A DNA stretch of 45,809 nucleotides, from contig LFSQ01000110.1 of assembly GCA_001512785.1 (NCBI GenBank), positions 1 through 45,809 on the forward strand, given 5' to 3'. The position numbers and the translations under genes were made by a program. Positions within the stretch are counted from its first letter, which is position 1. Each line of letters opens with the position of its first letter. The DNA comes from Syntrophomonas sp. DTU019. GTDB taxonomy: Bacteria > Bacillota > Syntrophomonadia > Syntrophomonadales > Syntrophomonadaceae. Positions 1-45,809 of this stretch are shown one piece after another. Below the pieces are notes generated by a model. The model saw only the letters and a program-made list of their open reading frames with translations, made no database searches and had not been told where the DNA came from.

Positions 1-28
1 CTGTCATTACTAAATAATAGATAGTTGT

Positions 29-143
29 CCAACATATTGAGCCTTTCCACAGTCAGCCCTGGCGGGGTCGGTGAGGCTCAGCCCCTGGCCCTTTGAAAGC
101 TGACTGATAATCCACCCGAATATGTGGGATCAGGCCTTTTTTT
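29..143 (+). other. Unclassified structured RNA-like element
   Basis: Two nested inverted repeats are visible. An outer stem pairs 29-38 with 119-128 (ACATATT against AATATGT plus flanking CC/GG, one mismatch). An inner stem pairs 50-57 CAGTCAGC perfectly with 99-106 GCTGACTG. Further GC-rich pairing is possible inside (GGGG at 64-67, CCCC at 82-85). A run of seven T follows at 137-143, about nine bases after the outer stem, which is loosely terminator-like on the plus strand. I found no SRP, tmRNA, RNase P or T-box signature. It could be a small RNA, an unknown riboswitch-like element, or the structured 3' end of a transcript entering from outside the window. Confidence 0.3.
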
Positions 144-250
144 CCATGCTATAATGTAGAAACCGGATAAGAGAACATAAGAGATTTTTCCAGATAAAAA
201 CCCAGTTATAATAATGTAGCAGAAATTTTTGAACAATCTGCCATTTCGGG

Positions 251-279
251 GGAACTTTTTTGTTATCGGCTATGTCTAA
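251..279 (+). promoter_or_regulatory. ECF-type promoter upstream of the sigma factor gene
   Basis: GGAACTT at 251-257 is followed after 17 bases by TCTAA at 275-279. This matches the bipartite -35/-10 pattern of extracytoplasmic-function sigma promoters (GGAACTT around -35, TCTAA/TCTGA around -10 for the RpoE type). It lies 45 bases upstream of the sigma factor start codon, so the simplest reading is autoregulation of the sigma/anti-sigma pair. The rest of 144-324 is AT-rich and holds TATAAT-like stretches near 150 and 209, but no coding gene. Confidence 0.5.
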
Positions 280-324
280 TAAATTAGCCAGACTAGTTCT
301 GGTGGAACCGGGAGTGTAAAATGC

Positions 325-906
325 GTGATTCCGGTAAATGATCTGATCAAAGAAGCCAAGCAGGGCAGCCTTAAATCATTTGAGGAACTGGTCTTGCTTT
401 ACCAGGATAGGGTTTATACTCACTGTGTCCACTTGGCCAACAATAATTACGATGCACAGGATTTGGCCCAGGATGTGTTCGTGCAGGCTTTTAAGAATAT
501 CCGCTCTTTCAGGGAAGAGGCCGATTTTGGGACCTGGCTGCACCGCATCGCCATCAACCTGTGGATCAACTGGTGCCGCAAGCAAAAAAGGGCGGTAATG
601 GTCTCTCTGGATGAACCTTTGATGTATGGGGACAACGAGCTGAGCCGCGAGCTGGCGGCCAGCCAGGAATCAGCCCTGGAGATCCTGGAGCGCACCGAAC
701 TGCACGAGCAGGTGCGGCAGGCGTTAAACCGCCTGCCCCCGGAGTACAAAGCAGTCCTGGTTCTGCGGGAAATGGAAGGCTATAGTTACGAAGATATCGC
801 CGGCTTTTTGAACTGCTCTTTAGGAACCGTGAAGTCGCGTATCAACAGGGCCCGCAAAGCCCTGCTGAAAGAGATCAAAGCCGGACAAAATGGCGGTAGT
901 CAATAG
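325..906 (+). CDS. ECF RNA polymerase sigma factor
   Basis: A 193-residue sigma-70 family protein of the extracytoplasmic-function class, which has only regions 2 and 4. Region 2 spans about residues 12-80 (YDAQDLAQDVFVQAF, then the FGTWLHRIAINLW core-binding helix). Region 4 spans about 130-182 (LPPEYKAVLVLREMEGYSYEDIAG, then the GTVKSRINRARKAL helix-turn-helix that contacts -35). Length is normal for SigW-like factors. The start is GTG at 325 with GGGAG ten bases upstream; an ATG at 321 is in another frame and closes after six codons. The anti-sigma gene follows 38 bases downstream, so the pair is almost certainly co-transcribed, and an ECF-type promoter precedes it. The stimulus and regulon are not visible from sequence. 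Confidence 0.93.
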   Translation: MIPVNDLIKEAKQGSLKSFEELVLLYQDRVYTHCVHLANNNYDAQDLAQDVFVQAFKNIRSFREEADFGTWLHRIAINLWINWCRKQKRAVMVSLDEPLMYGDNELSRELAASQESALEILERTELHEQVRQALNRLPPEYKAVLVLREMEGYSYEDIAGFLNCSLGTVKSRINRARKALLKEIKAGQNGGSQ

Positions 907-944
907 AGCAGCGTAGTGTAGAGCAAATAAAGGGCGTGAAGAGA

Positions 945-1967
945 ATGAATTGCAGAGAAGCCCAACAATTGATATCACCCTACCTGGACGGGATGCTGGA
1001 GGGCAAAGAAGCCCTGCAGGTACAGCTGCATTTGGAAGGCTGTGAGCATTGCCGCAGCGATTATCAGGATCTGGTGCAATTGTCCAGCTGGTTGCGTTGC
1101 ATGGGCAAGGATATACTGCCGGCCCCGGCCGGATTAAAAGATGCGGTGATGGCGACCATACAGCAACAGGCTGACAGGTCCGGCACTGTGGCTTCACTTT
1201 CGGGCTGGCTTAATAGAAGCTGGAAAACGATGGTGCCAGCTGCGGCTGCAGCAGTGCTCCTGTTGTTCACCGCTTTAAATGGGTTTACATCCAACAGCCC
1301 TGCCCCGCCGCCGGTAGCAGTGCATGAACCTGAAGGGGAGCCATCGGATCCGGCTTATTCTCCAGCCCCGGCTGATAATCATGATAATGATGCAGTGATC
1401 AAGACTGCTCCCGAAGATATACCACCGGCAACAGGCACCCAGCCGCCTGATTCTCCCCTGGAGGTAGCTGCCAGTGATCCCCCGGGGAATACCTCGACTC
1501 TTCAGGCTTCCTCTGCGCCGGTCTTGCTTAGTGCGGAAAACCGCAACATCCTTTCCACTATGCTGGTAATCCGCCTTTCAGAAGAACAGGATGCCATTTT
1601 TGAGAGGGTACAGGCCATTGCTTCACCATATGGGGTTTCGGCTGAGAGGCTGGGGCAGCAGGTCAAGGAAGGGATCAGCTACAACCTCTTTAAGCTGGCG
1701 GTTAACCGGGGGCAGGAGCAAGCCCTGATAAACAGCCTCAGTACATTGGGTACGGTGTTGAGCCGCAGCGATGATAAGCAGGATATTTCCCAGGCCTATA
1801 CCCAGGCCCTGGAACAATTCCTCAGCCTGAGTGCTCAGCGCAGTGAAACCAGCGATCCTGCTCGGCTCAAACAGCTGGATCAACAGATAGCGGAGCTGCA
1901 GCAGCAGCTGGGCGATTGGAAACAAAAGGCCGGTGTGGTAACCGTAGTTTTGTGGATTCAAAACTGA
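945..1967 (+). CDS. Anti-sigma factor, zinc-finger (zf-HC2) membrane protein
   Basis: A 340-residue protein with an N-terminal zinc-binding anti-sigma domain: the HxxxCxxC motif HLEGCEHC lies around residues 30-37. A single membrane segment rich in Ala/Val/Leu follows (about 90-110). Then comes a Pro/Ser/Glu-rich extracytoplasmic linker (about 115-185) and a C-terminal region with a Gln/Leu-rich coiled coil (about 305-328) ending in a hydrophobic VVTVVLWIQN tail. It should hold the upstream sigma factor inactive at the membrane and release it on envelope stress. I chose ATG at 945 because AGGG at 931-934 is well spaced for it; an in-frame GTG at 936 has the same AGGG only one base away. The extracytoplasmic sensor part is not a family I recognise. 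Confidence 0.85.
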   Translation: MNCREAQQLISPYLDGMLEGKEALQVQLHLEGCEHCRSDYQDLVQLSSWLRCMGKDILPAPAGLKDAVMATIQQQADRSGTVASLSGWLNRSWKTMVPAAAAAVLLLFTALNGFTSNSPAPPPVAVHEPEGEPSDPAYSPAPADNHDNDAVIKTAPEDIPPATGTQPPDSPLEVAASDPPGNTSTLQASSAPVLLSAENRNILSTMLVIRLSEEQDAIFERVQAIASPYGVSAERLGQQVKEGISYNLFKLAVNRGQEQALINSLSTLGTVLSRSDDKQDISQAYTQALEQFLSLSAQRSETSDPARLKQLDQQIAELQQQLGDWKQKAGVVTVVLWIQN

Positions 1968-1988
1968 TGTGACCATTTAACGATAACC

Positions 1989-2035
1989 AGGGCTATCTAG
2001 AAGGTCCGCAGGGACATTTCGGATAGCCCTTTTTT
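1989..2035 (+). terminator. Intrinsic terminator of the sigma/anti-sigma operon
   Basis: AGGGCTATC (1989-1997) pairs perfectly with GATAGCCCT (2022-2030) and is followed directly by five T. The 24-base interval contains a small internal GTCC/GGAC stem. It sits 22 bases after the anti-sigma stop and separates it from the convergent protease gene. There is no T-run on the minus strand, so it acts mainly on the plus strand. Confidence 0.85.
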
Positions 2036-2041
2036 ACTGTG

Positions 2042-5000
2042 CTACGGCCACTCCAGCCTGGATATCAACAGCACCGCTTCTCCACGGGTCAGGTAGTTTT
2101 GCGGTTTGAACACGCTCTGCCAGGTATCCGGCCAAATCCCCCGCTGATAACCTTTAAGTATGGCCGGCTGCGCCCATTCCGGGGCCAGGAGAATATCCCC
2201 CGCCGGTTCAAATAAGCTGCGGCCCTGTGATGTTCCCAGCAGGCGGTAGGCCTTATCCATGATGATGGCCATCTCGCTTCGGGTGGCCGCCTGCTGGGGG
2301 CGAAAGCTGCCATCTTCGTACCCTTTAATCAAGCCCAGGCGGCGGGCTTCTTCTACCCATCCTTTTCCCCACCAGGGAATTAGCTGGTCATCAGCGAACC
2401 CGGTTCTGATCGACGGGTTATCAAGTTGCAGATAACGCGCCAGCAGGCTTACCAATTCCAGACGGGTAATGCTGGCATAAGGCCTGAAGGTTCCATCATC
2501 ATAGCCCTGTATGATCCCCTCCTCGGCAAGTTTCATAACCTGCTGGGCCAGATTGCTATCCTGTATATCAGTGAATTGGGTTCTGGGCGGGCTAAATGGG
2601 GCTACCGCTACCTCCCGGGCATACACCGCACCATTGGCGGTATTGATGGCCACTACCTTAATGCTGTCCTCGCCTGGATTATGGAGCAGAAGCCGGTTGA
2701 AGCGGCCACCGGCTTCGGGCTCAAGCCTGACCCGGCTCTGGTCCTGGCGGTAGACCACGATGCGATCAGCGTCAGTTTCACCTCTTATTATCAAGGCCCC
2801 GTTTAACACCTCGGCCTTAACCTCCAGGCGGGGAGCAGCCGCTCCTGTGTCCTGGTCCCCCTCTATAGCTGCCAGATAGGATTTTCCCCCTTCCCCCGCC
2901 AGGGTGATCAAGCGCACTTTGCGCTTTTCGATCATATCCTCCGGGCTTAAGGCAAAGCCCCCGCTGCTCACCAGTGTTGAGGGCAAACACTGGTACAGGC
3001 TGTCGTCATCCATAACAAACATCTGGGTTACGGCATCGTACTTAACCAGGGTCTTTTCGGCGGTCTCCGCTATAGCGGCCTCATCTACCCGTAATGCCTG
3101 GCTGCCGTCCGGTGCTAAAAGCACCCGTACCCATGATCCGGGCTCAAAGGCGGGTTTGGACAACAGGCTGCCGCTGCGAAAACAGCTGGTCTGTTGATTG
3201 AGCTGGCATTCCTGGATTTGATTGTCTTGATTAAAGAAATACAGGGTTTGGGTATTATCATTGAAATAAATAACCCGGCCGTAGGCCACCTGGCTGTATG
3301 CCTCCAGTTGCAGGAACCTTGATAAACCGGGCAGGTGCATTCCGACCACGTAATCTCCCGGCTGAATGTCTTTCAGGCGGGCCTCGATCCCATCCCGGTA
3401 AATCTGGGTTCCAGGAAACAATGTATAGGAACCCCCATTGTTGAGGTTCAGGGTTTCGGTCTCCAGGGATATACCAGTTACCCTGGCAATCACCAGATCG
3501 CGCTGCACGGTGATGTAATTTACCCACCGTGTTTTCGGGGTTATTACCATTTTGACCTTCATGCCCGGCAGCAGTCCTTCCAGATCGACACTTTGCGCAA
3601 ACCCGTAAGGAATGGCTTCGGCTATGCTGCCGGCGATGCTGTTGCTGACATTAATGGCTGCACCCGGATAGAGCCTGTAAGGCTGGTCATCATTGATAAG
3701 CCAGATCTGGCGGGTGGCATAATCGACTTTTTTGATATAACCCTCTACTGGCGCGGCTGCCGCATTAGCCTGCCACAGCACCTGATAGAGGGGGTTGACC
3801 ACGGCATTTATATGGGCCCCGGTGGGAAAATCATGGGAATTGTCTATGGCTTGGCCATTTACCTGCACCTGACGGGATTCCTGCCACTGCCGGTCCAAAT
3901 AATAACCGCCTTCCCTGGCCTGGGGATTAACCTCCATTATCAGGCTGCCGGTTGATGTGGTCAGCATCTGTACCCCGCCGCTTTCCCAGGTCTGCAAGAA
4001 GAGATAGGAGTTTTTATCATTCCAGTACAATTCCCCTCCGATTTTCGCCTCGGGCCGGTCTGCGGTGAGAATGGTTTTGGTCTGATCATAGTCTACAGAG
4101 CCGGTATAAGCCGTGCCATCCGTGAGCACCAGTTTACCCCCGGACTCGACCGCAACAGTCTCATGCTGCATGGCCTGGCCGTATACCAGGGCATAAGACT
4201 GCCGCGTAAAGCCCTCAGCAAGGCTGGCAGCTTTAACATATATGGTATACTCGCCTTCCCTGGCATTACTTATCACAACCTGTTCGACATTATTCGTGCT
4301 GTCAATCCTGCCGCTGCCGGAAAAATCGTTGCCATAGTGTAATTTCCCTTCCGGGTCTTTCACCACCAGATCAAGGTTATTTACCAGCACCTTTGAGGCC
4401 CCGGCTTCAGAAGGGGGATCGGTCCAGGCCAGGGTAGCTTTGAACAAACCTCCGGCTTTATCCAGGCTGATGTGATATTCGCGGGTCTCTTGTGCTGACA
4501 GGCTGGCCTGGTTGACATATTCCACAGTGCGGTCTTTTACAGGCAATATAGTGCCGGCCAGGTCCAATATGCCAAAGCCCTGTGACGATATGTTATTGGG
4601 ATCAAAACGGGCACCGTTAATCAGTAATGCCTTGATCAAAGCCGCGCTGGGATGGTCAAGATGACGATGAGTCTCAAGGTATTCCCTGAGTAAAGCCACT
4701 GCTCCCGCGGCTACCGCGCTGGCCATGCTGGTGCCGCTCATAGTGATATAAGCCGGGTTGCTTTCGAAATTGCTGGTTACCAGGCTGGAGCATGTCCCCA
4801 CGATGTTGGCACCAGGGGCCAGCAGATCCGGTTTGATGCGTCCATCAGCCGTCGGCCCCCGGCTGGATGATGACAATACCTGGCTGGCATCAACGCTGTC
4901 CATGTCCAGACCAGGCCTGGGCAGCTGGCTGGCACCAACCACCAGGGCATTTTTGCTGTTTGCTTCAGCGCTCAGTGAGCCTTGCGCTGGTCCATTGTTG

Positions 5001-5650
5001 CCGGCTCCAAACAAGACCAGAAAATCAGGATGTTCAGCTATAAACGAGTCTGTCTGGCGGCTGTAACCCCGGTAGCTGTTGCCGGGATTGCCCCAGCCGT
5101 TTACATAAACCCGTACCCCGGCCTGATAAGCCGGGTCGTAGAGCTCCGCCAGGTTAGCGGGAATCCTTAATTCACCGTCTTCATCCAGAAGGGCTTGAAA
5201 ATAGAGTGAACTATCAGGTGCGATACCGTGATATTTACCCTGTGAGGATTTGCCGCTGCCCACCAGTACGCCGGCCATATGTGTGCCATGCCCGGAAGGG
5301 TCATCGGGGATGGCCCGACCAGAAACTGATTTAAGCGAACTGATGCGCGGGGCTTGACCCGTATCGCTGCTCAAGTCAGGATGAATATCACTAAGGCTGC
5401 CGCGATCCAGGCCGTTGTCGGCAATGCCTATCAGCTGGCCTTTGCCGCTTAATCCGCCCGGAATAATAAAGTTGCCCGGGTAAAAAGGGGTGGCATTTAC
5501 AATACCAGCAGCCCGGTCGCTCAGCAGACTGGGCTTGGCCTTTGCTGCAGCCTGCAGCGGCCCCAAACACCATGAACAACCCAGGATAATCATGAATATG
5601 AGAACGAAAACCCTGCTTCGTCTTCTGCCACAAAAACCCGTTTTCAACAT
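2042..5650 (-). CDS. Secreted S8 subtilisin-like protease with SLH cell-wall anchor
   Basis: A 1202-residue exported serine protease. A signal peptide covers about residues 1-36 (RRRSR, hydrophobic core, AAA). The subtilase domain carries Asp78 (GIADNGLD), His121 (GHGTHMAG), the oxyanion Asn218 (GAGNNGP) and Ser308 (SGTSMAS). A beta-sandwich C-terminal domain like that of KP-43-type subtilases follows (about 375-490, ATLAWTDPP and NNLDLVV). Four divergent beta-rich repeats of roughly 65-75 residues occupy about 630-930. Three SLH domains end the protein (from about 1023, 1083 and 1140). SLH domains bind pyruvylated secondary cell-wall polymer, which fits the csaB gene at 25165. The start ATG is preceded by GAGCGGAG. 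The substrate is unknown; it could process surface proteins or feed on exogenous protein. Confidence 0.93.
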   Translation of the reverse strand: MLKTGFCGRRRSRVFVLIFMIILGCSWCLGPLQAAAKAKPSLLSDRAAGIVNATPFYPGNFIIPGGLSGKGQLIGIADNGLDRGSLSDIHPDLSSDTGQAPRISSLKSVSGRAIPDDPSGHGTHMAGVLVGSGKSSQGKYHGIAPDSSLYFQALLDEDGELRIPANLAELYDPAYQAGVRVYVNGWGNPGNSYRGYSRQTDSFIAEHPDFLVLFGAGNNGPAQGSLSAEANSKNALVVGASQLPRPGLDMDSVDASQVLSSSSRGPTADGRIKPDLLAPGANIVGTCSSLVTSNFESNPAYITMSGTSMASAVAAGAVALLREYLETHRHLDHPSAALIKALLINGARFDPNNISSQGFGILDLAGTILPVKDRTVEYVNQASLSAQETREYHISLDKAGGLFKATLAWTDPPSEAGASKVLVNNLDLVVKDPEGKLHYGNDFSGSGRIDSTNNVEQVVISNAREGEYTIYVKAASLAEGFTRQSYALVYGQAMQHETVAVESGGKLVLTDGTAYTGSVDYDQTKTILTADRPEAKIGGELYWNDKNSYLFLQTWESGGVQMLTTSTGSLIMEVNPQAREGGYYLDRQWQESRQVQVNGQAIDNSHDFPTGAHINAVVNPLYQVLWQANAAAAPVEGYIKKVDYATRQIWLINDDQPYRLYPGAAINVSNSIAGSIAEAIPYGFAQSVDLEGLLPGMKVKMVITPKTRWVNYITVQRDLVIARVTGISLETETLNLNNGGSYTLFPGTQIYRDGIEARLKDIQPGDYVVGMHLPGLSRFLQLEAYSQVAYGRVIYFNDNTQTLYFFNQDNQIQECQLNQQTSCFRSGSLLSKPAFEPGSWVRVLLAPDGSQALRVDEAAIAETAEKTLVKYDAVTQMFVMDDDSLYQCLPSTLVSSGGFALSPEDMIEKRKVRLITLAGEGGKSYLAAIEGDQDTGAAAPRLEVKAEVLNGALIIRGETDADRIVVYRQDQSRVRLEPEAGGRFNRLLLHNPGEDSIKVVAINTANGAVYAREVAVAPFSPPRTQFTDIQDSNLAQQVMKLAEEGIIQGYDDGTFRPYASITRLELVSLLARYLQLDNPSIRTGFADDQLIPWWGKGWVEEARRLGLIKGYEDGSFRPQQAATRSEMAIIMDKAYRLLGTSQGRSLFEPAGDILLAPEWAQPAILKGYQRGIWPDTWQSVFKPQNYLTRGEAVLLISRLEWP

Positions 5651-5738
5651 TTATATATCTCCGCTCACAAATTGCAGTTGTCTGGATCCGGCTATCTTCG
5701 AGATCTGCCGTACCGCGGCAACTGCAGGCTGTTGTTTC

Positions 5739-5779
5739 TATAAATATCTATAACTTCTATAAAATTATAAATATCTATA
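5739..5779. repeat. Pair of 14-bp direct repeats upstream of the SLH protease
   Basis: TATAAATATCTATA occurs perfectly at 5739-5752 and again at 5766-5779, a 27-bp period, in the 236-bp gap between the protease and the ComK-like gene. The repeats lie about 90-130 bp upstream of the protease start, where a regulator could bind. They are AT-rich, so chance is not excluded. The rest of the gap holds no other gene-like feature. Confidence 0.5.
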
Positions 5780-5886
5780 TTTACCAACTAATAATCACAA
5801 AAAGTTACATTTGCCATGTTATTACGAATACTTCGCTTATTATCTTGCGCTTTCCTGCCGGCAAAACTTGCTAAGCTGAGAACGCC

Positions 5887-6465
5887 TTATCCATTTTTGC
5901 CCAGTTTTCCCAGCCCAATGTGCAGGAGATCCAGAGAGCCGGCCAGCAGCCGTGCAGCTTCTAACAGCAATTTCTCACCACTTGGGTTTTCACCGGAGCT
6001 CTGCTGTAGATAATCAAACAGCTGCCGCCCCATGTGCAATTGTTGAATCAGCTGGGTAGTGCTGCTCAAGCTGTTCAGCACCAGATTGTGGCGCATTTTA
6101 ATTACAGTGCCCCCGCTGTCCTGTTTGGTGATGCTCTCAACATAACGCCAGTTGATGTAGCCATAACAGGCATCATTTTTGATCAAAGCCTTCCTGACCT
6201 TCACCGGTATGAAAACCCGGCTATTGCTCAGGTAGAAAGGCAGCAGTTTGCGCCTCTGGAAAAAATCCTGCAGACGGCCTTTCTGTTCTTTCAAGTCTAC
6301 TAAATAGCATCTGGCCAGGGCTTTTATGATCGTCCCAACACTGCGCTTCTCCCAAAAATGTTCGCCCTCTTCCAGCAAAATCCTGGTAAGATCGCCAGTT
6401 TCCTCGTAAGAGGGCACAATGCCGATAACCTGCTCTTTTACGGCTTCGATAGGTTTACATGTCAT
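5887..6465 (-). CDS. ComK-like protein (possible competence transcription factor)
   Basis: A 192-residue protein, the same length as Bacillus subtilis ComK. Several stretches can be aligned to ComK from memory: VIGIVPSYEETGDLTRIL with the N-terminal TIAVLPEEIDGK region, LPFYLSNSRVFIPV with PIMVDPSNQIFLFP, CYGYINWRYVESI with CGWISHVHVKEF, and TVIKMRHNLVLNSLSST with the following TMELPISYNSF stretch. ComK is the DNA-binding master regulator of competence in bacilli. I chose ATG 6465 because GAGGGGG lies just upstream; an in-frame start at 6567 would add 34 residues without a ribosome site. No competence genes are adjacent. The next gene downstream on the same strand is the SLH protease. Family assignment is by eye and only moderately certain; the function here is unknown. 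Confidence 0.5.
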   Translation of the reverse strand: MTCKPIEAVKEQVIGIVPSYEETGDLTRILLEEGEHFWEKRSVGTIIKALARCYLVDLKEQKGRLQDFFQRRKLLPFYLSNSRVFIPVKVRKALIKNDACYGYINWRYVESITKQDSGGTVIKMRHNLVLNSLSSTTQLIQQLHMGRQLFDYLQQSSGENPSGEKLLLEAARLLAGSLDLLHIGLGKLGKNG

Positions 6466-6627
6466 TGGCAGCCCCCTCTTTAAATATGAAATTGGCCGCA
6501 GCTGAGCTCGAAGCATGATTATGATATGATATTCGTCCCAATAAGGGCATGTTCCAAAATATGCCAACCAAAGGGCTTAATGATGCAGATTTCAGGCCTA
6601 AAAGCAGGACTGTTTTATTCAGAGGCT

Positions 6628-7641
6628 TTACCAGTTCTCGCTTTGATGCCATTTCCAGGCGGATGCGACTATGTCCTGCAGTTGGGGATATTGGGGCTGC
6701 CAGCCGAGCTCGTCCATAGCCCTCTGGGAGCTGGCCAGCAGTATGCTGGGATCGCCGGGCCGGCGCGGGCCTATGTCGTATTCCAGCTGTCTCCCGGAAA
6801 TAGCCTCGACCGCAGCGATAACCTCCCGTACCGAATGGGGCCGTCCATTTCCCAAATTATAAACCCGTTCGGTAATGTTCCCTTTCAGCAAGGCCTGCAG
6901 GGCCAGCAGATGGGCCTGGGCCAGATCGCTGACATGAATGTAATCCCGCAAACAAGTCCCGTCAGGGGTGTCGTAATCATCGCCGAAAACGGTGAACTGT
7001 GACTTTTTGTTCATAGCCCGCAATATGACCAGTGGAATCAGGTGTGACTCCTGACGATGTTTCTCGCCGATTAAGGCACTGTTGTCGGCTCCGGCGGCAT
7101 TAAAGTAGCGCAGCGAAACGTAATTCAAGCCGTAATTAGCCCTGTAGCGGGGCAGCATGAATTCTATCATCATTTTGCTCATTCCATAAACATTGGTGGG
7201 TCTTAAAGGGTGATCCTCTGTGATAGGGGTTTGCAACGGCTGTCCATAGACCGCCGCAGTTGAGGAGAATACCAGGTGGTTTACCCGGTTGCGCTTCATG
7301 CTGTTCAACAAATATATGGTCTGAGCAGTGTTGTTGGTGAAATACTTGGCGGCATCCTGCATCGATTCCCCCACCTCGCTGAAAGCGGCCAGGTGCACTA
7401 CCGCCTCGATGTGGTGCTGTTGACAGATGGAATCCAGCAGGGTTTCATCACCGCAGTCTCCAACTGCCAGCTCGATTCTGCCCGATCCCGGGATAGCCTT
7501 TAATAGGGTGTGCAATGCATCAACTGCCGCACGGTTTCCCGTAGAAAAGTTATCCAGTATTATCACATCGTAACCGGCCTGAGCGATCTCCTTCACTACA
7601 TGCGAACCGATATATCCTGCTCCTCCAGTTATTAAAATCAT
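6628..7641 (-). CDS. galE: UDP-glucose 4-epimerase
   Basis: A 337-residue extended short-chain dehydrogenase that interconverts UDP-glucose and UDP-galactose (or their N-acetyl forms) with bound NAD. It shows the N-terminal nucleotide site GGAGYIGSH (residues 6-14), the SSTAAVYG strand, the YGMSK catalytic Tyr-Lys motif (near 150), the substrate loop around NVYG and RYFNAAGA, and a typical C-terminus (LGWQPQY). AGGAGG lies six bases before the ATG. It follows the nucleotidyltransferase gene by 48 bases on the same strand, so it may be the last gene of the 7690-13005 operon. It would supply galactose-type sugar nucleotides to the polysaccharide locus. Confidence 0.95.
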   Translation of the reverse strand: MILITGGAGYIGSHVVKEIAQAGYDVIILDNFSTGNRAAVDALHTLLKAIPGSGRIELAVGDCGDETLLDSICQQHHIEAVVHLAAFSEVGESMQDAAKYFTNNTAQTIYLLNSMKRNRVNHLVFSSTAAVYGQPLQTPITEDHPLRPTNVYGMSKMMIEFMLPRYRANYGLNYVSLRYFNAAGADNSALIGEKHRQESHLIPLVILRAMNKKSQFTVFGDDYDTPDGTCLRDYIHVSDLAQAHLLALQALLKGNITERVYNLGNGRPHSVREVIAAVEAISGRQLEYDIGPRRPGDPSILLASSQRAMDELGWQPQYPQLQDIVASAWKWHQSENW

Positions 7642-7689
7642 ATTATTCCTCCTATTTCGTCTCGCTGAAGCGGAATCCAGGAATGTACC

Positions 7690-8892
7690 TCAACCCGAGC
7701 GCCGCTGGTTGATAAACTCTTCACCTGCCCGGTACAGCAAATAGAAAGGCTGCCACCAGCGCCATGCTAGCTTAAACTCCTCATTGCGCCAGTGTGAGAC
7801 CGCCTCGGGGTTAAACAGGTAATAACCTAATACCCTGCACTTGTCGCGCATTTTTAAGGGTAGCATGATATAGGCCAGGTATTGCCCTTTTTTGCTGGAC
7901 TGGTTTAATAACCGGCGCCGATAAAAAGAATATTCACCGGGTAAAGCCTTGCCGCTCCAAAAGAACTGCCAGGGTGGCACTCCTTCGGCCTTGAGCCCGG
8001 TTTCATCCTCCACCATACGTAAGATGACGGCAATTACCTTGCGGTTATCAGCGGTCCCGGCTGTCTGCCAGATGAAATCCCAATCCAGCTCTGCACCCAC
8101 TTTTTCGAGCATAAGACATATATCCAAAAGCCACTTAACTCCCTGGAATTGGTGATGCAGTGCAAAATGGCTGGCTATATGCAGGAATTGCATTTCCCAG
8201 CTTAAGACAGAGAAATTCCAAAGGCCAACCCGGGCTCTGCGTTGGTATTGCATCCATGGGTATTCCTCAACGGGAAAAAGCGCCTTTAAAGGCGAACCTT
8301 CCCATAGCCCGTCTATACCCCAGTGTATGTCTACATTTATGTTGATCTTGCCCAGCGATTTAACAAAATGCATTTCAGTGAAATAAGCCTCAGAAATCCT
8401 CAAGAAATCTTCCAGGGAACCACGATAATCGGCAGTCGCCGGGGTTTGATAGCCAGCCTTGACTAATATTTCTCGTACTCTTGCATAATCCGAGCGGTAA
8501 ATATAGATATCAATATCACTTATAGGCCTTATACCACTATCTTCATATAGCTGATCAACCAGAGAAAAACCCTTTAAAATCAGGTATGGGATACTGTGCT
8601 CTTCAAAAGCCGTAGTGATTTTCCTGCCTTCCCTTTCATAAACCGCATTTTGCAGGGCGATTACCTGAGCTGCTGCTTTTAAGCCATGCCGCAATTCAAC
8701 CGGCAGACCCCATTCCGGGTGAGCCCGGAGCTGATGGTAAAAAAACCCGGCCAATCCATGGCTAATAATACCTTTGATGATGTCGGTTTGATTGCCTTGC
8801 CGCCATTCCCGGAATAGTGCTCTGCTGTCTGAGTTGCCGAAATATACGCGTAGAAAAGTGGCAATAAATTGGTTAGCACACTTATTAGCCAT
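7690..8892 (-). CDS. Nucleotidyltransferase family protein (NTP_transf_5-like)
   Basis: A 400-residue protein of the uncharacterised nucleotidyltransferase family found in many RiPP and exopolysaccharide clusters. A nucleotidyltransferase core is visible: LILKGFSLVDQLYEDSG followed by RPISDIDIYI, giving the metal-binding pair Asp126 and Asp128. The C-terminal half is helical, with a characteristic SHFALHHQFQGVKWLLDI stretch. Homologues accompany lasso peptide clusters of the paeninodin type, where they have been linked to tailoring, but the exact reaction for this protein cannot be read from sequence. It begins two bases after the radical SAM gene (GAGGG overlapping its end), so the two are translationally coupled and belong to the operon starting at 13005. 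Confidence 0.8.
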   Translation of the reverse strand: MANKCANQFIATFLRVYFGNSDSRALFREWRQGNQTDIIKGIISHGLAGFFYHQLRAHPEWGLPVELRHGLKAAAQVIALQNAVYEREGRKITTAFEEHSIPYLILKGFSLVDQLYEDSGIRPISDIDIYIYRSDYARVREILVKAGYQTPATADYRGSLEDFLRISEAYFTEMHFVKSLGKININVDIHWGIDGLWEGSPLKALFPVEEYPWMQYQRRARVGLWNFSVLSWEMQFLHIASHFALHHQFQGVKWLLDICLMLEKVGAELDWDFIWQTAGTADNRKVIAVILRMVEDETGLKAEGVPPWQFFWSGKALPGEYSFYRRRLLNQSSKKGQYLAYIMLPLKMRDKCRVLGYYLFNPEAVSHWRNEEFKLAWRWWQPFYLLYRAGEEFINQRRSG

Positions 8893-8894
8893 TT

Positions 8895-10316
8895 TTATCC
8901 CTCAAAAAATTCCCGATGTGAAGAGTTTCTGTTTATCTTCATTTCAAAGAAATCCCACAAGCGTTCGACATTGTTGGATCGAATGAGATTAAGCCGCCTG
9001 CGTCTCCGGATATAGGGCATATAGTTGCGCTCCATCCAGGCTTGCCTTTCGGCTGGGGGAATCTCGGATAACTGCTGATTATTATAATAATCCTGGACTA
9101 TTTCCCTGCTCCAGGGCATGTTTTCAAATACCCCTGGCCTGAGGCGCTGATACAACCTGGTTCCAGGATGAACCTGCAATGGCGACCAGCTAAAAGAAAA
9201 AACCCGCATTTTTTTTAGCCAGGCCAAGCGCTGCTCCAGATCAGATATGGTTTCACCCTCTACGCCAGTCAGCATATAGGCATGTATTTTCATGCCCTCC
9301 TGCTGGCAGATTTTTATGGCACGTTCATTGATCTCCACCGTGCTATCCTTGTGCATGGAATCGAGGGTCTGCTGAGAAGCCGACTCTATCCCCATTTCGA
9401 TGAGAACGCAACCTGCCTGCTTTAGCCTCCTTACCACTTCGGGTTCAATGTGGTCAGCCCGGGCTTGTATAGCCCAAATCAGGTGGCGCTGTAAACCGCG
9501 TTTGATCATCAGGTCACATATGGCTTCAACCCGAGAACGGCTTATCAGGAAATCGTTATCGTGAAAATAAATACCCTCAACCCCATAATCTCGATACACC
9601 TTGCCAAGCAGTTCCACTACATATTCTGGACTGTGAAAGCGCACCCCTTTGCCATAGGTCAATGATTCTGTACAGAATTCGCATTTTTTCACACAGCCGC
9701 GCGAGGTCAGTAAGGATATGGTTGAAACATAATGATGCCTGATGGTTTCTAATCCCCGGTTAAGATAGTATGATAAATCAAGGCTGGAAAAATCGGGAAA
9801 AGGCAGCTTATCCAGGTCAGTGATGGGCTCTGCTGGATTACTCCTGATCTGGCCGTTGTCACGCCACCATAAACCGGGGATGTCAGCAGCTTTGGCGCCC
9901 TCAACGAAACGCAGCAGAGAATACTCTCCCTCTCCAGTTATTACCGCATCCAGTTCGGGAATCTTTTGCAGTGTGGCTTCAGGAAGGGCGGTTACGTGAT
10001 GCCCTCCGGCCAGTAATGGTCCCGTGTAAATCTGGCGTATCAAGCCAGCGGTTTCAACCAGGTCATAAACCAGGGGGGAAACGGCATTTATCCCGATCAA
10101 ATCGGGTTTAAACTCGGTAATAGTCTGCAGCATGGCTTTATCAATCAAGGCTTGGTTGCCGCCCAGTTTGTATTGCGCGGCAAATCGATCCATAATTTTG
10201 ACCTCATGTCCCGCTTGTTTCAGCAGGCCTGCCAGGTAGGGGAGACTCAGGGGCACCCAGCTCGATGGTGGCATGGTTTTATAGCTGGCATAAGGGTAGA
10301 TTAACAGGATTCTCAT
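8895..10316 (-). CDS. B12-binding-domain radical SAM protein
   Basis: A 473-residue radical SAM enzyme. Residues 1-140 form a cobalamin-binding-like Rossmann domain (ILLIYPYAS, SLPYLAGLLKQAGHEV, ITGEGEYSLLRFVEG). The radical SAM domain follows, with the cluster-binding CxxxCxxC triad Cys208, Cys212, Cys215 in SRGCVKKCEFC. GIYFHDNDFLISR and the later MGIESASQQTLDSMHK segment are typical of the Elp3/MiaB-like subgroup. Cobalamin radical SAM enzymes commonly methylate or rearrange unactivated carbons; the substrate here is not known. The B12 domain lacks an obvious DxHxxG, so cobalamin may not be held in the classical base-off mode. It lies between the DUF362 and nucleotidyltransferase genes in the RiPP operon, so it is a candidate peptide- or glycan-modifying enzyme. 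Confidence 0.85.
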   Translation of the reverse strand: MRILLIYPYASYKTMPPSSWVPLSLPYLAGLLKQAGHEVKIMDRFAAQYKLGGNQALIDKAMLQTITEFKPDLIGINAVSPLVYDLVETAGLIRQIYTGPLLAGGHHVTALPEATLQKIPELDAVITGEGEYSLLRFVEGAKAADIPGLWWRDNGQIRSNPAEPITDLDKLPFPDFSSLDLSYYLNRGLETIRHHYVSTISLLTSRGCVKKCEFCTESLTYGKGVRFHSPEYVVELLGKVYRDYGVEGIYFHDNDFLISRSRVEAICDLMIKRGLQRHLIWAIQARADHIEPEVVRRLKQAGCVLIEMGIESASQQTLDSMHKDSTVEINERAIKICQQEGMKIHAYMLTGVEGETISDLEQRLAWLKKMRVFSFSWSPLQVHPGTRLYQRLRPGVFENMPWSREIVQDYYNNQQLSEIPPAERQAWMERNYMPYIRRRRRLNLIRSNNVERLWDFFEMKINRNSSHREFFEG

Positions 10317-10328
10317 TTCTCAAGGCTC

Positions 10329-11258
10329 CTAATATTGCAGCAGCTGATACTGCTGCCAGTCATTCACCGGCCATACCCGGGCAGCGTGTTCCAGCTGTGG
10401 CATATCTAAAGGATTTTCACGAAAATGTTCCAGACAGTTATGCTGTTGCTTGAGCCTATACAATTCCTGGTAAGCTTGATAATCGACTGCAGCGGGGTGA
10501 TCGCCGATGAGGAGCAAATCAGCCGGACAGGTAGCGCCCCTGGCCGGGCCGCCACTTATCATTGCCATCCTGCCATCGATTACGGTGAGGTCAGCCATAA
10601 CTGCCAGGTTTATCTCCACTGTTTTCTGCTGCAGGTTGTCCTTATGCATGCTGATTCTCTCCAGGGGATGCATATAACCGACCGCGGCTTTCAAAGCCAG
10701 GCTATAGTCTGCCAGACAGTGCGTTTTTAGGTTGGTTAGATTTATTACCCGGTCGACCTCATATAAAAGCCCGGGAACCGTAACCTTATCCAGATACTGT
10801 CCCGGTATAGCGACCTCAACCCACTCCAATTCATCAAAAAAGACCAGACTGGCCAAACCGGCAACAGCAACATCCAGGCCGATACGGCGGGCAACGCGGC
10901 GGGTTGGCAGGCTATTGACTGCGGAACAATCCCCGACCAGGATTTCACCTGCCCCGCTTTTTTGCAAAAAATGCAGGAATTCTCGCAAAAAAACCGGGCA
11001 TGTGGAGGCAGGATAAGGATCTGCGCTGTTAAGGTTGATTTTCACCAGAATGCTCTGCCCTTTAAACCAATTCGCCCACAACTGTTGCCAGGCAGATTCA
11101 ACTGCTGTCCAGTAGTGGTCTGAATTGGAAATGCGCAATACTGCAGGTGGCCTTTCCTTTAACAAGGCTTGCCGGGGCCTGGCAGTCCCCTTGACCTGCT
11201 TATTTTTTAAAACCTTTGGCCTCATTTGTTTTCGGACCAATCGGAGGATCTTTTTCAT
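10329..11258 (-). CDS. DUF362 domain-containing protein
   Basis: A 309-residue protein of the DUF362 family. The recognisable parts are ILVKINLNSADPYPASTCP (about residues 70-88, the family's substrate-entry motif), GAGEILVGDCSA, and LTNLKTHCLADYSLALKAAVGYMHP in the middle. No CxxCxxCxxxC ferredoxin domain is present, unlike many clostridial DUF362 proteins. The family's biochemical role is not established. The N-terminus is very basic (MKKILRLVRKQMRPKVLKNK), perhaps a nucleic-acid or membrane contact. It starts five bases after the kinase stop and ends twelve bases before the radical SAM start, so it is embedded in the RiPP operon and is probably needed for the same product. Confidence 0.8.
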   Translation of the reverse strand: MKKILRLVRKQMRPKVLKNKQVKGTARPRQALLKERPPAVLRISNSDHYWTAVESAWQQLWANWFKGQSILVKINLNSADPYPASTCPVFLREFLHFLQKSGAGEILVGDCSAVNSLPTRRVARRIGLDVAVAGLASLVFFDELEWVEVAIPGQYLDKVTVPGLLYEVDRVINLTNLKTHCLADYSLALKAAVGYMHPLERISMHKDNLQQKTVEINLAVMADLTVIDGRMAMISGGPARGATCPADLLLIGDHPAAVDYQAYQELYRLKQQHNCLEHFRENPLDMPQLEHAARVWPVNDWQQYQLLQY

Positions 11259-11263
11259 AGCAA

Positions 11264-12268
11264 TTAATCCTCTGCCAGAGACTGCAGCAAAGCCACAAAT
11301 CGGTCCATGTCGGTACCGAATTCAAGCTGGTAACAGGGAACTGAGGAAAGAAAGTCCATCAGAAAGTTAAACCTTTTTATAGCGGCTGGTTTGCTTTCAT
11401 AGGGTTTCATGGTAACCGGGAAAAACTCTCCCACCACCCGGGTGGGATTGATCCTTATCAAGCGGCTCTGCGGGGTGCCGGATTGGTTAATGACCAGAAA
11501 GTTATTTATCCTGGTATCTGCTAACCAACTGCCCGGGCTTATCGTCCGGCAATTATAATAATGATCATCATCGATAGTAGCATAAGCCTTCTCCGGCAAT
11601 AGAGCGGGGAAAAACAACTTTCGAGCCTTTTCCCGGATTTTAATGATATCGGATATACTGCAGCCCCGATAACCATTATCGGAATGATAAAGCAAAACAC
11701 GTTCGTCGGATAAGACTTTAAAACCATGCTGTAAAAGGGCAAATATAGCCGTCGACTTGCCACGCCCGCTGTTGCCGCTAAGCATAATCCCATTTCCGTT
11801 AAATTGCACACAGGAGGCATGTACAGAAAAATAGTTGTATTTAATCATAAGCTGGTTTATTAAGTTATAAGCAAAGAGTAAATCGGTATACAAAGACAAG
11901 ATATCATTATGGCTGAAGAGCAGGACTTTAGCGGTTCCATGTAAATAGTCCACATAGGTGCGGGCGTAGCCTTCATAATCAGTCCATTGCTCGGTGTTGC
12001 CCAGATAAGTGTGCATGGTTACGTGGCGATTGAGCCTTAAGGTAAAATCTGGAATCTTTAATTGTGCTTCAGGCAGAGGCATGAGGCGATCAACATATTC
12101 CGCCTCAACAACCTGCAGATCCAGACACAAGTGCGCCGTGCCACCCTGGCCTTCGGGCATGCTTAAAAAATCGCTTATCCTTTTAAGCCACTCAGGCTGA
12201 TTGCACTTGATGCAAATAGTATGTCCTGAAAGTTCATACCACTTTATCTGTGAATCCTGATGGGTCAT
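11264..12268 (-). CDS. HPr-kinase-related kinase of the RiPP cassette
   Basis: A 334-residue P-loop kinase related to HPr kinase/PEPCK. Walker A is GNSGRGKST at residues 165-173, preceded by the family's VHASCV stretch (His150) and followed by LSDERVLLY (Asp188, Glu189), which coordinate metal and phosphate acceptor in HprK. The N-terminal half is not related to the HprK regulatory domain. Homologous kinases in paeninodin-type lasso clusters phosphorylate the C-terminal serine of the precursor. Neither precursor here ends in serine, so the acceptor may differ (Ser in the core, or another molecule). ATG 12268 is chosen because the B2 gene ends at 12273 with GGAAGGG in its last codons. A start at 12376 would overlap B2 by over 100 bases. 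Confidence 0.85.
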   Translation of the reverse strand: MTHQDSQIKWYELSGHTICIKCNQPEWLKRISDFLSMPEGQGGTAHLCLDLQVVEAEYVDRLMPLPEAQLKIPDFTLRLNRHVTMHTYLGNTEQWTDYEGYARTYVDYLHGTAKVLLFSHNDILSLYTDLLFAYNLINQLMIKYNYFSVHASCVQFNGNGIMLSGNSGRGKSTAIFALLQHGFKVLSDERVLLYHSDNGYRGCSISDIIKIREKARKLFFPALLPEKAYATIDDDHYYNCRTISPGSWLADTRINNFLVINQSGTPQSRLIRINPTRVVGEFFPVTMKPYESKPAAIKRFNFLMDFLSSVPCYQLEFGTDMDRFVALLQSLAED

Positions 12269-12272
12269 AGCA

Positions 12273-12713
12273 TTACCCTTCCAAAAAAACGGTATACCGG
12301 TCCAATAATCCGGGTTCTTCATTGAAAGGCTGTCCGTCCAGCATAAGCCAGCTATGGCCCAGCAAGTCCGAGCCATCCTTCCTAACCCCTACAACTACCC
12401 GGGTGCACAGTCCCTGGGCTGCCGACCAGTGATACAAAACCAGGCTGCGCCGCAGACAAGGTCGCGTACTTCGGCCGATGCGGGTCAACCAAAAGGTAGC
12501 ACCCCGATAAATTTTGTCCATAGTCTGAAGCTGGGCCACTGTAGGTGGTTTACTATCTGATTCCAGCCGTACCTTATTATTGGAGTGAATCCTCTTAAGA
12601 ATCTCGGGTAAAGGGCGGAAGCGGATCAAACAATCATAGTAAAGAAGTAAGCCCCCTATCCAGGCTAATAAATATATATCCCGGGGAAAACTATATCCTT
12701 TGTATTGCCACAC
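12273..12713 (-). CDS. Lasso-peptide B2-type protein, transglutaminase-like leader protease
   Basis: A 146-residue protein of the lasso peptide biosynthesis B2 family, a cysteine protease of transglutaminase fold that removes the leader from RiPP precursors. The family core is clear: RPCLRRSLVLY (catalytic Cys86), VGVRKDGSDLLGHSWLMLDG (His120 and Asp126). I take GTG 12713 as start because GGGG precedes it at good spacing; an in-frame TTG at 12764 overlaps the PqqD gene and lacks a ribosome site. It follows the PqqD-type gene (B1), the usual split B1/B2 arrangement in Firmicutes. Leader removal next to a Thr at -2 is typical for this enzyme class, and both candidate precursors have T-x-G. Confidence 0.88.
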   Translation of the reverse strand: MWQYKGYSFPRDIYLLAWIGGLLLYYDCLIRFRPLPEILKRIHSNNKVRLESDSKPPTVAQLQTMDKIYRGATFWLTRIGRSTRPCLRRSLVLYHWSAAQGLCTRVVVGVRKDGSDLLGHSWLMLDGQPFNEEPGLLDRYTVFLEG

Positions 12714-12747
12714 AACTACATCCCCAATATTAGACTTACAGCATATT

Positions 12748-13005
12748 TTATAGCAATAATTCAAACCGGGTTAGTGTATTAACTAATTCCTCGATATCCC
12801 GTGCTAAAACCTCCCGCTCAACTTCATATTCCTCCAGCATCTGGTCGATAATTTCATCAATCGTGGTCTTTCCGTCTACTTTATTCCAAAAAGAGCAGGC
12901 AACTTTGTTTAGGCCAAAGTACCTGCCGGTTACCGGGTTGAGTAAAACCGTTTCTCCATCAACCTCACGCCAGATTACGTCTTGGTTTTTTATTAAGACC
13001 CGCAC
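12748..13005 (-). CDS. PqqD-family RiPP recognition element (lasso B1-type)
   Basis: An 85-residue PqqD-like protein. The winged-helix RRE fold is recognisable: VIWREVDGETVLLNPVTGRYFGLNKVACSFW forms the three-stranded sheet that binds leader peptides, followed by helices IDEIIDQMLEEYEVEREVLARDIEELVNTL. Such proteins present a precursor to the B2 protease by gripping its Y-x-x-P leader motif. Start GTG with AAGGGGG eight bases upstream. It is the first gene of the minus-strand RiPP operon, opposite to the two candidate precursors, and a good extended -10 promoter lies about 60 bases upstream. Confidence 0.9.
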   Translation of the reverse strand: MRVLIKNQDVIWREVDGETVLLNPVTGRYFGLNKVACSFWNKVDGKTTIDEIIDQMLEEYEVEREVLARDIEELVNTLTRFELLL

Positions 13006-13045
13006 CGGTTAACCCCCTTGTTTCTCCATAATTTTCAAAAATAAA

Positions 13046-13074
13046 TTTACAATAAACTGCAAAAATTATATCAT
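13046..13074 (+). promoter_or_regulatory. Candidate promoter for the precursor peptides
   Basis: TTTACA (13046-13051), 17-base spacer, TATCAT (13069-13074), five of six matches in each hexamer. It would give a leader of about 120 bases before the first peptide. It overlaps the minus-strand promoter for the PqqD gene, so the two directions could compete. Of the 13006-13503 interval, 13006-13189 shows only promoter-like sequence; the rest is filled by two peptides and a hairpin. Confidence 0.35.
13065..13073 (-). promoter_or_regulatory. Extended -10 promoter of the RiPP modification operon
   Basis: On the minus strand the sequence reads TGATATAAT, a perfect extended -10 element (TGnTATAAT). 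It lies about 60 bases upstream of the PqqD-type start codon, giving a short leader. No good -35 is visible, as is normal for extended -10 promoters. The operon driven from here would run through the PqqD, B2, kinase, DUF362, radical SAM and nucleotidyltransferase genes and perhaps galE. Confidence 0.55.
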
Positions 13075-13202
13075 ATGCTTATACATATTTGTGCATAGGA
13101 GCAAGGCGGTCCCGTCAAAATAAATAACCGGTGCACGTATAGCCTGAAGCTTTGTTGAGACTCCGCAGGCGGTTTGAATATAAGAAATAAGGAGGGAATA
13201 GA

Positions 13203-13295
13203 ATGGCAAAACAGGATTATGAAACCCCAAGCGTTGTAGTATATGAAGACTTACGGGATGTTACCGCAGGAATGCCTTCCGAAGGAGGGACTTAA
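13203..13295 (+). CDS. Candidate RiPP precursor peptide A
   Basis: A 30-residue peptide, too short for routine gene calling. AAGGAGGG six bases before the ATG is one of the best ribosome sites in the window. Residues 2-9 read AKQDYETP and contain the Y-x-x-P motif recognised by PqqD-type RREs. VVVYEDL and then T21-A22-G23 follow. In lasso leaders a Thr at -2 precedes a Gly at +1, so the predicted core is G23 to T30, GMPSEGGT. That is only eight residues, with Glu at core position 5 rather than 7-9, so a classical lasso ring is not possible. Its close paralogue lies 22 bases downstream. Confidence 0.75.
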   Translation: MAKQDYETPSVVVYEDLRDVTAGMPSEGGT

Positions 13296-13317
13296 TGTGG
13301 CTAGGAGGAACGAAGTA

Positions 13318-13419
13318 GTGCGAAAACAGGAATATGATACTCCGGTAGTCATAAATTATGAGGACTTAATCAACACTACTGGCGGAGAATATAACATTTC
13401 AGACAATGGGCTTGGATAA
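13318..13419 (+). CDS. Candidate RiPP precursor peptide B
   Basis: A 33-residue paralogue of peptide A; GTG start with AGGAGG at 13303-13308, nine bases upstream. Aligned without gaps, the two share M-x-KQ-[DE]-Y-[DE]-TP, V at 11, YEDL at 14-17, Thr21 and the T-x-G step, while the C-termini differ completely, the pattern of a conserved leader with a variable core. The predicted core begins after T20-T21 or as T20-T21-G22 depending on register; with Thr at -2 it is GGEYNISDNGLG (12 residues), with Asp at core position 8, the position used for Gly1-Asp8 lasso macrolactams. Only four residues would remain as tail, shorter than known lassos. A hairpin follows. Confidence 0.75.
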   Translation: MRKQEYDTPVVINYEDLINTTGGEYNISDNGLG

Positions 13420-13435
13420 TGGTAACTACAGGACA

Positions 13436-13489
13436 GGGGAAAATTCATTTGTCTTATCACTAAGGTGGTAAGGCAAACAAATTTTCCCC
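13436..13489. terminator. Long hairpin between precursor peptides and glycosyltransferase
   Basis: GGGGAAAATT (13436-13445) pairs perfectly with AATTTTCCCC (13480-13489), and the stem continues inward with a few mismatches (TTTGTCTTA against TAAGGCAAA) to a CAC-TAAG-GTG tip. Downstream on the plus strand is TAATTCTATTAC, only moderately U-rich, but the A/T part of the stem supplies U on both strands. It lies 16 bases after the second peptide and 14 bases before the end of the convergent glycosyltransferase, so it probably terminates both directions. Confidence 0.65.
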
Positions 13490-13503
13490 TAATTCTATTA
13501 CTT

Positions 13504-14637
13504 TTACTTTGTATTCGGTTTATTTTCATATTTTGAACTCACATAGGCCTGTATTTCCCGCTTGAACCGTTCCTGATTGAAGCGCAGGGCGTTTTGCCGA
13601 ATAACTTCCGTATCAAAATAATCCTCCCATCTCAAGAAGATATTTACAGCTTCGATCAGTGAATCTATTTCCTGCTCCATAAAGAATATTCCGGTAGCCT
13701 GGTTCCAATTATGACCATTAGCTGGTATAACTGTCTCCGTAACTCCCCCCTTCCCCAAAGCAATCACCGGTGTGCCGCTGGCCTGAGCCTCAACCGGAAC
13801 AATCCCGAAATCTTCCTGGGCAGCGAATACCAAAGCCCGGGCCCCGGCCATTAAGGATGAGAGTTCTTCATTATTGCGATACCCCACAAATTCGATGTTA
13901 TTACCGGCTAGAGACTTGCAGTACCGCATTTCCGGTCCGTCTCCCACCACCACCAGAGGTAATCCCATACGGGTAAAGGCTGCTACCACCAGGTCGGCCC
14001 GTTTATACTTGACCAGGCGGGATACAAACAAGAAATATTCAGGCTTGCGCCTGGGTACGGCAAATTGCTCGGTGTTTACCGGAGGATAAATCACTTCGGC
14101 TTCGCGCCGGTAAGATCGCCATATGCGTGCTGCAGTATAGCGGGAGTTGGCTACAAAGTAATCCACCCGGGAAGATGAACTGGCGTCCCATATGCGTAGA
14201 TAGTGTAACACTGCCCTGGCCAGAGCCGATTTCAAACCCTTTTGCAGCCGGTTTTCTTCCAGGTACTGGTGAGTCAAATCCCAGGCATAGCGTATCGGGG
14301 TATGGCAGTAACAGATGTGTATCTGCTGAGAGTTAGTTAATACCCCTTTGGCAACACAATGACTGCTGGACAGTATCACCTCATAATCACTTAAATCGAA
14401 TTGCTCGATAGCATACGGATAGAAAGGCAGGTAAGAACGGTAATTTTTAATAACCCCGGGCCTTTGCAACAGGGAAGCTTTGACCTGGGACAGGTCAAAG
14501 CCCAGGGCATTGAGGCTGGCATCCTTATAGAGCAATGTATATAACGGTGCCTGTGGATACAATTGTTGGAACAACTGCAAACACTTTTCGGCTCCACCCA
14601 GTTCGATTACCCAGTCGTGTATTAAAGCAATTTTCAT
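13504..14637 (-). CDS. Glycosyltransferase family 4
   Basis: A 377-residue GT-B glycosyltransferase of family GT4, related to the WbaZ/mannosyltransferase group. The N-terminus MKIALIHDWVIELGGAEKCL carries the Gly-rich acceptor loop; the C-terminal donor domain has YFLFVSRLVKYKRADLVVAAF and the E-x7-E-like motif in QEDFGIVPVEAQASGTPVIALG. It would add a sugar to the undecaprenyl-linked repeat unit on the cytoplasmic face. AAGGG in the last codons of the upstream GT4 gene serves as its ribosome site, so the two are coupled. It is the last gene of the minus-strand polysaccharide operon. Sugar specificity cannot be told. Confidence 0.9.
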   Translation of the reverse strand: MKIALIHDWVIELGGAEKCLQLFQQLYPQAPLYTLLYKDASLNALGFDLSQVKASLLQRPGVIKNYRSYLPFYPYAIEQFDLSDYEVILSSSHCVAKGVLTNSQQIHICYCHTPIRYAWDLTHQYLEENRLQKGLKSALARAVLHYLRIWDASSSSRVDYFVANSRYTAARIWRSYRREAEVIYPPVNTEQFAVPRRKPEYFLFVSRLVKYKRADLVVAAFTRMGLPLVVVGDGPEMRYCKSLAGNNIEFVGYRNNEELSSLMAGARALVFAAQEDFGIVPVEAQASGTPVIALGKGGVTETVIPANGHNWNQATGIFFMEQEIDSLIEAVNIFLRWEDYFDTEVIRQNALRFNQERFKREIQAYVSSKYENKPNTK

Positions 14638-14641
14638 GATC

Positions 14642-15769
14642 TTACCCTTTTAATATTTCCTGATAAACCGCCATAGTTGCCCGGGCGGTGTTGTGCCAGC
14701 TAAACATGGCCGCTCGTTGACAGCCCTGGGCCTGTAAACGGTTCCGCAATGTTGGGTCAGAAAGCAGCATATCAACCTTCTCGGCGATATCAGCAGTCTG
14801 CAGCGGGTTCACATAAAGGCCGGCGTCACCGACCACTTCCGGCAAAGAAGTGGTATTGGATACTACCACTGCGGTTCCACAGGCCATGGCTTCCAGTGGA
14901 GGCAATCCAAAGCCTTCGTAAAGCGAGGGAAACACAAGCATTTCCGCACCACAGTACAGGCTGTGCAAATCCTTATCTGAACAGTTTTCATATTCTCGAA
15001 CCATATTCAGTCCCAGCTGCTTTTTCACCATATCCACCTCATCGGGCAAGACAGTACGCTTACCGGCGATAACCAGTTGCAAAGCGGGATATTTTTCAAG
15101 CAGCATGGCATAGGCCTTTAACAATCTTTTCAGATTCTTGTGCGGGGACCGGTTGCCCACAAACAATAAATAGTGCTGCAGATGGTGTCGAGCTTTAAAA
15201 GCTTTTATCTCCTGATGTGGCAGGGGGAAGAATTCAGGCGACACTCCCAAGGGAATAATCCGGATTTTTTCCTGCAATGCCGGGTCGGGATATGATTGCA
15301 GCAGGTCGCGCGCGGTAGCCTGGGAAACGGTGATAATCCTCCCGGCCTTCTTTAAGCTATTCTCTAGCACCATTTTCCCTGCCCTATGCTTTAAGGGGTT
15401 ACGCGGACCCATGCGTTTAAGTTTAAACGGTATCAGGTCGTGAACAGTTACCACACTATTTGCCGGCAGGTTCCAGGGTGCGTTGAAGTGTGGTATATGC
15501 ACTAAATCCACATCTCTGTGTTTGTTAATGACCTGCATGCCTTTTAGTCGCTCAGCAATACTGAATATGGGAGCTTCAAAAACAGCTGTTTCAATTTGCT
15601 TCTGCTGTACCTCGCCCAGCTGGCCAATAAATTCTTGATTATGGATTGAAAAACCAGCCAACACCACTTGAAGTTGTGGATAGTCTGTAAGCATTGTGGC
15701 AGTTAGCATGTAAATATACCGGCCAATGCCGGAAATTCTAATCATACGGCTATCCAGTAAAATCCTCAT
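14642..15769 (-). CDS. Glycosyltransferase family 4
   Basis: A 375-residue GT4 enzyme. The motifs are typical: SRMIRISGIGRYI near the N-terminus, SVVTVHDLIPFKL, YLLFVGNRSPHKNLKRLLKAY at the start of the donor domain, and VFPSLYEGFGLPPLEAMACGTAVV with the two catalytic Glu residues, followed by GDAGLYVNP. The pattern resembles the mannosyltransferase-B/WbdB group. It lies between the glycosylphosphotransferase gene (79 bases upstream) and the second GT4 (4 bases downstream), so it acts in the same repeat-unit assembly. No convincing ribosome site is seen before its ATG. Confidence 0.9.
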   Translation of the reverse strand: MRILLDSRMIRISGIGRYIYMLTATMLTDYPQLQVVLAGFSIHNQEFIGQLGEVQQKQIETAVFEAPIFSIAERLKGMQVINKHRDVDLVHIPHFNAPWNLPANSVVTVHDLIPFKLKRMGPRNPLKHRAGKMVLENSLKKAGRIITVSQATARDLLQSYPDPALQEKIRIIPLGVSPEFFPLPHQEIKAFKARHHLQHYLLFVGNRSPHKNLKRLLKAYAMLLEKYPALQLVIAGKRTVLPDEVDMVKKQLGLNMVREYENCSDKDLHSLYCGAEMLVFPSLYEGFGLPPLEAMACGTAVVVSNTTSLPEVVGDAGLYVNPLQTADIAEKVDMLLSDPTLRNRLQAQGCQRAAMFSWHNTARATMAVYQEILKG

Positions 15770-15848
15770 CAGCTAAATACTTCTCACCACATTAATTGTT
15801 TAGTGCTGCTTTTTATTTGAAGTCGATATCGCCAATGTTCCATTCGCG

Positions 15849-17375
15849 CTAGTATGCTCCCTTGCGGTTTAACACAATCCCTACAGTTCTGAATAACAGG
15901 GAAATATCCAGCCACAATGACCAGTTGCGTACATACCATGATTCCATCAAAACGCGCTCCTGGTAATCAATATCGCTGCGGCCGCTTACCTGCCACAGAC
16001 CGGTCATTCCCGGCGAAACCATCATATAGTCCCGGGCCGCATCACCAAAGCGTTCCATTTCTTCAGCTATTATGGGACGCGGTCCTACCAGGCTCATCTC
16101 ACCTTTAAGCACGTTGATCAACTGGGGAATTTCGTCCAGGCTGGTCTGGCGAAGAATCCTTCCTATTCGTGTGACCCGGGGGTCATGCTTGAGTTTGAAG
16201 TCCCGGTTCCATTCCTCCTGCAATTCTGGATTATCTTCGAGCAACTGCGGCAATAATTCCTGAGCGTTCATCACCATGCTGCGAAACTTGTAACAGTTGA
16301 ATGGCACGCCATTCTTACCCAGCCTTTTATGAGCAAATAATGTTGGCCCCGGGCTTTCGATACGGATCAATATCGCTATAAGCAGGAGCAGGGGGGCTAA
16401 CAGCATTATCAACAGGCTGCCTGCGATAATGTCAAAAGCCCTTTTGCCGATTACGTTAATGCGGCTGGCCAAATTATTGCGGGTTCTGAATGCCAGCAGG
16501 CGTTCGTTAAAGAAGTATTCCGCTTCCCCGCCAATAACGGGAATACCTGCCAGATCAGGAACCACCAGAATAGAACGGGTATACGGCTGCACCTGATTGA
16601 CCACTGATACCAGCTGCGGCCCTAGCAGATCCGGCGCAGCTATTACCAAGTGGCGAATCCCATACTTATGCAGCACTGATGGCAAATCCCCTATAGATCC
16701 CAAAACCAGGTATTCCTGATCATTTATATGAACAACCCCGGTATCATCTGCAGGGTTCATCGTAATCAAGCCGCAGACTGTATAACCCAGATAATGATCT
16801 TTGGATAAAGCCTCCACAATCATGCGGGCCTGTGCCCCGGTGCCGGCAATTAGGCAGGGTTCATTCCACAAGCCGGTTTTCTTCAGCATAGTCTTTGTCA
16901 AGAAGCGCCCTAACGGGACTGCCGGAAGTGCTAGTAGATATCCCACCAGCAATACGGTTCTGGAAACCTCACCGCCCAATTTCATCAAAGATACAATAGC
17001 AAAAGCAAGAATGAAGGTTAAAGTCACCGCGCGGATCACTTTCCTGCTTTCCTGCCAAAAGGGCAGACGTGTCGTATACAGGCCTTCATAGTACATACAC
17101 AGCAAGTACAGTCCCAGAATAGCCCAGCCGTAATCAGTAAGGTTTTCCGGGAGTTTATCGGGAAAGTACGGGTATATCAGGGGCAAAAGCCCTAGTCTTA
17201 TCTGTATGCTGGCAGCCAAGACCAGCACCATGCTGAGGAGATCCACTGCTGTCAAAGCGATGATAGCTGCGCATTTGCGCAGTATCTGAGGCATAGTTGC
17301 CCAGGCAATGGAATTCAACGACTCCGCTATTTCCGGAGTGGGATTGCTGATAGTACTAGCCTCCATTTGATTCAT
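15849..17375 (-). CDS. Polyprenyl glycosylphosphotransferase (exopolysaccharide initiating enzyme)
   Basis: A 508-residue WbaP/CpsE-type enzyme that transfers a sugar-1-phosphate from a nucleotide sugar to undecaprenyl phosphate, the first step of repeat-unit synthesis. The N-terminal third has four to five membrane segments (about 33-165), followed by a Rossmann-like CoA-binding-type domain (about 170-300). The bacterial sugar transferase domain starts at KRAFDIIAGSLLIMLLAPLLL and shows FAHKRLGKNGVPFNCYKFRSM, TSLDEIPQLINVLKGEMSLVGPRP and SPGMTGLWQVSGRSDIDYQERV. With galE in the locus, a galactose- or N-acetylgalactosamine-type first sugar is plausible. It begins 34 bases after the polymerase/ligase gene. 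Confidence 0.93.
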   Translation of the reverse strand: MNQMEASTISNPTPEIAESLNSIAWATMPQILRKCAAIIALTAVDLLSMVLVLAASIQIRLGLLPLIYPYFPDKLPENLTDYGWAILGLYLLCMYYEGLYTTRLPFWQESRKVIRAVTLTFILAFAIVSLMKLGGEVSRTVLLVGYLLALPAVPLGRFLTKTMLKKTGLWNEPCLIAGTGAQARMIVEALSKDHYLGYTVCGLITMNPADDTGVVHINDQEYLVLGSIGDLPSVLHKYGIRHLVIAAPDLLGPQLVSVVNQVQPYTRSILVVPDLAGIPVIGGEAEYFFNERLLAFRTRNNLASRINVIGKRAFDIIAGSLLIMLLAPLLLLIAILIRIESPGPTLFAHKRLGKNGVPFNCYKFRSMVMNAQELLPQLLEDNPELQEEWNRDFKLKHDPRVTRIGRILRQTSLDEIPQLINVLKGEMSLVGPRPIIAEEMERFGDAARDYMMVSPGMTGLWQVSGRSDIDYQERVLMESWYVRNWSLWLDISLLFRTVGIVLNRKGAY

Positions 17376-17409
17376 GCTAAATCCCGCTTTTCTTAAGTTA
17401 TTATTACAA

Positions 17410-19866
17410 TTATTTCAATTCATCCCATTGCATCATATCACGATATAAATACACAGCGCGGTCATCAGGTCTGCTGTGTAAAACTTCCTGAGCTTTAAGC
17501 CTGTCTCCTTGCCTGCGCAGGGAGGCAGCATAAACCGCCTGCAAGTCTGCTGTCACAGAATCCATAGCTTGGTTTTGCTCCAGTACCATCTGATACGCTG
17601 GTTCCGCTGTTGCTATGGCTTCCTGGTATTGACCGCGCAGGTAATAAACCCTGGCTATGTTGAGCGCTATTTCAGGAGTGACCTCAAGCCTGGCCCCTTG
17701 CCAGAAAACCTGGTTTTTCTTTATGCGCGCTTGTTGCTCTTCGATCATTTCCGGTATTTGTAATATAGCCTCACAATATTCTGACACCCGATCATCGTCG
17801 CTTTTATAGGCCGTTTCAACAGCCCTCCACAGTACTTTGGCCCGGCCTTCGTAATTGCCTATATCTAACGGATTGGCAGCAGTAGTCCGATCAAGTCTGG
17901 CCATTATGAGATGGAAGTCGTTAAAAAGCGCTGCCGCATCCAATAGCCGGCTTTGAATGACCATATTGCCCGGAGATAGCTTATCCGCCTTAACCATGGC
18001 ATCCAGCGAATTTTTATACAGGGCATCAAGATCCTGCTCCCCACTAGCCCGAGCCAGGTTGTACTGTTCAGCATAGACCATGGCAAGATCGGAATAGTAT
18101 GACCCTTCCCATGGTGAGGCATTGATGGCTTTTTGATAATGTAACGCCGCCTTGGCAAAGGCCTGCCGTTTTTCTGCCGTATCTGTCAGATCATACGCTT
18201 TCATGGCTAATTGGCGAGCCAATTCAGCCTTTTGATAACCTGCCAGGGCGCTGCCCCCTATAATAAAGACCAGCATTCCCAACAAGACTGATAGTACAGC
18301 AGCTGATATACCTGAGAAACTATACCCTGTTGATTTGCCAGTAACTATATAAAGGGCATTTATCATCGCCATAAGGGTAAACCATATGATGAACAAGGCC
18401 GGCAGGGAAAAGTCGAAGTCGATACTGGCGTGTAAACCCATAGTGACAGCCGTGGCGGCCAATCCCCAGGCCAGGATCCAATTATTATCAGCTAGTAATC
18501 GTGCTGTGCCTGAGCGGATTTGTTCGCTTTTGTTTCGATAAATTGCGGCTATCGCCCCGAACATAGCCAGCCATATTCCGGCATAGGCCAAAAGACCGAT
18601 GGTTCCAGCCTCTACCCATACTTGTATAAAATGGTTATGTACGGTTTTGGTCCAAAACAAATAATCCTGATAACGGTGGTAAAGCCCGTCCCATCCCCCT
18701 GCTCCTGCCCCGAAGACGGGGTAGTCCTTGACTATGCTCAAGCCCCAGCGCATAAAATCCAGGCGGGTTACATAGCTAGCGTTGTCGGACTGTCCAATTT
18801 CACTTAGTTCTTTAAGTACATATTTTGGTAATCCCATAGTGCCGTTTGGTAAGAGGTATATCAAGGCCGCTAACAGAAGTATACAACCCATACCCACCAG
18901 CAATTTCCCTTTCGGGTGGTTCTTGAGAAGATATATGACTGCCTCCCAAAGCATATAAACCAATGCAGCAGCCGCCACCCCGGCCATGATATACACCAAC
19001 CCGTATTGCGGGTTTGGGCTTAAAGCGGCAATCAGGAAACGGTTTCCGGTTACGAAGGCCACTAAAGCCAACCCGCCCAGGAAATATACCGTTTTTACCC
19101 TTCGCCAGCCTGGTATACCTATTACCAAAAACAGTCCTCCCAAGACCAGGGTAAGCCAGGCTCCCTTGGAGACAGTGGCGAAAACAATAACCTGTAAAAA
19201 GTAAACCAGCACACTTAAGCCTAATTGCGCCGGCCATTGGTTGGGTCTGGTCAAAAGAGATAATGCCAATACACTCATGGCAGCCAGGAAAGCCGCTGTG
19301 GCATTATGATATTGCAGGGTGGAATTGATTAAGCCCTCGTCGAAAGCATAAGGGTATACTGCAAATCCACTGGCTGCCAAAATCCCGATTATCCCTACCC
19401 CAAGCGCGGCTAAAAGCAAGACCTGGGTCAATCTCTCCACACCGCCATAGTCAGTGATAACCTGTCCTACCAACCAGTAGAGCATAAAATAATTGAAAGC
19501 CTTAATACAACCATACAGGGCCTCTCCGAAAAGCACGGCGGTTATCAATGACAGGGCATAGGCCGCGGCGAAGGCCAGTACCGCCCAGTCCAAAGGGGTG
19601 CGGATAAACCTCAGGTCCCGGCGTTTCCACTTAATTATCCAAAACCCCACAAAAACTGCCGAGCTGATAATATGAGTCACAAACATTTCACGAGGGAAAT
19701 ATAACCCCCTGAAAAAGAGGGGATAAACCACCAATAAGGCGGCTATGGAAAACAAGACCCAATCCTGCCGCTGGTTATACACTGGGATGGCTGCAGCCGC
19801 AGATTCTGTTCTGGTAAAATTCTCTGTTTTATCAGCATTTCTTGATTTTTTTCTTTTTTTCCCCAA
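17410..19866 (-). CDS. O-antigen ligase/polymerase (Wzy_C) family membrane protein with TPR region
   Basis: An 818-residue protein with about twelve membrane segments in residues 30-530 and a soluble C-terminal part (about 545-818) rich in helical TPR-like repeats (AALHYQKAINASPWEGSYYSDLAMVYAEQ is cut here by family convention into 14-mer helices). The Wzy_C core is seen in WGLSIVKDYPVFGAGAGGW and KTVHNHFIQVWVEAG, with the extracellular loop His typical of O-antigen ligases. It should polymerise or transfer lipid-linked glycan outside the membrane; in Gram-positives the acceptor could be protein or cell wall. TTG start with GGGGAGG seven bases upstream; the N-terminus MGKKRKKSR is strongly basic. 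First gene of the polysaccharide operon. No Wzz or tyrosine-kinase genes accompany it. Confidence 0.88.
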   Translation of the reverse strand: MGKKRKKSRNADKTENFTRTESAAAAIPVYNQRQDWVLFSIAALLVVYPLFFRGLYFPREMFVTHIISSAVFVGFWIIKWKRRDLRFIRTPLDWAVLAFAAAYALSLITAVLFGEALYGCIKAFNYFMLYWLVGQVITDYGGVERLTQVLLLAALGVGIIGILAASGFAVYPYAFDEGLINSTLQYHNATAAFLAAMSVLALSLLTRPNQWPAQLGLSVLVYFLQVIVFATVSKGAWLTLVLGGLFLVIGIPGWRRVKTVYFLGGLALVAFVTGNRFLIAALSPNPQYGLVYIMAGVAAAALVYMLWEAVIYLLKNHPKGKLLVGMGCILLLAALIYLLPNGTMGLPKYVLKELSEIGQSDNASYVTRLDFMRWGLSIVKDYPVFGAGAGGWDGLYHRYQDYLFWTKTVHNHFIQVWVEAGTIGLLAYAGIWLAMFGAIAAIYRNKSEQIRSGTARLLADNNWILAWGLAATAVTMGLHASIDFDFSLPALFIIWFTLMAMINALYIVTGKSTGYSFSGISAAVLSVLLGMLVFIIGGSALAGYQKAELARQLAMKAYDLTDTAEKRQAFAKAALHYQKAINASPWEGSYYSDLAMVYAEQYNLARASGEQDLDALYKNSLDAMVKADKLSPGNMVIQSRLLDAAALFNDFHLIMARLDRTTAANPLDIGNYEGRAKVLWRAVETAYKSDDDRVSEYCEAILQIPEMIEEQQARIKKNQVFWQGARLEVTPEIALNIARVYYLRGQYQEAIATAEPAYQMVLEQNQAMDSVTADLQAVYAASLRRQGDRLKAQEVLHSRPDDRAVYLYRDMMQWDELK

Positions 19867-19951
19867 TATATTTCCTCCCCTGCTGCCTGCTCAGATGCCT
19901 GCCATAACCTGTTTATTCCATAAAACTAGCATATCTCCTCTATTAGACGAT

Positions 19952-19987
19952 AAAAACCCTGCCTGTTAGCCAAATACAGACAGGGTT
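19952..19987 (-). terminator. Intrinsic terminator after the amidase gene
   Basis: On the minus strand AACCCTGTCTG pairs with CAGGCAGGGTT (one G-U) across an 11-base loop and is followed by a T-run (A at 19952-19956 on the plus strand). It separates the amidase transcript from the downstream polysaccharide operon, which therefore probably has its own promoter in 19867-19951. I could not pick one out there. Confidence 0.85.
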
Positions 19988-20014
19988 GGCAAATTATCGG
20001 CAAGAATAGGCGTT

Positions 20015-22363
20015 TTAGCGCTTATTCATGTATTCGGTTATGGCATCGGCTATAGCCCGGGCCGCCTTGCTCCTAAAAGATTTGTCCATCAAACAGGCCT
20101 CTTCGCTGGGGTTGTTGATAAATGCGGTTTCCACCAGGGCTGAAGGCATGTTGGTGTCCATGATCACAGTAAATCTATCCTGCTTGACCCCTCTATCGGC
20201 AAGCCCTAATTGCCTTACCAGGTTCTGCTGCAAAAGACGGGCCAATTTGTAGCGCTGCTCTTTTTGCATGAACCGTTCCGGATCCTCCAGGGAAGCGTAA
20301 TAGTAGGTTTCGGTGCCGGTTGCCGAAGAGTTTTCGGCGGAGTTGCAGTGCACGGATACAAATACCGCTGCATTCAATTCATTGGCTATCTGGCAGCGTT
20401 CCGACAGGGTCAAATAAGTGTCGTCGTCCCGCGTATAGGCAACCTCGAAACCGCGCTGGGCCAGAATCTCTCCGGCTTGCAGGGCTATGTCCAGGTTGAC
20501 CTCCTTTTCCTGCAGCCTGGCACCATTGGCCCCGGTATCGCGCCCTCCATGACCGGGATCCAGTACCACCAGCTTGTTGTTCTTGTCGTCACTGCGTTTG
20601 CTGCCGGTCAGGATTATATTCAAGGCATTGTCATCGCTGGTCTGAAAAATGCTGTAATCCCCCAGATTCTTGGTTTCTATGCGCAGGATAGTGTCGGGGG
20701 GTGAGCTTGAAGACTCCTGTATGGTCATCTTTTCCAGGAAGGGGCTGACCTGATAATCATAGCTGGAGCGCTCCACGCCTTTGTAGGTCGATTTGAGTCT
20801 GACCTCCAATATGTCGTTTTTAAGGCTGTAACTGAACTCGCAGGGGGTTAAGGTGTACACGATTATGTTGTCGCCGATATTGCCGAATACCTTGCGGCTG
20901 ATCTGCACAATGCGATTGTCAAAAACCACCGACTCGCGGCGGCCGTCGCTGCTTTTCTCGGTACGGTATTCCAGCCCGGCAGGGATAGTAACGGTGATCA
21001 CCGCATCGCCGTTGCGGTTTTCGCCGCTGACCACAATACTCTTACCGCCCAGGTTGACATTCAGCGGAGTATTGCCTTTTAAGCTCCGTCCCATTATGGT
21101 GTAGACCATTTTGCCGCTTTTATTGTCCACATGGGCCCCCAATCTCGACCCTGACTCGATATTGATCCTTAAACCATCCTTGTCCTTGCTGGTACTGTAC
21201 CATACCAGCTCATCATCGCTTACCGCCGGGCTATTGGGGCTATCGTCTGACATGCACACCAGCCAGCCTGCGATCCAGGCAGGGGTGCCGCCCCGGCTGA
21301 CCTGGAACCAGCCATCCTTTTCCGCCAGCACCGGCAGGGTTTCCCCGGCTGATGCCAGGCCCACTTTATCATATCCGGTCCCGGGTCCTTCCCGGAGATT
21401 CACCGTTGATCCCTGTACCACTACCAGCTTATTGCTGCTGGGGGTTGCTACCGCCGGAGTCGATGGAGGCTCAGGGCTCTCTATATGAATGGTGCGTTCG
21501 GCTTCATTCCATTCTACCTTGCCCCCAAAGGCCTCACCCACAAAGCGCAAAGGTGCCAGGGTACGGTCGCCGACTATTTTGGCGGGTACATCAAGCGGCC
21601 AGACTATGCCGTTTACGGTAGGGCTTTTCGATCCGATGGGCAGCTGCACTATCACTTCCTGGCGAGTGGCCGTAACTATTTGACTGGATTGATCCCAGTC
21701 CACTGTAGCTCCCATAGCTTCAAAGATAGCCCGCAGGGGAACCAGGGTACGGCCCTGTTCAATGCGCGGCGGCACATCAAAACTCAGCAGTTCGCCATCC
21801 AGGTATACCTTGATGTCCTGACCATCTGCAGTGCTGGTGGTGGTTGCTTTGGTCTGGGGTGTGGCAGTCCCTGCTTGAGCCGCAGTCCCGTTTTGCACCA
21901 GACTGGAAGACACGTAACAAATCAGCCCGGAAGCGGTCTGCACCTTGCACCAATCGCCCTCTTTTCCCAGCAGAAGCAGGGTGTCTCCCTGCCGGGCCTG
22001 ACCCACCACCGCATGGCTGGTTCCCGGACCTGATCTGAGATTGACCAGTGATCCTGTAACCTGTACTGTGGCGCCTGGGGTTACTTTTATGTATTGGGCC
22101 GAAACCCAGCCGTTGAGATTGTTGTAACTGATGTGATACCAGCCGTTTTGCTCCTCCAGAACGGTCACCTCAGTACCCTGCAGCAAATTGCCGGTAACGG
22201 TGTGATCTGTGGAAGGACCGCTGCGCACATTGACCACACTGCCGGTTATAGTACCGGAAGCGGCCAGTGCAGGGCTCTGCCATATCAAGAATACAGCTGT
22301 GGCTATAAAAAGCAGCAGGGCAATTTTAAACACTGCGGTGCGTCGCGCAAGATCCGAATACAT
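20015..22363 (-). CDS. N-acetylmuramoyl-L-alanine amidase with SH3, stalk and AMIN domains
   Basis: A 782-residue secreted cell-wall hydrolase that cleaves the amide between MurNAc and the stem peptide. A signal sequence covers 1-34. Two bacterial SH3 domains (about 36-95 and 100-160, each with VNVRSGPST/VNLRSGPGT) are followed by a copper-amine-oxidase-N-like stalk (about 185-297: VYLDGELLSFDVPPRIEQG, LVPLRAIFEAMGA) and a third SH3 (about 312-372). An AMIN-like region (about 490-585) leads to the Amidase_3 catalytic domain (about 597-780) with zinc ligands in LDPGHGGRDTGA, the Glu in LQEKEVNLDIAL, His in VSVHCNSAEN and the catalytic Glu in LVETAFINNP. GGGGAGG lies eight bases before the ATG. 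The neighbours LCP and WecA suggest cell-wall polymer maintenance. Confidence 0.95.
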   Translation of the reverse strand: MYSDLARRTAVFKIALLLFIATAVFLIWQSPALAASGTITGSVVNVRSGPSTDHTVTGNLLQGTEVTVLEEQNGWYHISYNNLNGWVSAQYIKVTPGATVQVTGSLVNLRSGPGTSHAVVGQARQGDTLLLLGKEGDWCKVQTASGLICYVSSSLVQNGTAAQAGTATPQTKATTTSTADGQDIKVYLDGELLSFDVPPRIEQGRTLVPLRAIFEAMGATVDWDQSSQIVTATRQEVIVQLPIGSKSPTVNGIVWPLDVPAKIVGDRTLAPLRFVGEAFGGKVEWNEAERTIHIESPEPPSTPAVATPSSNKLVVVQGSTVNLREGPGTGYDKVGLASAGETLPVLAEKDGWFQVSRGGTPAWIAGWLVCMSDDSPNSPAVSDDELVWYSTSKDKDGLRINIESGSRLGAHVDNKSGKMVYTIMGRSLKGNTPLNVNLGGKSIVVSGENRNGDAVITVTIPAGLEYRTEKSSDGRRESVVFDNRIVQISRKVFGNIGDNIIVYTLTPCEFSYSLKNDILEVRLKSTYKGVERSSYDYQVSPFLEKMTIQESSSSPPDTILRIETKNLGDYSIFQTSDDNALNIILTGSKRSDDKNNKLVVLDPGHGGRDTGANGARLQEKEVNLDIALQAGEILAQRGFEVAYTRDDDTYLTLSERCQIANELNAAVFVSVHCNSAENSSATGTETYYYASLEDPERFMQKEQRYKLARLLQQNLVRQLGLADRGVKQDRFTVIMDTNMPSALVETAFINNPSEEACLMDKSFRSKAARAIADAITEYMNKR

Positions 22364-22394
22364 CGATCAGGCCTCCCCTTTTGAAGTGCAAAAT

Positions 22395-22516
22395 AGCCAG
22401 GTTGCTGTCTGGCTTGGCTTATATGCCTTCATATCTGCTATGCGGGCGCATAGCAATGGCATTATGAAAGTGCAGTTAATTCGACAGGTTGTGGCTTATT
22501 GCCCGGTCTAACCTGT
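22395..22516 (-). other. Leader of the amidase gene with three hairpins
   Basis: The 294-bp gap 22364-22657 holds no gene. In the part transcribed ahead of the amidase there are three perfect short inverted repeats: 22484-22490 with 22510-22516 (ACAGGTT/AACCTGT), 22437-22443 with 22448-22454 (GCTATGC/GCATAGC, GGGC loop) and 22395-22400 with 22409-22414 (AGCCAG/CTGGCT). The last is followed on the minus strand by ATTTTG, weakly terminator-like. No known riboswitch consensus was recognised. Confidence 0.35.
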
Positions 22517-22551
22517 TATATATACATAGAAGCACAGTGGGAACTTTCAGC

Positions 22552-22582
22552 ATTATAGGAAAAAATCGCGAATGGTGTTCAA
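22552..22582 (-). promoter_or_regulatory. Candidate promoter of the amidase gene
   Basis: A perfect TATAAT on the minus strand (22552-22557) with a weak -35, TTGAAC (22577-22582, spacer 19) or the overlapping TGAACA (spacer 18). Transcription would begin near 22545 and give a leader of about 180 bases containing the three hairpins. Confidence 0.35.
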
Positions 22583-22657
22583 AAGTCATAAATCTCAGTA
22601 TGTACTGGCACACTGCCTTAAATGCTTAACGTCATGGCCTTACCGGCACTCAGGCGG

Positions 22658-23869
22658 CTATGATTCGGTTCTGCCTGTCCTCCTGGCTTCCCGCGTACTG
22701 GTAGATTTGTGGTCAGCATCATCGTTGCGCTTGTCACCGCGCATAGAATCAATCCCATCTTTATCATTGCTCCCGGATTTGGCCCGGGTTTTGTCGCTGC
22801 TCTTACTATCTCCAGAAGATTTGCTTTTGCCGCTATTCTTATCATCCTCAGAAGTTTTGCCGCTGTCGCTGCTATCATTCTGCTTGCTTGTCGAACTGCT
22901 GCTTACAGGCGGTTTAGCCTGCACCACTACCGAGCCTTCTTGAACCACGGCTACCGTCTGTCCTTCCAGCATCCTGTCAATCAACCCATTGACCTTGGAT
23001 TTATCCGCCACCCAGAAACTCTGCAATAACTGCTGGTCAGCACCCACCTGATCATAAAAATACCCCGGCAGAGTCTGGCTTACCACCGATTCAGCGGTGA
23101 ACTTGGGCGCCCAGGTGGCCAGCTGGAGCATGGTTTTCAGCCCCATGTTGGTATTCAAATAAGGACTGGTCTCTTTAATAATAGCCGGCAATTTGGGTAT
23201 GGTGCTGGGCTGTAAAACCTCATCAGCCAGGGCCTGCAAAAACTGCTGCTGCTTTTCCGCCCGGTCAATATCGCCCAGCTGATAGTCACGATAGCGCACA
23301 AAAGCCAGGGCCTGGCTGCCATTGAGGCGCTGCAGCCCGGGATAAAGATTGATGCCCTCCGTAGGCTTGTACATCCGCTGGGGAACATTTATGGTTACCC
23401 CGCCCAGTGTGTCTACTACCTTGGCAAAGCCTTCAAAGTTCAGTTCTATATAATAATCGATGGGAACCCCCATCAGCTTTTCAACCGCCTTGACTGAGCC
23501 CTCCGGACCTCCATAGGCATGAGCGGCGTTAATCTTGGCTACTTGGCCATTGCTTAAGGTAACCCTGGTATCCCGGGGTATGGAAACCACCGCTATTTTT
23601 TTTAAATCGGGATCCACCGTAACCAGGATGATGGTGTCAGACCGTGAGGCGGTCTCGCCTTCACGCTCGTCTGAGCCCAGAACCAGGATGCTGGTGCGCT
23701 TGCCGGTCGGTTCGGGTCCGCTCGCCTGAGCCTCCTCTTCCGCGGAGATAGTTGGTTGACCGCGATAGAAAAAACTGGCCATTCCGGCACCGGCTCCAAA
23801 GCAAATGCCAAACACCAATACACAAACCAGCATGAAGCGAAAATAAAACCTGAGAGTTGTCTTAAGCAT
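22658..23869 (-). CDS. LytR-CpsA-Psr (LCP) family cell-wall polymer ligase
   Basis: A 403-residue membrane-anchored LCP protein. One N-terminal membrane helix (about 10-32) is followed by the LCP domain (about 62-215). Its motifs are visible: DTIILVTVDPDLKKIAVVSIPRDTRV with the pyrophosphate-binding Arg/Asp pair, INAAHAYGGPEGSVKAVEKL, YIELNFEGFAKVVDTLGGV, and LNGSQALAFVRYR followed by DIDRAEKQQQFL. LCP enzymes move undecaprenyl-pyrophosphate-linked glycans onto peptidoglycan. The C-terminal 70 residues are a Ser/Lys/Asp-rich low-complexity tail, probably an unstructured wall-spanning linker. AGGAG eight bases before ATG. It starts 25 bases after the WecA/TagO-type gene, so the priming enzyme and the final ligase for a wall glycopolymer are co-transcribed. 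Confidence 0.93.
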   Translation of the reverse strand: MLKTTLRFYFRFMLVCVLVFGICFGAGAGMASFFYRGQPTISAEEEAQASGPEPTGKRTSILVLGSDEREGETASRSDTIILVTVDPDLKKIAVVSIPRDTRVTLSNGQVAKINAAHAYGGPEGSVKAVEKLMGVPIDYYIELNFEGFAKVVDTLGGVTINVPQRMYKPTEGINLYPGLQRLNGSQALAFVRYRDYQLGDIDRAEKQQQFLQALADEVLQPSTIPKLPAIIKETSPYLNTNMGLKTMLQLATWAPKFTAESVVSQTLPGYFYDQVGADQQLLQSFWVADKSKVNGLIDRMLEGQTVAVVQEGSVVVQAKPPVSSSSTSKQNDSSDSGKTSEDDKNSGKSKSSGDSKSSDKTRAKSGSNDKDGIDSMRGDKRNDDADHKSTSTREARRTGRTES

Positions 23870-23893
23870 ATTCGTGACTCCTATGAAGCATTA

Positions 23894-24952
23894 CTAGCCC
23901 TCGCTGCTGCGGCTGAGGGCCTGTTGTTCCCGTGTTCGGCCGGTCAACAATCCGATGCGGTCTGCGCCCAGAACCATGACCAGCAATAGCAAAGACAGAA
24001 CTAAAGACGCTTTGGGGCTGGTGGTAAAAGTCAACAGAACCGCAATCCCGCTGAAGAAAGCGCTAATACCATAAATAATGAACACGCTGCGGCGATGGCT
24101 CATACCCATCGCCATCAAGCGGTGATGAAGGTGATTCTTGTCAGGCAGAAAAATCGGTTTATGATTGTTAATGCGCCGTATGATGGCAAAAAAGGTATCA
24201 AAAATAGGGATGCCCAGGATGATGATGGGAATCAGCAATGAAACCACCGCAGTACCCTTGGTAGTGCCCATGATGGCCAGGCAGGCCAGTACGAAGCCCA
24301 AGAAGTTGGAGCCGCTATCCCCCATAAAGGTGCGTGCGGGGTGAAAGTTGTAGGGGAGGAAACCGATAATAGCCGCTACCAGCAGCAAGGCGGCCACAGC
24401 CACGTCCACCTGCCCCTGTCGCATGGCCACTATTCCCATAGCTGTAGCAGCTATAGCCGATACTCCTCCGGCCAGTCCATCCAGGCCGTCGATGAGATTT
24501 ATGGCGTTGGTAATGCCTACGATCCACAGAAAGGTCAAGGGGATGCTCAAGTATCCCAAAACCAGGAGGCCGTCAAAAGGATTGGTCATAAAGTGCACCA
24601 TGACCCCGAAATACATGGCTACTGCGGCAGCCACAGACTGGCCCGCCAGCTTGGTCAATGGGGATAAATGATAGATATCGTCCGCTGCCCCGACCAGAAA
24701 AATGATAGTGGCTCCCATAACCAGTCCCAGCATAGGGCCGCTAATTTGGGTAAAAATCAGCAGGCTGAGCATGAAGGCTGAGAATATGGCCAGCCCGCCC
24801 AGTCGAGGCATGTCGACTTTATGTACCTTGCGTTCATCCGGGGGATCGATCGCCCCCAGGTTGCGAGCCAGTTGTGTACTCAATGGGACACAGGCAATGG
24901 CAATAAAAAAGGTGCTTAAGAGTGCCACCGAGATATAGGCATAGGTAAGCAT
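23894..24952 (-). CDS. Undecaprenyl-phosphate N-acetylglucosaminyl-1-phosphate transferase (WecA/TagO type)
   Basis: A 352-residue polytopic membrane protein (about eleven segments) of the MraY/WecA family, which starts teichoic-acid or secondary wall-polymer synthesis on undecaprenyl phosphate. Family motifs: DPPDERKVHKVDMPRLGGLAIF, GAADDIYHLSPLTKL, GITNAINLIDGLDGLAGGVSAIA (NxxNxxDGLDGL), TFMGDSGSNFLGF and the cytoplasmic HLHHRLMAMG His-rich loop typical of WecA/TagO rather than MraY. GGGGGAGGAG precedes the start. A good sigma-A promoter lies just upstream. Its product is the likely lipid-linked precursor of the polymer that CsaB pyruvylates and LCP attaches. Confidence 0.93.
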   Translation of the reverse strand: MLTYAYISVALLSTFFIAIACVPLSTQLARNLGAIDPPDERKVHKVDMPRLGGLAIFSAFMLSLLIFTQISGPMLGLVMGATIIFLVGAADDIYHLSPLTKLAGQSVAAAVAMYFGVMVHFMTNPFDGLLVLGYLSIPLTFLWIVGITNAINLIDGLDGLAGGVSAIAATAMGIVAMRQGQVDVAVAALLLVAAIIGFLPYNFHPARTFMGDSGSNFLGFVLACLAIMGTTKGTAVVSLLIPIIILGIPIFDTFFAIIRRINNHKPIFLPDKNHLHHRLMAMGMSHRRSVFIIYGISAFFSGIAVLLTFTTSPKASLVLSLLLLVMVLGADRIGLLTGRTREQQALSRSSEG

Positions 24953-24987
24953 TCGATAGCTCCTCCCCCGAGTCCGAAGCTAGGTTC

Positions 24988-25016
24988 ATTCTAACACCGC
25001 TGTTTTAGCTTGTCTA
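24988..25016 (-). promoter_or_regulatory. Sigma-A promoter of the WecA-LCP genes
   Basis: Minus strand TAGACA (25011-25016), 17-base spacer, TAGAAT (24988-24993), five of six matches in each hexamer with ideal spacing. It lies 36 bp from the start codon of the WecA/TagO gene, back to back with the plus-strand promoter for csaB. Confidence 0.6.
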
Positions 25017-25079
25017 TACGGCAAGCAAATGATAAAACCGTGTCATCAGGTGACGAAAGCTGAGCAATCAGCAGATATA

Positions 25080-25108
25080 TTGCTATCATTCAGGCCTAGT
25101 AATATAAT
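25080..25108 (+). promoter_or_regulatory. Sigma-A promoter of the csaB operon
   Basis: TTGCTA (25080-25085), 17-base spacer and a perfect TATAAT (25103-25108). The predicted transcript begins near 25115, downstream of the in-frame ATG at 25111, which supports ATG 25165 as the true csaB start. Confidence 0.55.
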
Positions 25109-25164
25109 TAATGAGATGGTCCGGGGCTAGCCTAGACCATTTAATTTTAGCGAGGAGCAGCTTA

Positions 25165-26229
25165 ATGAAAATCGCCTTGTCCGGTTATTATGGGTTTGAC
25201 AACGCCGGTGATGAAGCCTTATTGCTGGCCATCACCTCATCCATTAAAGCCATGGCCCCAAAGGCTGATTTCGTCGTTTTTTCTGGAAATCCTGCCCGGA
25301 CCACCGCTTCACATGGCCTTTTTGCGGTTTATCATAAAAACCCCTGGCGGGTGTTGCAACAGCTGTGGCAATGCGACCTGTTGATCAGCGGCGGGGGCAG
25401 TATTTTTCAGGATATTACCAGCGCTCAATCCCTGTGGTATTATATCGCGGTGGTGGCCCTGGCCAGGCTGTTAGGCAAGCCGGTGATGTTCTATGCCCAG
25501 GGGGTGGGTCCCATTAATCTGCCCCTGAGCAAGTGGCTGATGCGTTTAGTTGCCAACCGGGTGAACATGATCAGTGTGCGCGACCGGGAATCAGCCGAGC
25601 TGTTAAAAAAATTGGGTGTGGTCAAACCGCCTATACTGGTAACTGCAGATCCGGTATTCGCCTTAAAGCCGAGCCAGGCCGACAAGCGCTCGGTTGCCGG
25701 CTATATACCGGATTCTCCCTGTATTGGGGTGTCGGTACGACCCTGGCCTGCACTGGAAGGTTACCAAATCGCCCTGGCCAGAGTACTGGACCAACTGGCA
25801 GCGCAGGGCTATGAAATCCTGTTTCTGCCCATGAGCTGGCCGGAGGATGTGCCCGAATCGCAGCGGGTAATAACCCTCATGCATCACCCCGCCACCCTGC
25901 TGGACAAAAAATTGAGCAGCGGCCAGCTTTTGGCCGTGATCAGCCAATTAAAAATGGTGATCAGCATGCGCCTGCACGCTTTGATATTTGCCGCCACGCA
26001 GGGGGTTCGTTTTGCGGGCATATCCTATGACCCCAAGGTGGAGTCCTTCCTGTGGCAATTTGCCTTAAGCCCTCTGCCCCTGGATGAGGAGGGCATGGCA
26101 GCACAGATCGGACAAATCCTGAATGACAGCCAAATGCAGCAGGTAGTAATGGCAACCGCCGCAGAACTTCATCAGCGGGCACAGCAGAACGCCCGCCTGG
26201 CATTGAACTTGGTACGCCGCAAGGCCTAA
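25165..26229 (+). CDS. csaB: Polysaccharide pyruvyl transferase
   Basis: A 354-residue GT-B-like pyruvyl transferase that adds a ketal pyruvate to the secondary cell-wall polymer, the modification recognised by SLH domains. Motifs: SGYYGFDNAGDEALLLA at the N-terminus, LISGGGSIFQDITS, GKPVMFYAQGVGP, SVRDRESAELLKKLG, and SMRLHALIFAATQGVRFAGISYDPKV with the conserved Arg-His pair. ATG 25165 has GAGGAG seven bases upstream. First gene of the csaB-murJ-DUF5693 operon, an arrangement seen in other SLH-bearing Firmicutes. The SLH protease at 2042-5650 is a likely client of the modified polymer. Confidence 0.93.
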   Translation: MKIALSGYYGFDNAGDEALLLAITSSIKAMAPKADFVVFSGNPARTTASHGLFAVYHKNPWRVLQQLWQCDLLISGGGSIFQDITSAQSLWYYIAVVALARLLGKPVMFYAQGVGPINLPLSKWLMRLVANRVNMISVRDRESAELLKKLGVVKPPILVTADPVFALKPSQADKRSVAGYIPDSPCIGVSVRPWPALEGYQIALARVLDQLAAQGYEILFLPMSWPEDVPESQRVITLMHHPATLLDKKLSSGQLLAVISQLKMVISMRLHALIFAATQGVRFAGISYDPKVESFLWQFALSPLPLDEEGMAAQIGQILNDSQMQQVVMATAAELHQRAQQNARLALNLVRRKA

Positions 26230-26280
26230 CCCGGCAGTCGAGCGTTTGCTTGATACAGCCAGGGTTTAAGAGGATTAAAT

Positions 26281-27777
26281 ATGAGCAACAAAACCGGGAA
26301 AAACTTCATAGGGGTTTCAATAACCATTTTCTTCTCCAAATTGCTGGGCTTTGTGCGGGAAATCGTGTTTGCCTCAGTGTTTGGCACCACGGTTTTAACC
26401 GATATGTTTCAGGTGATATTCAGCTTTCCCAGCCTGTTTTTTTCCAGTATTGGCACCGCTTTATCAGCGGTCAATATTCCTGACCTCACTTATTTCATAA
26501 CCCATCGCTCTAAAGAGGAGCGCAACCAGTATCTGGCCAATTTGTTTGCCCAGGTTACCTTTATTGCGTCCACAGTAGCCCTGCTGGGCATCGTTTGCGC
26601 ACCGCCTTTAACGCAGATTATCGCCCCGGGGCTCAGCCCGGAAGTCGATCATATAGCGGTTTTGTTGACCCGTATCATGATGCCCACCCTGTTGTTCGTC
26701 AGCCTGACCTACCTGACCGCAGGGGTTCTGCAGGTGCACCAGTACTTTCTGGTATCGGCCAGCATCAGCATACCTTTCAATATGCTCATCATCGGGGCTT
26801 TATTGTGGAAGGGCAATGATCTGGTTTTTCTGGGCTATGTGACCACACTGGGCTGGCTCTTGCAGTTTCTCATCCAACTGCCGGTGCTGGTCCGGGAAAA
26901 ATACCAGTGGCGCTTCAAACTGCAATGGAGCGACCCTTATATTCGTAATACCTTTAAAAACCTCTTGCCAATTCTACTGGGGAATTCCCTTTTGCAGCTG
27001 TGCCTGATTATCGATCGCTCTTTTGCCACCCATCTTTCACCAGGGACGGCTGCTTCGCTGGCCTTCGGCAGCAACCTGTTCGTGACCATAACCAGCGTTT
27101 TTATTGTGGCTATGACTACGGTGGTATTTCCCCGCCTGTCCCGGTATTGCCTGGACAGCGATTTTGAGCGCATCAGGTTTTTGCTGGCACAGGCCTTTAA
27201 AATGCTGCTTTTCATACTGGTGCCTTATCTTTTGCTGGTAATCTGTTATCATAAAGAGATCATTACCCTGGTTTACCAGCGGGGCGCTTTCGGGGCCGAA
27301 TCCACGGCGATGACTTCTTTGGCCTTCTGGTTCTACAGTTTAGCCGTAGTGGGCTATCTCTGCCAGGAGGTTTACAACCGGGTCTTTTATGCTTTGAAGC
27401 GCTACAAAATACCTATGTTCTTCAGCGCCGGCTGTATACTGCTCAACCTGGGGCTGGATTATTTCCTATATCGCCCTGCGGGCATTGGGGGCTTGAGCCT
27501 TTCCACCGCAGCCACCATGCTGTTCTATGCCTTAGTTATGTCGGTTATGCTTACCCGGGAAATCGGGGCTTTCATCAACCGCGATCTGCTCATATACCTT
27601 TTCAAGCTGCTGTTTCCTTCCCTGGCCATGCTGGGGGTGGTATGGGGCTTTGCTTTCATGGGTTGGGGCACATCCGGGGTTAGCTTTTTGCTGCCCCTGA
27701 CCGCAAGTATAGTGGTGTATTTGGGTATTGCTTATATATTGGGCTTAATCAAGGTGTTTTTCCTAAAGGAGGTTTGA
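26281..27777 (+). CDS. murJ: MurJ/MviN-type lipid II flippase
   Basis: A 498-residue polytopic protein with about fourteen membrane segments, of the MOP-superfamily MurJ group. The N-terminus has SITIFFSKLLGFVREIVFASVFGTTVLTDMFQVIFSFPSLF, the conserved first-helix Arg/Asp signature. LTYLTAGVLQVHQYFLVSA, AFGSNLFVTITSVFIVAMTTVVFPRLSRY and LVYQRGAFGAEST are further family matches. It would move lipid II or a lipid-linked wall-polymer unit across the membrane. Being next to csaB, and in a genome region for wall polymer, it may serve that polymer rather than peptidoglycan; the sequence does not decide this. AGAGGA lies shortly before the ATG. Confidence 0.88.
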   Translation: MSNKTGKNFIGVSITIFFSKLLGFVREIVFASVFGTTVLTDMFQVIFSFPSLFFSSIGTALSAVNIPDLTYFITHRSKEERNQYLANLFAQVTFIASTVALLGIVCAPPLTQIIAPGLSPEVDHIAVLLTRIMMPTLLFVSLTYLTAGVLQVHQYFLVSASISIPFNMLIIGALLWKGNDLVFLGYVTTLGWLLQFLIQLPVLVREKYQWRFKLQWSDPYIRNTFKNLLPILLGNSLLQLCLIIDRSFATHLSPGTAASLAFGSNLFVTITSVFIVAMTTVVFPRLSRYCLDSDFERIRFLLAQAFKMLLFILVPYLLLVICYHKEIITLVYQRGAFGAESTAMTSLAFWFYSLAVVGYLCQEVYNRVFYALKRYKIPMFFSAGCILLNLGLDYFLYRPAGIGGLSLSTAATMLFYALVMSVMLTREIGAFINRDLLIYLFKLLFPSLAMLGVVWGFAFMGWGTSGVSFLLPLTASIVVYLGIAYILGLIKVFFLKEV

Positions 27778-27782
27778 GAGCG

Positions 27783-29822
27783 GTGAAGCAAAACCGGTTA
27801 AAATGGCTATTGTGGGTGGGCTTAGGGCTGTTTCTGCTTCTCTCTTACAGCGGCTGGCAGCTGCGCACGGGCATCGAGGCCAACAACCAGCGGCTGATCA
27901 CCGTGGCCGACTATCGCGAAATATCCCGCTCCGCAGCTACTGCCAACGTCTCTATGGACATGGTCTTAAATGACCTGCGGGCAAACGGGGTAGAGCATAT
28001 CGGCTTGAAGGAAACCAGCCTTCGCGAACTGGCTTTCAAAGGTGATATACACCTGTGGAGTTTTGCCGAGTTCCGCTCCTGGCACGAGGCCAACCGGCCC
28101 CAGCTATGGGATAGCTTTATACATACACTGGGCTCCCGCCAGGTAAGCCCGGCCAACCTGGTAGCCATGACCAGCCAGGCCGATGTGGCTCAGTTCTTAC
28201 AAACCCAGCTCAATTCCCGTTATCAGGCTGAGCAGATCATTCACCTGGCAGAGGGGGAAAGCCATTATTTTATCGTCAACAGCGCTGCTACTGTCCTGGA
28301 TAAGCGCAAAGACGTGCAGCCCCAGCTTGATTTGTGGCTGGGATTCGACCCCCGGGAAATCGAGCAAATCAAGGCTCACGGCATGAAGATCGTGTTGCGC
28401 CCGGAAAACAGCAAAGGCACCTCGCTTGCATACCTTAAGGAATATGAGCCCATTATCCGTGACAACGGCATAAAGTACCTGGTCTTTTCCAATGAAGTAA
28501 GCGGCACACCCGATAATATCGATACTGTAATCGATCTGGTCAACCGCTATGAGCTGATTATCGGGGTGGTAGAAACCCCGGAACAACTAGGCTATGTAAA
28601 AACCCCGGGACTGGGAGAGGTCTTGGAAAAAACCGCTTATCCCATCAACCGGGTTTACAGCACCACCAATGATGATTTCGTCAAAACCGTGGATGATCGT
28701 TACTACCGCTGGGTTCGCGCTGTAGTGGACCGCGGCATCCGCATTTTATACGTTTCCCCGTTTAAGGATTTAAAGCTGGATGCCGGAGAGAATCTGAACA
28801 ATACCATCGAAACCATCGGGTGTTTTCATGATACCATGCAGGCCAAGGGCTTCATTCTCAATGAGGAACTGCCCATTCATCCCAGCAAGACCACCTCACC
28901 CTGGCATCGCTTGATGGTGGCCTTGAGCCTGGTATTTGCCGGCACGCTCTATCTGTATTACCTGTTTAAATGGAAGCCCTGGTATCTGTATGTACTGCTG
29001 CTCCTGGGAGGGGCTTTCAGCCTGTTAGCCAACCTTTTCACCGGGCTTGATCTCTCCAAGCTGTACGCTCTGGGGGCTGCTATTCTATACCCCTCCCTGT
29101 CCAGCCTGTTACTGCTTCTGTACCTGCGCGACCACGCTGAGCACCCCTTGTGGTTGAAGACGGTTTGCAGTCTGGCCGTGGTGGTGGGCATAAACCTCCT
29201 GGGAGGATATACGGTCATCACCAGCCTGGCAGATATCCGCTACATCATGAACATAAAGATATTCAGCGGTGTCAAGCTGTCCTTCTTCCTTCCACTATTA
29301 TTGTTCATGCTGAATTATTTCAGCTGTTTTAAAGGCCAGGACAGATTGAGTGTGGCGGTGTGGAAGACCCTGCAGGGCAATCCCAGCTACCTGGTGCTCT
29401 TCCTGTTCGCAGTGGCAGCTGCCGCAGGCTATTACTATATGGGGCGCAGCGGCAACAACATAGTCAGTGTATCCGCTCTGGAGCTGCGAGTACGCGAGAT
29501 CCTGGAAATGGTCTTTCTGGCCCGGCCGCGGTTCAAGGAGATAATCATCGGTTACCCGGCTTTGCTTTCCGGGGTATACCTGTACCACAAGTACCGCCGG
29601 GAATTCATACTGTTCCTTTGGGGCCTGGCCATAGTAGTGGGAAGCGTCTCCATGGTCAACAGCTTCTGCCATGTTTTCACTGCCGCCTCCATATCGCTGC
29701 AGCGCAGCCTGGCCGGGGTTGTGGTGGGCACGGGAGTAGGCCTGGGGGTTGTTCTGGGGATAATGCTTCTGGAATGGATAGCCAAACGCTATTTCCCGGA
29801 GATAATCAATCAGGATTATTAG
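27783..29822 (+). CDS. DUF5693 family membrane protein
   Basis: A 679-residue protein of the DUF5693 family. One membrane helix near the N-terminus (about 6-24) is followed by a large extracytoplasmic domain (about 30-365) with GVEHIGLKETSL and YLKEYEPIIRDNGIKYLVFSNEVSG, a TIM-barrel-like pattern. The C-terminal half has about nine membrane segments. The family is typically encoded next to csaB in Firmicutes, but no reaction has been assigned. AAAGGAGG at 27765-27772 sits inside the last codons of murJ. I chose GTG 27783 for its ten-base spacing over TTG 27774, which is one base away. It probably works with CsaB and MurJ on wall-polymer assembly. Confidence 0.8.
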   Translation: MKQNRLKWLLWVGLGLFLLLSYSGWQLRTGIEANNQRLITVADYREISRSAATANVSMDMVLNDLRANGVEHIGLKETSLRELAFKGDIHLWSFAEFRSWHEANRPQLWDSFIHTLGSRQVSPANLVAMTSQADVAQFLQTQLNSRYQAEQIIHLAEGESHYFIVNSAATVLDKRKDVQPQLDLWLGFDPREIEQIKAHGMKIVLRPENSKGTSLAYLKEYEPIIRDNGIKYLVFSNEVSGTPDNIDTVIDLVNRYELIIGVVETPEQLGYVKTPGLGEVLEKTAYPINRVYSTTNDDFVKTVDDRYYRWVRAVVDRGIRILYVSPFKDLKLDAGENLNNTIETIGCFHDTMQAKGFILNEELPIHPSKTTSPWHRLMVALSLVFAGTLYLYYLFKWKPWYLYVLLLLGGAFSLLANLFTGLDLSKLYALGAAILYPSLSSLLLLLYLRDHAEHPLWLKTVCSLAVVVGINLLGGYTVITSLADIRYIMNIKIFSGVKLSFFLPLLLFMLNYFSCFKGQDRLSVAVWKTLQGNPSYLVLFLFAVAAAAGYYYMGRSGNNIVSVSALELRVREILEMVFLARPRFKEIIIGYPALLSGVYLYHKYRREFILFLWGLAIVVGSVSMVNSFCHVFTAASISLQRSLAGVVVGTGVGLGVVLGIMLLEWIAKRYFPEIINQDY

Positions 29823-29825
29823 GCC

Positions 29826-29861
29826 TTATTGTTGACAGGTATATCCATCTGCCAACAATAA
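29826..29861. terminator. Hairpin between convergent DUF5693 and lysS genes
   Basis: TTATTGTTGACAG (29826-29838) pairs with CTGCCAACAATAA (29849-29861) with one G-U, across a ten-base loop. It occupies most of the 63-bp gap between the two convergent stop codons. There is no external T-run on either side, but the stem base itself is A/T-rich and would provide U on both strands, so a bidirectional terminator is the simplest reading. Confidence 0.55.
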
Positions 29862-29885
29862 AGACCATTTCATATCCTGCCTGTA

Positions 29886-31361
29886 TCACTGTTCGCGGGG
29901 TCTGAGGGTGGGAAAGAGGATGACATCGCGTATTGACGGCGAGCCGGTGATGAGCATCACCAGACGGTCAATGCCGATGCCCAGGCCACCGGCAGGGGGC
30001 ATGCCATATTCCATAGCTGCAATATAATCCTCATCCATCATATGGGCTTCGGCATCTCCGCCGGCCCGTTTGGCAGCCTGCCTCACGAAACGCTGTTTCT
30101 GGTCAATGGGGTCGTTGAGCTCGGAAAAGGCATTGGCTATTTCCCGCTGCATGATAAAGACCTCAAAGCGGTCGGTCAGTTCCGGGTGCTCGCGATTGCG
30201 CTTGGCCAGGGGCGATATTTCCACCGGATGCCCGTACACAAAGGTGGGTTGAATGAGATGCTCTTCCACCCGCGCTTCAAACACCTCATTGATCACCTCA
30301 CCACGGGATGCCTGGTCATCTATCTCCAGCCCCAGGGCACGAGCGCTCTGGCGGGCCGATTCATCATCAGTGATAGTATTGAAATCCAAACCGGTATGCT
30401 CTTTTATGGCCTCCAGCATCTGCACCCGCTTCCAGGGCGTAGAAAAATCGATTACCTGCCCTTCAAATTCCACCTGCATGGAGCCGTTGACCTTCAACAC
30501 CACCCGGCTGATCAATTCCTCGGTCAATGCCATCATGTCCTCATAGTCAGCGTAGGCCTGGTAGATCTCCAGCATAGTGAATTCGGGATTATGGCGGGTT
30601 GATATGCCTTCATTGCGGAAACTGCGGTTGATCTCGTAGACTTTTTCCAGCCCCCCGATCAAAAGCCGCTTGAGATAGAGTTCGGGGGCTACCCGCAAAT
30701 ACAGGTCCATATCCAAAGCATTGTGATGGGTAATAAACGGGCGCGCCGTGGCCCCGCCAGGTATAGGCTGCATCATGGGGGTTTCTACCTCCAAAAACCC
30801 CTTGTCATCCAGGTAATTCCTGATTTCCTTGATAATCTGGCTGCGCTTGATGAACACCTCTTTAACCTCGGGGTTGACTATTAAATCCAGATAGCGCTGG
30901 CGGTAGCGCAGCTCTACATCCTTGAGGCCGTGCCACTTCTCCGGCAGGGGGTGCAGGGATTTGGACAGGTATACCATGCTCTCTACATGAATGCTGATCT
31001 CGCCCTTCTGGGTCCTGAAAACCCGGCCTTCGATCCCTACCAAATCGCCTATATCCAGCTTTTTATACAATTCATACTGCTCTTCGCCCAGATCATCACG
31101 GCGGAAATAGAGCTGGATCCGTCCGGCGATGTCCTGCAGGTGCGCAAAGCCGGCCTTGCCGTGCCGGCGCTTGGACATGATGCGCCCGGCCACTCGGGCG
31201 GTCTGGTTTTCCCACTGCTCAAAACCCTCAATAATCGGCTTGGTTAAGGTATTGCGTTCAAAGCGCTGCCCAAAGGGATCCAGGCCCATCGACCGCAATT
31301 CATTCATTTTTTCCAGGCGGACCTTTTTCAATTCACTCAGGTTTTGTTCTTGCTCTGGCAT
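29886..31361 (-). CDS. lysS: Lysyl-tRNA synthetase, class II
   Basis: A 491-residue class II synthetase that charges tRNA-Lys. The N-terminal OB-fold anticodon-binding domain (about 55-150: [22 protein letters not shown]) is followed by the catalytic core with motif 1 ([21 protein letters not shown]), motif 2 ([21 protein letters not shown]) and motif 3 ([16 protein letters not shown]). Length is standard. ATG 31361 is preferred over TTG 31364 since GAGGAA lies eight bases before it. It follows greA by 142 bases on the same strand, an order common in Firmicutes, and has a possible promoter and palindrome in that gap. Confidence 0.97.
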
Positions 31362-31411
31362 CAAGACACTTCCTCATATTTTGTTACATACTATTAATCT
31401 TCGCTGTTTAG

Positions 31412-31440
31412 GTTATAAAACCTGTCCCATACTCAAGCAA
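31412..31440 (-). promoter_or_regulatory. Candidate promoter of lysS
   Basis: Minus strand TTGCTT (31435-31440), 17-base spacer, TATAAC (31412-31417). The -10 matches five of six, the -35 only three. It lies about 50 bp upstream of the start. Its -35 overlaps the edge of the 12-bp palindrome at 31438-31466. Confidence 0.4.
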
Positions 31441-31466
31441 GGATAGATCATTTCGATCTATCCTTG
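31438..31466. promoter_or_regulatory. 12-bp perfect inverted repeat in the greA-lysS gap
   Basis: CAAGGATAGATC (31438-31449) and GATCTATCCTTG (31455-31466) are exact inverted copies around a five-base centre. No T-run follows on either strand, so it does not look like an intrinsic terminator. It overlaps the -35 of the candidate lysS promoter, so it could be an operator or, in read-through RNA from greA, a processing or stabilising hairpin. Confidence 0.5.
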
Positions 31467-31503
31467 GATCAGGATATCATGGCTGCTAAAAACCGCTAGA
31501 GCT

Positions 31504-31983
31504 TTATCTCTGTACTTCAATTATCTTATATTCTATGATTCCCGCCGGGGCTTCTACAGCAACGATGGAATCCACCGTTTTGCCCAAAATGGCGGATCCC
31601 ACCGGAGATTCATCAGATATTTTGCCGTCTTTTAATTTCGATTCAACCGAGGAGACCAGGGTAACGGTTACATTGCGCCCGGTTTTCATCTCCTGCAGTG
31701 TAACCCGTGATCCCAATGACACAACATCAGTACGAATTTCATCCTCTTCCATCAAACGCGCCTTTTTTAGGGTTTTCTCCAGGGTTAAAATCCTTCCCTC
31801 AATAAAAGCCTGTTCGTTTTTAGCATCTTCATATTCGGAGTTCTCCGTGATATCGCCAAAGGCGATGGCCTGTTTGATACGCTCGGCTACTTCTTGACGG
31901 CGGAACGATTTGAGGTACTCCAGTTCGGCTTCCAGCTTGGCTAAGCCTTCTTTGGTCAAAAGGACTTCTTTTTCTTCTGCCAT
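31504..31983 (-). CDS. greA: Transcription elongation factor GreA
   Basis: A 159-residue factor that stimulates transcript cleavage by backtracked RNA polymerase. The N-terminal antiparallel coiled coil covers about 1-75 (LTKEGLAKLEAELEYLKSFRRQEVAERI, then the tip acidic pair in GDITENSEYEDAKNEQ). The FKBP-like C-terminal domain follows (VSLGSRVTLQEMKTGRNVTVTLV, ISDESPVGSAILGKTVDS). ATG 31983 has GAGGAGA seven bases upstream; a start at 31998 would lie on top of that site. A perfect sigma-A promoter and a leader terminator precede it, suggesting control by attenuation. Confidence 0.97.
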   Translation of the reverse strand: MAEEKEVLLTKEGLAKLEAELEYLKSFRRQEVAERIKQAIAFGDITENSEYEDAKNEQAFIEGRILTLEKTLKKARLMEEDEIRTDVVSLGSRVTLQEMKTGRNVTVTLVSSVESKLKDGKISDESPVGSAILGKTVDSIVAVEAPAGIIEYKIIEVQR

Positions 31984-32008
31984 GCCACTTCTCCTCATCT
32001 GATACTTA

Positions 32009-32033
32009 ATATAAAAGCGAGACTACGCTCGCT
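32009..32033 (-). terminator. Leader terminator (attenuator) ahead of greA
   Basis: On the minus strand AGCGAG-CGTAGT-CTCGCT forms a six-base-pair GC-rich stem followed immediately by TTTATATT. It lies about 50 bases after the predicted greA transcription start and about 30 bases before the greA start codon, so only transcripts from the greA promoter would meet it. Premature termination would yield an RNA of about 75 bases. Confidence 0.6.
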
Positions 32034-32092
32034 GCTACCGCCATGCCTGAATAAACGCGGTTCGATGGCACTGCTCCCTAAGGCTTTATGGT

Positions 32093-32121
32093 ATTATAAT
32101 GACTTCAAATAGCCTTGTCAA
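32093..32121 (-). promoter_or_regulatory. Perfect consensus sigma-A promoter of greA
   Basis: Minus strand TTGACA (32116-32121), 17-base spacer (32099-32115), TATAAT (32093-32098): both hexamers match the consensus at every base with ideal spacing. The -35 lies within the last codons of the upstream gene at 32105-33010. Predicted transcription start is near 32086, giving a leader of about 100 bases to greA. Confidence 0.85.
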
Positions 32122-33010
32122 GGAATAACTCCCATAATCCCAGCAAAGTGGCGGACTTCTCCAGCTGCAGGAAAACCGGCAGTCCGTCTTCTGCTTTGCT
32201 GGCGTCTGCCCGGGGATTGGCCCGGGCAGCAAGCATCCACAGGCACAATTCCATAATAGGAGCCAGGTTGTGCAACCTGGCTTCCAAACCATGATTTTGT
32301 AGGTGGTTTTCCAACAGCGGGGACAGGTTGTGGCTGAGATTGCTCAGTTTAAGCGCAAAGACATCCCGGGAAGAGATGGTCACCAGCCGATCCTGGGTAT
32401 CAAATATCACCACCAAATCCCCTTTGCTCCAGCTGCGCGGATTGAATAAACTGGTGCTCACCGCCCGGCCGTGTTCATACATCATCTGATAGGCCAGGGC
32501 TTCATAACCAGCGGGGTGAAAGCTCTGTATCGATAAGGGCACATCGAAACGGGCCGCATATTCGGCAAATTCGGCCACATCCTCATGGTCAGTAGCGATT
32601 ATAATCCGTTTCACGGCATGACAGCTGAGGGTTCTCTTGATATAAGCGGCTGCCAGGGCCTTGATGAAATGGTCCCCAAAGACCAATTTCATATCCTCCT
32701 GGGGCACGGCAAACCTGGGTTTTAGCCGCCGGTCCACCGCAAGCGCGGGCAGATTGAAGCCCCGGGTCACAGCAATGGATTTGCCCAGCATTTGCTGCTG
32801 GCGTTCCGGGTCCATGCTGTCCAGGTTGCCTTCTCCCAACGGCAACAGCACATGATAGCCGCGCGCCTTGATTACCGGCAGGTCGATTAAACAGGCCACC
32901 CGGGGGGCAAACAAAAAAGGGGCCAGTCTATTCAGAATATATTTCTGATATACCAGCCCCCGCTTATCGTTTGGCATGAGATTGAAAAAGGCAAATTCTA
33001 TTTCATACAT
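32105..33010 (-). CDS. Conserved hypothetical protein, partner of the quinate-dehydrogenase-like gene
   Basis: A 301-residue protein that I cannot place in a family. The N-terminal half has alternating strands and helices (YHVLLPLGEGNLDSM, MLGKSIAVTRGFNLPALAV, KRIIIATDHEDVAEFAEYAARFDVPLSI), which suggests an alpha/beta, possibly Rossmann-like, fold. The C-terminal third is helical and Leu-rich with no signal or membrane segment. It overlaps the upstream 33003-33914 gene by eight bases (ATGTATGA-type junction), so the two are translationally coupled and probably act together. Both lie downstream of the HTH regulator gene. The greA promoter is embedded in its 3' end. Confidence 0.75.
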   Translation of the reverse strand: MYEIEFAFFNLMPNDKRGLVYQKYILNRLAPFLFAPRVACLIDLPVIKARGYHVLLPLGEGNLDSMDPERQQQMLGKSIAVTRGFNLPALAVDRRLKPRFAVPQEDMKLVFGDHFIKALAAAYIKRTLSCHAVKRIIIATDHEDVAEFAEYAARFDVPLSIQSFHPAGYEALAYQMMYEHGRAVSTSLFNPRSWSKGDLVVIFDTQDRLVTISSRDVFALKLSNLSHNLSPLLENHLQNHGLEARLHNLAPIMELCLWMLAARANPRADASKAEDGLPVFLQLEKSATLLGLWELFLDKAI

Positions 33011-33914
33011 CTTCCTTCTCCAGGTCTACCACACCTGGCTTCATGTCGAGCTGCTGCAGCATGTGATAATACTCTTGAGGGGTAATTTCTTCCACGGGCT
33101 TGCCAATCAGGGATACAATCAAGGCCTCGATCACATTGGTTCCAAAAGACCGCCCGCCCATGTTGGGTGTGGTGGTGATAACCTTGCTGATGCCGCATCG
33201 TTTTAAAAGCCGCATGTCATCGCGGGTAGTGGTGTTGGTAATGATGATCTGCCCGTTGAGCTTCTCGGGCAGGTAACGCTTGATATAGTTGAAGTCACCG
33301 GCAATAACATCTGCTTGATAATAATATTGCGAATGCTTGGGAATTATGACTTCCTGATCCTTTCCCGTGGGATAGAGCATGTCAAAGGGCAGGTTCACCA
33401 CCACCGGGGCAAACATCCGGCCTATCACTTTCAAAGCCTTTAACGACTTGAGCGGTATGGGTATACCCAGGGTATAGATCAAATCACCCAGGGTCAGATC
33501 AGCCCCTGCCTCCTCTAAGGCTTCGGCCATGCCGAAGCGATCGGCTGCGCTTACCATCAGCACCTTTTTCCCGCGCAGGTCCAGAATCCCGCTATGCTGG
33601 ATATCCAGCACGCATTTGCGTTCCAGGGTATTCTTGAGCCCGCTCCCATCCACCATAGGGGTCTTCCTGGCAACCAGCAGTTTTTTGGCGTCTTTGATAA
33701 CATAACGCTTGCCGGCAATGTAGACATAAAGGTCAATGCCGCCCATGCCGAAAGCATCAACCCTGCCATCCAGATCCTTTATCAGCCGAATGGCCTTGTC
33801 CCAATCCCCATCGGTGCCAATCCGTTCGATGAGGAACCTCTCTCCTGCAAACTCGGTCTCAAAGCTATGATCACGCTTTGAAGAACCCAGGCTCACACTG
33901 ACGATGCGTTTCAA
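33003..33914 (-). CDS. Quinate/shikimate 5-dehydrogenase-like protein
   Basis: A 303-residue protein resembling proteins that are annotated as quinate 5-dehydrogenase in clostridia such as Moorella and Syntrophomonas relatives; this is from memory of family naming, and no activity is implied. Visible features are the N-terminal VSVSLGSSKRDH and IERIGTDGDWDKAIRLIKDLDGRVDAFGMGGIDLY, and a central nucleotide-binding-like stretch LRGKKVLMVSAADRFGMAEALEEAGADLTLGDL. A C-terminal TTTPNMGGRSFGTNVIEALIVSL follows. A classical GxGxxG is lacking, so true NAD(P) dependence is uncertain. There are no aromatic-pathway genes nearby. It is coupled to the gene at 32105-33010 and follows the HTH regulator by 31 bases. 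Confidence 0.65.
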   Translation of the reverse strand: MKRIVSVSLGSSKRDHSFETEFAGERFLIERIGTDGDWDKAIRLIKDLDGRVDAFGMGGIDLYVYIAGKRYVIKDAKKLLVARKTPMVDGSGLKNTLERKCVLDIQHSGILDLRGKKVLMVSAADRFGMAEALEEAGADLTLGDLIYTLGIPIPLKSLKALKVIGRMFAPVVVNLPFDMLYPTGKDQEVIIPKHSQYYYQADVIAGDFNYIKRYLPEKLNGQIIITNTTTRDDMRLLKRCGISKVITTTPNMGGRSFGTNVIEALIVSLIGKPVEEITPQEYYHMLQQLDMKPGVVDLEKEDV

Positions 33915-33945
33915 TCGAGTACCTCCTCCGTCTGCACATAGCTCT

Positions 33946-34476
33946 TTACCGAGCAGATTTAACCGAGCGTAAGATTTTTTTCAAGTGTTCAGGGTCAACC
34001 CATTTGTCTTCAACGATAGGGGAAGTACCAATTTCAATGGGAATTACCTGGGCATCGAGAATACTCTCAATCAGTTTCAAGCGCGTGTCTGAGCCAATCA
34101 GAATAACCACGTCAAATTCGCGCGCTTTGGCTATCAAATCCATCAATTCATTGAGCAAATCCTTGCCGCTGCGGTTGTTGACATAATCAAGGCGTTCTTT
34201 TTCCGTCATCAAGAATATGAAATCGACCCCTTCTTTTTCCAGAATGGCTTCAATTTCATCCTTGTTCTTGATAGGGAAGCCCACACAGGCAATGGACTGG
34301 CCTTTGCGCAGTTCACCGATCTTCTCCAGGCGGGAGATAAAAGAACGGTCGATCATCAGCCGGTCAGCCACCTCTTGCTGGGAAAAGCCGCGCGTCCTTA
34401 AAACCAGGGCCTTTTTCAGGGTCGATGATATTTTGCTCCAGCTCACGATTTTGTCTTGAATACGGTAAAATTCCAT
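33946..34476 (-). CDS. Helix-turn-helix transcriptional regulator
   Basis: A 176-residue protein with an N-terminal HTH (about 25-55: RTRGFSQQEVADRLMIDRSFISRLEKIG, a Cro/XRE-like or sigma-4-like reader). The C-terminal domain (about 60-176) has the alternating pattern QSIACVGFPIKNKDEIEAIL and EFDVVILIGSDTRLKLIESILDAQVIPIEIG, perhaps a small ligand-binding alpha/beta domain. ATG 34476 is chosen: AAGGGG lies seven bases upstream and the predicted transcription start near 34511 excludes the in-frame start at 34527. It lies directly before the quinate-dehydrogenase-like pair and may regulate them or itself. Confidence 0.75.
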   Translation of the reverse strand: MEFYRIQDKIVSWSKISSTLKKALVLRTRGFSQQEVADRLMIDRSFISRLEKIGELRKGQSIACVGFPIKNKDEIEAILEKEGVDFIFLMTEKERLDYVNNRSGKDLLNELMDLIAKAREFDVVILIGSDTRLKLIESILDAQVIPIEIGTSPIVEDKWVDPEHLKKILRSVKSAR

Positions 34477-34517
34477 AGGCTGCCCCTTGAGCACAAAATG
34501 TATACAATCTGCCTTAT

Positions 34518-34546
34518 ATTCTAGCATTTTACCGTGATTGGGGCAA
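34518..34546 (-). promoter_or_regulatory. Promoter of the HTH regulator gene
   Basis: Minus strand TTGCCC (34541-34546), 17-base spacer, TAGAAT (34518-34523). It indicates that the regulator and the two genes after it form a transcription unit separate from the vitamin genes upstream, though read-through from dusB is possible. Confidence 0.5.
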
Positions 34547-34614
34547 CAACCCGGGGTTTTTAAAACATGGGCAGGACGGTTTTCCGGGGCGGACCAACAG
34601 CTATGGGTCTATGT

Positions 34615-35580
34615 TCACGCATGTATGGTGATGGAGGCCAAAGCGGCCAAGAGCTCTTCGCGGGTGACGGCCTGATTGATAGCCTCGCGTACCCGGCTGG
34701 CTCCCTTTAAACCCTTGCAATACCAGGCAAAATGCTTGCGCATCTCCCGGACCGCAGTGTACTCACCTTTATACTGTATAGCCAGGTCCAGGTGTTTACG
34801 AGCAGCAAGAAACCGCTCCTCTAAGGTGGGAGGGGAAAGCACACGTCCCTCTTCCAGCAAGGCCACCGTCTCGCGGAAGATAAAGGGGTTGCCCATAGCC
34901 CCCCGCCCGATCATCAGTGCATCACAACCGGTTTCAGCCATCATCCGCACAGCATCTGCAGCTGACCATATGTCTCCATTGCCGATCACTGGTATATTGA
35001 GATGCTCTTTGAGAAGCTTAATAGCTCCCCAATCGGCATGTCCAGAGAAAAACTCCTGCCTGGTGCGGGGATGCAGGGCTACCGCTTTGACACCGGCTGC
35101 TTCAGCTATAAGGGCAATCTCCAGGTAATTAATTTGGGTTTCATCCCAGCCTTTGCGGATTTTCACCGTTACCGGCACCTTCACCGCATCGAGGACTGCG
35201 TGCAGCACATCGCGCACTTTGGCCGCATCCCTCATCAGGGCTGCGCCTCCTCCATTGCGCACCACCTTGGGGGTAGGGCAGCCCATGTTTATGTCGATAA
35301 TCCTGGCGCCAAGCCTTTCTAATATCCGGGCGGCTTTGGCCATAGCCCCGGGATGGGAGCCAAACAGCTGCACTGCCACCAGCCCCGGTTCCCCCTCCAC
35401 AGCGGCCATCTGCAGGGTTCTGGCCTGATTGTAAACCAGACCCATGTCACTGATCATTTCGGTGTAGACCAGGCCACAACCGAACAAGCGAGCCATATCC
35501 CGGCCCGCCCTGTCTGTTACCCCGGCCAGCGGCGCTGCCACCACCCGGTTGGGTATTTTTATATCGCCAATTCTGAACAT
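34615..35580 (-). CDS. dusB: tRNA-dihydrouridine synthase
   Basis: A 321-residue FMN-dependent enzyme that reduces uridine to dihydrouridine in the tRNA D-loop. The TIM-barrel N-terminal domain shows VVAAPLAGVTDRAGRDMARLFGCGLVYTEMIS, DINMGCPTPKVVRNGGGAALMRD with the catalytic Cys, VTVKIRKGWDE, HPRTRQEFFSGHADWGAI, and the FMN phosphate site GNGDIWSAADAV and LMIGRGAMGNPFIF. The helical C-terminal tRNA-binding domain follows. The pattern fits DusB of Firmicutes. ATG 35580 is two bases after the coaX stop with GGGG in the coaX end. It sits in the same order (coaX-dus) as in many clostridia. Confidence 0.93.
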   Translation of the reverse strand: MFRIGDIKIPNRVVAAPLAGVTDRAGRDMARLFGCGLVYTEMISDMGLVYNQARTLQMAAVEGEPGLVAVQLFGSHPGAMAKAARILERLGARIIDINMGCPTPKVVRNGGGAALMRDAAKVRDVLHAVLDAVKVPVTVKIRKGWDETQINYLEIALIAEAAGVKAVALHPRTRQEFFSGHADWGAIKLLKEHLNIPVIGNGDIWSAADAVRMMAETGCDALMIGRGAMGNPFIFRETVALLEEGRVLSPPTLEERFLAARKHLDLAIQYKGEYTAVREMRKHFAWYCKGLKGASRVREAINQAVTREELLAALASITIHA

Positions 35581-35582
35581 AA

Positions 35583-36359
35583 TCAACCCCGGTTCAATTC
35601 GTATATCAGGCGCAGGCCTTCCATGGTCAGAAGATCATCGATCACATCGATGCAATCCGTTTCCCCGGCAATTATGCTGGCCAGGCCACCGGTGGCCACC
35701 ACCTTGGGTTCGTAGCCCAATTCCTTTTTCATGCGGTTTATAATCCCTTCTACCTGGCCGACAAAGCCATAGATTATGCCTGCCTGTATGCTGCTGATGG
35801 TGTTCTTGCCCACCAGGCTTTTGGGTTTGACCAGTTCAACCCGGGGGAGCTTGGCCGTTCTGGAAACCAGTGCTTCGGTAGAGATTTTAATGCCCGGGGC
35901 AATAGCGCCTCCCAGGTATTCCCCCTTGTGATTTATCACACAGAATGTGGTAGCAGTGCCGAAATCCACTATTATCAGCGGGCCGCCATATTTATGATAG
36001 CCGGCCACCGCGTTGACTACCCGGTCAGCCCCCACCTCACGGGGGTTGTCGTATTTTATGGCCAGCCCGGTCCGGATTCCCGCTTCCACTATCAGGGGCT
36101 TGCATTTGAAGTACTTGGTGCTGAGACACTCCAATTCCATCATGACCGTAGGTACTACCGATGAAATAACCACCGCATCAATCTGTTTAAAGCCCAGTCC
36201 ATTTAAACCGAACAGCTGGCTTACTATGATGGCATACTCGTCGCAGGTGCGCATGGTATCGGTGCGAATGCGCCAGTGCCCCACCAAGTCCTGTTTGTTC
36301 CATACCCCGGCGGACATATTGGTGTTGCCTACATCGAAAACACATATCATGTTATTCAT
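35583..36359 (-). CDS. coaX: Type III pantothenate kinase
   Basis: A 258-residue ASKHA-fold kinase that phosphorylates pantothenate, the first step of CoA synthesis. Signatures: [13 protein letters not shown] (phosphate-binding loop), [61 protein letters not shown] and [10 protein letters not shown] near the end. Type III enzymes are insensitive to CoA feedback. Two in-frame ATGs (36359 and 36350) are both plausible, the second being better spaced from AGGAG. It lies downstream of nadC in the same run and directly uses the product of the pan genes upstream. Confidence 0.96.
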
Positions 36360-36410
36360 CTCCTATCCTCACAGCCCCTGTTAACCGCAGCTTAAGCCTG
36401 CCCGGCCATA

Positions 36411-37250
36411 CTAATAAACCTCGACCAGGTCGAAACTGATATCCAGGCTCTGTATGGAGTGGGTCAAGGCACCAACGGAAATAAAGTCCACCCCTGTAGC
36501 TGCGACTTCTTCCAGGCGCTCTTCGGTGATCCCTCCGGAGGCTTCTACAAGGGCCCGGCCGGCCACCAGTTCAACCGCCTTTTGCATAGCAGGGGTATCC
36601 ATGTTATCGAGCATAATTATATCCGCTCCGGCTTGTAAAGCCTCTTCCAGCTGCTCAAGGGTTCTCACTTCAACCTCAATCTTGACGGTTATCGGCACGG
36701 CCCGGCGCAAGGCTTGTACTGCCGGCAGTATTCCGCCCGCAGCCACGATATGATTGTCTTTGATCATTACCCCGTCGTACAGCCCAAAACGGTGATTCCT
36801 GCCGCCTCCGACCCTTACCGCATATTTTTCCAGTTCCCGCAGGCCCGGGGAAGTCTTGCGGGTATCTACGATTTGAGCCCTGTAGCCGCTGATTTTTTCC
36901 ACCATCCTGCGGGTACGGGTAGCAATCCCGCTGAGGCGCTGTAATAGATTGAGCGCTACTCTCTCCCCTCCCAACAGGGCGGCGGTTTTGCCGCTGAATT
37001 CTGCAATCAGTTGCCCGCTTTCAACCCTCTGCCCGTCGGCAACAAAGATCTGGCTCCTGACCTCCGGGTCCAAATGGCGAAATACGGCCTGGCATATCCA
37101 GGTTCCTGCAATTATGCCCGCTGCTTTGGCTACCAGGACCCCTCTGGCCTGCTGCTCTGCAGGAAGCAGGTTATAGGTGGTTATATCCTGGCGGCCGATA
37201 TCCTCTTGCAAGGCCTGTTTGATTATGGTGTTTATAATGTCCATGTTCAT
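36411..37250 (-). CDS. nadC: Nicotinate-nucleotide pyrophosphorylase (carboxylating)
   Basis: A 279-residue quinolinate phosphoribosyltransferase that converts quinolinate and PRPP to nicotinate mononucleotide. Family motifs are clear: ALQEDIGRQDITTYNLLP at the N-terminus, VALNLLQRLSGIATRTRRMVEKI, VDTRKTSPGLRELEKYAVRVGGGRNHRFGLYDGVMIKDNH, KIEVEVRTLEQLEEAL, IMLDNMDTPAMQKAV and VEASGGITEERLEEVA. It follows nadB by 29 bases and precedes coaX by 51. An in-frame ATG two codons in is an alternative start. Confidence 0.97.
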   Translation of the reverse strand: MNMDIINTIIKQALQEDIGRQDITTYNLLPAEQQARGVLVAKAAGIIAGTWICQAVFRHLDPEVRSQIFVADGQRVESGQLIAEFSGKTAALLGGERVALNLLQRLSGIATRTRRMVEKISGYRAQIVDTRKTSPGLRELEKYAVRVGGGRNHRFGLYDGVMIKDNHIVAAGGILPAVQALRRAVPITVKIEVEVRTLEQLEEALQAGADIIMLDNMDTPAMQKAVELVAGRALVEASGGITEERLEEVAATGVDFISVGALTHSIQSLDISFDLVEVY

Positions 37251-37279
37251 CTTCTTGATGTATTCCCCCTGTCCTGGGT

Positions 37280-38881
37280 TTAACAGTTCATAAAACTGAT
37301 TTCCTTTATCCAGCGCAGATCATCGCGGTGCGGATAATCGGAGCGATAATGCCCGCCGCGGCTCTCTTTACGCCATAAACAGGCCTGAATGATGATGCGG
37401 GCCAGAATCAGCATATTTACGGTCTCATAATAATTCACTATATCCCCCTGGCGCTGTATGGAATGATAGAGGCTGTCGACCTCCAGATAGGCCTGTTTTA
37501 AGCCCTTCTCATTCCTTATAATGCCCACATGTTCCCACATAATATCGCGCAGCCGGTTTCTGGCCTCCTCAGGACTAACCCCGTCCGGGCTGGGGCAAAA
37601 AACCCATCCCGAATCGAAGTGGCGGTATATCTCTTCCGCATCGACTTGACGGCGGTACATTATCTCCTCCGCCTTGTCGACAATGCGCTGCCCGAATACA
37701 ATCCCCTCCAAAAGGGAATTGCTGGCCAGCCGGTTGGCCCCATGAACCCCGGTGCAGGCGGTTTCCCCGCAGGCGTACAGTCCACTGATGCCGGTTTCCC
37801 CGTAAGTATTGGTGCCTACCCCGCCCATGATGAAATGCGCTGCCGGCGAAACCGGGACATAAGTGGTGGTGATGTCAATCCCTTTTGCCAGACAGGTGCG
37901 GTAGATGTTGGGAAAGCGCTGCGGTGCATTGGGGATAACGGTCATATCCAGGTAAACCTGAGGTTCTCCGGTCTTCTGCAGCTCATTCCATATGGCCCGG
38001 GATACGACATCGCGCGGGGCCAGCTCCAACAAGGGGTGATATTTTTCCATAAAGCGCTCCCCTTCACTGTTGTACAGTATGGCCCCTTCGCCCCGCACCG
38101 CTTCCGATATCAAAAAGCGCTGGGATTCGTGGCTGAATAACACGGTGGGATGAAACTGGAAAAATTCCATATCGGTGAGCTTGCACCCGGCCCGAAAACA
38201 TGCGGACATACCGTCACCGGTAGCCACGTCGGGGTTGGTGGTATGTTTGTAAATCTGCCCCAGCCCACCGGTTGCGATGATCAGCGCGCGGGCGCTGTAA
38301 ATGATAGGCTCACCTTTTTGGGTGTCATAGAATAAGGCGCCGAAACACTCGCTGCAGTGCTCATCAGTCAATATATCCAGCAGGAAAAGATCCTCCTTGA
38401 TCTCGATGCGCCGGTTGAATTTAAGCTTCTTTACCAGGGCGCCCCGGATAGCGGCACCGGTAGTATCGGCGGCATGCAGGATACGGGCCTTGCTGTGAGC
38501 CCCCTCGCGCGCCAGGGCAATCGCCCCATCTTTCATGTCGAATTGGGCCCCGGCAGCGATGAGTTCCCTGACCCGCTCCGGTCCTTCGCGCACCAGCACA
38601 TCCACCGCTTCTATATTGCACAGGCCGGCCCCCGCTTCCAGTGTATCCTCCAGATGAAGAAAGGGGGAATCCTCCTCATGCACTGCGGCAGCAATCCCCC
38701 CCTGGGCCAAACCGGTATTGGAATCATCTATATTTTTTTTGGTAGCAACTATCACTTCACCATACTGTGAAGCCTTCAACGCCGTAAACAAACCGGCAAT
38801 GCCGGTTCCCACTATCAGGAAATCGGTCTTTACCACCGGGGTATGGCTGCCTAAATCTTCAATGTAACGAGTAGTGATCAT
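37280..38881 (-). CDS. nadB: L-aspartate oxidase
   Basis: A 533-residue FAD enzyme that oxidises aspartate to iminoaspartate for NadA. The N-terminal FAD-binding site is FLIVGTGIAGLFTALKASQYGEVIVATK, with NTGLAQGGIAAA, HLEDTLEAGAGLC, GGLGQIYKHTTNPDVATGDGM, FFQFHPTVLF, YVPVSPAAHFIMGGVGTNTYG and HGANRLASNSLLEGIVFG. The helical C-terminal domain completes the succinate-dehydrogenase-flavoprotein architecture. In an anaerobe it must use an acceptor such as fumarate rather than oxygen; that is inference. GGGGG lies upstream of the ATG, 25 bases after nadA. Confidence 0.97.
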   Translation of the reverse strand: MITTRYIEDLGSHTPVVKTDFLIVGTGIAGLFTALKASQYGEVIVATKKNIDDSNTGLAQGGIAAAVHEEDSPFLHLEDTLEAGAGLCNIEAVDVLVREGPERVRELIAAGAQFDMKDGAIALAREGAHSKARILHAADTTGAAIRGALVKKLKFNRRIEIKEDLFLLDILTDEHCSECFGALFYDTQKGEPIIYSARALIIATGGLGQIYKHTTNPDVATGDGMSACFRAGCKLTDMEFFQFHPTVLFSHESQRFLISEAVRGEGAILYNSEGERFMEKYHPLLELAPRDVVSRAIWNELQKTGEPQVYLDMTVIPNAPQRFPNIYRTCLAKGIDITTTYVPVSPAAHFIMGGVGTNTYGETGISGLYACGETACTGVHGANRLASNSLLEGIVFGQRIVDKAEEIMYRRQVDAEEIYRHFDSGWVFCPSPDGVSPEEARNRLRDIMWEHVGIIRNEKGLKQAYLEVDSLYHSIQRQGDIVNYYETVNMLILARIIIQACLWRKESRGGHYRSDYPHRDDLRWIKEISFMNC

Positions 38882-38906
38882 TTCTCTTGCCCCCTGCCAG
38901 ACCGTA

Positions 38907-39830
38907 TCAAGGCCGGATCGCCAGCATTTTTTGCAGGGCCTGGGCGGCCTTTTCCCTGATCATTTCGGGAACCGTTATACTATGCTGCCCTTTTTCAAGA
39001 CACTCCGCCAGTACGGGTAAAGTGATCAATTTCATGTCCGGGCAGCTAAAACCGCTGCGGGCTATGAAAAATTCCTTGTCCGGGCAGTTTTTCTTCAGGG
39101 TATAGAGGAAACCCTGCTCCGTTCCGATGATGAATTGACGATCAGGGCTGCTCTTCACATATTCCAAAATGCCGCCGGTGGAGCAGACCGCATCTGCCAT
39201 GGCGGTTATCTCCGGAGTACACTCGGGGTGCACAACCAGCCTGGCCTGCGGATGTTCCTGTTGACAGGCTATGACTTCCGCTTTCTGCAGCCGGTCATGT
39301 ATGGGGCAGTATCCCGGCCATAAAATCATGTCCCGGCCGGTTTGTGAAGCTACATAATGCCCCAGATTGCGATCCGGTACAAAGATAATCCTCTGCTCCG
39401 GAGGAATGCTCCGCACCACGGCTACCGCATTGGAAGAGGTGCAGCACAGGTCGCTTTCGGCCTTCACCTCGGCAGAAGAATTGACATAGCTGACTACTAT
39501 GGCCTCAGGGTGTTCCTCTTTCAAGGCCCGCAGCTGCTGCGCTGAAACCATATCTGCCATGGGACAGCCGGCTTCAAGTGCAGGCAGCAAAACGGTTTTG
39601 TCGGGGTTCAGAATCTTGGCGCTTTCGGCCATAAAACGAACCCCGCAAAGCACTATTACCTCGGCCTGGGTTTCGGTCGCTTTTTGCGCCAGGCTTAAAG
39701 AATCCCCCACATAATCGGCTATCTCCTGAATCTCCGGCAGCTGATAATAATGGGCTAAAATCACGGCTCCTTTGAGTTGCTTTAGCTGCGCAATGTGCTC
39801 CTGCCACTGCTCGGGTACCTGCATAAGCAT
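38907..39830 (-). CDS. nadA: Quinolinate synthase
   Basis: A 307-residue [4Fe-4S] enzyme that condenses iminoaspartate with dihydroxyacetone phosphate to quinolinate. The three cluster cysteines of the family are seen in VIVLCGVRFMAESAKIL, in VVHPECTPEI and near the C-terminus in ARSGFSCPDMKLI. Also typical are ILAHYYQLPEIQEIADYVGDSL, AGCPMADMVSAQQL, YVNSSAEVKAESDLCCTSSNAV and IIFVPDRNLGHYVA. Length is standard for the short Firmicutes form. It is followed closely by nadB and nadC; together they make NAD from aspartate. It lies eleven bases after panD. Confidence 0.97.
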   Translation of the reverse strand: MLMQVPEQWQEHIAQLKQLKGAVILAHYYQLPEIQEIADYVGDSLSLAQKATETQAEVIVLCGVRFMAESAKILNPDKTVLLPALEAGCPMADMVSAQQLRALKEEHPEAIVVSYVNSSAEVKAESDLCCTSSNAVAVVRSIPPEQRIIFVPDRNLGHYVASQTGRDMILWPGYCPIHDRLQKAEVIACQQEHPQARLVVHPECTPEITAMADAVCSTGGILEYVKSSPDRQFIIGTEQGFLYTLKKNCPDKEFFIARSGFSCPDMKLITLPVLAECLEKGQHSITVPEMIREKAAQALQKMLAIRP

Positions 39831-39841
39831 ACCTTCTATCC

Positions 39842-40201
39842 TTATTTATTGATGGGCTGAATCCTGTTGTGCTCATCTACAAAGATTACTTTCGGGGTGT
39901 GCTGCCGGCACTCCTCCTGAGAAAGCAAGCTGTAGGTGAGTATGATGATTATATCGCCTTTTTGTACCAGCCTGGCAGCGGCTCCATTCAAACACATCAC
40001 CCCGGAACCCCGCTGGCCGGCTATTACATAGGTGTCAAAGCGTTCCCCGTTATTGATATTAACAATCGTCACCTTTTCGTTTTCCAGAATGTCCGCGGCT
40101 TCCATTAAATCCTCATCGATGGTGATCGAGCCGATATAATTCAGATTGGACTCGGTTACCACAGCCCGGTGAATCTTGGACTTGAGCATGCTGCGAAACA
40201 T
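39842..40201 (-). CDS. panD: Aspartate 1-decarboxylase proenzyme
   Basis: A 119-residue proenzyme that makes beta-alanine from aspartate. Self-cleavage occurs at the Gly24-Ser25 bond in [14 protein letters not shown], giving a pyruvoyl-bearing alpha chain. [17 protein letters not shown] before it, [40 protein letters not shown] and [12 protein letters not shown] after it are family signatures. GGAGG lies upstream of ATG, two bases after panC. Aspartate feeds both this enzyme and NadB next door. Confidence 0.97.
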
Positions 40202-40203
40202 GA

Positions 40204-41051
40204 TTACACCTCCACCAACAGGTTATCGATTAGTCTTGTGCTGCCGATTTTAACCGCCAGGGCTATGAGGACATTTCTGTCCACCTGTTCAACATCGCTC
40301 AGATCGGCAGCATCATAAATTTCAACGTAATCTATATTTGCCTGGGGGCTGGCTGCAATCACTGCTCGCATGATTTCTTTTAATCTGGCAACATCTCTTT
40401 CCCCTTGCTTGATCCGGCTGTGAGCCTCGGCCAAAGCCTTGCTCAATACCAGGGCCTGCTTGCGCTGCTCGGCATCCAAATATACATTGCGGGAGCTTTT
40501 GGCCAGGCCATCGGCTTCTCTTACAATTGGAACCCTGACTATTTCTATTGGGAAGTTCAGTTCGCGAACCATCTTTTCTATGACCATGGCCTGCTGTGCA
40601 TCTTTCTGCCCGAAATAGGCCTTATCAGGCAGGCATATGTTGAACAGCTTGGATACCACTGTAGCCACACCTTTAAAATGTCCGGGCCTTGAGGCGCCAC
40701 ACAGCTTGGCGGTGATTTCGCCGCCAACCTCAACAAAGGTATGGTAACCGGCAGGATACATCTCGCTTATGGAAGGTGCAAACAGGGCGTCTACTCGCTT
40801 TTCCTCCAATAAAGCCTGATCCCGGCTGAGGTCTCTAGGATAGGTGTCGAAATCCTCTCCTGCCCCAAACTGTATGGGATTGACAAATATACTGACAACT
40901 ACTGTATCGCACTGCTTGCGGGCCTGTTCTACCAGAGCCAGGTGCCCTTCATGAAGATATCCCATGGTCGGAACCAGCCCGATGCTTTTGCCGGCTTTTT
41001 TTGGTCGATGCACCATTGTTGAGCCGATCCAACCCTATCAAATACCAGCAT
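40204..41051 (-). CDS. panC: Pantothenate synthetase, reading frame interrupted at an A7 tract
   Basis: PanC joins pantoate and beta-alanine using ATP. The main frame (from 41016) has [80 protein letters not shown] and [11 protein letters not shown], all intact. The real start is almost certainly ATG 41051: AAGGAG sits six bases upstream, and that frame encodes [19 protein letters not shown], a normal PanC N-terminus. This frame closes after 40 codons and must shift by -1 at the A-run (T 40996-41002 on the plus strand) to reach the main frame. The restored protein would be 282 residues, the family length. The cause may be sequence error, a true mutation, or frameshifting/slippage; ATG 41016 has no ribosome site. 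Confidence 0.9.
40996..41002 (-). other. A7 slippery tract in panC
   Basis: On the coding strand the codons CAA AAA AAG span seven A followed by G, forming A-AAA-AAG, the same heptamer as the E. coli dnaX -1 frameshift site, in the correct phase. A -1 slip continues with GCC GGC AAA AGC, joining CIDQKK to [12 protein letters not shown] exactly as in normal PanC. One extra A in the DNA would have the same effect. Confidence 0.7.
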
Positions 41052-41113
41052 CTTTTCTCCTTACCTCCCAGGTGCCTGCACCGCGTTTAATAGCGTCATA
41101 ACGCAGTTCCGGC

Positions 41114-41944
41114 TTAATACAGTTTTTCCAGCACCTCATCTTTGATGGTGAAGCAATGTTCAGGAGCGGGAAAGGTTCCGGCCATGACCTCCTCTTTATA
41201 CTGCTGCAAGGCTTCGATAATGAGCGGTTGCAGGTTGGCAAATTTCTTTACAAACTTGGGAATGTGGCCGTGGAACATACCCAGCATGTCGTTGATGACC
41301 AAAACCTGTCCATCACAATGCGGGCCGGCTCCTATGCCAATGGTCGGGCAGGATACTTCCGCGGTGATGCGCCGGGCCAATTCGGAGGGCACACATTCCA
41401 TCACCAGGGAAAAAACCCCGGCCTCATCCAAAGCTTTAGCATCCTCAATCAGTTTTCGTGCGGTTTCCAGGTCCTTGCCCTGTACCTTGAAGCCCCCCAA
41501 TTGGTTTATCGACTGCGGGGTCAGCCCAATATGTCCCTGCACCGGGATCTGCGCATCCAGGATGGCTTTAATGGTGTCGACCCTTTCGACCCCTCCTTCG
41601 ATTTTAACCGCCTGGGCGCCTCCTTCCTGTATAAGGCGTCCCGCATTGCGGACTGCTTCGGTGATACTGATGTGATAGGAGAGAAAAGGCATATCAGCAA
41701 CCACCATAGCGTTTTGGGCCGCCCGCGAAACTGCTTTGGTATGATGTACCATATCATCCATGGTCACCGGCAGGGTGGTAGAATAACCCAACATGACATT
41801 CCCCAGTGAATCTCCTACCAGAATCATATCGATACCGGCCTGATCTATCATGCCGGCCATTGAATAATCATATCCGGTCAGCATGGTTATTTTCTCTTGC
41901 CTGGCTTTCTTCTCTTTAAGCACTGCTGTGGTAATTCTGGACAT
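41114..41944 (-). CDS. panB: 3-methyl-2-oxobutanoate hydroxymethyltransferase
   Basis: A 276-residue TIM-barrel enzyme that forms ketopantoate from 2-oxoisovalerate and methylene-tetrahydrofolate. Motifs: MLTGYDYSMAGMIDQAGIDMILVGDSLGNVMLGY, LPVTMDDMVHHTKAVSRA, DMPFLSYHIS, AVKIEGGVERVD, GHIGLTPQSINQLGGFKVQG and IGIGAGPHCDGQVLVINDMLG with the metal and substrate ligands. It begins 20 bases after the DUF2520 gene and precedes panC. Its folate cofactor depends on the folKBP genes upstream in the same run. Confidence 0.97.
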   Translation of the reverse strand: MSRITTAVLKEKKARQEKITMLTGYDYSMAGMIDQAGIDMILVGDSLGNVMLGYSTTLPVTMDDMVHHTKAVSRAAQNAMVVADMPFLSYHISITEAVRNAGRLIQEGGAQAVKIEGGVERVDTIKAILDAQIPVQGHIGLTPQSINQLGGFKVQGKDLETARKLIEDAKALDEAGVFSLVMECVPSELARRITAEVSCPTIGIGAGPHCDGQVLVINDMLGMFHGHIPKFVKKFANLQPLIIEALQQYKEEVMAGTFPAPEHCFTIKDEVLEKLY

Positions 41945-41964
41945 AATCCCACACTCCTTTTTAG

Positions 41965-42864
41965 CTACCGCTTATCTTCGAGGCTCTCTTTAATAACATT
42001 GGCGAGGATCTCTGCAAAGTCTGCCTTCTGCTCGCTGCCGATAGTTCCTTTGGCGCAGGCAATGGAGGTGGTATAAAGGCCCAAACAGGCGTATAACAGC
42101 CTGTCAGCGGGCATTTTAGCATCCAGGGCCTTAAGATGGTGAAGCACTGTTTCCACATCGCCTCTGGCTATGGGCCCGGTCAAGGCCTTGGGTATGCCAA
42201 CATCACTGATGTTGTTGACACTGCCTTGAATAAGCGGCAATAATGCCCTTGTCCCTTGCTCACGGGGAATGCCTGCTGCCTCCAGCAGCCGGATGCCAAA
42301 ATCGACTACTGTGACCAGGTAATTGGAAACCGTACAGGCCCCGGCATGATACAGGACTTTGGCGGCCCGGTCAATGATAAAATGCTCTCCTCCCAGGTTA
42401 GCTACGATGTCACGCCCTATGGCATATGCTTCCCGATCCCCTTCAATGCTGAATACTGAGCCCTGAAGATTGGCGATGGCCCTATCAACATCAGCAAAAG
42501 ACTGTAAAGGATGTATCGACAAGACAAATGCGCCAAAAGCCCTGGCACCATCCAACACCTGAGAGGTCAGGGAGCCACTCATGTGGATCACCACTTGACC
42601 GCTGTGAAAAGCGCCGCTTTCCGCCAATTCGTCCGCTACATCCTTTATGGCCATATCTGATGTGGTTATAAACAATATATCTGCTGAGCGAGAAACTTCT
42701 TGAGGTGATGAACAGGTGGTACAGCCGATCCGCTCCACAAGTACTTTTGTAGATTCGGATAACTTATCATAAACACCCGTAATCTCATATCCCTTGTTGC
42801 TGAGTACCACCCCAACAGCCGTTCCTACGACTCCCAAACCGATGATTCCGACTTTGTTGGTCAT
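41965..42864 (-). CDS. Rossmann-like/DUF2520 oxidoreductase (candidate ketopantoate reductase)
   Basis: A 299-residue protein with an N-terminal NAD(P)-binding Rossmann fold (KVGIIGLGVVGTAVGVVLSNKGYEITGVYDK, GxGxxG around residues 9-14) and a C-terminal helical DUF2520 domain (about 160-290: HAGACTVSNYLVTVVDFGIRLLEAAGIP, LTGPIARGDVETVLHHLKAL). The fold is that of 6-phosphogluconate-dehydrogenase-like reductases, as in ketopantoate reductase PanE. No panE is present, while panB, panC and panD directly follow, so it is the obvious candidate to reduce ketopantoate to pantoate. This is inference from context and not proven for the family member. It starts after a 106-bp gap following folK with no clear hairpin. 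Confidence 0.85.
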   Translation of the reverse strand: MTNKVGIIGLGVVGTAVGVVLSNKGYEITGVYDKLSESTKVLVERIGCTTCSSPQEVSRSADILFITTSDMAIKDVADELAESGAFHSGQVVIHMSGSLTSQVLDGARAFGAFVLSIHPLQSFADVDRAIANLQGSVFSIEGDREAYAIGRDIVANLGGEHFIIDRAAKVLYHAGACTVSNYLVTVVDFGIRLLEAAGIPREQGTRALLPLIQGSVNNISDVGIPKALTGPIARGDVETVLHHLKALDAKMPADRLLYACLGLYTTSIACAKGTIGSEQKADFAEILANVIKESLEDKR

Positions 42865-42970
42865 TTTCTAACCTCCTCAGGATTGCGGCTCAACTGCCGT
42901 TTCAATCAGGCCGTCTCGGTCCAATGATGGATACAAGCGGACATAAAAAGGATATCGGCGGGAGATCCCC

Positions 42971-43462
42971 CTATTCCATTTTCTTTATTTCGCTCTGCTC
43001 TCGCTCTAAAACTCTAGCCAGCACCTCCTTAACTGTCATCCCGTCCTCAGGAAGAATCAGGTCCGAGTTCACTTCTTCCAGGGGGATGAGAACAAACAAC
43101 CGTTCGCGCAGGTACGGATGAGGTATCTGCAGTTGCGGCAGATTGATCTGTTGGCCTCCGTACCAGAGAATGTCCAGATCTATAACCCGTGGGCCCCACT
43201 TTTCTCCCTCTCGGCGGCCCATTTTAATTTCTATTTGTTTAAGGTGTTCCAACAAGGCCAGGGGCCTTAACCCGGTATCTACAGCGATAACCCGGTTTAC
43301 AAACTCATCCTGATCCAGCTTGCCCCAGGGTGGGGTGAGATAAAGCGATGATACCGCAGTAACCCTGGTATCCGGCAAAGCTGCGATCTCAGCCACGCCC
43401 CGCTCCACATTCTTCACCCGATCGCCCACATTGGAACCCAGTCCGATATAAGCCTCAGTCAT
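42971..43462 (-). CDS. folK: 2-amino-4-hydroxy-6-hydroxymethyldihydropteridine pyrophosphokinase
   Basis: A 163-residue HPPK that transfers pyrophosphate from ATP to hydroxymethyldihydropterin. Motifs: EAYIGLGSNVGDRVKNVERGVAEIAAL, YLTPPWGKLDQDEFVNRVIAVDT, LEHLKQIEIKMGR, WGPRVIDLDILWYGG with the Mg-binding Asp pair, and IPHPYLRERLFVLIPLEEV. Length is standard. It follows folB by 20 bases and completes folP-folB-folK. Confidence 0.96.
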   Translation of the reverse strand: MTEAYIGLGSNVGDRVKNVERGVAEIAALPDTRVTAVSSLYLTPPWGKLDQDEFVNRVIAVDTGLRPLALLEHLKQIEIKMGRREGEKWGPRVIDLDILWYGGQQINLPQLQIPHPYLRERLFVLIPLEEVNSDLILPEDGMTVKEVLARVLEREQSEIKKME

Positions 43463-43482
43463 TATGTGCTCCCCTAAGAGGA

Positions 43483-43854
43483 TTACACCATATCCTCCCG
43501 GCAGCGATAAATCTGTACTGCCACATAATCAAACTCCCCTTCGATTGGAGCCTGTGGTTTATACACGGTGGTTTCTACAGCCGTGAGCAGGGGAAAGCGC
43601 TTCAATATGCGCAGGCTGATCTCTTCAGCCAGGGTCTCGATGAGGTTAAACGAGCTCTGCTCCACAACCTGCCTCACCTCGTGGAATACCCGGCTGTAAT
43701 CCACAGTAGCCTCTATATCATCCGTCCGGGCCGCTGTTTTTTGGTCATGGAACAAGACCACATCGACTTTAAAGGGCTGCGGCTTGTCCTTTTCCTCCGC
43801 TAAAAGTCCGTGACAGCCCCAAAAGTTCAGTCCTTTCAGAATGATTTTATCCAT
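43483..43854 (-). CDS. folB: Dihydroneopterin aldolase
   Basis: A 123-residue tunnel-fold enzyme that cleaves dihydroneopterin to hydroxymethyldihydropterin and glycolaldehyde. Motifs: IILKGLNFWGCHGLLAEEKDKPQPFKVDVVL with the catalytic-region Gly-His, DDIEATVDYSRVFHEV, SFNLIETLAEEISLRIL with the pterin-anchoring Glu, and VYKPQAPIEGEFDYVAVQI. It overlaps folP by eight bases, so the two are translationally coupled. Confidence 0.95.
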   Translation of the reverse strand: MDKIILKGLNFWGCHGLLAEEKDKPQPFKVDVVLFHDQKTAARTDDIEATVDYSRVFHEVRQVVEQSSFNLIETLAEEISLRILKRFPLLTAVETTVYKPQAPIEGEFDYVAVQIYRCREDMV

Positions 43855-45040
43855 TTTCGTTTTTGATCAGGTCTATCATCTTCGCTGCCCGATAGCTTTC
43901 TTTCACATCATGCACCCTGATTATATCTGCACCGTTTAAGATGGCTGCAGCTAAAACGGCCAGACTGCCCTCCAGCCGTTGATCGACCTTCACATCCAGG
44001 CTATGGCCGATAAATCCCTTGCGTGAAGCCCCTATGAGAATCGGCTTGCCCAGGCTTTTGAAAGACCCCAGTCGTTTGATCACCAGGCGGTTTTCCGCCG
44101 GTGTCTTGCCGAACCCCAGTCCGGGGTCGATAATTATCTTATCCTCTGGAAATCCGGCCGCGGTTGTTTCTTTTATCATTATATCCAGCTCATGGATTAT
44201 GTCAGCTATCAAATCCTGGTAGGGTTTACCGGCATTGATCTGCAGCCGGTTGTGCATCAACACCACCGGGGCTTTGCTCTCCACCAAAACCGGCAACAAT
44301 CCCTCATCGAGCACCAACCCGCCGATATTGTTTATGAGATGAGCCCCTGCATCGAGACAGGCCGCTGCTACCGTCCCGCGAAAGGTATCGATGGACAATA
44401 TCATGTCCTCATAGGCCAGGCGCTTGACCACCGGCAGCACACGCGCCAATTCCTCCTGCAGGCTGGCCAGCTGTGCCCCGGGACGGGTCGAAACCCCGCC
44501 GATATCGATTATATCCGCACCCTGTTCCCTCATCTCCAGGGCGTGTTTAACCGCCTGCTCGATATCAGTATAGCGTCCCCCATCGGAAAACGAGTCCGGG
44601 GTTACATTGAGTATCCCCATTACCAGGGTTTTTTTGCCCAGCTGCAGGCTCCGGCCGTGGCACAACTCCAATTCTCTGGTTGCTGGATGCAGATTGTCCA
44701 ACAGCTTCTCAATCTCACCGGCTATCTGCTTTAAGCCCAAAGGCTGCAGTCTTAGCTTCTTTACCAGCAGGCGATACTGTTTGAGCGTGCCCATGAGCAG
44801 CACATCAGTATGGCCTTCACCGTACAGGGCTTCTTTGGATACAGCGGCTTCTCCCCCTTTGGACAGCATTTCCTGTTTTATGATGTTGGCCACCCGGCAG
44901 GGTATAGCTTTTAATACGATATGGCGATATACCCCTTTGGGAAGCAGAAAAGGGTAAGCCCCATCATCCACCCCGATCTTAGCTAATAGAGCCCGAACCT
45001 CTTCCTGATTGTTGAGAAATGTCACATGATGATAAGACAT
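43847..45040 (-). CDS. folP: Dihydropteroate synthase with N-terminal extension
   Basis: A 397-residue protein. The TIM-barrel synthase (about residues 120-397) condenses pterin pyrophosphate with p-aminobenzoate: TLVMGILNVTPDSFSDGGRY, GADIIDIGGVSTRPGA, LSIDTFRGTVAAACLDAGAHLINNIGG, VVLMHNR, IIIDPGLGFGKTPAENR, ILIGASRKGFIG and IRVHDVKES. Ahead of it is an extension of about 118 residues (ALLAKIGVDDGAYPFLLPKGVYRHIVLKAIPCRVANIIKQ is its most conserved-looking part, cut here into two segments at GVY) that ordinary synthases of 270-280 residues lack. Related clostridial synthases share such an extension as far as I recall; its role is unknown. folB overlaps its stop region. Confidence 0.94.
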   Translation of the reverse strand: MSYHHVTFLNNQEEVRALLAKIGVDDGAYPFLLPKGVYRHIVLKAIPCRVANIIKQEMLSKGGEAAVSKEALYGEGHTDVLLMGTLKQYRLLVKKLRLQPLGLKQIAGEIEKLLDNLHPATRELELCHGRSLQLGKKTLVMGILNVTPDSFSDGGRYTDIEQAVKHALEMREQGADIIDIGGVSTRPGAQLASLQEELARVLPVVKRLAYEDMILSIDTFRGTVAAACLDAGAHLINNIGGLVLDEGLLPVLVESKAPVVLMHNRLQINAGKPYQDLIADIIHELDIMIKETTAAGFPEDKIIIDPGLGFGKTPAENRLVIKRLGSFKSLGKPILIGASRKGFIGHSLDVKVDQRLEGSLAVLAAAILNGADIIRVHDVKESYRAAKMIDLIKNENG

Positions 45041-45087
45041 CCGTCCTCCTGCTGGCTAAAGATCAATGGCTGAAACCCTTCACTTGA

Positions 45088-45612
45088 TCAGTATTCGAAA
45101 CTGGCTGCTATAGGCTCTTTCGCTTTAAGCTTGGGACATTTGTTGCTGAAATCACACTCCACACATACACGGGACAGATTATCCGCGCGGTGCAGGCGTT
45201 CGCCCAAAAAGCTCATATCACGGCTGATATTGCGGTGTTCAAATATAGCCCGGCAGATGATCTCCACTTCATTGGGATTGAAGTAGGCTCGGGGCAGTAT
45301 TTCCCGGGCCAGCTTGGAGCCATAGGAAGCATGATCAACCCCGGTTTGATACTCATGCCATTTGCCCAAATCATGGGTCAGGCCTGCCGCGTATATGACC
45401 TCTTTGGCAGCCAATTTGCCGCTCAGGCCGCAGTCCTTGATAAAGTAATTCAGATCATTTTGCTCTAAAACCAGAATATATGTAATCCGGGCAACATCCA
45501 GGTGATGCCGGAAATCGTGCAAGCAATACCTGGGCTCGATCTGTTCATCGTAATTGCGTTGCATATATTCTTTATAAAGCGGATCCTTTACCAGTAGTTC
45601 AACCCTTTTCAT
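45088..45612 (-). CDS. HD-domain metal-dependent phosphohydrolase with C-terminal Cys motif
   Basis: A 174-residue HD-superfamily protein. The metal ligands are visible as HDFRHHLDVAR (first His), AGLTHDLGKWHEY (His-Asp), HASYGSKLAREI and a later His in AIFEHRNIS, with HRADNLSR supplying the final Asp. The C-terminus carries CVECDFSNKCPK, three or four cysteines that could bind a metal. ATG 45612 has AGAGG eight bases upstream; an in-frame GTG at 45621 overlaps it. The substrate is unknown; HD proteins hydrolyse nucleotides, cyclic phosphates or other phosphoesters. As the first gene before folP-folB-folK, a role in removing phosphate from a pterin intermediate is conceivable but unproven. 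Confidence 0.85.
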   Translation of the reverse strand: MKRVELLVKDPLYKEYMQRNYDEQIEPRYCLHDFRHHLDVARITYILVLEQNDLNYFIKDCGLSGKLAAKEVIYAAGLTHDLGKWHEYQTGVDHASYGSKLAREILPRAYFNPNEVEIICRAIFEHRNISRDMSFLGERLHRADNLSRVCVECDFSNKCPKLKAKEPIAASFEY

Positions 45613-45702
45613 GACCAACACCTCTAAATAAAGTTGTTATCTATGTATATTATCCTCAAAGCGTAAACTGTCCTTAATTTCCCCGCTATACAGGGTTATT
45701 AT

Positions 45703-45732
45703 ATTATAAAATAAAACAGGCCCCTATGTCTT
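45703..45732 (-). promoter_or_regulatory. Candidate promoter of the folate-pantothenate-NAD gene run
   Basis: Minus strand AAGACA (45727-45732), 18-base spacer, perfect TATAAT (45703-45708), about 90 bp upstream of the HD gene. It is the best placed promoter for the long co-directional series that follows. The remaining bases to the window end contain a small AGGAG/CTCCT inverted repeat (45768-45780) and no gene. Confidence 0.45.
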
Positions 45733-45809
45733 GGGTTAAATTGAAGCTGTCTGTGTCAAGGTTTAGTAGGAGAAACTCCTGGTCTTAGTTAATAAATATC
45801 TATCTTAAG

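Follow-up and report, generated by a model that had tools for sequence, protein, structure and literature searches.

Can a gene cassette that carries much of the lasso peptide toolkit but no lasso cyclase work as a pathway of its own, and what would such a pathway make? The question is raised by a locus in Syntrophomonas sp. DTU019, which we analysed as one continuous stretch of 45,809 nucleotides (the window). The window is a polysaccharide/S-layer locus, in which the cassette has as neighbours genes for a Bac_transf sugar transferase, Wzy, LytR-CpsA-Psr, a WecA-like transferase, a pyruvyl transferase, MurJ and an SLH-domain subtilase. We propose that the cassette is probably a self-contained RiPP system, descended from the lasso/paeninodin toolkit, that omits ring closure and yields a short linear peptide modified at Ser.

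The enzyme genes form a tight minus-strand operon that runs from 13005 to 7690, with about 34, 4, 5, 12 and 2 nt between consecutive genes. Its order is PqqD-type RRE (B1), B2, HprK-like kinase, DUF362 protein, B12-binding radical SAM enzyme and NTP_transf_5 nucleotidyltransferase. Profile matches bear out every component named in the original prediction, including the cobalamin-type radical SAM enzyme and the DUF362 protein inside the operon. The PqqD-family RRE (12748-13005; PF05402, 1.5e-20) is the expected leader binder. B2, a transglutaminase-like cysteine leader peptidase (12273-12713; PF13471, 6.8e-14), scores above the cut-off of the NCBIfam model lasso_biosyn_B2 (NF033537); its proposed start, GTG at 12713, is uncertain. 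The HprK-like protein (11264-12268; PF07475, 4.6e-8), a predicted peptide serine kinase, lies 0.1 bit short of the PF07475 cut-off. Profile scores for the kinase and B2 are both modest. Next come the DUF362 protein (10329-11258; PF04015, 1.7e-39), the radical SAM enzyme (8895-10316; PF02310 and PF04055), which has a CVKKCEFC motif, and NTP_transf_5 (7690-8892; PF14907, 8.6e-46), a type also found in paeninodin and LPP (linear polyphosphorylated peptide) clusters. Because the RRE, B2, kinase and NTP_transf_5 make up a common lasso/LPP set, only the DUF362 protein and the radical SAM enzyme are distinctive. The latter has no curated equivalog: its top NCBIfam models are BchE (158 bits) and HpnJ (139 bits), with the RiPP enzyme ApyD among the better-scoring ones. 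Every score was far below the curated cut-offs, and we rejected assigning a reaction from these models.

Downstream, the operon runs on into a minus-strand gene for UDP-glucose 4-epimerase (GalE; 6628-7641; TIGR01179, 422.7 bits), which adjoins the operon in two relatives too and has no tblastn match in the cassette region of G226, a genome from another family. GalE is probably outside the cassette core, as a neighbour in Syntrophomonas. No ABC transporter or exporter was seen among the cassette genes or annotated neighbours in a scan of part of the window genes. The cassette genes include no SipW-like signal peptidase either; B2 stands there instead.

Divergent from the enzyme operon are two precursor genes. 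The first, A1 (13203-13295, plus strand; 30 aa), starts with ATG behind the ribosome-binding site aaggaggg (upstream sequence AAGGAGGG) and would be cut after T-2 A-1 to separate the leader MAKQDYETPSVVVYEDLRDVTA from the core GMPSEGGT. Its paralogue A2 (13318-13419, plus strand; 33 aa) starts with GTG behind aggagg and has the leader MRKQEYDTPVVINYEDLINTTG and a predicted core, GEYNISDNGLG, that likewise contains Ser. The two leader-bearing peptides of the original prediction thus exist, with revised starts: A2 begins at GTG 13318 and is not the 58-aa ATG open reading frame from 13243. On the 3' side of the peptide genes is a hairpin (13421-13502; minimum free energy -35.3 kcal/mol, z -6.6), absent from the listing of a consensus terminator scan, that is probably the terminator of the peptide transcript, shared with the convergent glycosyltransferase gene.

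A1 homologues occur in five other genomes, and 14 precursors across six genomes show that related cassettes carry short peptides; one frameshifted DTU019 peptide was excluded from this set. All 14, of 26-34 aa, place 15 positions between leader Tyr-17 and Thr-2, a spacing that is partly selected for, since the precursors were picked by eye on the leader motif. The pattern Y-17 xxP-14 x L/V-12 with Thr-2, a lasso leader feature, is likewise found in 14 of 14, and the published lasso spacing runs from Tyr-17 to the penultimate residue at -2 (PMC10368454). In full, the cassette leader reads YxxPx(V/L)xxYEDLxxxT or, more broadly, YxxPx[VLI], Tyr/Phe, an acidic-Leu/Met stretch and T-2. The predicted cores span 5-13 aa and share a single conserved residue, a Ser at position 3-6. 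It is present in all 14 and was matched in 0 of 20,000 shuffles of residues among cores, where the rows are related to one another and core Ser was not a selection criterion. No consistent Asp/Glu occupies core positions 7-9 in the 14 cores, and none has the lasso-type length of about 15 aa or more. Cores of 5-13 aa are too short for a lasso: they cannot form ring, loop and tail.

Key residues of the RRE, B2 and kinase are retained. The best solved relative of the RRE is TbiB1, a lasso RRE (1.2e-15), and residues D70, N33 and V35 of the cassette RRE are invariant in four relatives. By numbering, Asp70 and Asn33 match the residues with which LppB grips the leader Tyr and the Pro kink (PMC13381572). 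B2 keeps the Cys and His of lasso B2 proteins and has a Glu at His+12, a possible third member of the triad, that is invariant in four relatives; the lasso B2 proteins of our sample differ there. In the kinase, a His, the P-loop Lys (GNSGRGKST) and an Asp-Glu (or Asp-Asp) pair fall at the sites of the catalytic His-Lys-Asp-Asp set of lasso kinases (PMC9266682). In the Bsf and LPP precursors, core Ser3 is the residue phosphorylated by the homologous kinases, BsfK and LppK (PMC10368454, PMC13381572).

Is a cyclase truly missing? As originally noted, no window gene carries the signature: the motif SGG[LIV]D[SA] has a sole six-frame match, near 22650, in an unrelated frame, and three lasso loci searched identically as a control all showed SGGLDS. 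Genome-wide, the window's own assembly (G000; a 155-contig draft, 92.8% complete) encodes no full-length Asn_synthase protein and yields two weak partial matches, a LarE-like protein adjoining LarB and an MnmA-like PP-loop protein. Weak partial matches alone were also found in two genomes of the same genus, G001 and G002, the second of which is 100% complete and has its cassette deep within a 1.1 Mb contig. G226 (99% complete) has no full-length Asn_synthase protein either. The alternative first offered, a cyclase encoded elsewhere, is therefore not supported by any of these four genomes, and no cyclase co-occurs with the cassette in the three relatives. G011 and G003 each encode one full-length Asn_synthase protein; at 300-311 bits these score like true asparagine synthetases, with control-locus lasso cyclases at 80-102 bits. 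G003, of the same genus, has no cassette.

Ordinary B2 loci look different. Among 399 sampled genomes of the phylum, B2 was found at E < 1e-6 in 12, namely two cassette genomes (G000 and G226) and ten others. In nine of these ten, a lasso cyclase (tblastn E 1e-100 or better) lies within about 3 kb of B2, DUF362 and radical SAM have no match in the locus, and the precursors are longer, and canonical wherever one was recognized. The tenth, G359, has another cyclase-less gene set (L064), unlike the cassette. In a B2 tree, the nine lasso proteins and the cassette proteins fall on separate branches (support 100/100). Since the nine sampled ordinary loci have a cyclase and lack DUF362 and radical SAM, the cassette is a distinct system and not an assembly gap.

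The cassette neighbourhood recurs in three families, two of which were covered by the genome-wide cyclase searches. A B2 scan of named genomes had low sensitivity and returned three Syntrophomonas MAGs only; we therefore turned to profile searches of whole genomes. Two Syntrophomonas relatives, recorded as sp. DTU019 and UBA4807, have the complete set along with two or three short peptides. In G226 (locus L041), the full set has a changed gene order, includes a GT2-like gene and sits outside any polysaccharide locus, flanked by genes for ribosomal proteins and molybdopterin. A third family contributes a 4.8 kb contig (G501, L082) with PqqD (cut), B2, kinase, radical SAM, DUF362 and two peptides, that is, all but NTP_transf_5. 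In UBA1368 (G011) the set is limited to peptides, PqqD, B2 and kinase, and the genome lacks a strong DUF362 relative, which indicates that the added enzymes are not required in every case. Strong DUF362 relatives (E < 1e-80) are confined to these cassettes among about 530 genomes, and a DUF362 search of plasmids and viral contigs returned nothing. The cassette enzymes are all open, 53-79% identical within the genus and invariant at catalytic residues.

What might the DUF362 protein do? A sequence search of the PDB gave chance hits only, and we therefore searched by fold. With a structure model built from four sequences (mean pLDDT 66.6), all 17 Foldseek hits to the PDB at E < 0.001 were LarA-family structures (E 3e-5). 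Weak hhalign alignments (E 0.054 and 0.027, the latter in a single comparison) pair DUF362 His180 and Lys190 with the two named residues of the LarA H-x9-K motif, and His205 stands at nearly the same distance as a later LarA His. In LarA, residues with assigned roles include Lys184, which tethers the cofactor, and His200. The catalytic His of LarA is His174 (PMC12611868). All 12 DUF362 proteins compared, non-cassette ones included, keep His180, Lys190 and His205, which are thus a family feature rather than one specific to the cassette. Kinship between the families was already known, since Pfam clan CL0471 contains both DUF362 and DUF2088, the LarA domain (PMC11770544); within that clan they are distinct families, and the sequence similarity is weak. 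LarC occurs in all five genomes with a DUF362 cassette, also in 10 of 18 others, and LarB and LarE are found in the window's own genome. Since all five also encode LarA itself, we dropped LarC presence as a nickel-pincer test; it is consistent with such a cofactor but not diagnostic. The literature we found assigns no reaction to DUF362 proteins and does not establish cofactor use. That this one is a nickel-pincer (LarA-type) enzyme which, with the B12-radical SAM enzyme, modifies the phosphorylated-Ser region of the 5-13 residue linear peptide is a long shot; if true, no earlier RiPP pathway would have used the nickel-pincer nucleotide cofactor, and this branch of DUF362 would gain its first function.

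The original expectation of a lasso-derived RiPP route to a non-lasso product is supported by the conservation across three families, the exact lasso leader spacing and the short cores. Judged by homology, the RRE would hold the leader through Tyr-17 and Pro-14 while the HprK-like kinase phosphorylates the lone conserved Ser of the core. That Ser or its surroundings may then be modified further by NTP_transf_5, the B12-radical SAM enzyme and the DUF362 protein with its LarA-like fold, before B2 would cut after Thr-2/X-1 to free a short linear peptide. Which bonds the radical SAM enzyme, DUF362 and NTP_transf_5 make, and what the product is for, is guesswork.

Of the competing explanations, the least probable is a genuine lasso pathway with a cyclase gene elsewhere or overlooked in the draft. 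The window's genome is indeed an incomplete draft, and B1, B2 and the leader are of lasso type, but the absence recurs across families, in the complete G002 and near-complete G226 included, and the cores leave no room for a lasso. Scarcely more credible is a decayed lasso cluster of leftover genes with no working pathway. A frameshifted DTU019 peptide and a patchy distribution, with G003 of the same genus empty, would fit decay; open, conserved enzymes with invariant catalytic residues, the same set in three families and intact peptides with good ribosome sites do not. We rejected both on the strength of the complete relatives and this conservation.

Two other readings accept a working cassette. 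The peptide could be a scaffold or carrier whose Ser becomes a small molecule (compare the residues of PQQ and mycofactocin) or a glycan primer, the rest of the core being dispensable; in Syntrophomonas it would feed the polysaccharide locus. Cores as short as 5 aa in which Ser alone is conserved, the lack of an exporter among cassette genes and annotated neighbours, the setting within a polysaccharide locus in Syntrophomonas and the GT2-like gene inside the G226 cassette all favour this idea. Against it, the G226 cassette lies outside such a locus, LPP sets the precedent of a phosphopeptide intermediate, and no trimming protease was seen besides B2; we consider it unlikely, if the strongest of the alternatives. 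Less likely again, the radical SAM enzyme and DUF362 protein serve the metabolism of polysaccharides or lipids, and their operon association with the peptide genes is fortuitous. The polysaccharide surroundings and the nearest models, BchE and HpnJ, which are not RiPP-specific, speak for chance, yet both genes stay with B1, B2, kinase and peptides in G226 and G501, no polysaccharide locus surrounds the G226 copy, and ApyD is among the better models. A short linear phosphopeptide pathway remains our preferred reading.

A cyclase-less HprK/NTP-transferase RiPP family, LPP, is known from Bacilli (Popov et al. 2026, PMC13381572), and the general idea of such a route is therefore not new. The cassette resembles LPP clusters in its discrete RRE, HprK-like kinase, NTP transferase, YxxP leader, several precursors per locus, lack of a cyclase and setting, LPP loci often being near capsule genes. 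It differs in having B2 and no visible exporter where LPP pairs a signal peptidase of the SipW type with an MsbA-like exporter, in precursor length (LPP, 35-200 aa), in the additional DUF362 and B12-radical SAM enzymes, and in a leader that departs from the LPP consensus, YxxPxVLxHQxIxFETxxS. With paeninodin-type lasso clusters it shares B1, B2, the HprK-like kinase, NTP_transf_5 and a Tyr/Trp-xxP leader with Thr-2; its B2 branch is its own, and the Ser that the kinase is proposed to modify lies close to the start of the core, instead of being the C-terminal one. Overall, the RRE and B2 of a lasso cluster are present, and two defining features, the cyclase and a core of lasso length with its acid, are missing. 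The Bradymonas Bsf lasso system offers RRE-assisted phosphorylation of core Ser3, YxxPxL at -17 to -12, B2 cleavage and a kinase and nucleotidyltransferase in the cluster, and differs from the cassette in its cyclase, ABC transporter and Asp8 ring (PMC10368454). The cassette is best filed beside LPP, as a member of neither LPP nor lasso clusters, and our literature search found no paper describing its gene set.

Outside Bacilli, the lasso RRE/B2/kinase toolkit would thus have been redeployed on peptides that are short and apparently linear. As a defined gene set with substrates of 26-34 aa, the cassette is a testbed for the roles of NTP_transf_5, DUF362 and B12-radical SAM; it gives the DUF362 protein a likely substrate, the peptide, and a suggested cofactor. 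According to an earlier survey, which re-inspected lasso clusters reported before, several in a list that names Syntrophomonas wolfei could not be detected or were short of required enzymes (PMC4289311). Of the almost 8,000 lasso-like RREs in RRE-Finder, about 4,000 occur together with a peptidase and cyclase (PMC7470986), and the cassette may account for part of the roughly half found without a cyclase. The same study also noted co-occurrence of lasso-like RREs with radical SAM enzymes (PMC7470986).

A second B2 gene set without a lasso cyclase was found in genome G359, one of the phylum sample, at locus L064 (G359:C1:1909501-1929500). Spanning about 2560-10510 of that locus, it comprises a SPASM radical SAM enzyme, B2, an HprK-like kinase, NTP_transf_5, one peptide (MSKKIYVKPEIIEIGNLETVVLSGGRSSSRCRTWCR) and two large neighbouring proteins that may be ABC transporters. 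UBA1368 carries a minimal version (L015, 307-2425, on G011:C18) consisting only of PqqD, B2, the kinase and two short peptides; DUF362, radical SAM and NTP_transf_5 are absent from this contig, and LarC was not found in the UBA1368 genome.

In the window's own genome (G000), LarB, LarE and LarC lie together and LarA lies apart (contigs C23, loci L018 and L107, and C2, locus L092), so nickel-pincer cofactor synthesis is probably within reach of this genome. The H-x9-K...H signature common to LarA occurs throughout ordinary DUF362 proteins (L030-L037), and cofactor use is therefore a question for the entire DUF362 family.

One DTU019 precursor is broken by a frameshift shortly ahead of the leader end (L016:14032-14150), reflecting either genuine decay or an error in the MAG. 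Between the peptide genes and a convergent glycosyltransferase gene, a long hairpin of very high stability (window 13421-13502) is likely a two-way terminator. The window also holds a polysaccharide/S-layer locus (2042-5650 and 14642-29822) encoding an SLH-domain subtilase, Bac_transf, Wzy, LCP, a WecA-like protein, pyruvyl transferase, MurJ and DUF5693. Adjoining galE, a 226-amino-acid protein (window 5887-6567) with no match in Pfam or NCBIfam is kept in that position in two relatives.

Follow-up and report, generated by a model that had tools for sequence, protein, structure and literature searches.

Among the described systems, the linear polyphosphorylated peptides (LPPs; Popov et al. 2026, PMC13381572), with polyphosphorylated core Ser, combine a discrete RRE that binds a YxxP leader, an HprK-like kinase and an NTP transferase with no macrolactam cyclase; their several precursors, of 35-200 aa, have a leader of the form YxxPxVLxHQxIxFETxxS, divergent C-termini and a Ser early in the core, they often lie in polysaccharide loci, and they are accompanied by a SipW-like signal peptidase that cuts after T(-1) and by an MsbA-type exporter. 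In LppB, residues D70, Y60, N33 and V35 are reported to hold the leader Tyr and Pro, and LppK phosphorylates core Ser3 of LppA (PMC13381572). The kinase-tailored lasso peptides paeninodin, pseudomycoidin and BsfA (PMC9266682, PMC10368454) have a B1 RRE, a B2 peptidase, an HprK-like kinase and a YxxP leader motif at -17/-14, with a penultimate leader Thr that is Ile in BsfA; pseudomycoidin also has an annotated nucleotidyltransferase. PsmK and PsmN phosphorylate and glycosylate Ser (PMC9266682), and BsfK phosphorylates core Ser3 of BsfA (PMC10368454). PQQ-type pathways pair a PqqD-family carrier protein with a radical SAM enzyme.

The window analysed here is the whole of a 45,809-nucleotide stretch of DNA from Syntrophomonas sp. 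DTU019, in which two small ORFs, encoding peptides A and B, lie beside six cassette genes, arranged consecutively on the minus strand: RRE, B2, kinase, DUF362, radical SAM and NTP_transf_5 (Table 1). With the LPPs this locus shares a discrete RRE carrying the Tyr-binding Asp70 and Asn33, the YxxP leader, the HprK-like kinase and NTP transferase without a cyclase, and several precursors with divergent C-termini and an early core Ser; with the kinase-tailored lasso peptides it shares the B1 RRE, B2, the position of YxxP, the penultimate Thr, the kinase and, as in pseudomycoidin, the nucleotidyltransferase; and with the PQQ-type pathways, the carrier-family protein and a radical SAM enzyme. It is set apart from the LPPs by the lack of a SipW-like peptidase and by a different leader end, and from the lasso peptides by the lack of a cyclase and by unsuitable cores. 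The preferred reading, to which a probability of roughly 0.7 is given, is that A and B are the precursors for a lasso-derived RiPP pathway that lacks the macrolactam cyclase and whose products are short linear peptides, phosphorylated and possibly also glycosylated. Since the ring-closing enzyme is missing from otherwise lasso-like machinery, the products are probably very short, linear and phosphorylated on Ser.

Table 1. Precursor genes, cassette genes and flanking elements in the window.
Feature	Position	Strand	Remarks
Precursor peptide A	13203..13295	+	30 aa; ATG 13203, TAA 13295; sequence MAKQDYETPSVVVYEDLRDVTAGMPSEGGT; leader MAKQDYETPSVVVYEDLRDVTA; predicted core GMPSEGGT
Precursor peptide B	13318..13419	+	33 aa; GTG start 13318, TAA 13419; sequence VRKQEYDTPVVINYEDLINTTGGEYNISDNGLG; predicted core GEYNISDNGLG
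PqqD-family RRE (lasso B1 type)	12748..13005	-	PF05402 1.5e-20; NF033536 2.8e-14, below its cut-off
B2-type leader peptidase	12273..12716	-	transglutaminase-like cysteine peptidase; PF13471 6.8e-14; NF033537 lasso_biosyn_B2 45.7 bits vs cut-off 33
HprK-like peptide kinase	11264..12268	-	PF07475 at cut-off; profile matches HprK/P structures
DUF362 protein	10329..11258	-	PF04015 1.7e-39; cassette component; recurs with cassette in L073, L074, L090
B12-binding radical SAM enzyme (BchE-like)	8895..10316	-	PF04055 + PF02310
NTP_transf_5 nucleotidyltransferase	7690..8892	-	PF14907 8.6e-46; PsmN/LppN-like by annotation
Promoter-like block	13046..13100	.	between cassette and precursors; TTTACA-17-TATCAT on +, TATAAT on -
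Hairpin	13435..13490	.	between peptide B and convergent glycosyltransferase gene; -34.8 kcal/mol, z -6.4; self-match on opposite strand

Both ORFs were found where the initial annotation had placed them, and the context that it described is also present: strong Shine-Dalgarno sites (AAGGAG, 8 nt upstream of A; AGGAGG, 9 nt upstream of B), a position divergent from the neighbouring PqqD gene, and a strong downstream hairpin, which is a probable terminator. A and B are separated by 22 bases on the same strand, and the mechanical ORF list holds a longer in-frame version of B from 13243. The ungapped leader they were said to share has 12 of 23 positions identical; when the 10 kb around it was dinucleotide-shuffled 60 times, no two neighbouring ORFs shared more than 10 identities. 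The cores, which were said to differ entirely, do so apart from one Ser. Taken alone, the leader similarity is only suggestive, and the decisive support for reading A and B as real genes is their conservation in other genomes. Neither peptide is recognised by Pfam or NCBIfam (the best hint, a cyanobacterial lasso model at E 0.086, lies below cut-off), and an Rfam search of the window gave no match. The divergent promoter-like block is near-identical in four genomes, though in the fourth the PqqD protein shows no more than about 45-49% identity.

A search with the RRE protein recovered the same cassette in two Syntrophomonas congeners, G001 and G002 (the public record names two cassette-bearing congeners as Syntrophomonas sp. 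UBA4807 and sp. DTU019), and A and B are both present at the same place in these two, beside a third related peptide. Leader pN/pS is 0.16-0.25 overall (0.21-0.25 for the A orthologues and 0.16-0.25 for those of B, in two congeners), synonymous change in the leaders is near saturation, and A and B are, by these ratios, under purifying selection; the Ser at core position 6 of peptide B is kept in 3/3 orthologues. The third cassette peptide is intact in G001 (MDRLVYEKPKLIVFEDLSEITAFNASVPT) and has a stop after MYKLSYEKPQLITFEACVK in G002 (L013, about 16041-16115).

Altogether 23 precursors were collected from eight genomes, in seven of which the cassette was seen, with no cyclase close by. The initial annotation had taken A and B for RiPP precursors and had named as refuting this a lack of conservation in cassette-bearing genomes together with a lack of transcription and translation; the reading is supported and withstands that test, with leader peptides next to or within the cassette in all seven genomes where it was detected. 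The order is represented by 63 genomes, of which 5 carry the leader and 4 an above-cut-off B2 gene, the leader being present in 4/4 of the latter; the fifth leader genome, G003, has peptides, but the cassette was not found in its assembly, which is 87% complete and from which the flanking EPS gene is also absent. The leader system is rare in the phylum (2/398 sampled genomes, window included), and 2/97 genomes have it in the class of G242. Searching with the leader profile finds further copies in congener chromosomes, some distant from the cassette: in three congeners, one to three precursor-like peptides with this leader are encoded upstream of ytxC (PF08812) without linkage to the cassette (L047 in G002:C8, L050/L064 in G001:C1 and L035 in G003:C49), and another such peptide is found in G001:C47 (L048). 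Several precursors, the unlinked ones in the congeners among them, are probably served by a single cassette. Viral contigs gave no relative of the RRE, and plasmids only distant PqqD proteins, with no radical SAM match at 1e-40.

Tyr(-17), Pro(-14) and Thr(-2) are invariant in 23/23 precursors, within the consensus YEKPx[LV]xxYEDLxxxT[AG], and their spacing is that reported for lasso precursors (PMC10368454). The invariant Thr(-2), absent from the initial annotation, fixes the boundary between leader and core, as it does in lasso precursors. The predicted cores are of 5-13 residues without Cys, and the only feature common to them is Ser: every core has it, and at least one such residue falls at position 3-6. 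A permutation test of Ser in all cores against the pool's composition gave p 9e-5, a value that overstates independence because related paralogues are included and some core columns are part of the search profile. The initial annotation had likewise passed over the missing cyclase, the unusual shortness of the cores, this common Ser and the additional precursors at other sites in the congeners. The presumed phospho-acceptor is thus placed as in BsfA, and not at the C-terminal Ser as in paeninodin.

The best solved relative of the RRE is TbiB1 (5.7e-11), to which it scores far closer than to LppB; N33, V35, Y60 and D70, which align to LppB with the same numbering, are invariant in six RREs, and the protein, carrying these Tyr/Pro-binding residues, would be able to take the YxxP leader, as had been suggested. 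The B2 peptidase appears intact: C103, H137 and E149 are invariant, the third residue of the triad being Glu, and its start is likely the GTG, judging from alignment with the congeners; by sequence, no solved relative of the B2 profile was found. An AlphaFold model of the kinase has the HprK/P fold (Z 15.9 to 1ko7, 2.2 A over 131 residues), and its invariant H156, K177, D194 and D213 could correspond to the His, Lys, Asp and Asp of the motif reported for lasso kinases (PMC9266682). The radical SAM enzyme is 47-69% identical to those in the cassettes of other lineages, with CxxxCxxC invariant, and D126 and D128 of NTP_transf_5 are invariant also. For the DUF362 protein the AlphaFold model has a pLDDT of 64, and its best matches, a Thermotoga protein and lactate racemase (LarA) structures, are weak and only a lead; a reading of its function from this model was rejected as too uncertain.

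Two loci in unrelated Bacillota (L073 and L074) contain all six genes, NTP_transf_5 included, in a different order and outside a polysaccharide locus, and a short contig (L090) contains four of the six, with the RRE and NTP_transf_5 not in view. This recurrence, in another order and away from EPS genes, marks the six as a functional unit rather than passengers of an EPS locus. G011 has precursors, RRE, B2 and kinase and no such radical SAM gene, so that RRE, B2 and kinase make up the minimal unit and the radical SAM step is not shared by all. Next to the cassette no dedicated exporter was recognised, and a scan of its genes and their neighbours gave no signal peptidase.

The chemistry of the product can be inferred from the gene content as follows. 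The RRE would bind the YxxP leader and the kinase would phosphorylate the core Ser at position 3-6; B2 would cut after residue -1 to free a linear phosphopeptide 5-13 residues long; NTP_transf_5 would then transfer a nucleotidyl or hexosyl moiety onto the phosphate, as in pseudomycoidin (PMC9266682); and the B12-radical SAM and DUF362 proteins may add a further modification. Such a pathway suggests use of the lasso B1/B2 machinery, canonical peptidase included, in the absence of a lasso fold, and would place a second route to linear phosphopeptides beside that of the LPPs; it also suggests a link between the DUF362/B12-radical SAM pair and peptide modification. A literature search of open-licence papers found none on the DUF362/B12-radical SAM/B2 cassette, and the cyclase-free B1/B2 variant is not described in the searchable open-licence literature. 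The 23 precursors with one common residue form a ready substrate set, so that the kinase hypothesis is directly testable, and the leader profile is a means of finding more such small genes.

A more speculative reading, considered rather unlikely, is that the cyclase-free cassette and its scattered short precursors form a separate RiPP class, in which the B12-radical SAM and DUF362 proteins act on a phosphoserine peptide to give a short peptide of a new kind, modified at phosphorus or carbon. The same two proteins, travelling with a PqqD-type RRE and the rest of the cassette in several lineages, would also fit a pathway to a small molecule or cofactor, like those for PQQ or mycofactocin, with the radical SAM enzyme rebuilding core residues and the peptide then degraded. 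This is unlikely: a fixed cofactor would need fixed residues, whereas the cores diverge completely apart from the one Ser, even between paralogues of the same genome; G011 keeps its precursors, RRE, B2 and kinase without such a radical SAM gene; and in contrast to the PQQ type, the enzyme is B12-binding and BchE-like, not PqqE-like, and a kinase and B2 are present.

That A and B are ordinary lasso precursors, with the cyclase encoded elsewhere in the genome, accords with the lasso-like YxxP/Thr leader, B1 RRE (PF05402) and B2 (NF033537, above cut-off), with the draft state of the genome (92.8% complete), and with Gly1 and Asp7 of peptide B, which could close a 7-residue ring. However, whole-genome searches of G000, G001 and G002, of which G002 has an estimated completeness of 100%, gave no full-length PF00733 protein (the asparagine-synthetase-type cyclase), nor was a cyclase found near the cassettes of L073, L074 and L090. 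PF00733 matches of some 60 residues were not accepted as cyclases, given their length and open frames, and the full-length homologues of G003 and G011 carry MCG, like ordinary AsnB. Further, most of the cores lack the lasso-type acid at positions 7-9: D or E occurs there in only 4/23, leaving 19 without an acid, and a length of 5-13 aa leaves little or no tail to thread. A distant cyclase is accordingly held to be quite improbable.

It is very unlikely that the system is a true member of the LPP family, with a SipW-like signal peptidase to process it; the RRE, HprK-like kinase, NTP transferase, missing cyclase, polysaccharide locus and core Ser near the N-terminus are all as in that family (PMC13381572), but the cassette encodes B2 and no recognised signal peptidase, an MsbA-type exporter is lacking beside it, the leader has Thr at -2 and ends in T-x, not FET, and so departs from the LPP consensus, the cores are of 5-13 aa, DUF362 and B12-radical SAM proteins are usual companions, and the RRE scores far nearer to TbiB1 than to LppB. 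Chance or decayed ORFs without a product, for which the short lengths and the truncated third peptide of G002 might speak, can be practically dismissed in view of the synteny, purifying selection, Shine-Dalgarno sites and recurrence in unrelated Bacillota.

The PqqD loci of G056 and G057 were set aside as different systems, without an A/B-type leader. That of G056 (L016, 8480-15219) encodes two RREs, a PEPCK/HprK-like kinase, an ABC exporter and small proteins of 182-186 aa, and resembles an LPP-type cluster, with no signal peptidase confirmed by Pfam. In the window, a protein of about 200 aa without a Pfam match (5887-6567) is conserved beside galE in 3/3 congeners, and a subtilase-family protein with S-layer homology domains (2042-5650) adjoins the cassette and the EPS genes and is kept in both congeners.

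Follow-up and report, generated by a model that had tools for sequence, protein, structure and literature searches.

In Escherichia coli, the -1 frameshift signal of dnaX makes use of the heptamer A_AAA_AAG, and one tRNA-Lys serves both lysine codons in this bacterium (PMC5009743). Heptamers lacking stimulators shift in E. coli at most about tenfold over a background of about 0.05% (PMC4066793), which is far too little for the production of an essential enzyme. Sites of transcriptional slippage are often eight nucleotides or longer, and singleton frameshifts validated by BLAST are expected to reflect errors of sequencing and not true indels (Antonov et al. 2013, PMC3711429). The panC gene of Syntrophomonas sp. 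DTU019, which serves the biosynthesis of vitamin B5 and is located on the minus strand of the 45,809-nucleotide stretch of contig LFSQ01000110.1 analysed here (hereafter referred to as the window), shares A_AAA_AAG in the slippery phase with dnaX, while with the singleton frameshifts of draft genomes it shares a one-base break beside a homopolymer, in a conserved gene, that is absent from all the relatives; from the latter it differs in nothing notable. A search of the literature, judged by titles and abstracts, returned no report on panC frameshifting.

The start codon of panC is the ATG at 41051, preceded by a strong Shine-Dalgarno sequence GGAGGTAAGGAG (41068-41057, minus strand) with a predicted anti-SD duplex of about -11 kcal/mol. 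The first 19 codons from this ATG are typical of the PanC family, and the N-terminal piece in frame 0 (40996-41051) matches the congener sequence MLILDRVGSAQEWCMAQKK. Past CAA AAA AAG, frame 0 continues as PAKASGW... to the TAG at 40931-40929, and the ORF produced by the break (40929-41051) therefore comprises 40 codons and the stop. The conserved body of PanC lies in the -1 frame relative to that of ATG 41051, which is open from past the TGATAG stops (41038-41033) to TAA 40204-40206; it holds the remaining panC intact to the stop (40204-41004), and its first ATG, at 41016, begins an ORF of 270 amino acids. The two frames join at CAA AAA AAG followed by CCG (41003-40993), where a run of exactly seven A (41002-40996) is followed by G at 40995 and then by CCGGC. 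A -1 slip at A_AAA_AAG (41001-40995), which stands in the slippage phase of frame 0, would give the family-typical PanC sequence with no residue lost.

A search of the whole genome with the joined protein found two pieces in different frames, one with residues 1-27 (40971-41051) and the other with residues 17-282 (40207-41004), and no second copy of panC was found in the 155 contigs, the gene being single-copy. The -1-frame part alone scores 358.6 bits against TIGR00018 (pantoate--beta-alanine ligase), above the curated cut-off of 212.75 bits that defines membership; the family match is full across both frames, and the gene differs from the family by one base missing in codons 17-20. The single genomic copy, the TIGR00018 score and the N-terminal piece matching the family in the other frame together establish that the panC break is more than chance. 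The original prediction, in which the start with its strong ribosome site was out of frame with the rest of PanC and the join fell on CAA AAA AAG in the -1 phase at no cost in residues, agrees with these results; its span of 40996-41051 covers the N-terminal piece, but the slip site reaches one base further, to 40995.

Comparison with the relatives reduces the break to a single base. In the closest congener (L133, of the same genus), whose PanC protein is 88% identical, the site reads CAA AAA AAG GCC GGC in a single continuous frame. Pairwise alignment with the window contains one gap only, at the site (CAAAAAAA-GCCGGC versus CAAAAAAAGGCCGGC), where A7-G (40995-41002), holding the heptamer, has one base fewer than the A7-GG of the congener. 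The identical in-phase A_AAA_AAG is read in L133 without a shift. A second congener has CAA AAG CGA GCC at the same place, and the longest A-run near the site varies from 1 to 8 among 118 distinct PanC sites. PanC occupies one open frame across the site in about 40 other family genomes, and all of 138 PanC loci have an in-frame N-terminus except for the window's own copies. Since the same heptamer is read unshifted in L133 and the frame is continuous in the relatives, the heptamer is a by-product of spelling Gln-Lys-Lys, and the break is private to this assembly. Because the sister has A7-GG, the base that was lost may equally well have been an A or one of the two G. The earlier advice to consider a simple error first, ahead of mutation or frameshifting, is supported as far as a simple indel is concerned, but its choice of eight A as the intact state is not, the sister being A7-GG. 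Nor do the relatives uniformly show the eight A that had been named as the decisive observation against frameshifting; their A-runs vary, the closest has seven A and GG, and each keeps an unbroken frame in some other way. In another family genome (G030:C9:49759-50602), panC lies in two frames further downstream, with pieces 1-174 and 148-282 and 2 TGA read through, which is likely to be an assembly or indel break.

The heptamer is right in both type and phase, conforming to the dnaX-type pattern X_XXY_YYZ at 41001-40995, and slippage there would produce the expected protein, as would be the case if programmed -1 ribosomal frameshifting of the dnaX kind, or transcriptional slippage, regulated PanC. 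This reading is nevertheless considered very improbable. The heptamer and its phase are shared by the congener L133, in which no shift may occur, and a search for a conserved frame break among the relatives found none, all the other PanC genes being continuous at the site. Unlike E. coli dnaX, panC is devoid of a stem-loop, a good SD-like stimulator and conservation, and a shift in it would produce the full-length enzyme, not an additional subunit. Pseudoknot-free folding downstream of the slip site is at the level of chance when compared with shuffled sequence (z -0.17 and +0.62), and the congeners, which need no shift, fold with similar energies past the site, with nothing special about them. 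No good SD-like stimulator is present about 10 nt upstream of the heptamer, the best candidate being a weak GGUG (-5.1 kcal/mol); strong anti-SD pairing is confined to the true ribosome site of panC. The genome also encodes a tRNA-Lys(CUU) (G000:C111:4078-4151) and so departs from the E. coli-like state of a single tRNA-Lys(UUU); decoding of AAG by a cognate tRNA should reduce slippage. An essential step dependent on a shift would need high efficiency, of which unstimulated heptamers fall far short at the rates given above (PMC4066793), and a run of seven A is short for transcriptional slippage (PMC3711429). The stem-loop and the upstream stimulator, both proposed earlier as checks on a dnaX-like signal setting the PanC level, were thus not found, and the length and phase of the A-run in the close relatives, the third such check, revealed an in-phase A7-GG that is not shifted and no relative sharing the break; that proposal is not upheld.

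The heptamer A_AAA_AAG is by itself unsurprising, and it occurs 15 times in the slippery phase in 339 ordinary ORFs of this genome (each of at least 200 amino acids, 395 kb of coding sequence in all). The dnaX gene of the same genome (L288:1744-1750) has one linker A_AAA_AAG at codon 382 (numbered in the trimmed ORF), from which the -1 frame runs on for 10 codons to a stop, as in E. coli dnaX. A search for a linker heptamer at the same place in the dnaX of three congeners found none, and that of the present genome is probably due to chance; it was therefore rejected as support for the use of A_AAA_AAG as a signal, and the dnaX of the congeners counts against recoding.

The remaining choice is between an error in the consensus and a recent real deletion. 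The reading preferred here, with a probability of roughly 0.6, is that the panC break is a one-base consensus error. The assembled panC would be short of one base at the A7-G junction, within codons 17-20, and otherwise normal in its panB-panC-panD run; the genome itself would carry an intact panC, the base having been dropped in sequencing, assembly or consensus calling beside the homopolymer, and PanC would require no recoding. The single gap in the alignment with L133, the continuity of the gene in about 40 family genomes and the expectation that singleton frameshifts are sequencing errors (PMC3711429) all argue for such an error.

The same draft has at least one other single-base homopolymer break, which also favours a consensus error. 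In a zinc/manganese-type ABC transporter ATPase gene (L203, G000:C23, 1974-1981), a T-run, CTTTTTTGG, is one base too long, and the frame is broken in comparison with the congener L252. Identity is about 85% on either side of the T-run, and this lesion is of the same kind as that of panC. As this further break was found although only about 90 kb of the 516-kb genome sample is comparable with each congener, single-base breaks are not rare in this draft, the error rate being rough on that account; its roughness, and the shortness of a seven-base A-run for homopolymer error on some platforms, count against a consensus error. Three other frameshift candidates were rejected, those at window positions 38884 and 41972 as spurious antisense reading frames and that at L118:2799 as an ordinary gene boundary.

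The main rival to the consensus error, possible though distinctly less probable, is a recent real one-base deletion in the strain or population, with PanC lost or reduced; what is left might be a product begun at ATG 41016, or else a little full-length PanC arising by background slippage at the heptamer. Indels adjacent to homopolymers are common as true mutations, and the -1 ORF from ATG 41016 retains the whole conserved body, losing only about 12 N-terminal residues, but this ATG is without a good ribosome site. In a microbial community, pantothenate produced by other members could be imported, which also counts for a real deletion. The condition of the gene speaks against a real deletion and for a consensus error. 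Substitutions relative to L133 number 3/1/7 by codon position before the break and 18/16/84 after it, being mostly at the third position on both sides, with both halves of the gene under purifying selection, and the lineage-specific codon changes comprise 6 nonsynonymous and 19 synonymous ones (3 and 22 in the sister). Given the third-position bias on both sides and the mainly synonymous changes, panC bears no clear sign of decay. Its neighbours are also intact, the consecutive minus-strand order being panB (41944-41114), panC and panD (40201-39842). On these grounds we infer an error in preference to a real recent indel. It is highly unlikely that a real deletion is combined with production of PanC by -1 slippage on an A_AAA_AAG already in place, which would be a new instance of an indel in a biosynthetic gene being rescued by a coding heptamer.

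The three pan genes belong to a cofactor gene run on one strand (window 37280-43854) comprising folB, folK, a Rossmann gene, panB, panC, panD, nadA and nadB. The gene between folK and panB (41965-42864) matches dehydrogenase families (PanE-, ProC- and prephenate-dehydrogenase-like) only weakly and below the cut-offs; its product may be a reductase of the pantoate pathway or a related Rossmann protein.

The panC break is thus an ordinary one; rather than a programmed frameshift, it is most likely a slip of sequencing or assembly, or failing that a recent mutation. A frame break on a slippery heptamer resembles recoding, but here the heptamer is plain coding for Gln-Lys-Lys, and a false lead is removed. 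A real indel would have a bearing on the ability of the organism to make pantothenate.
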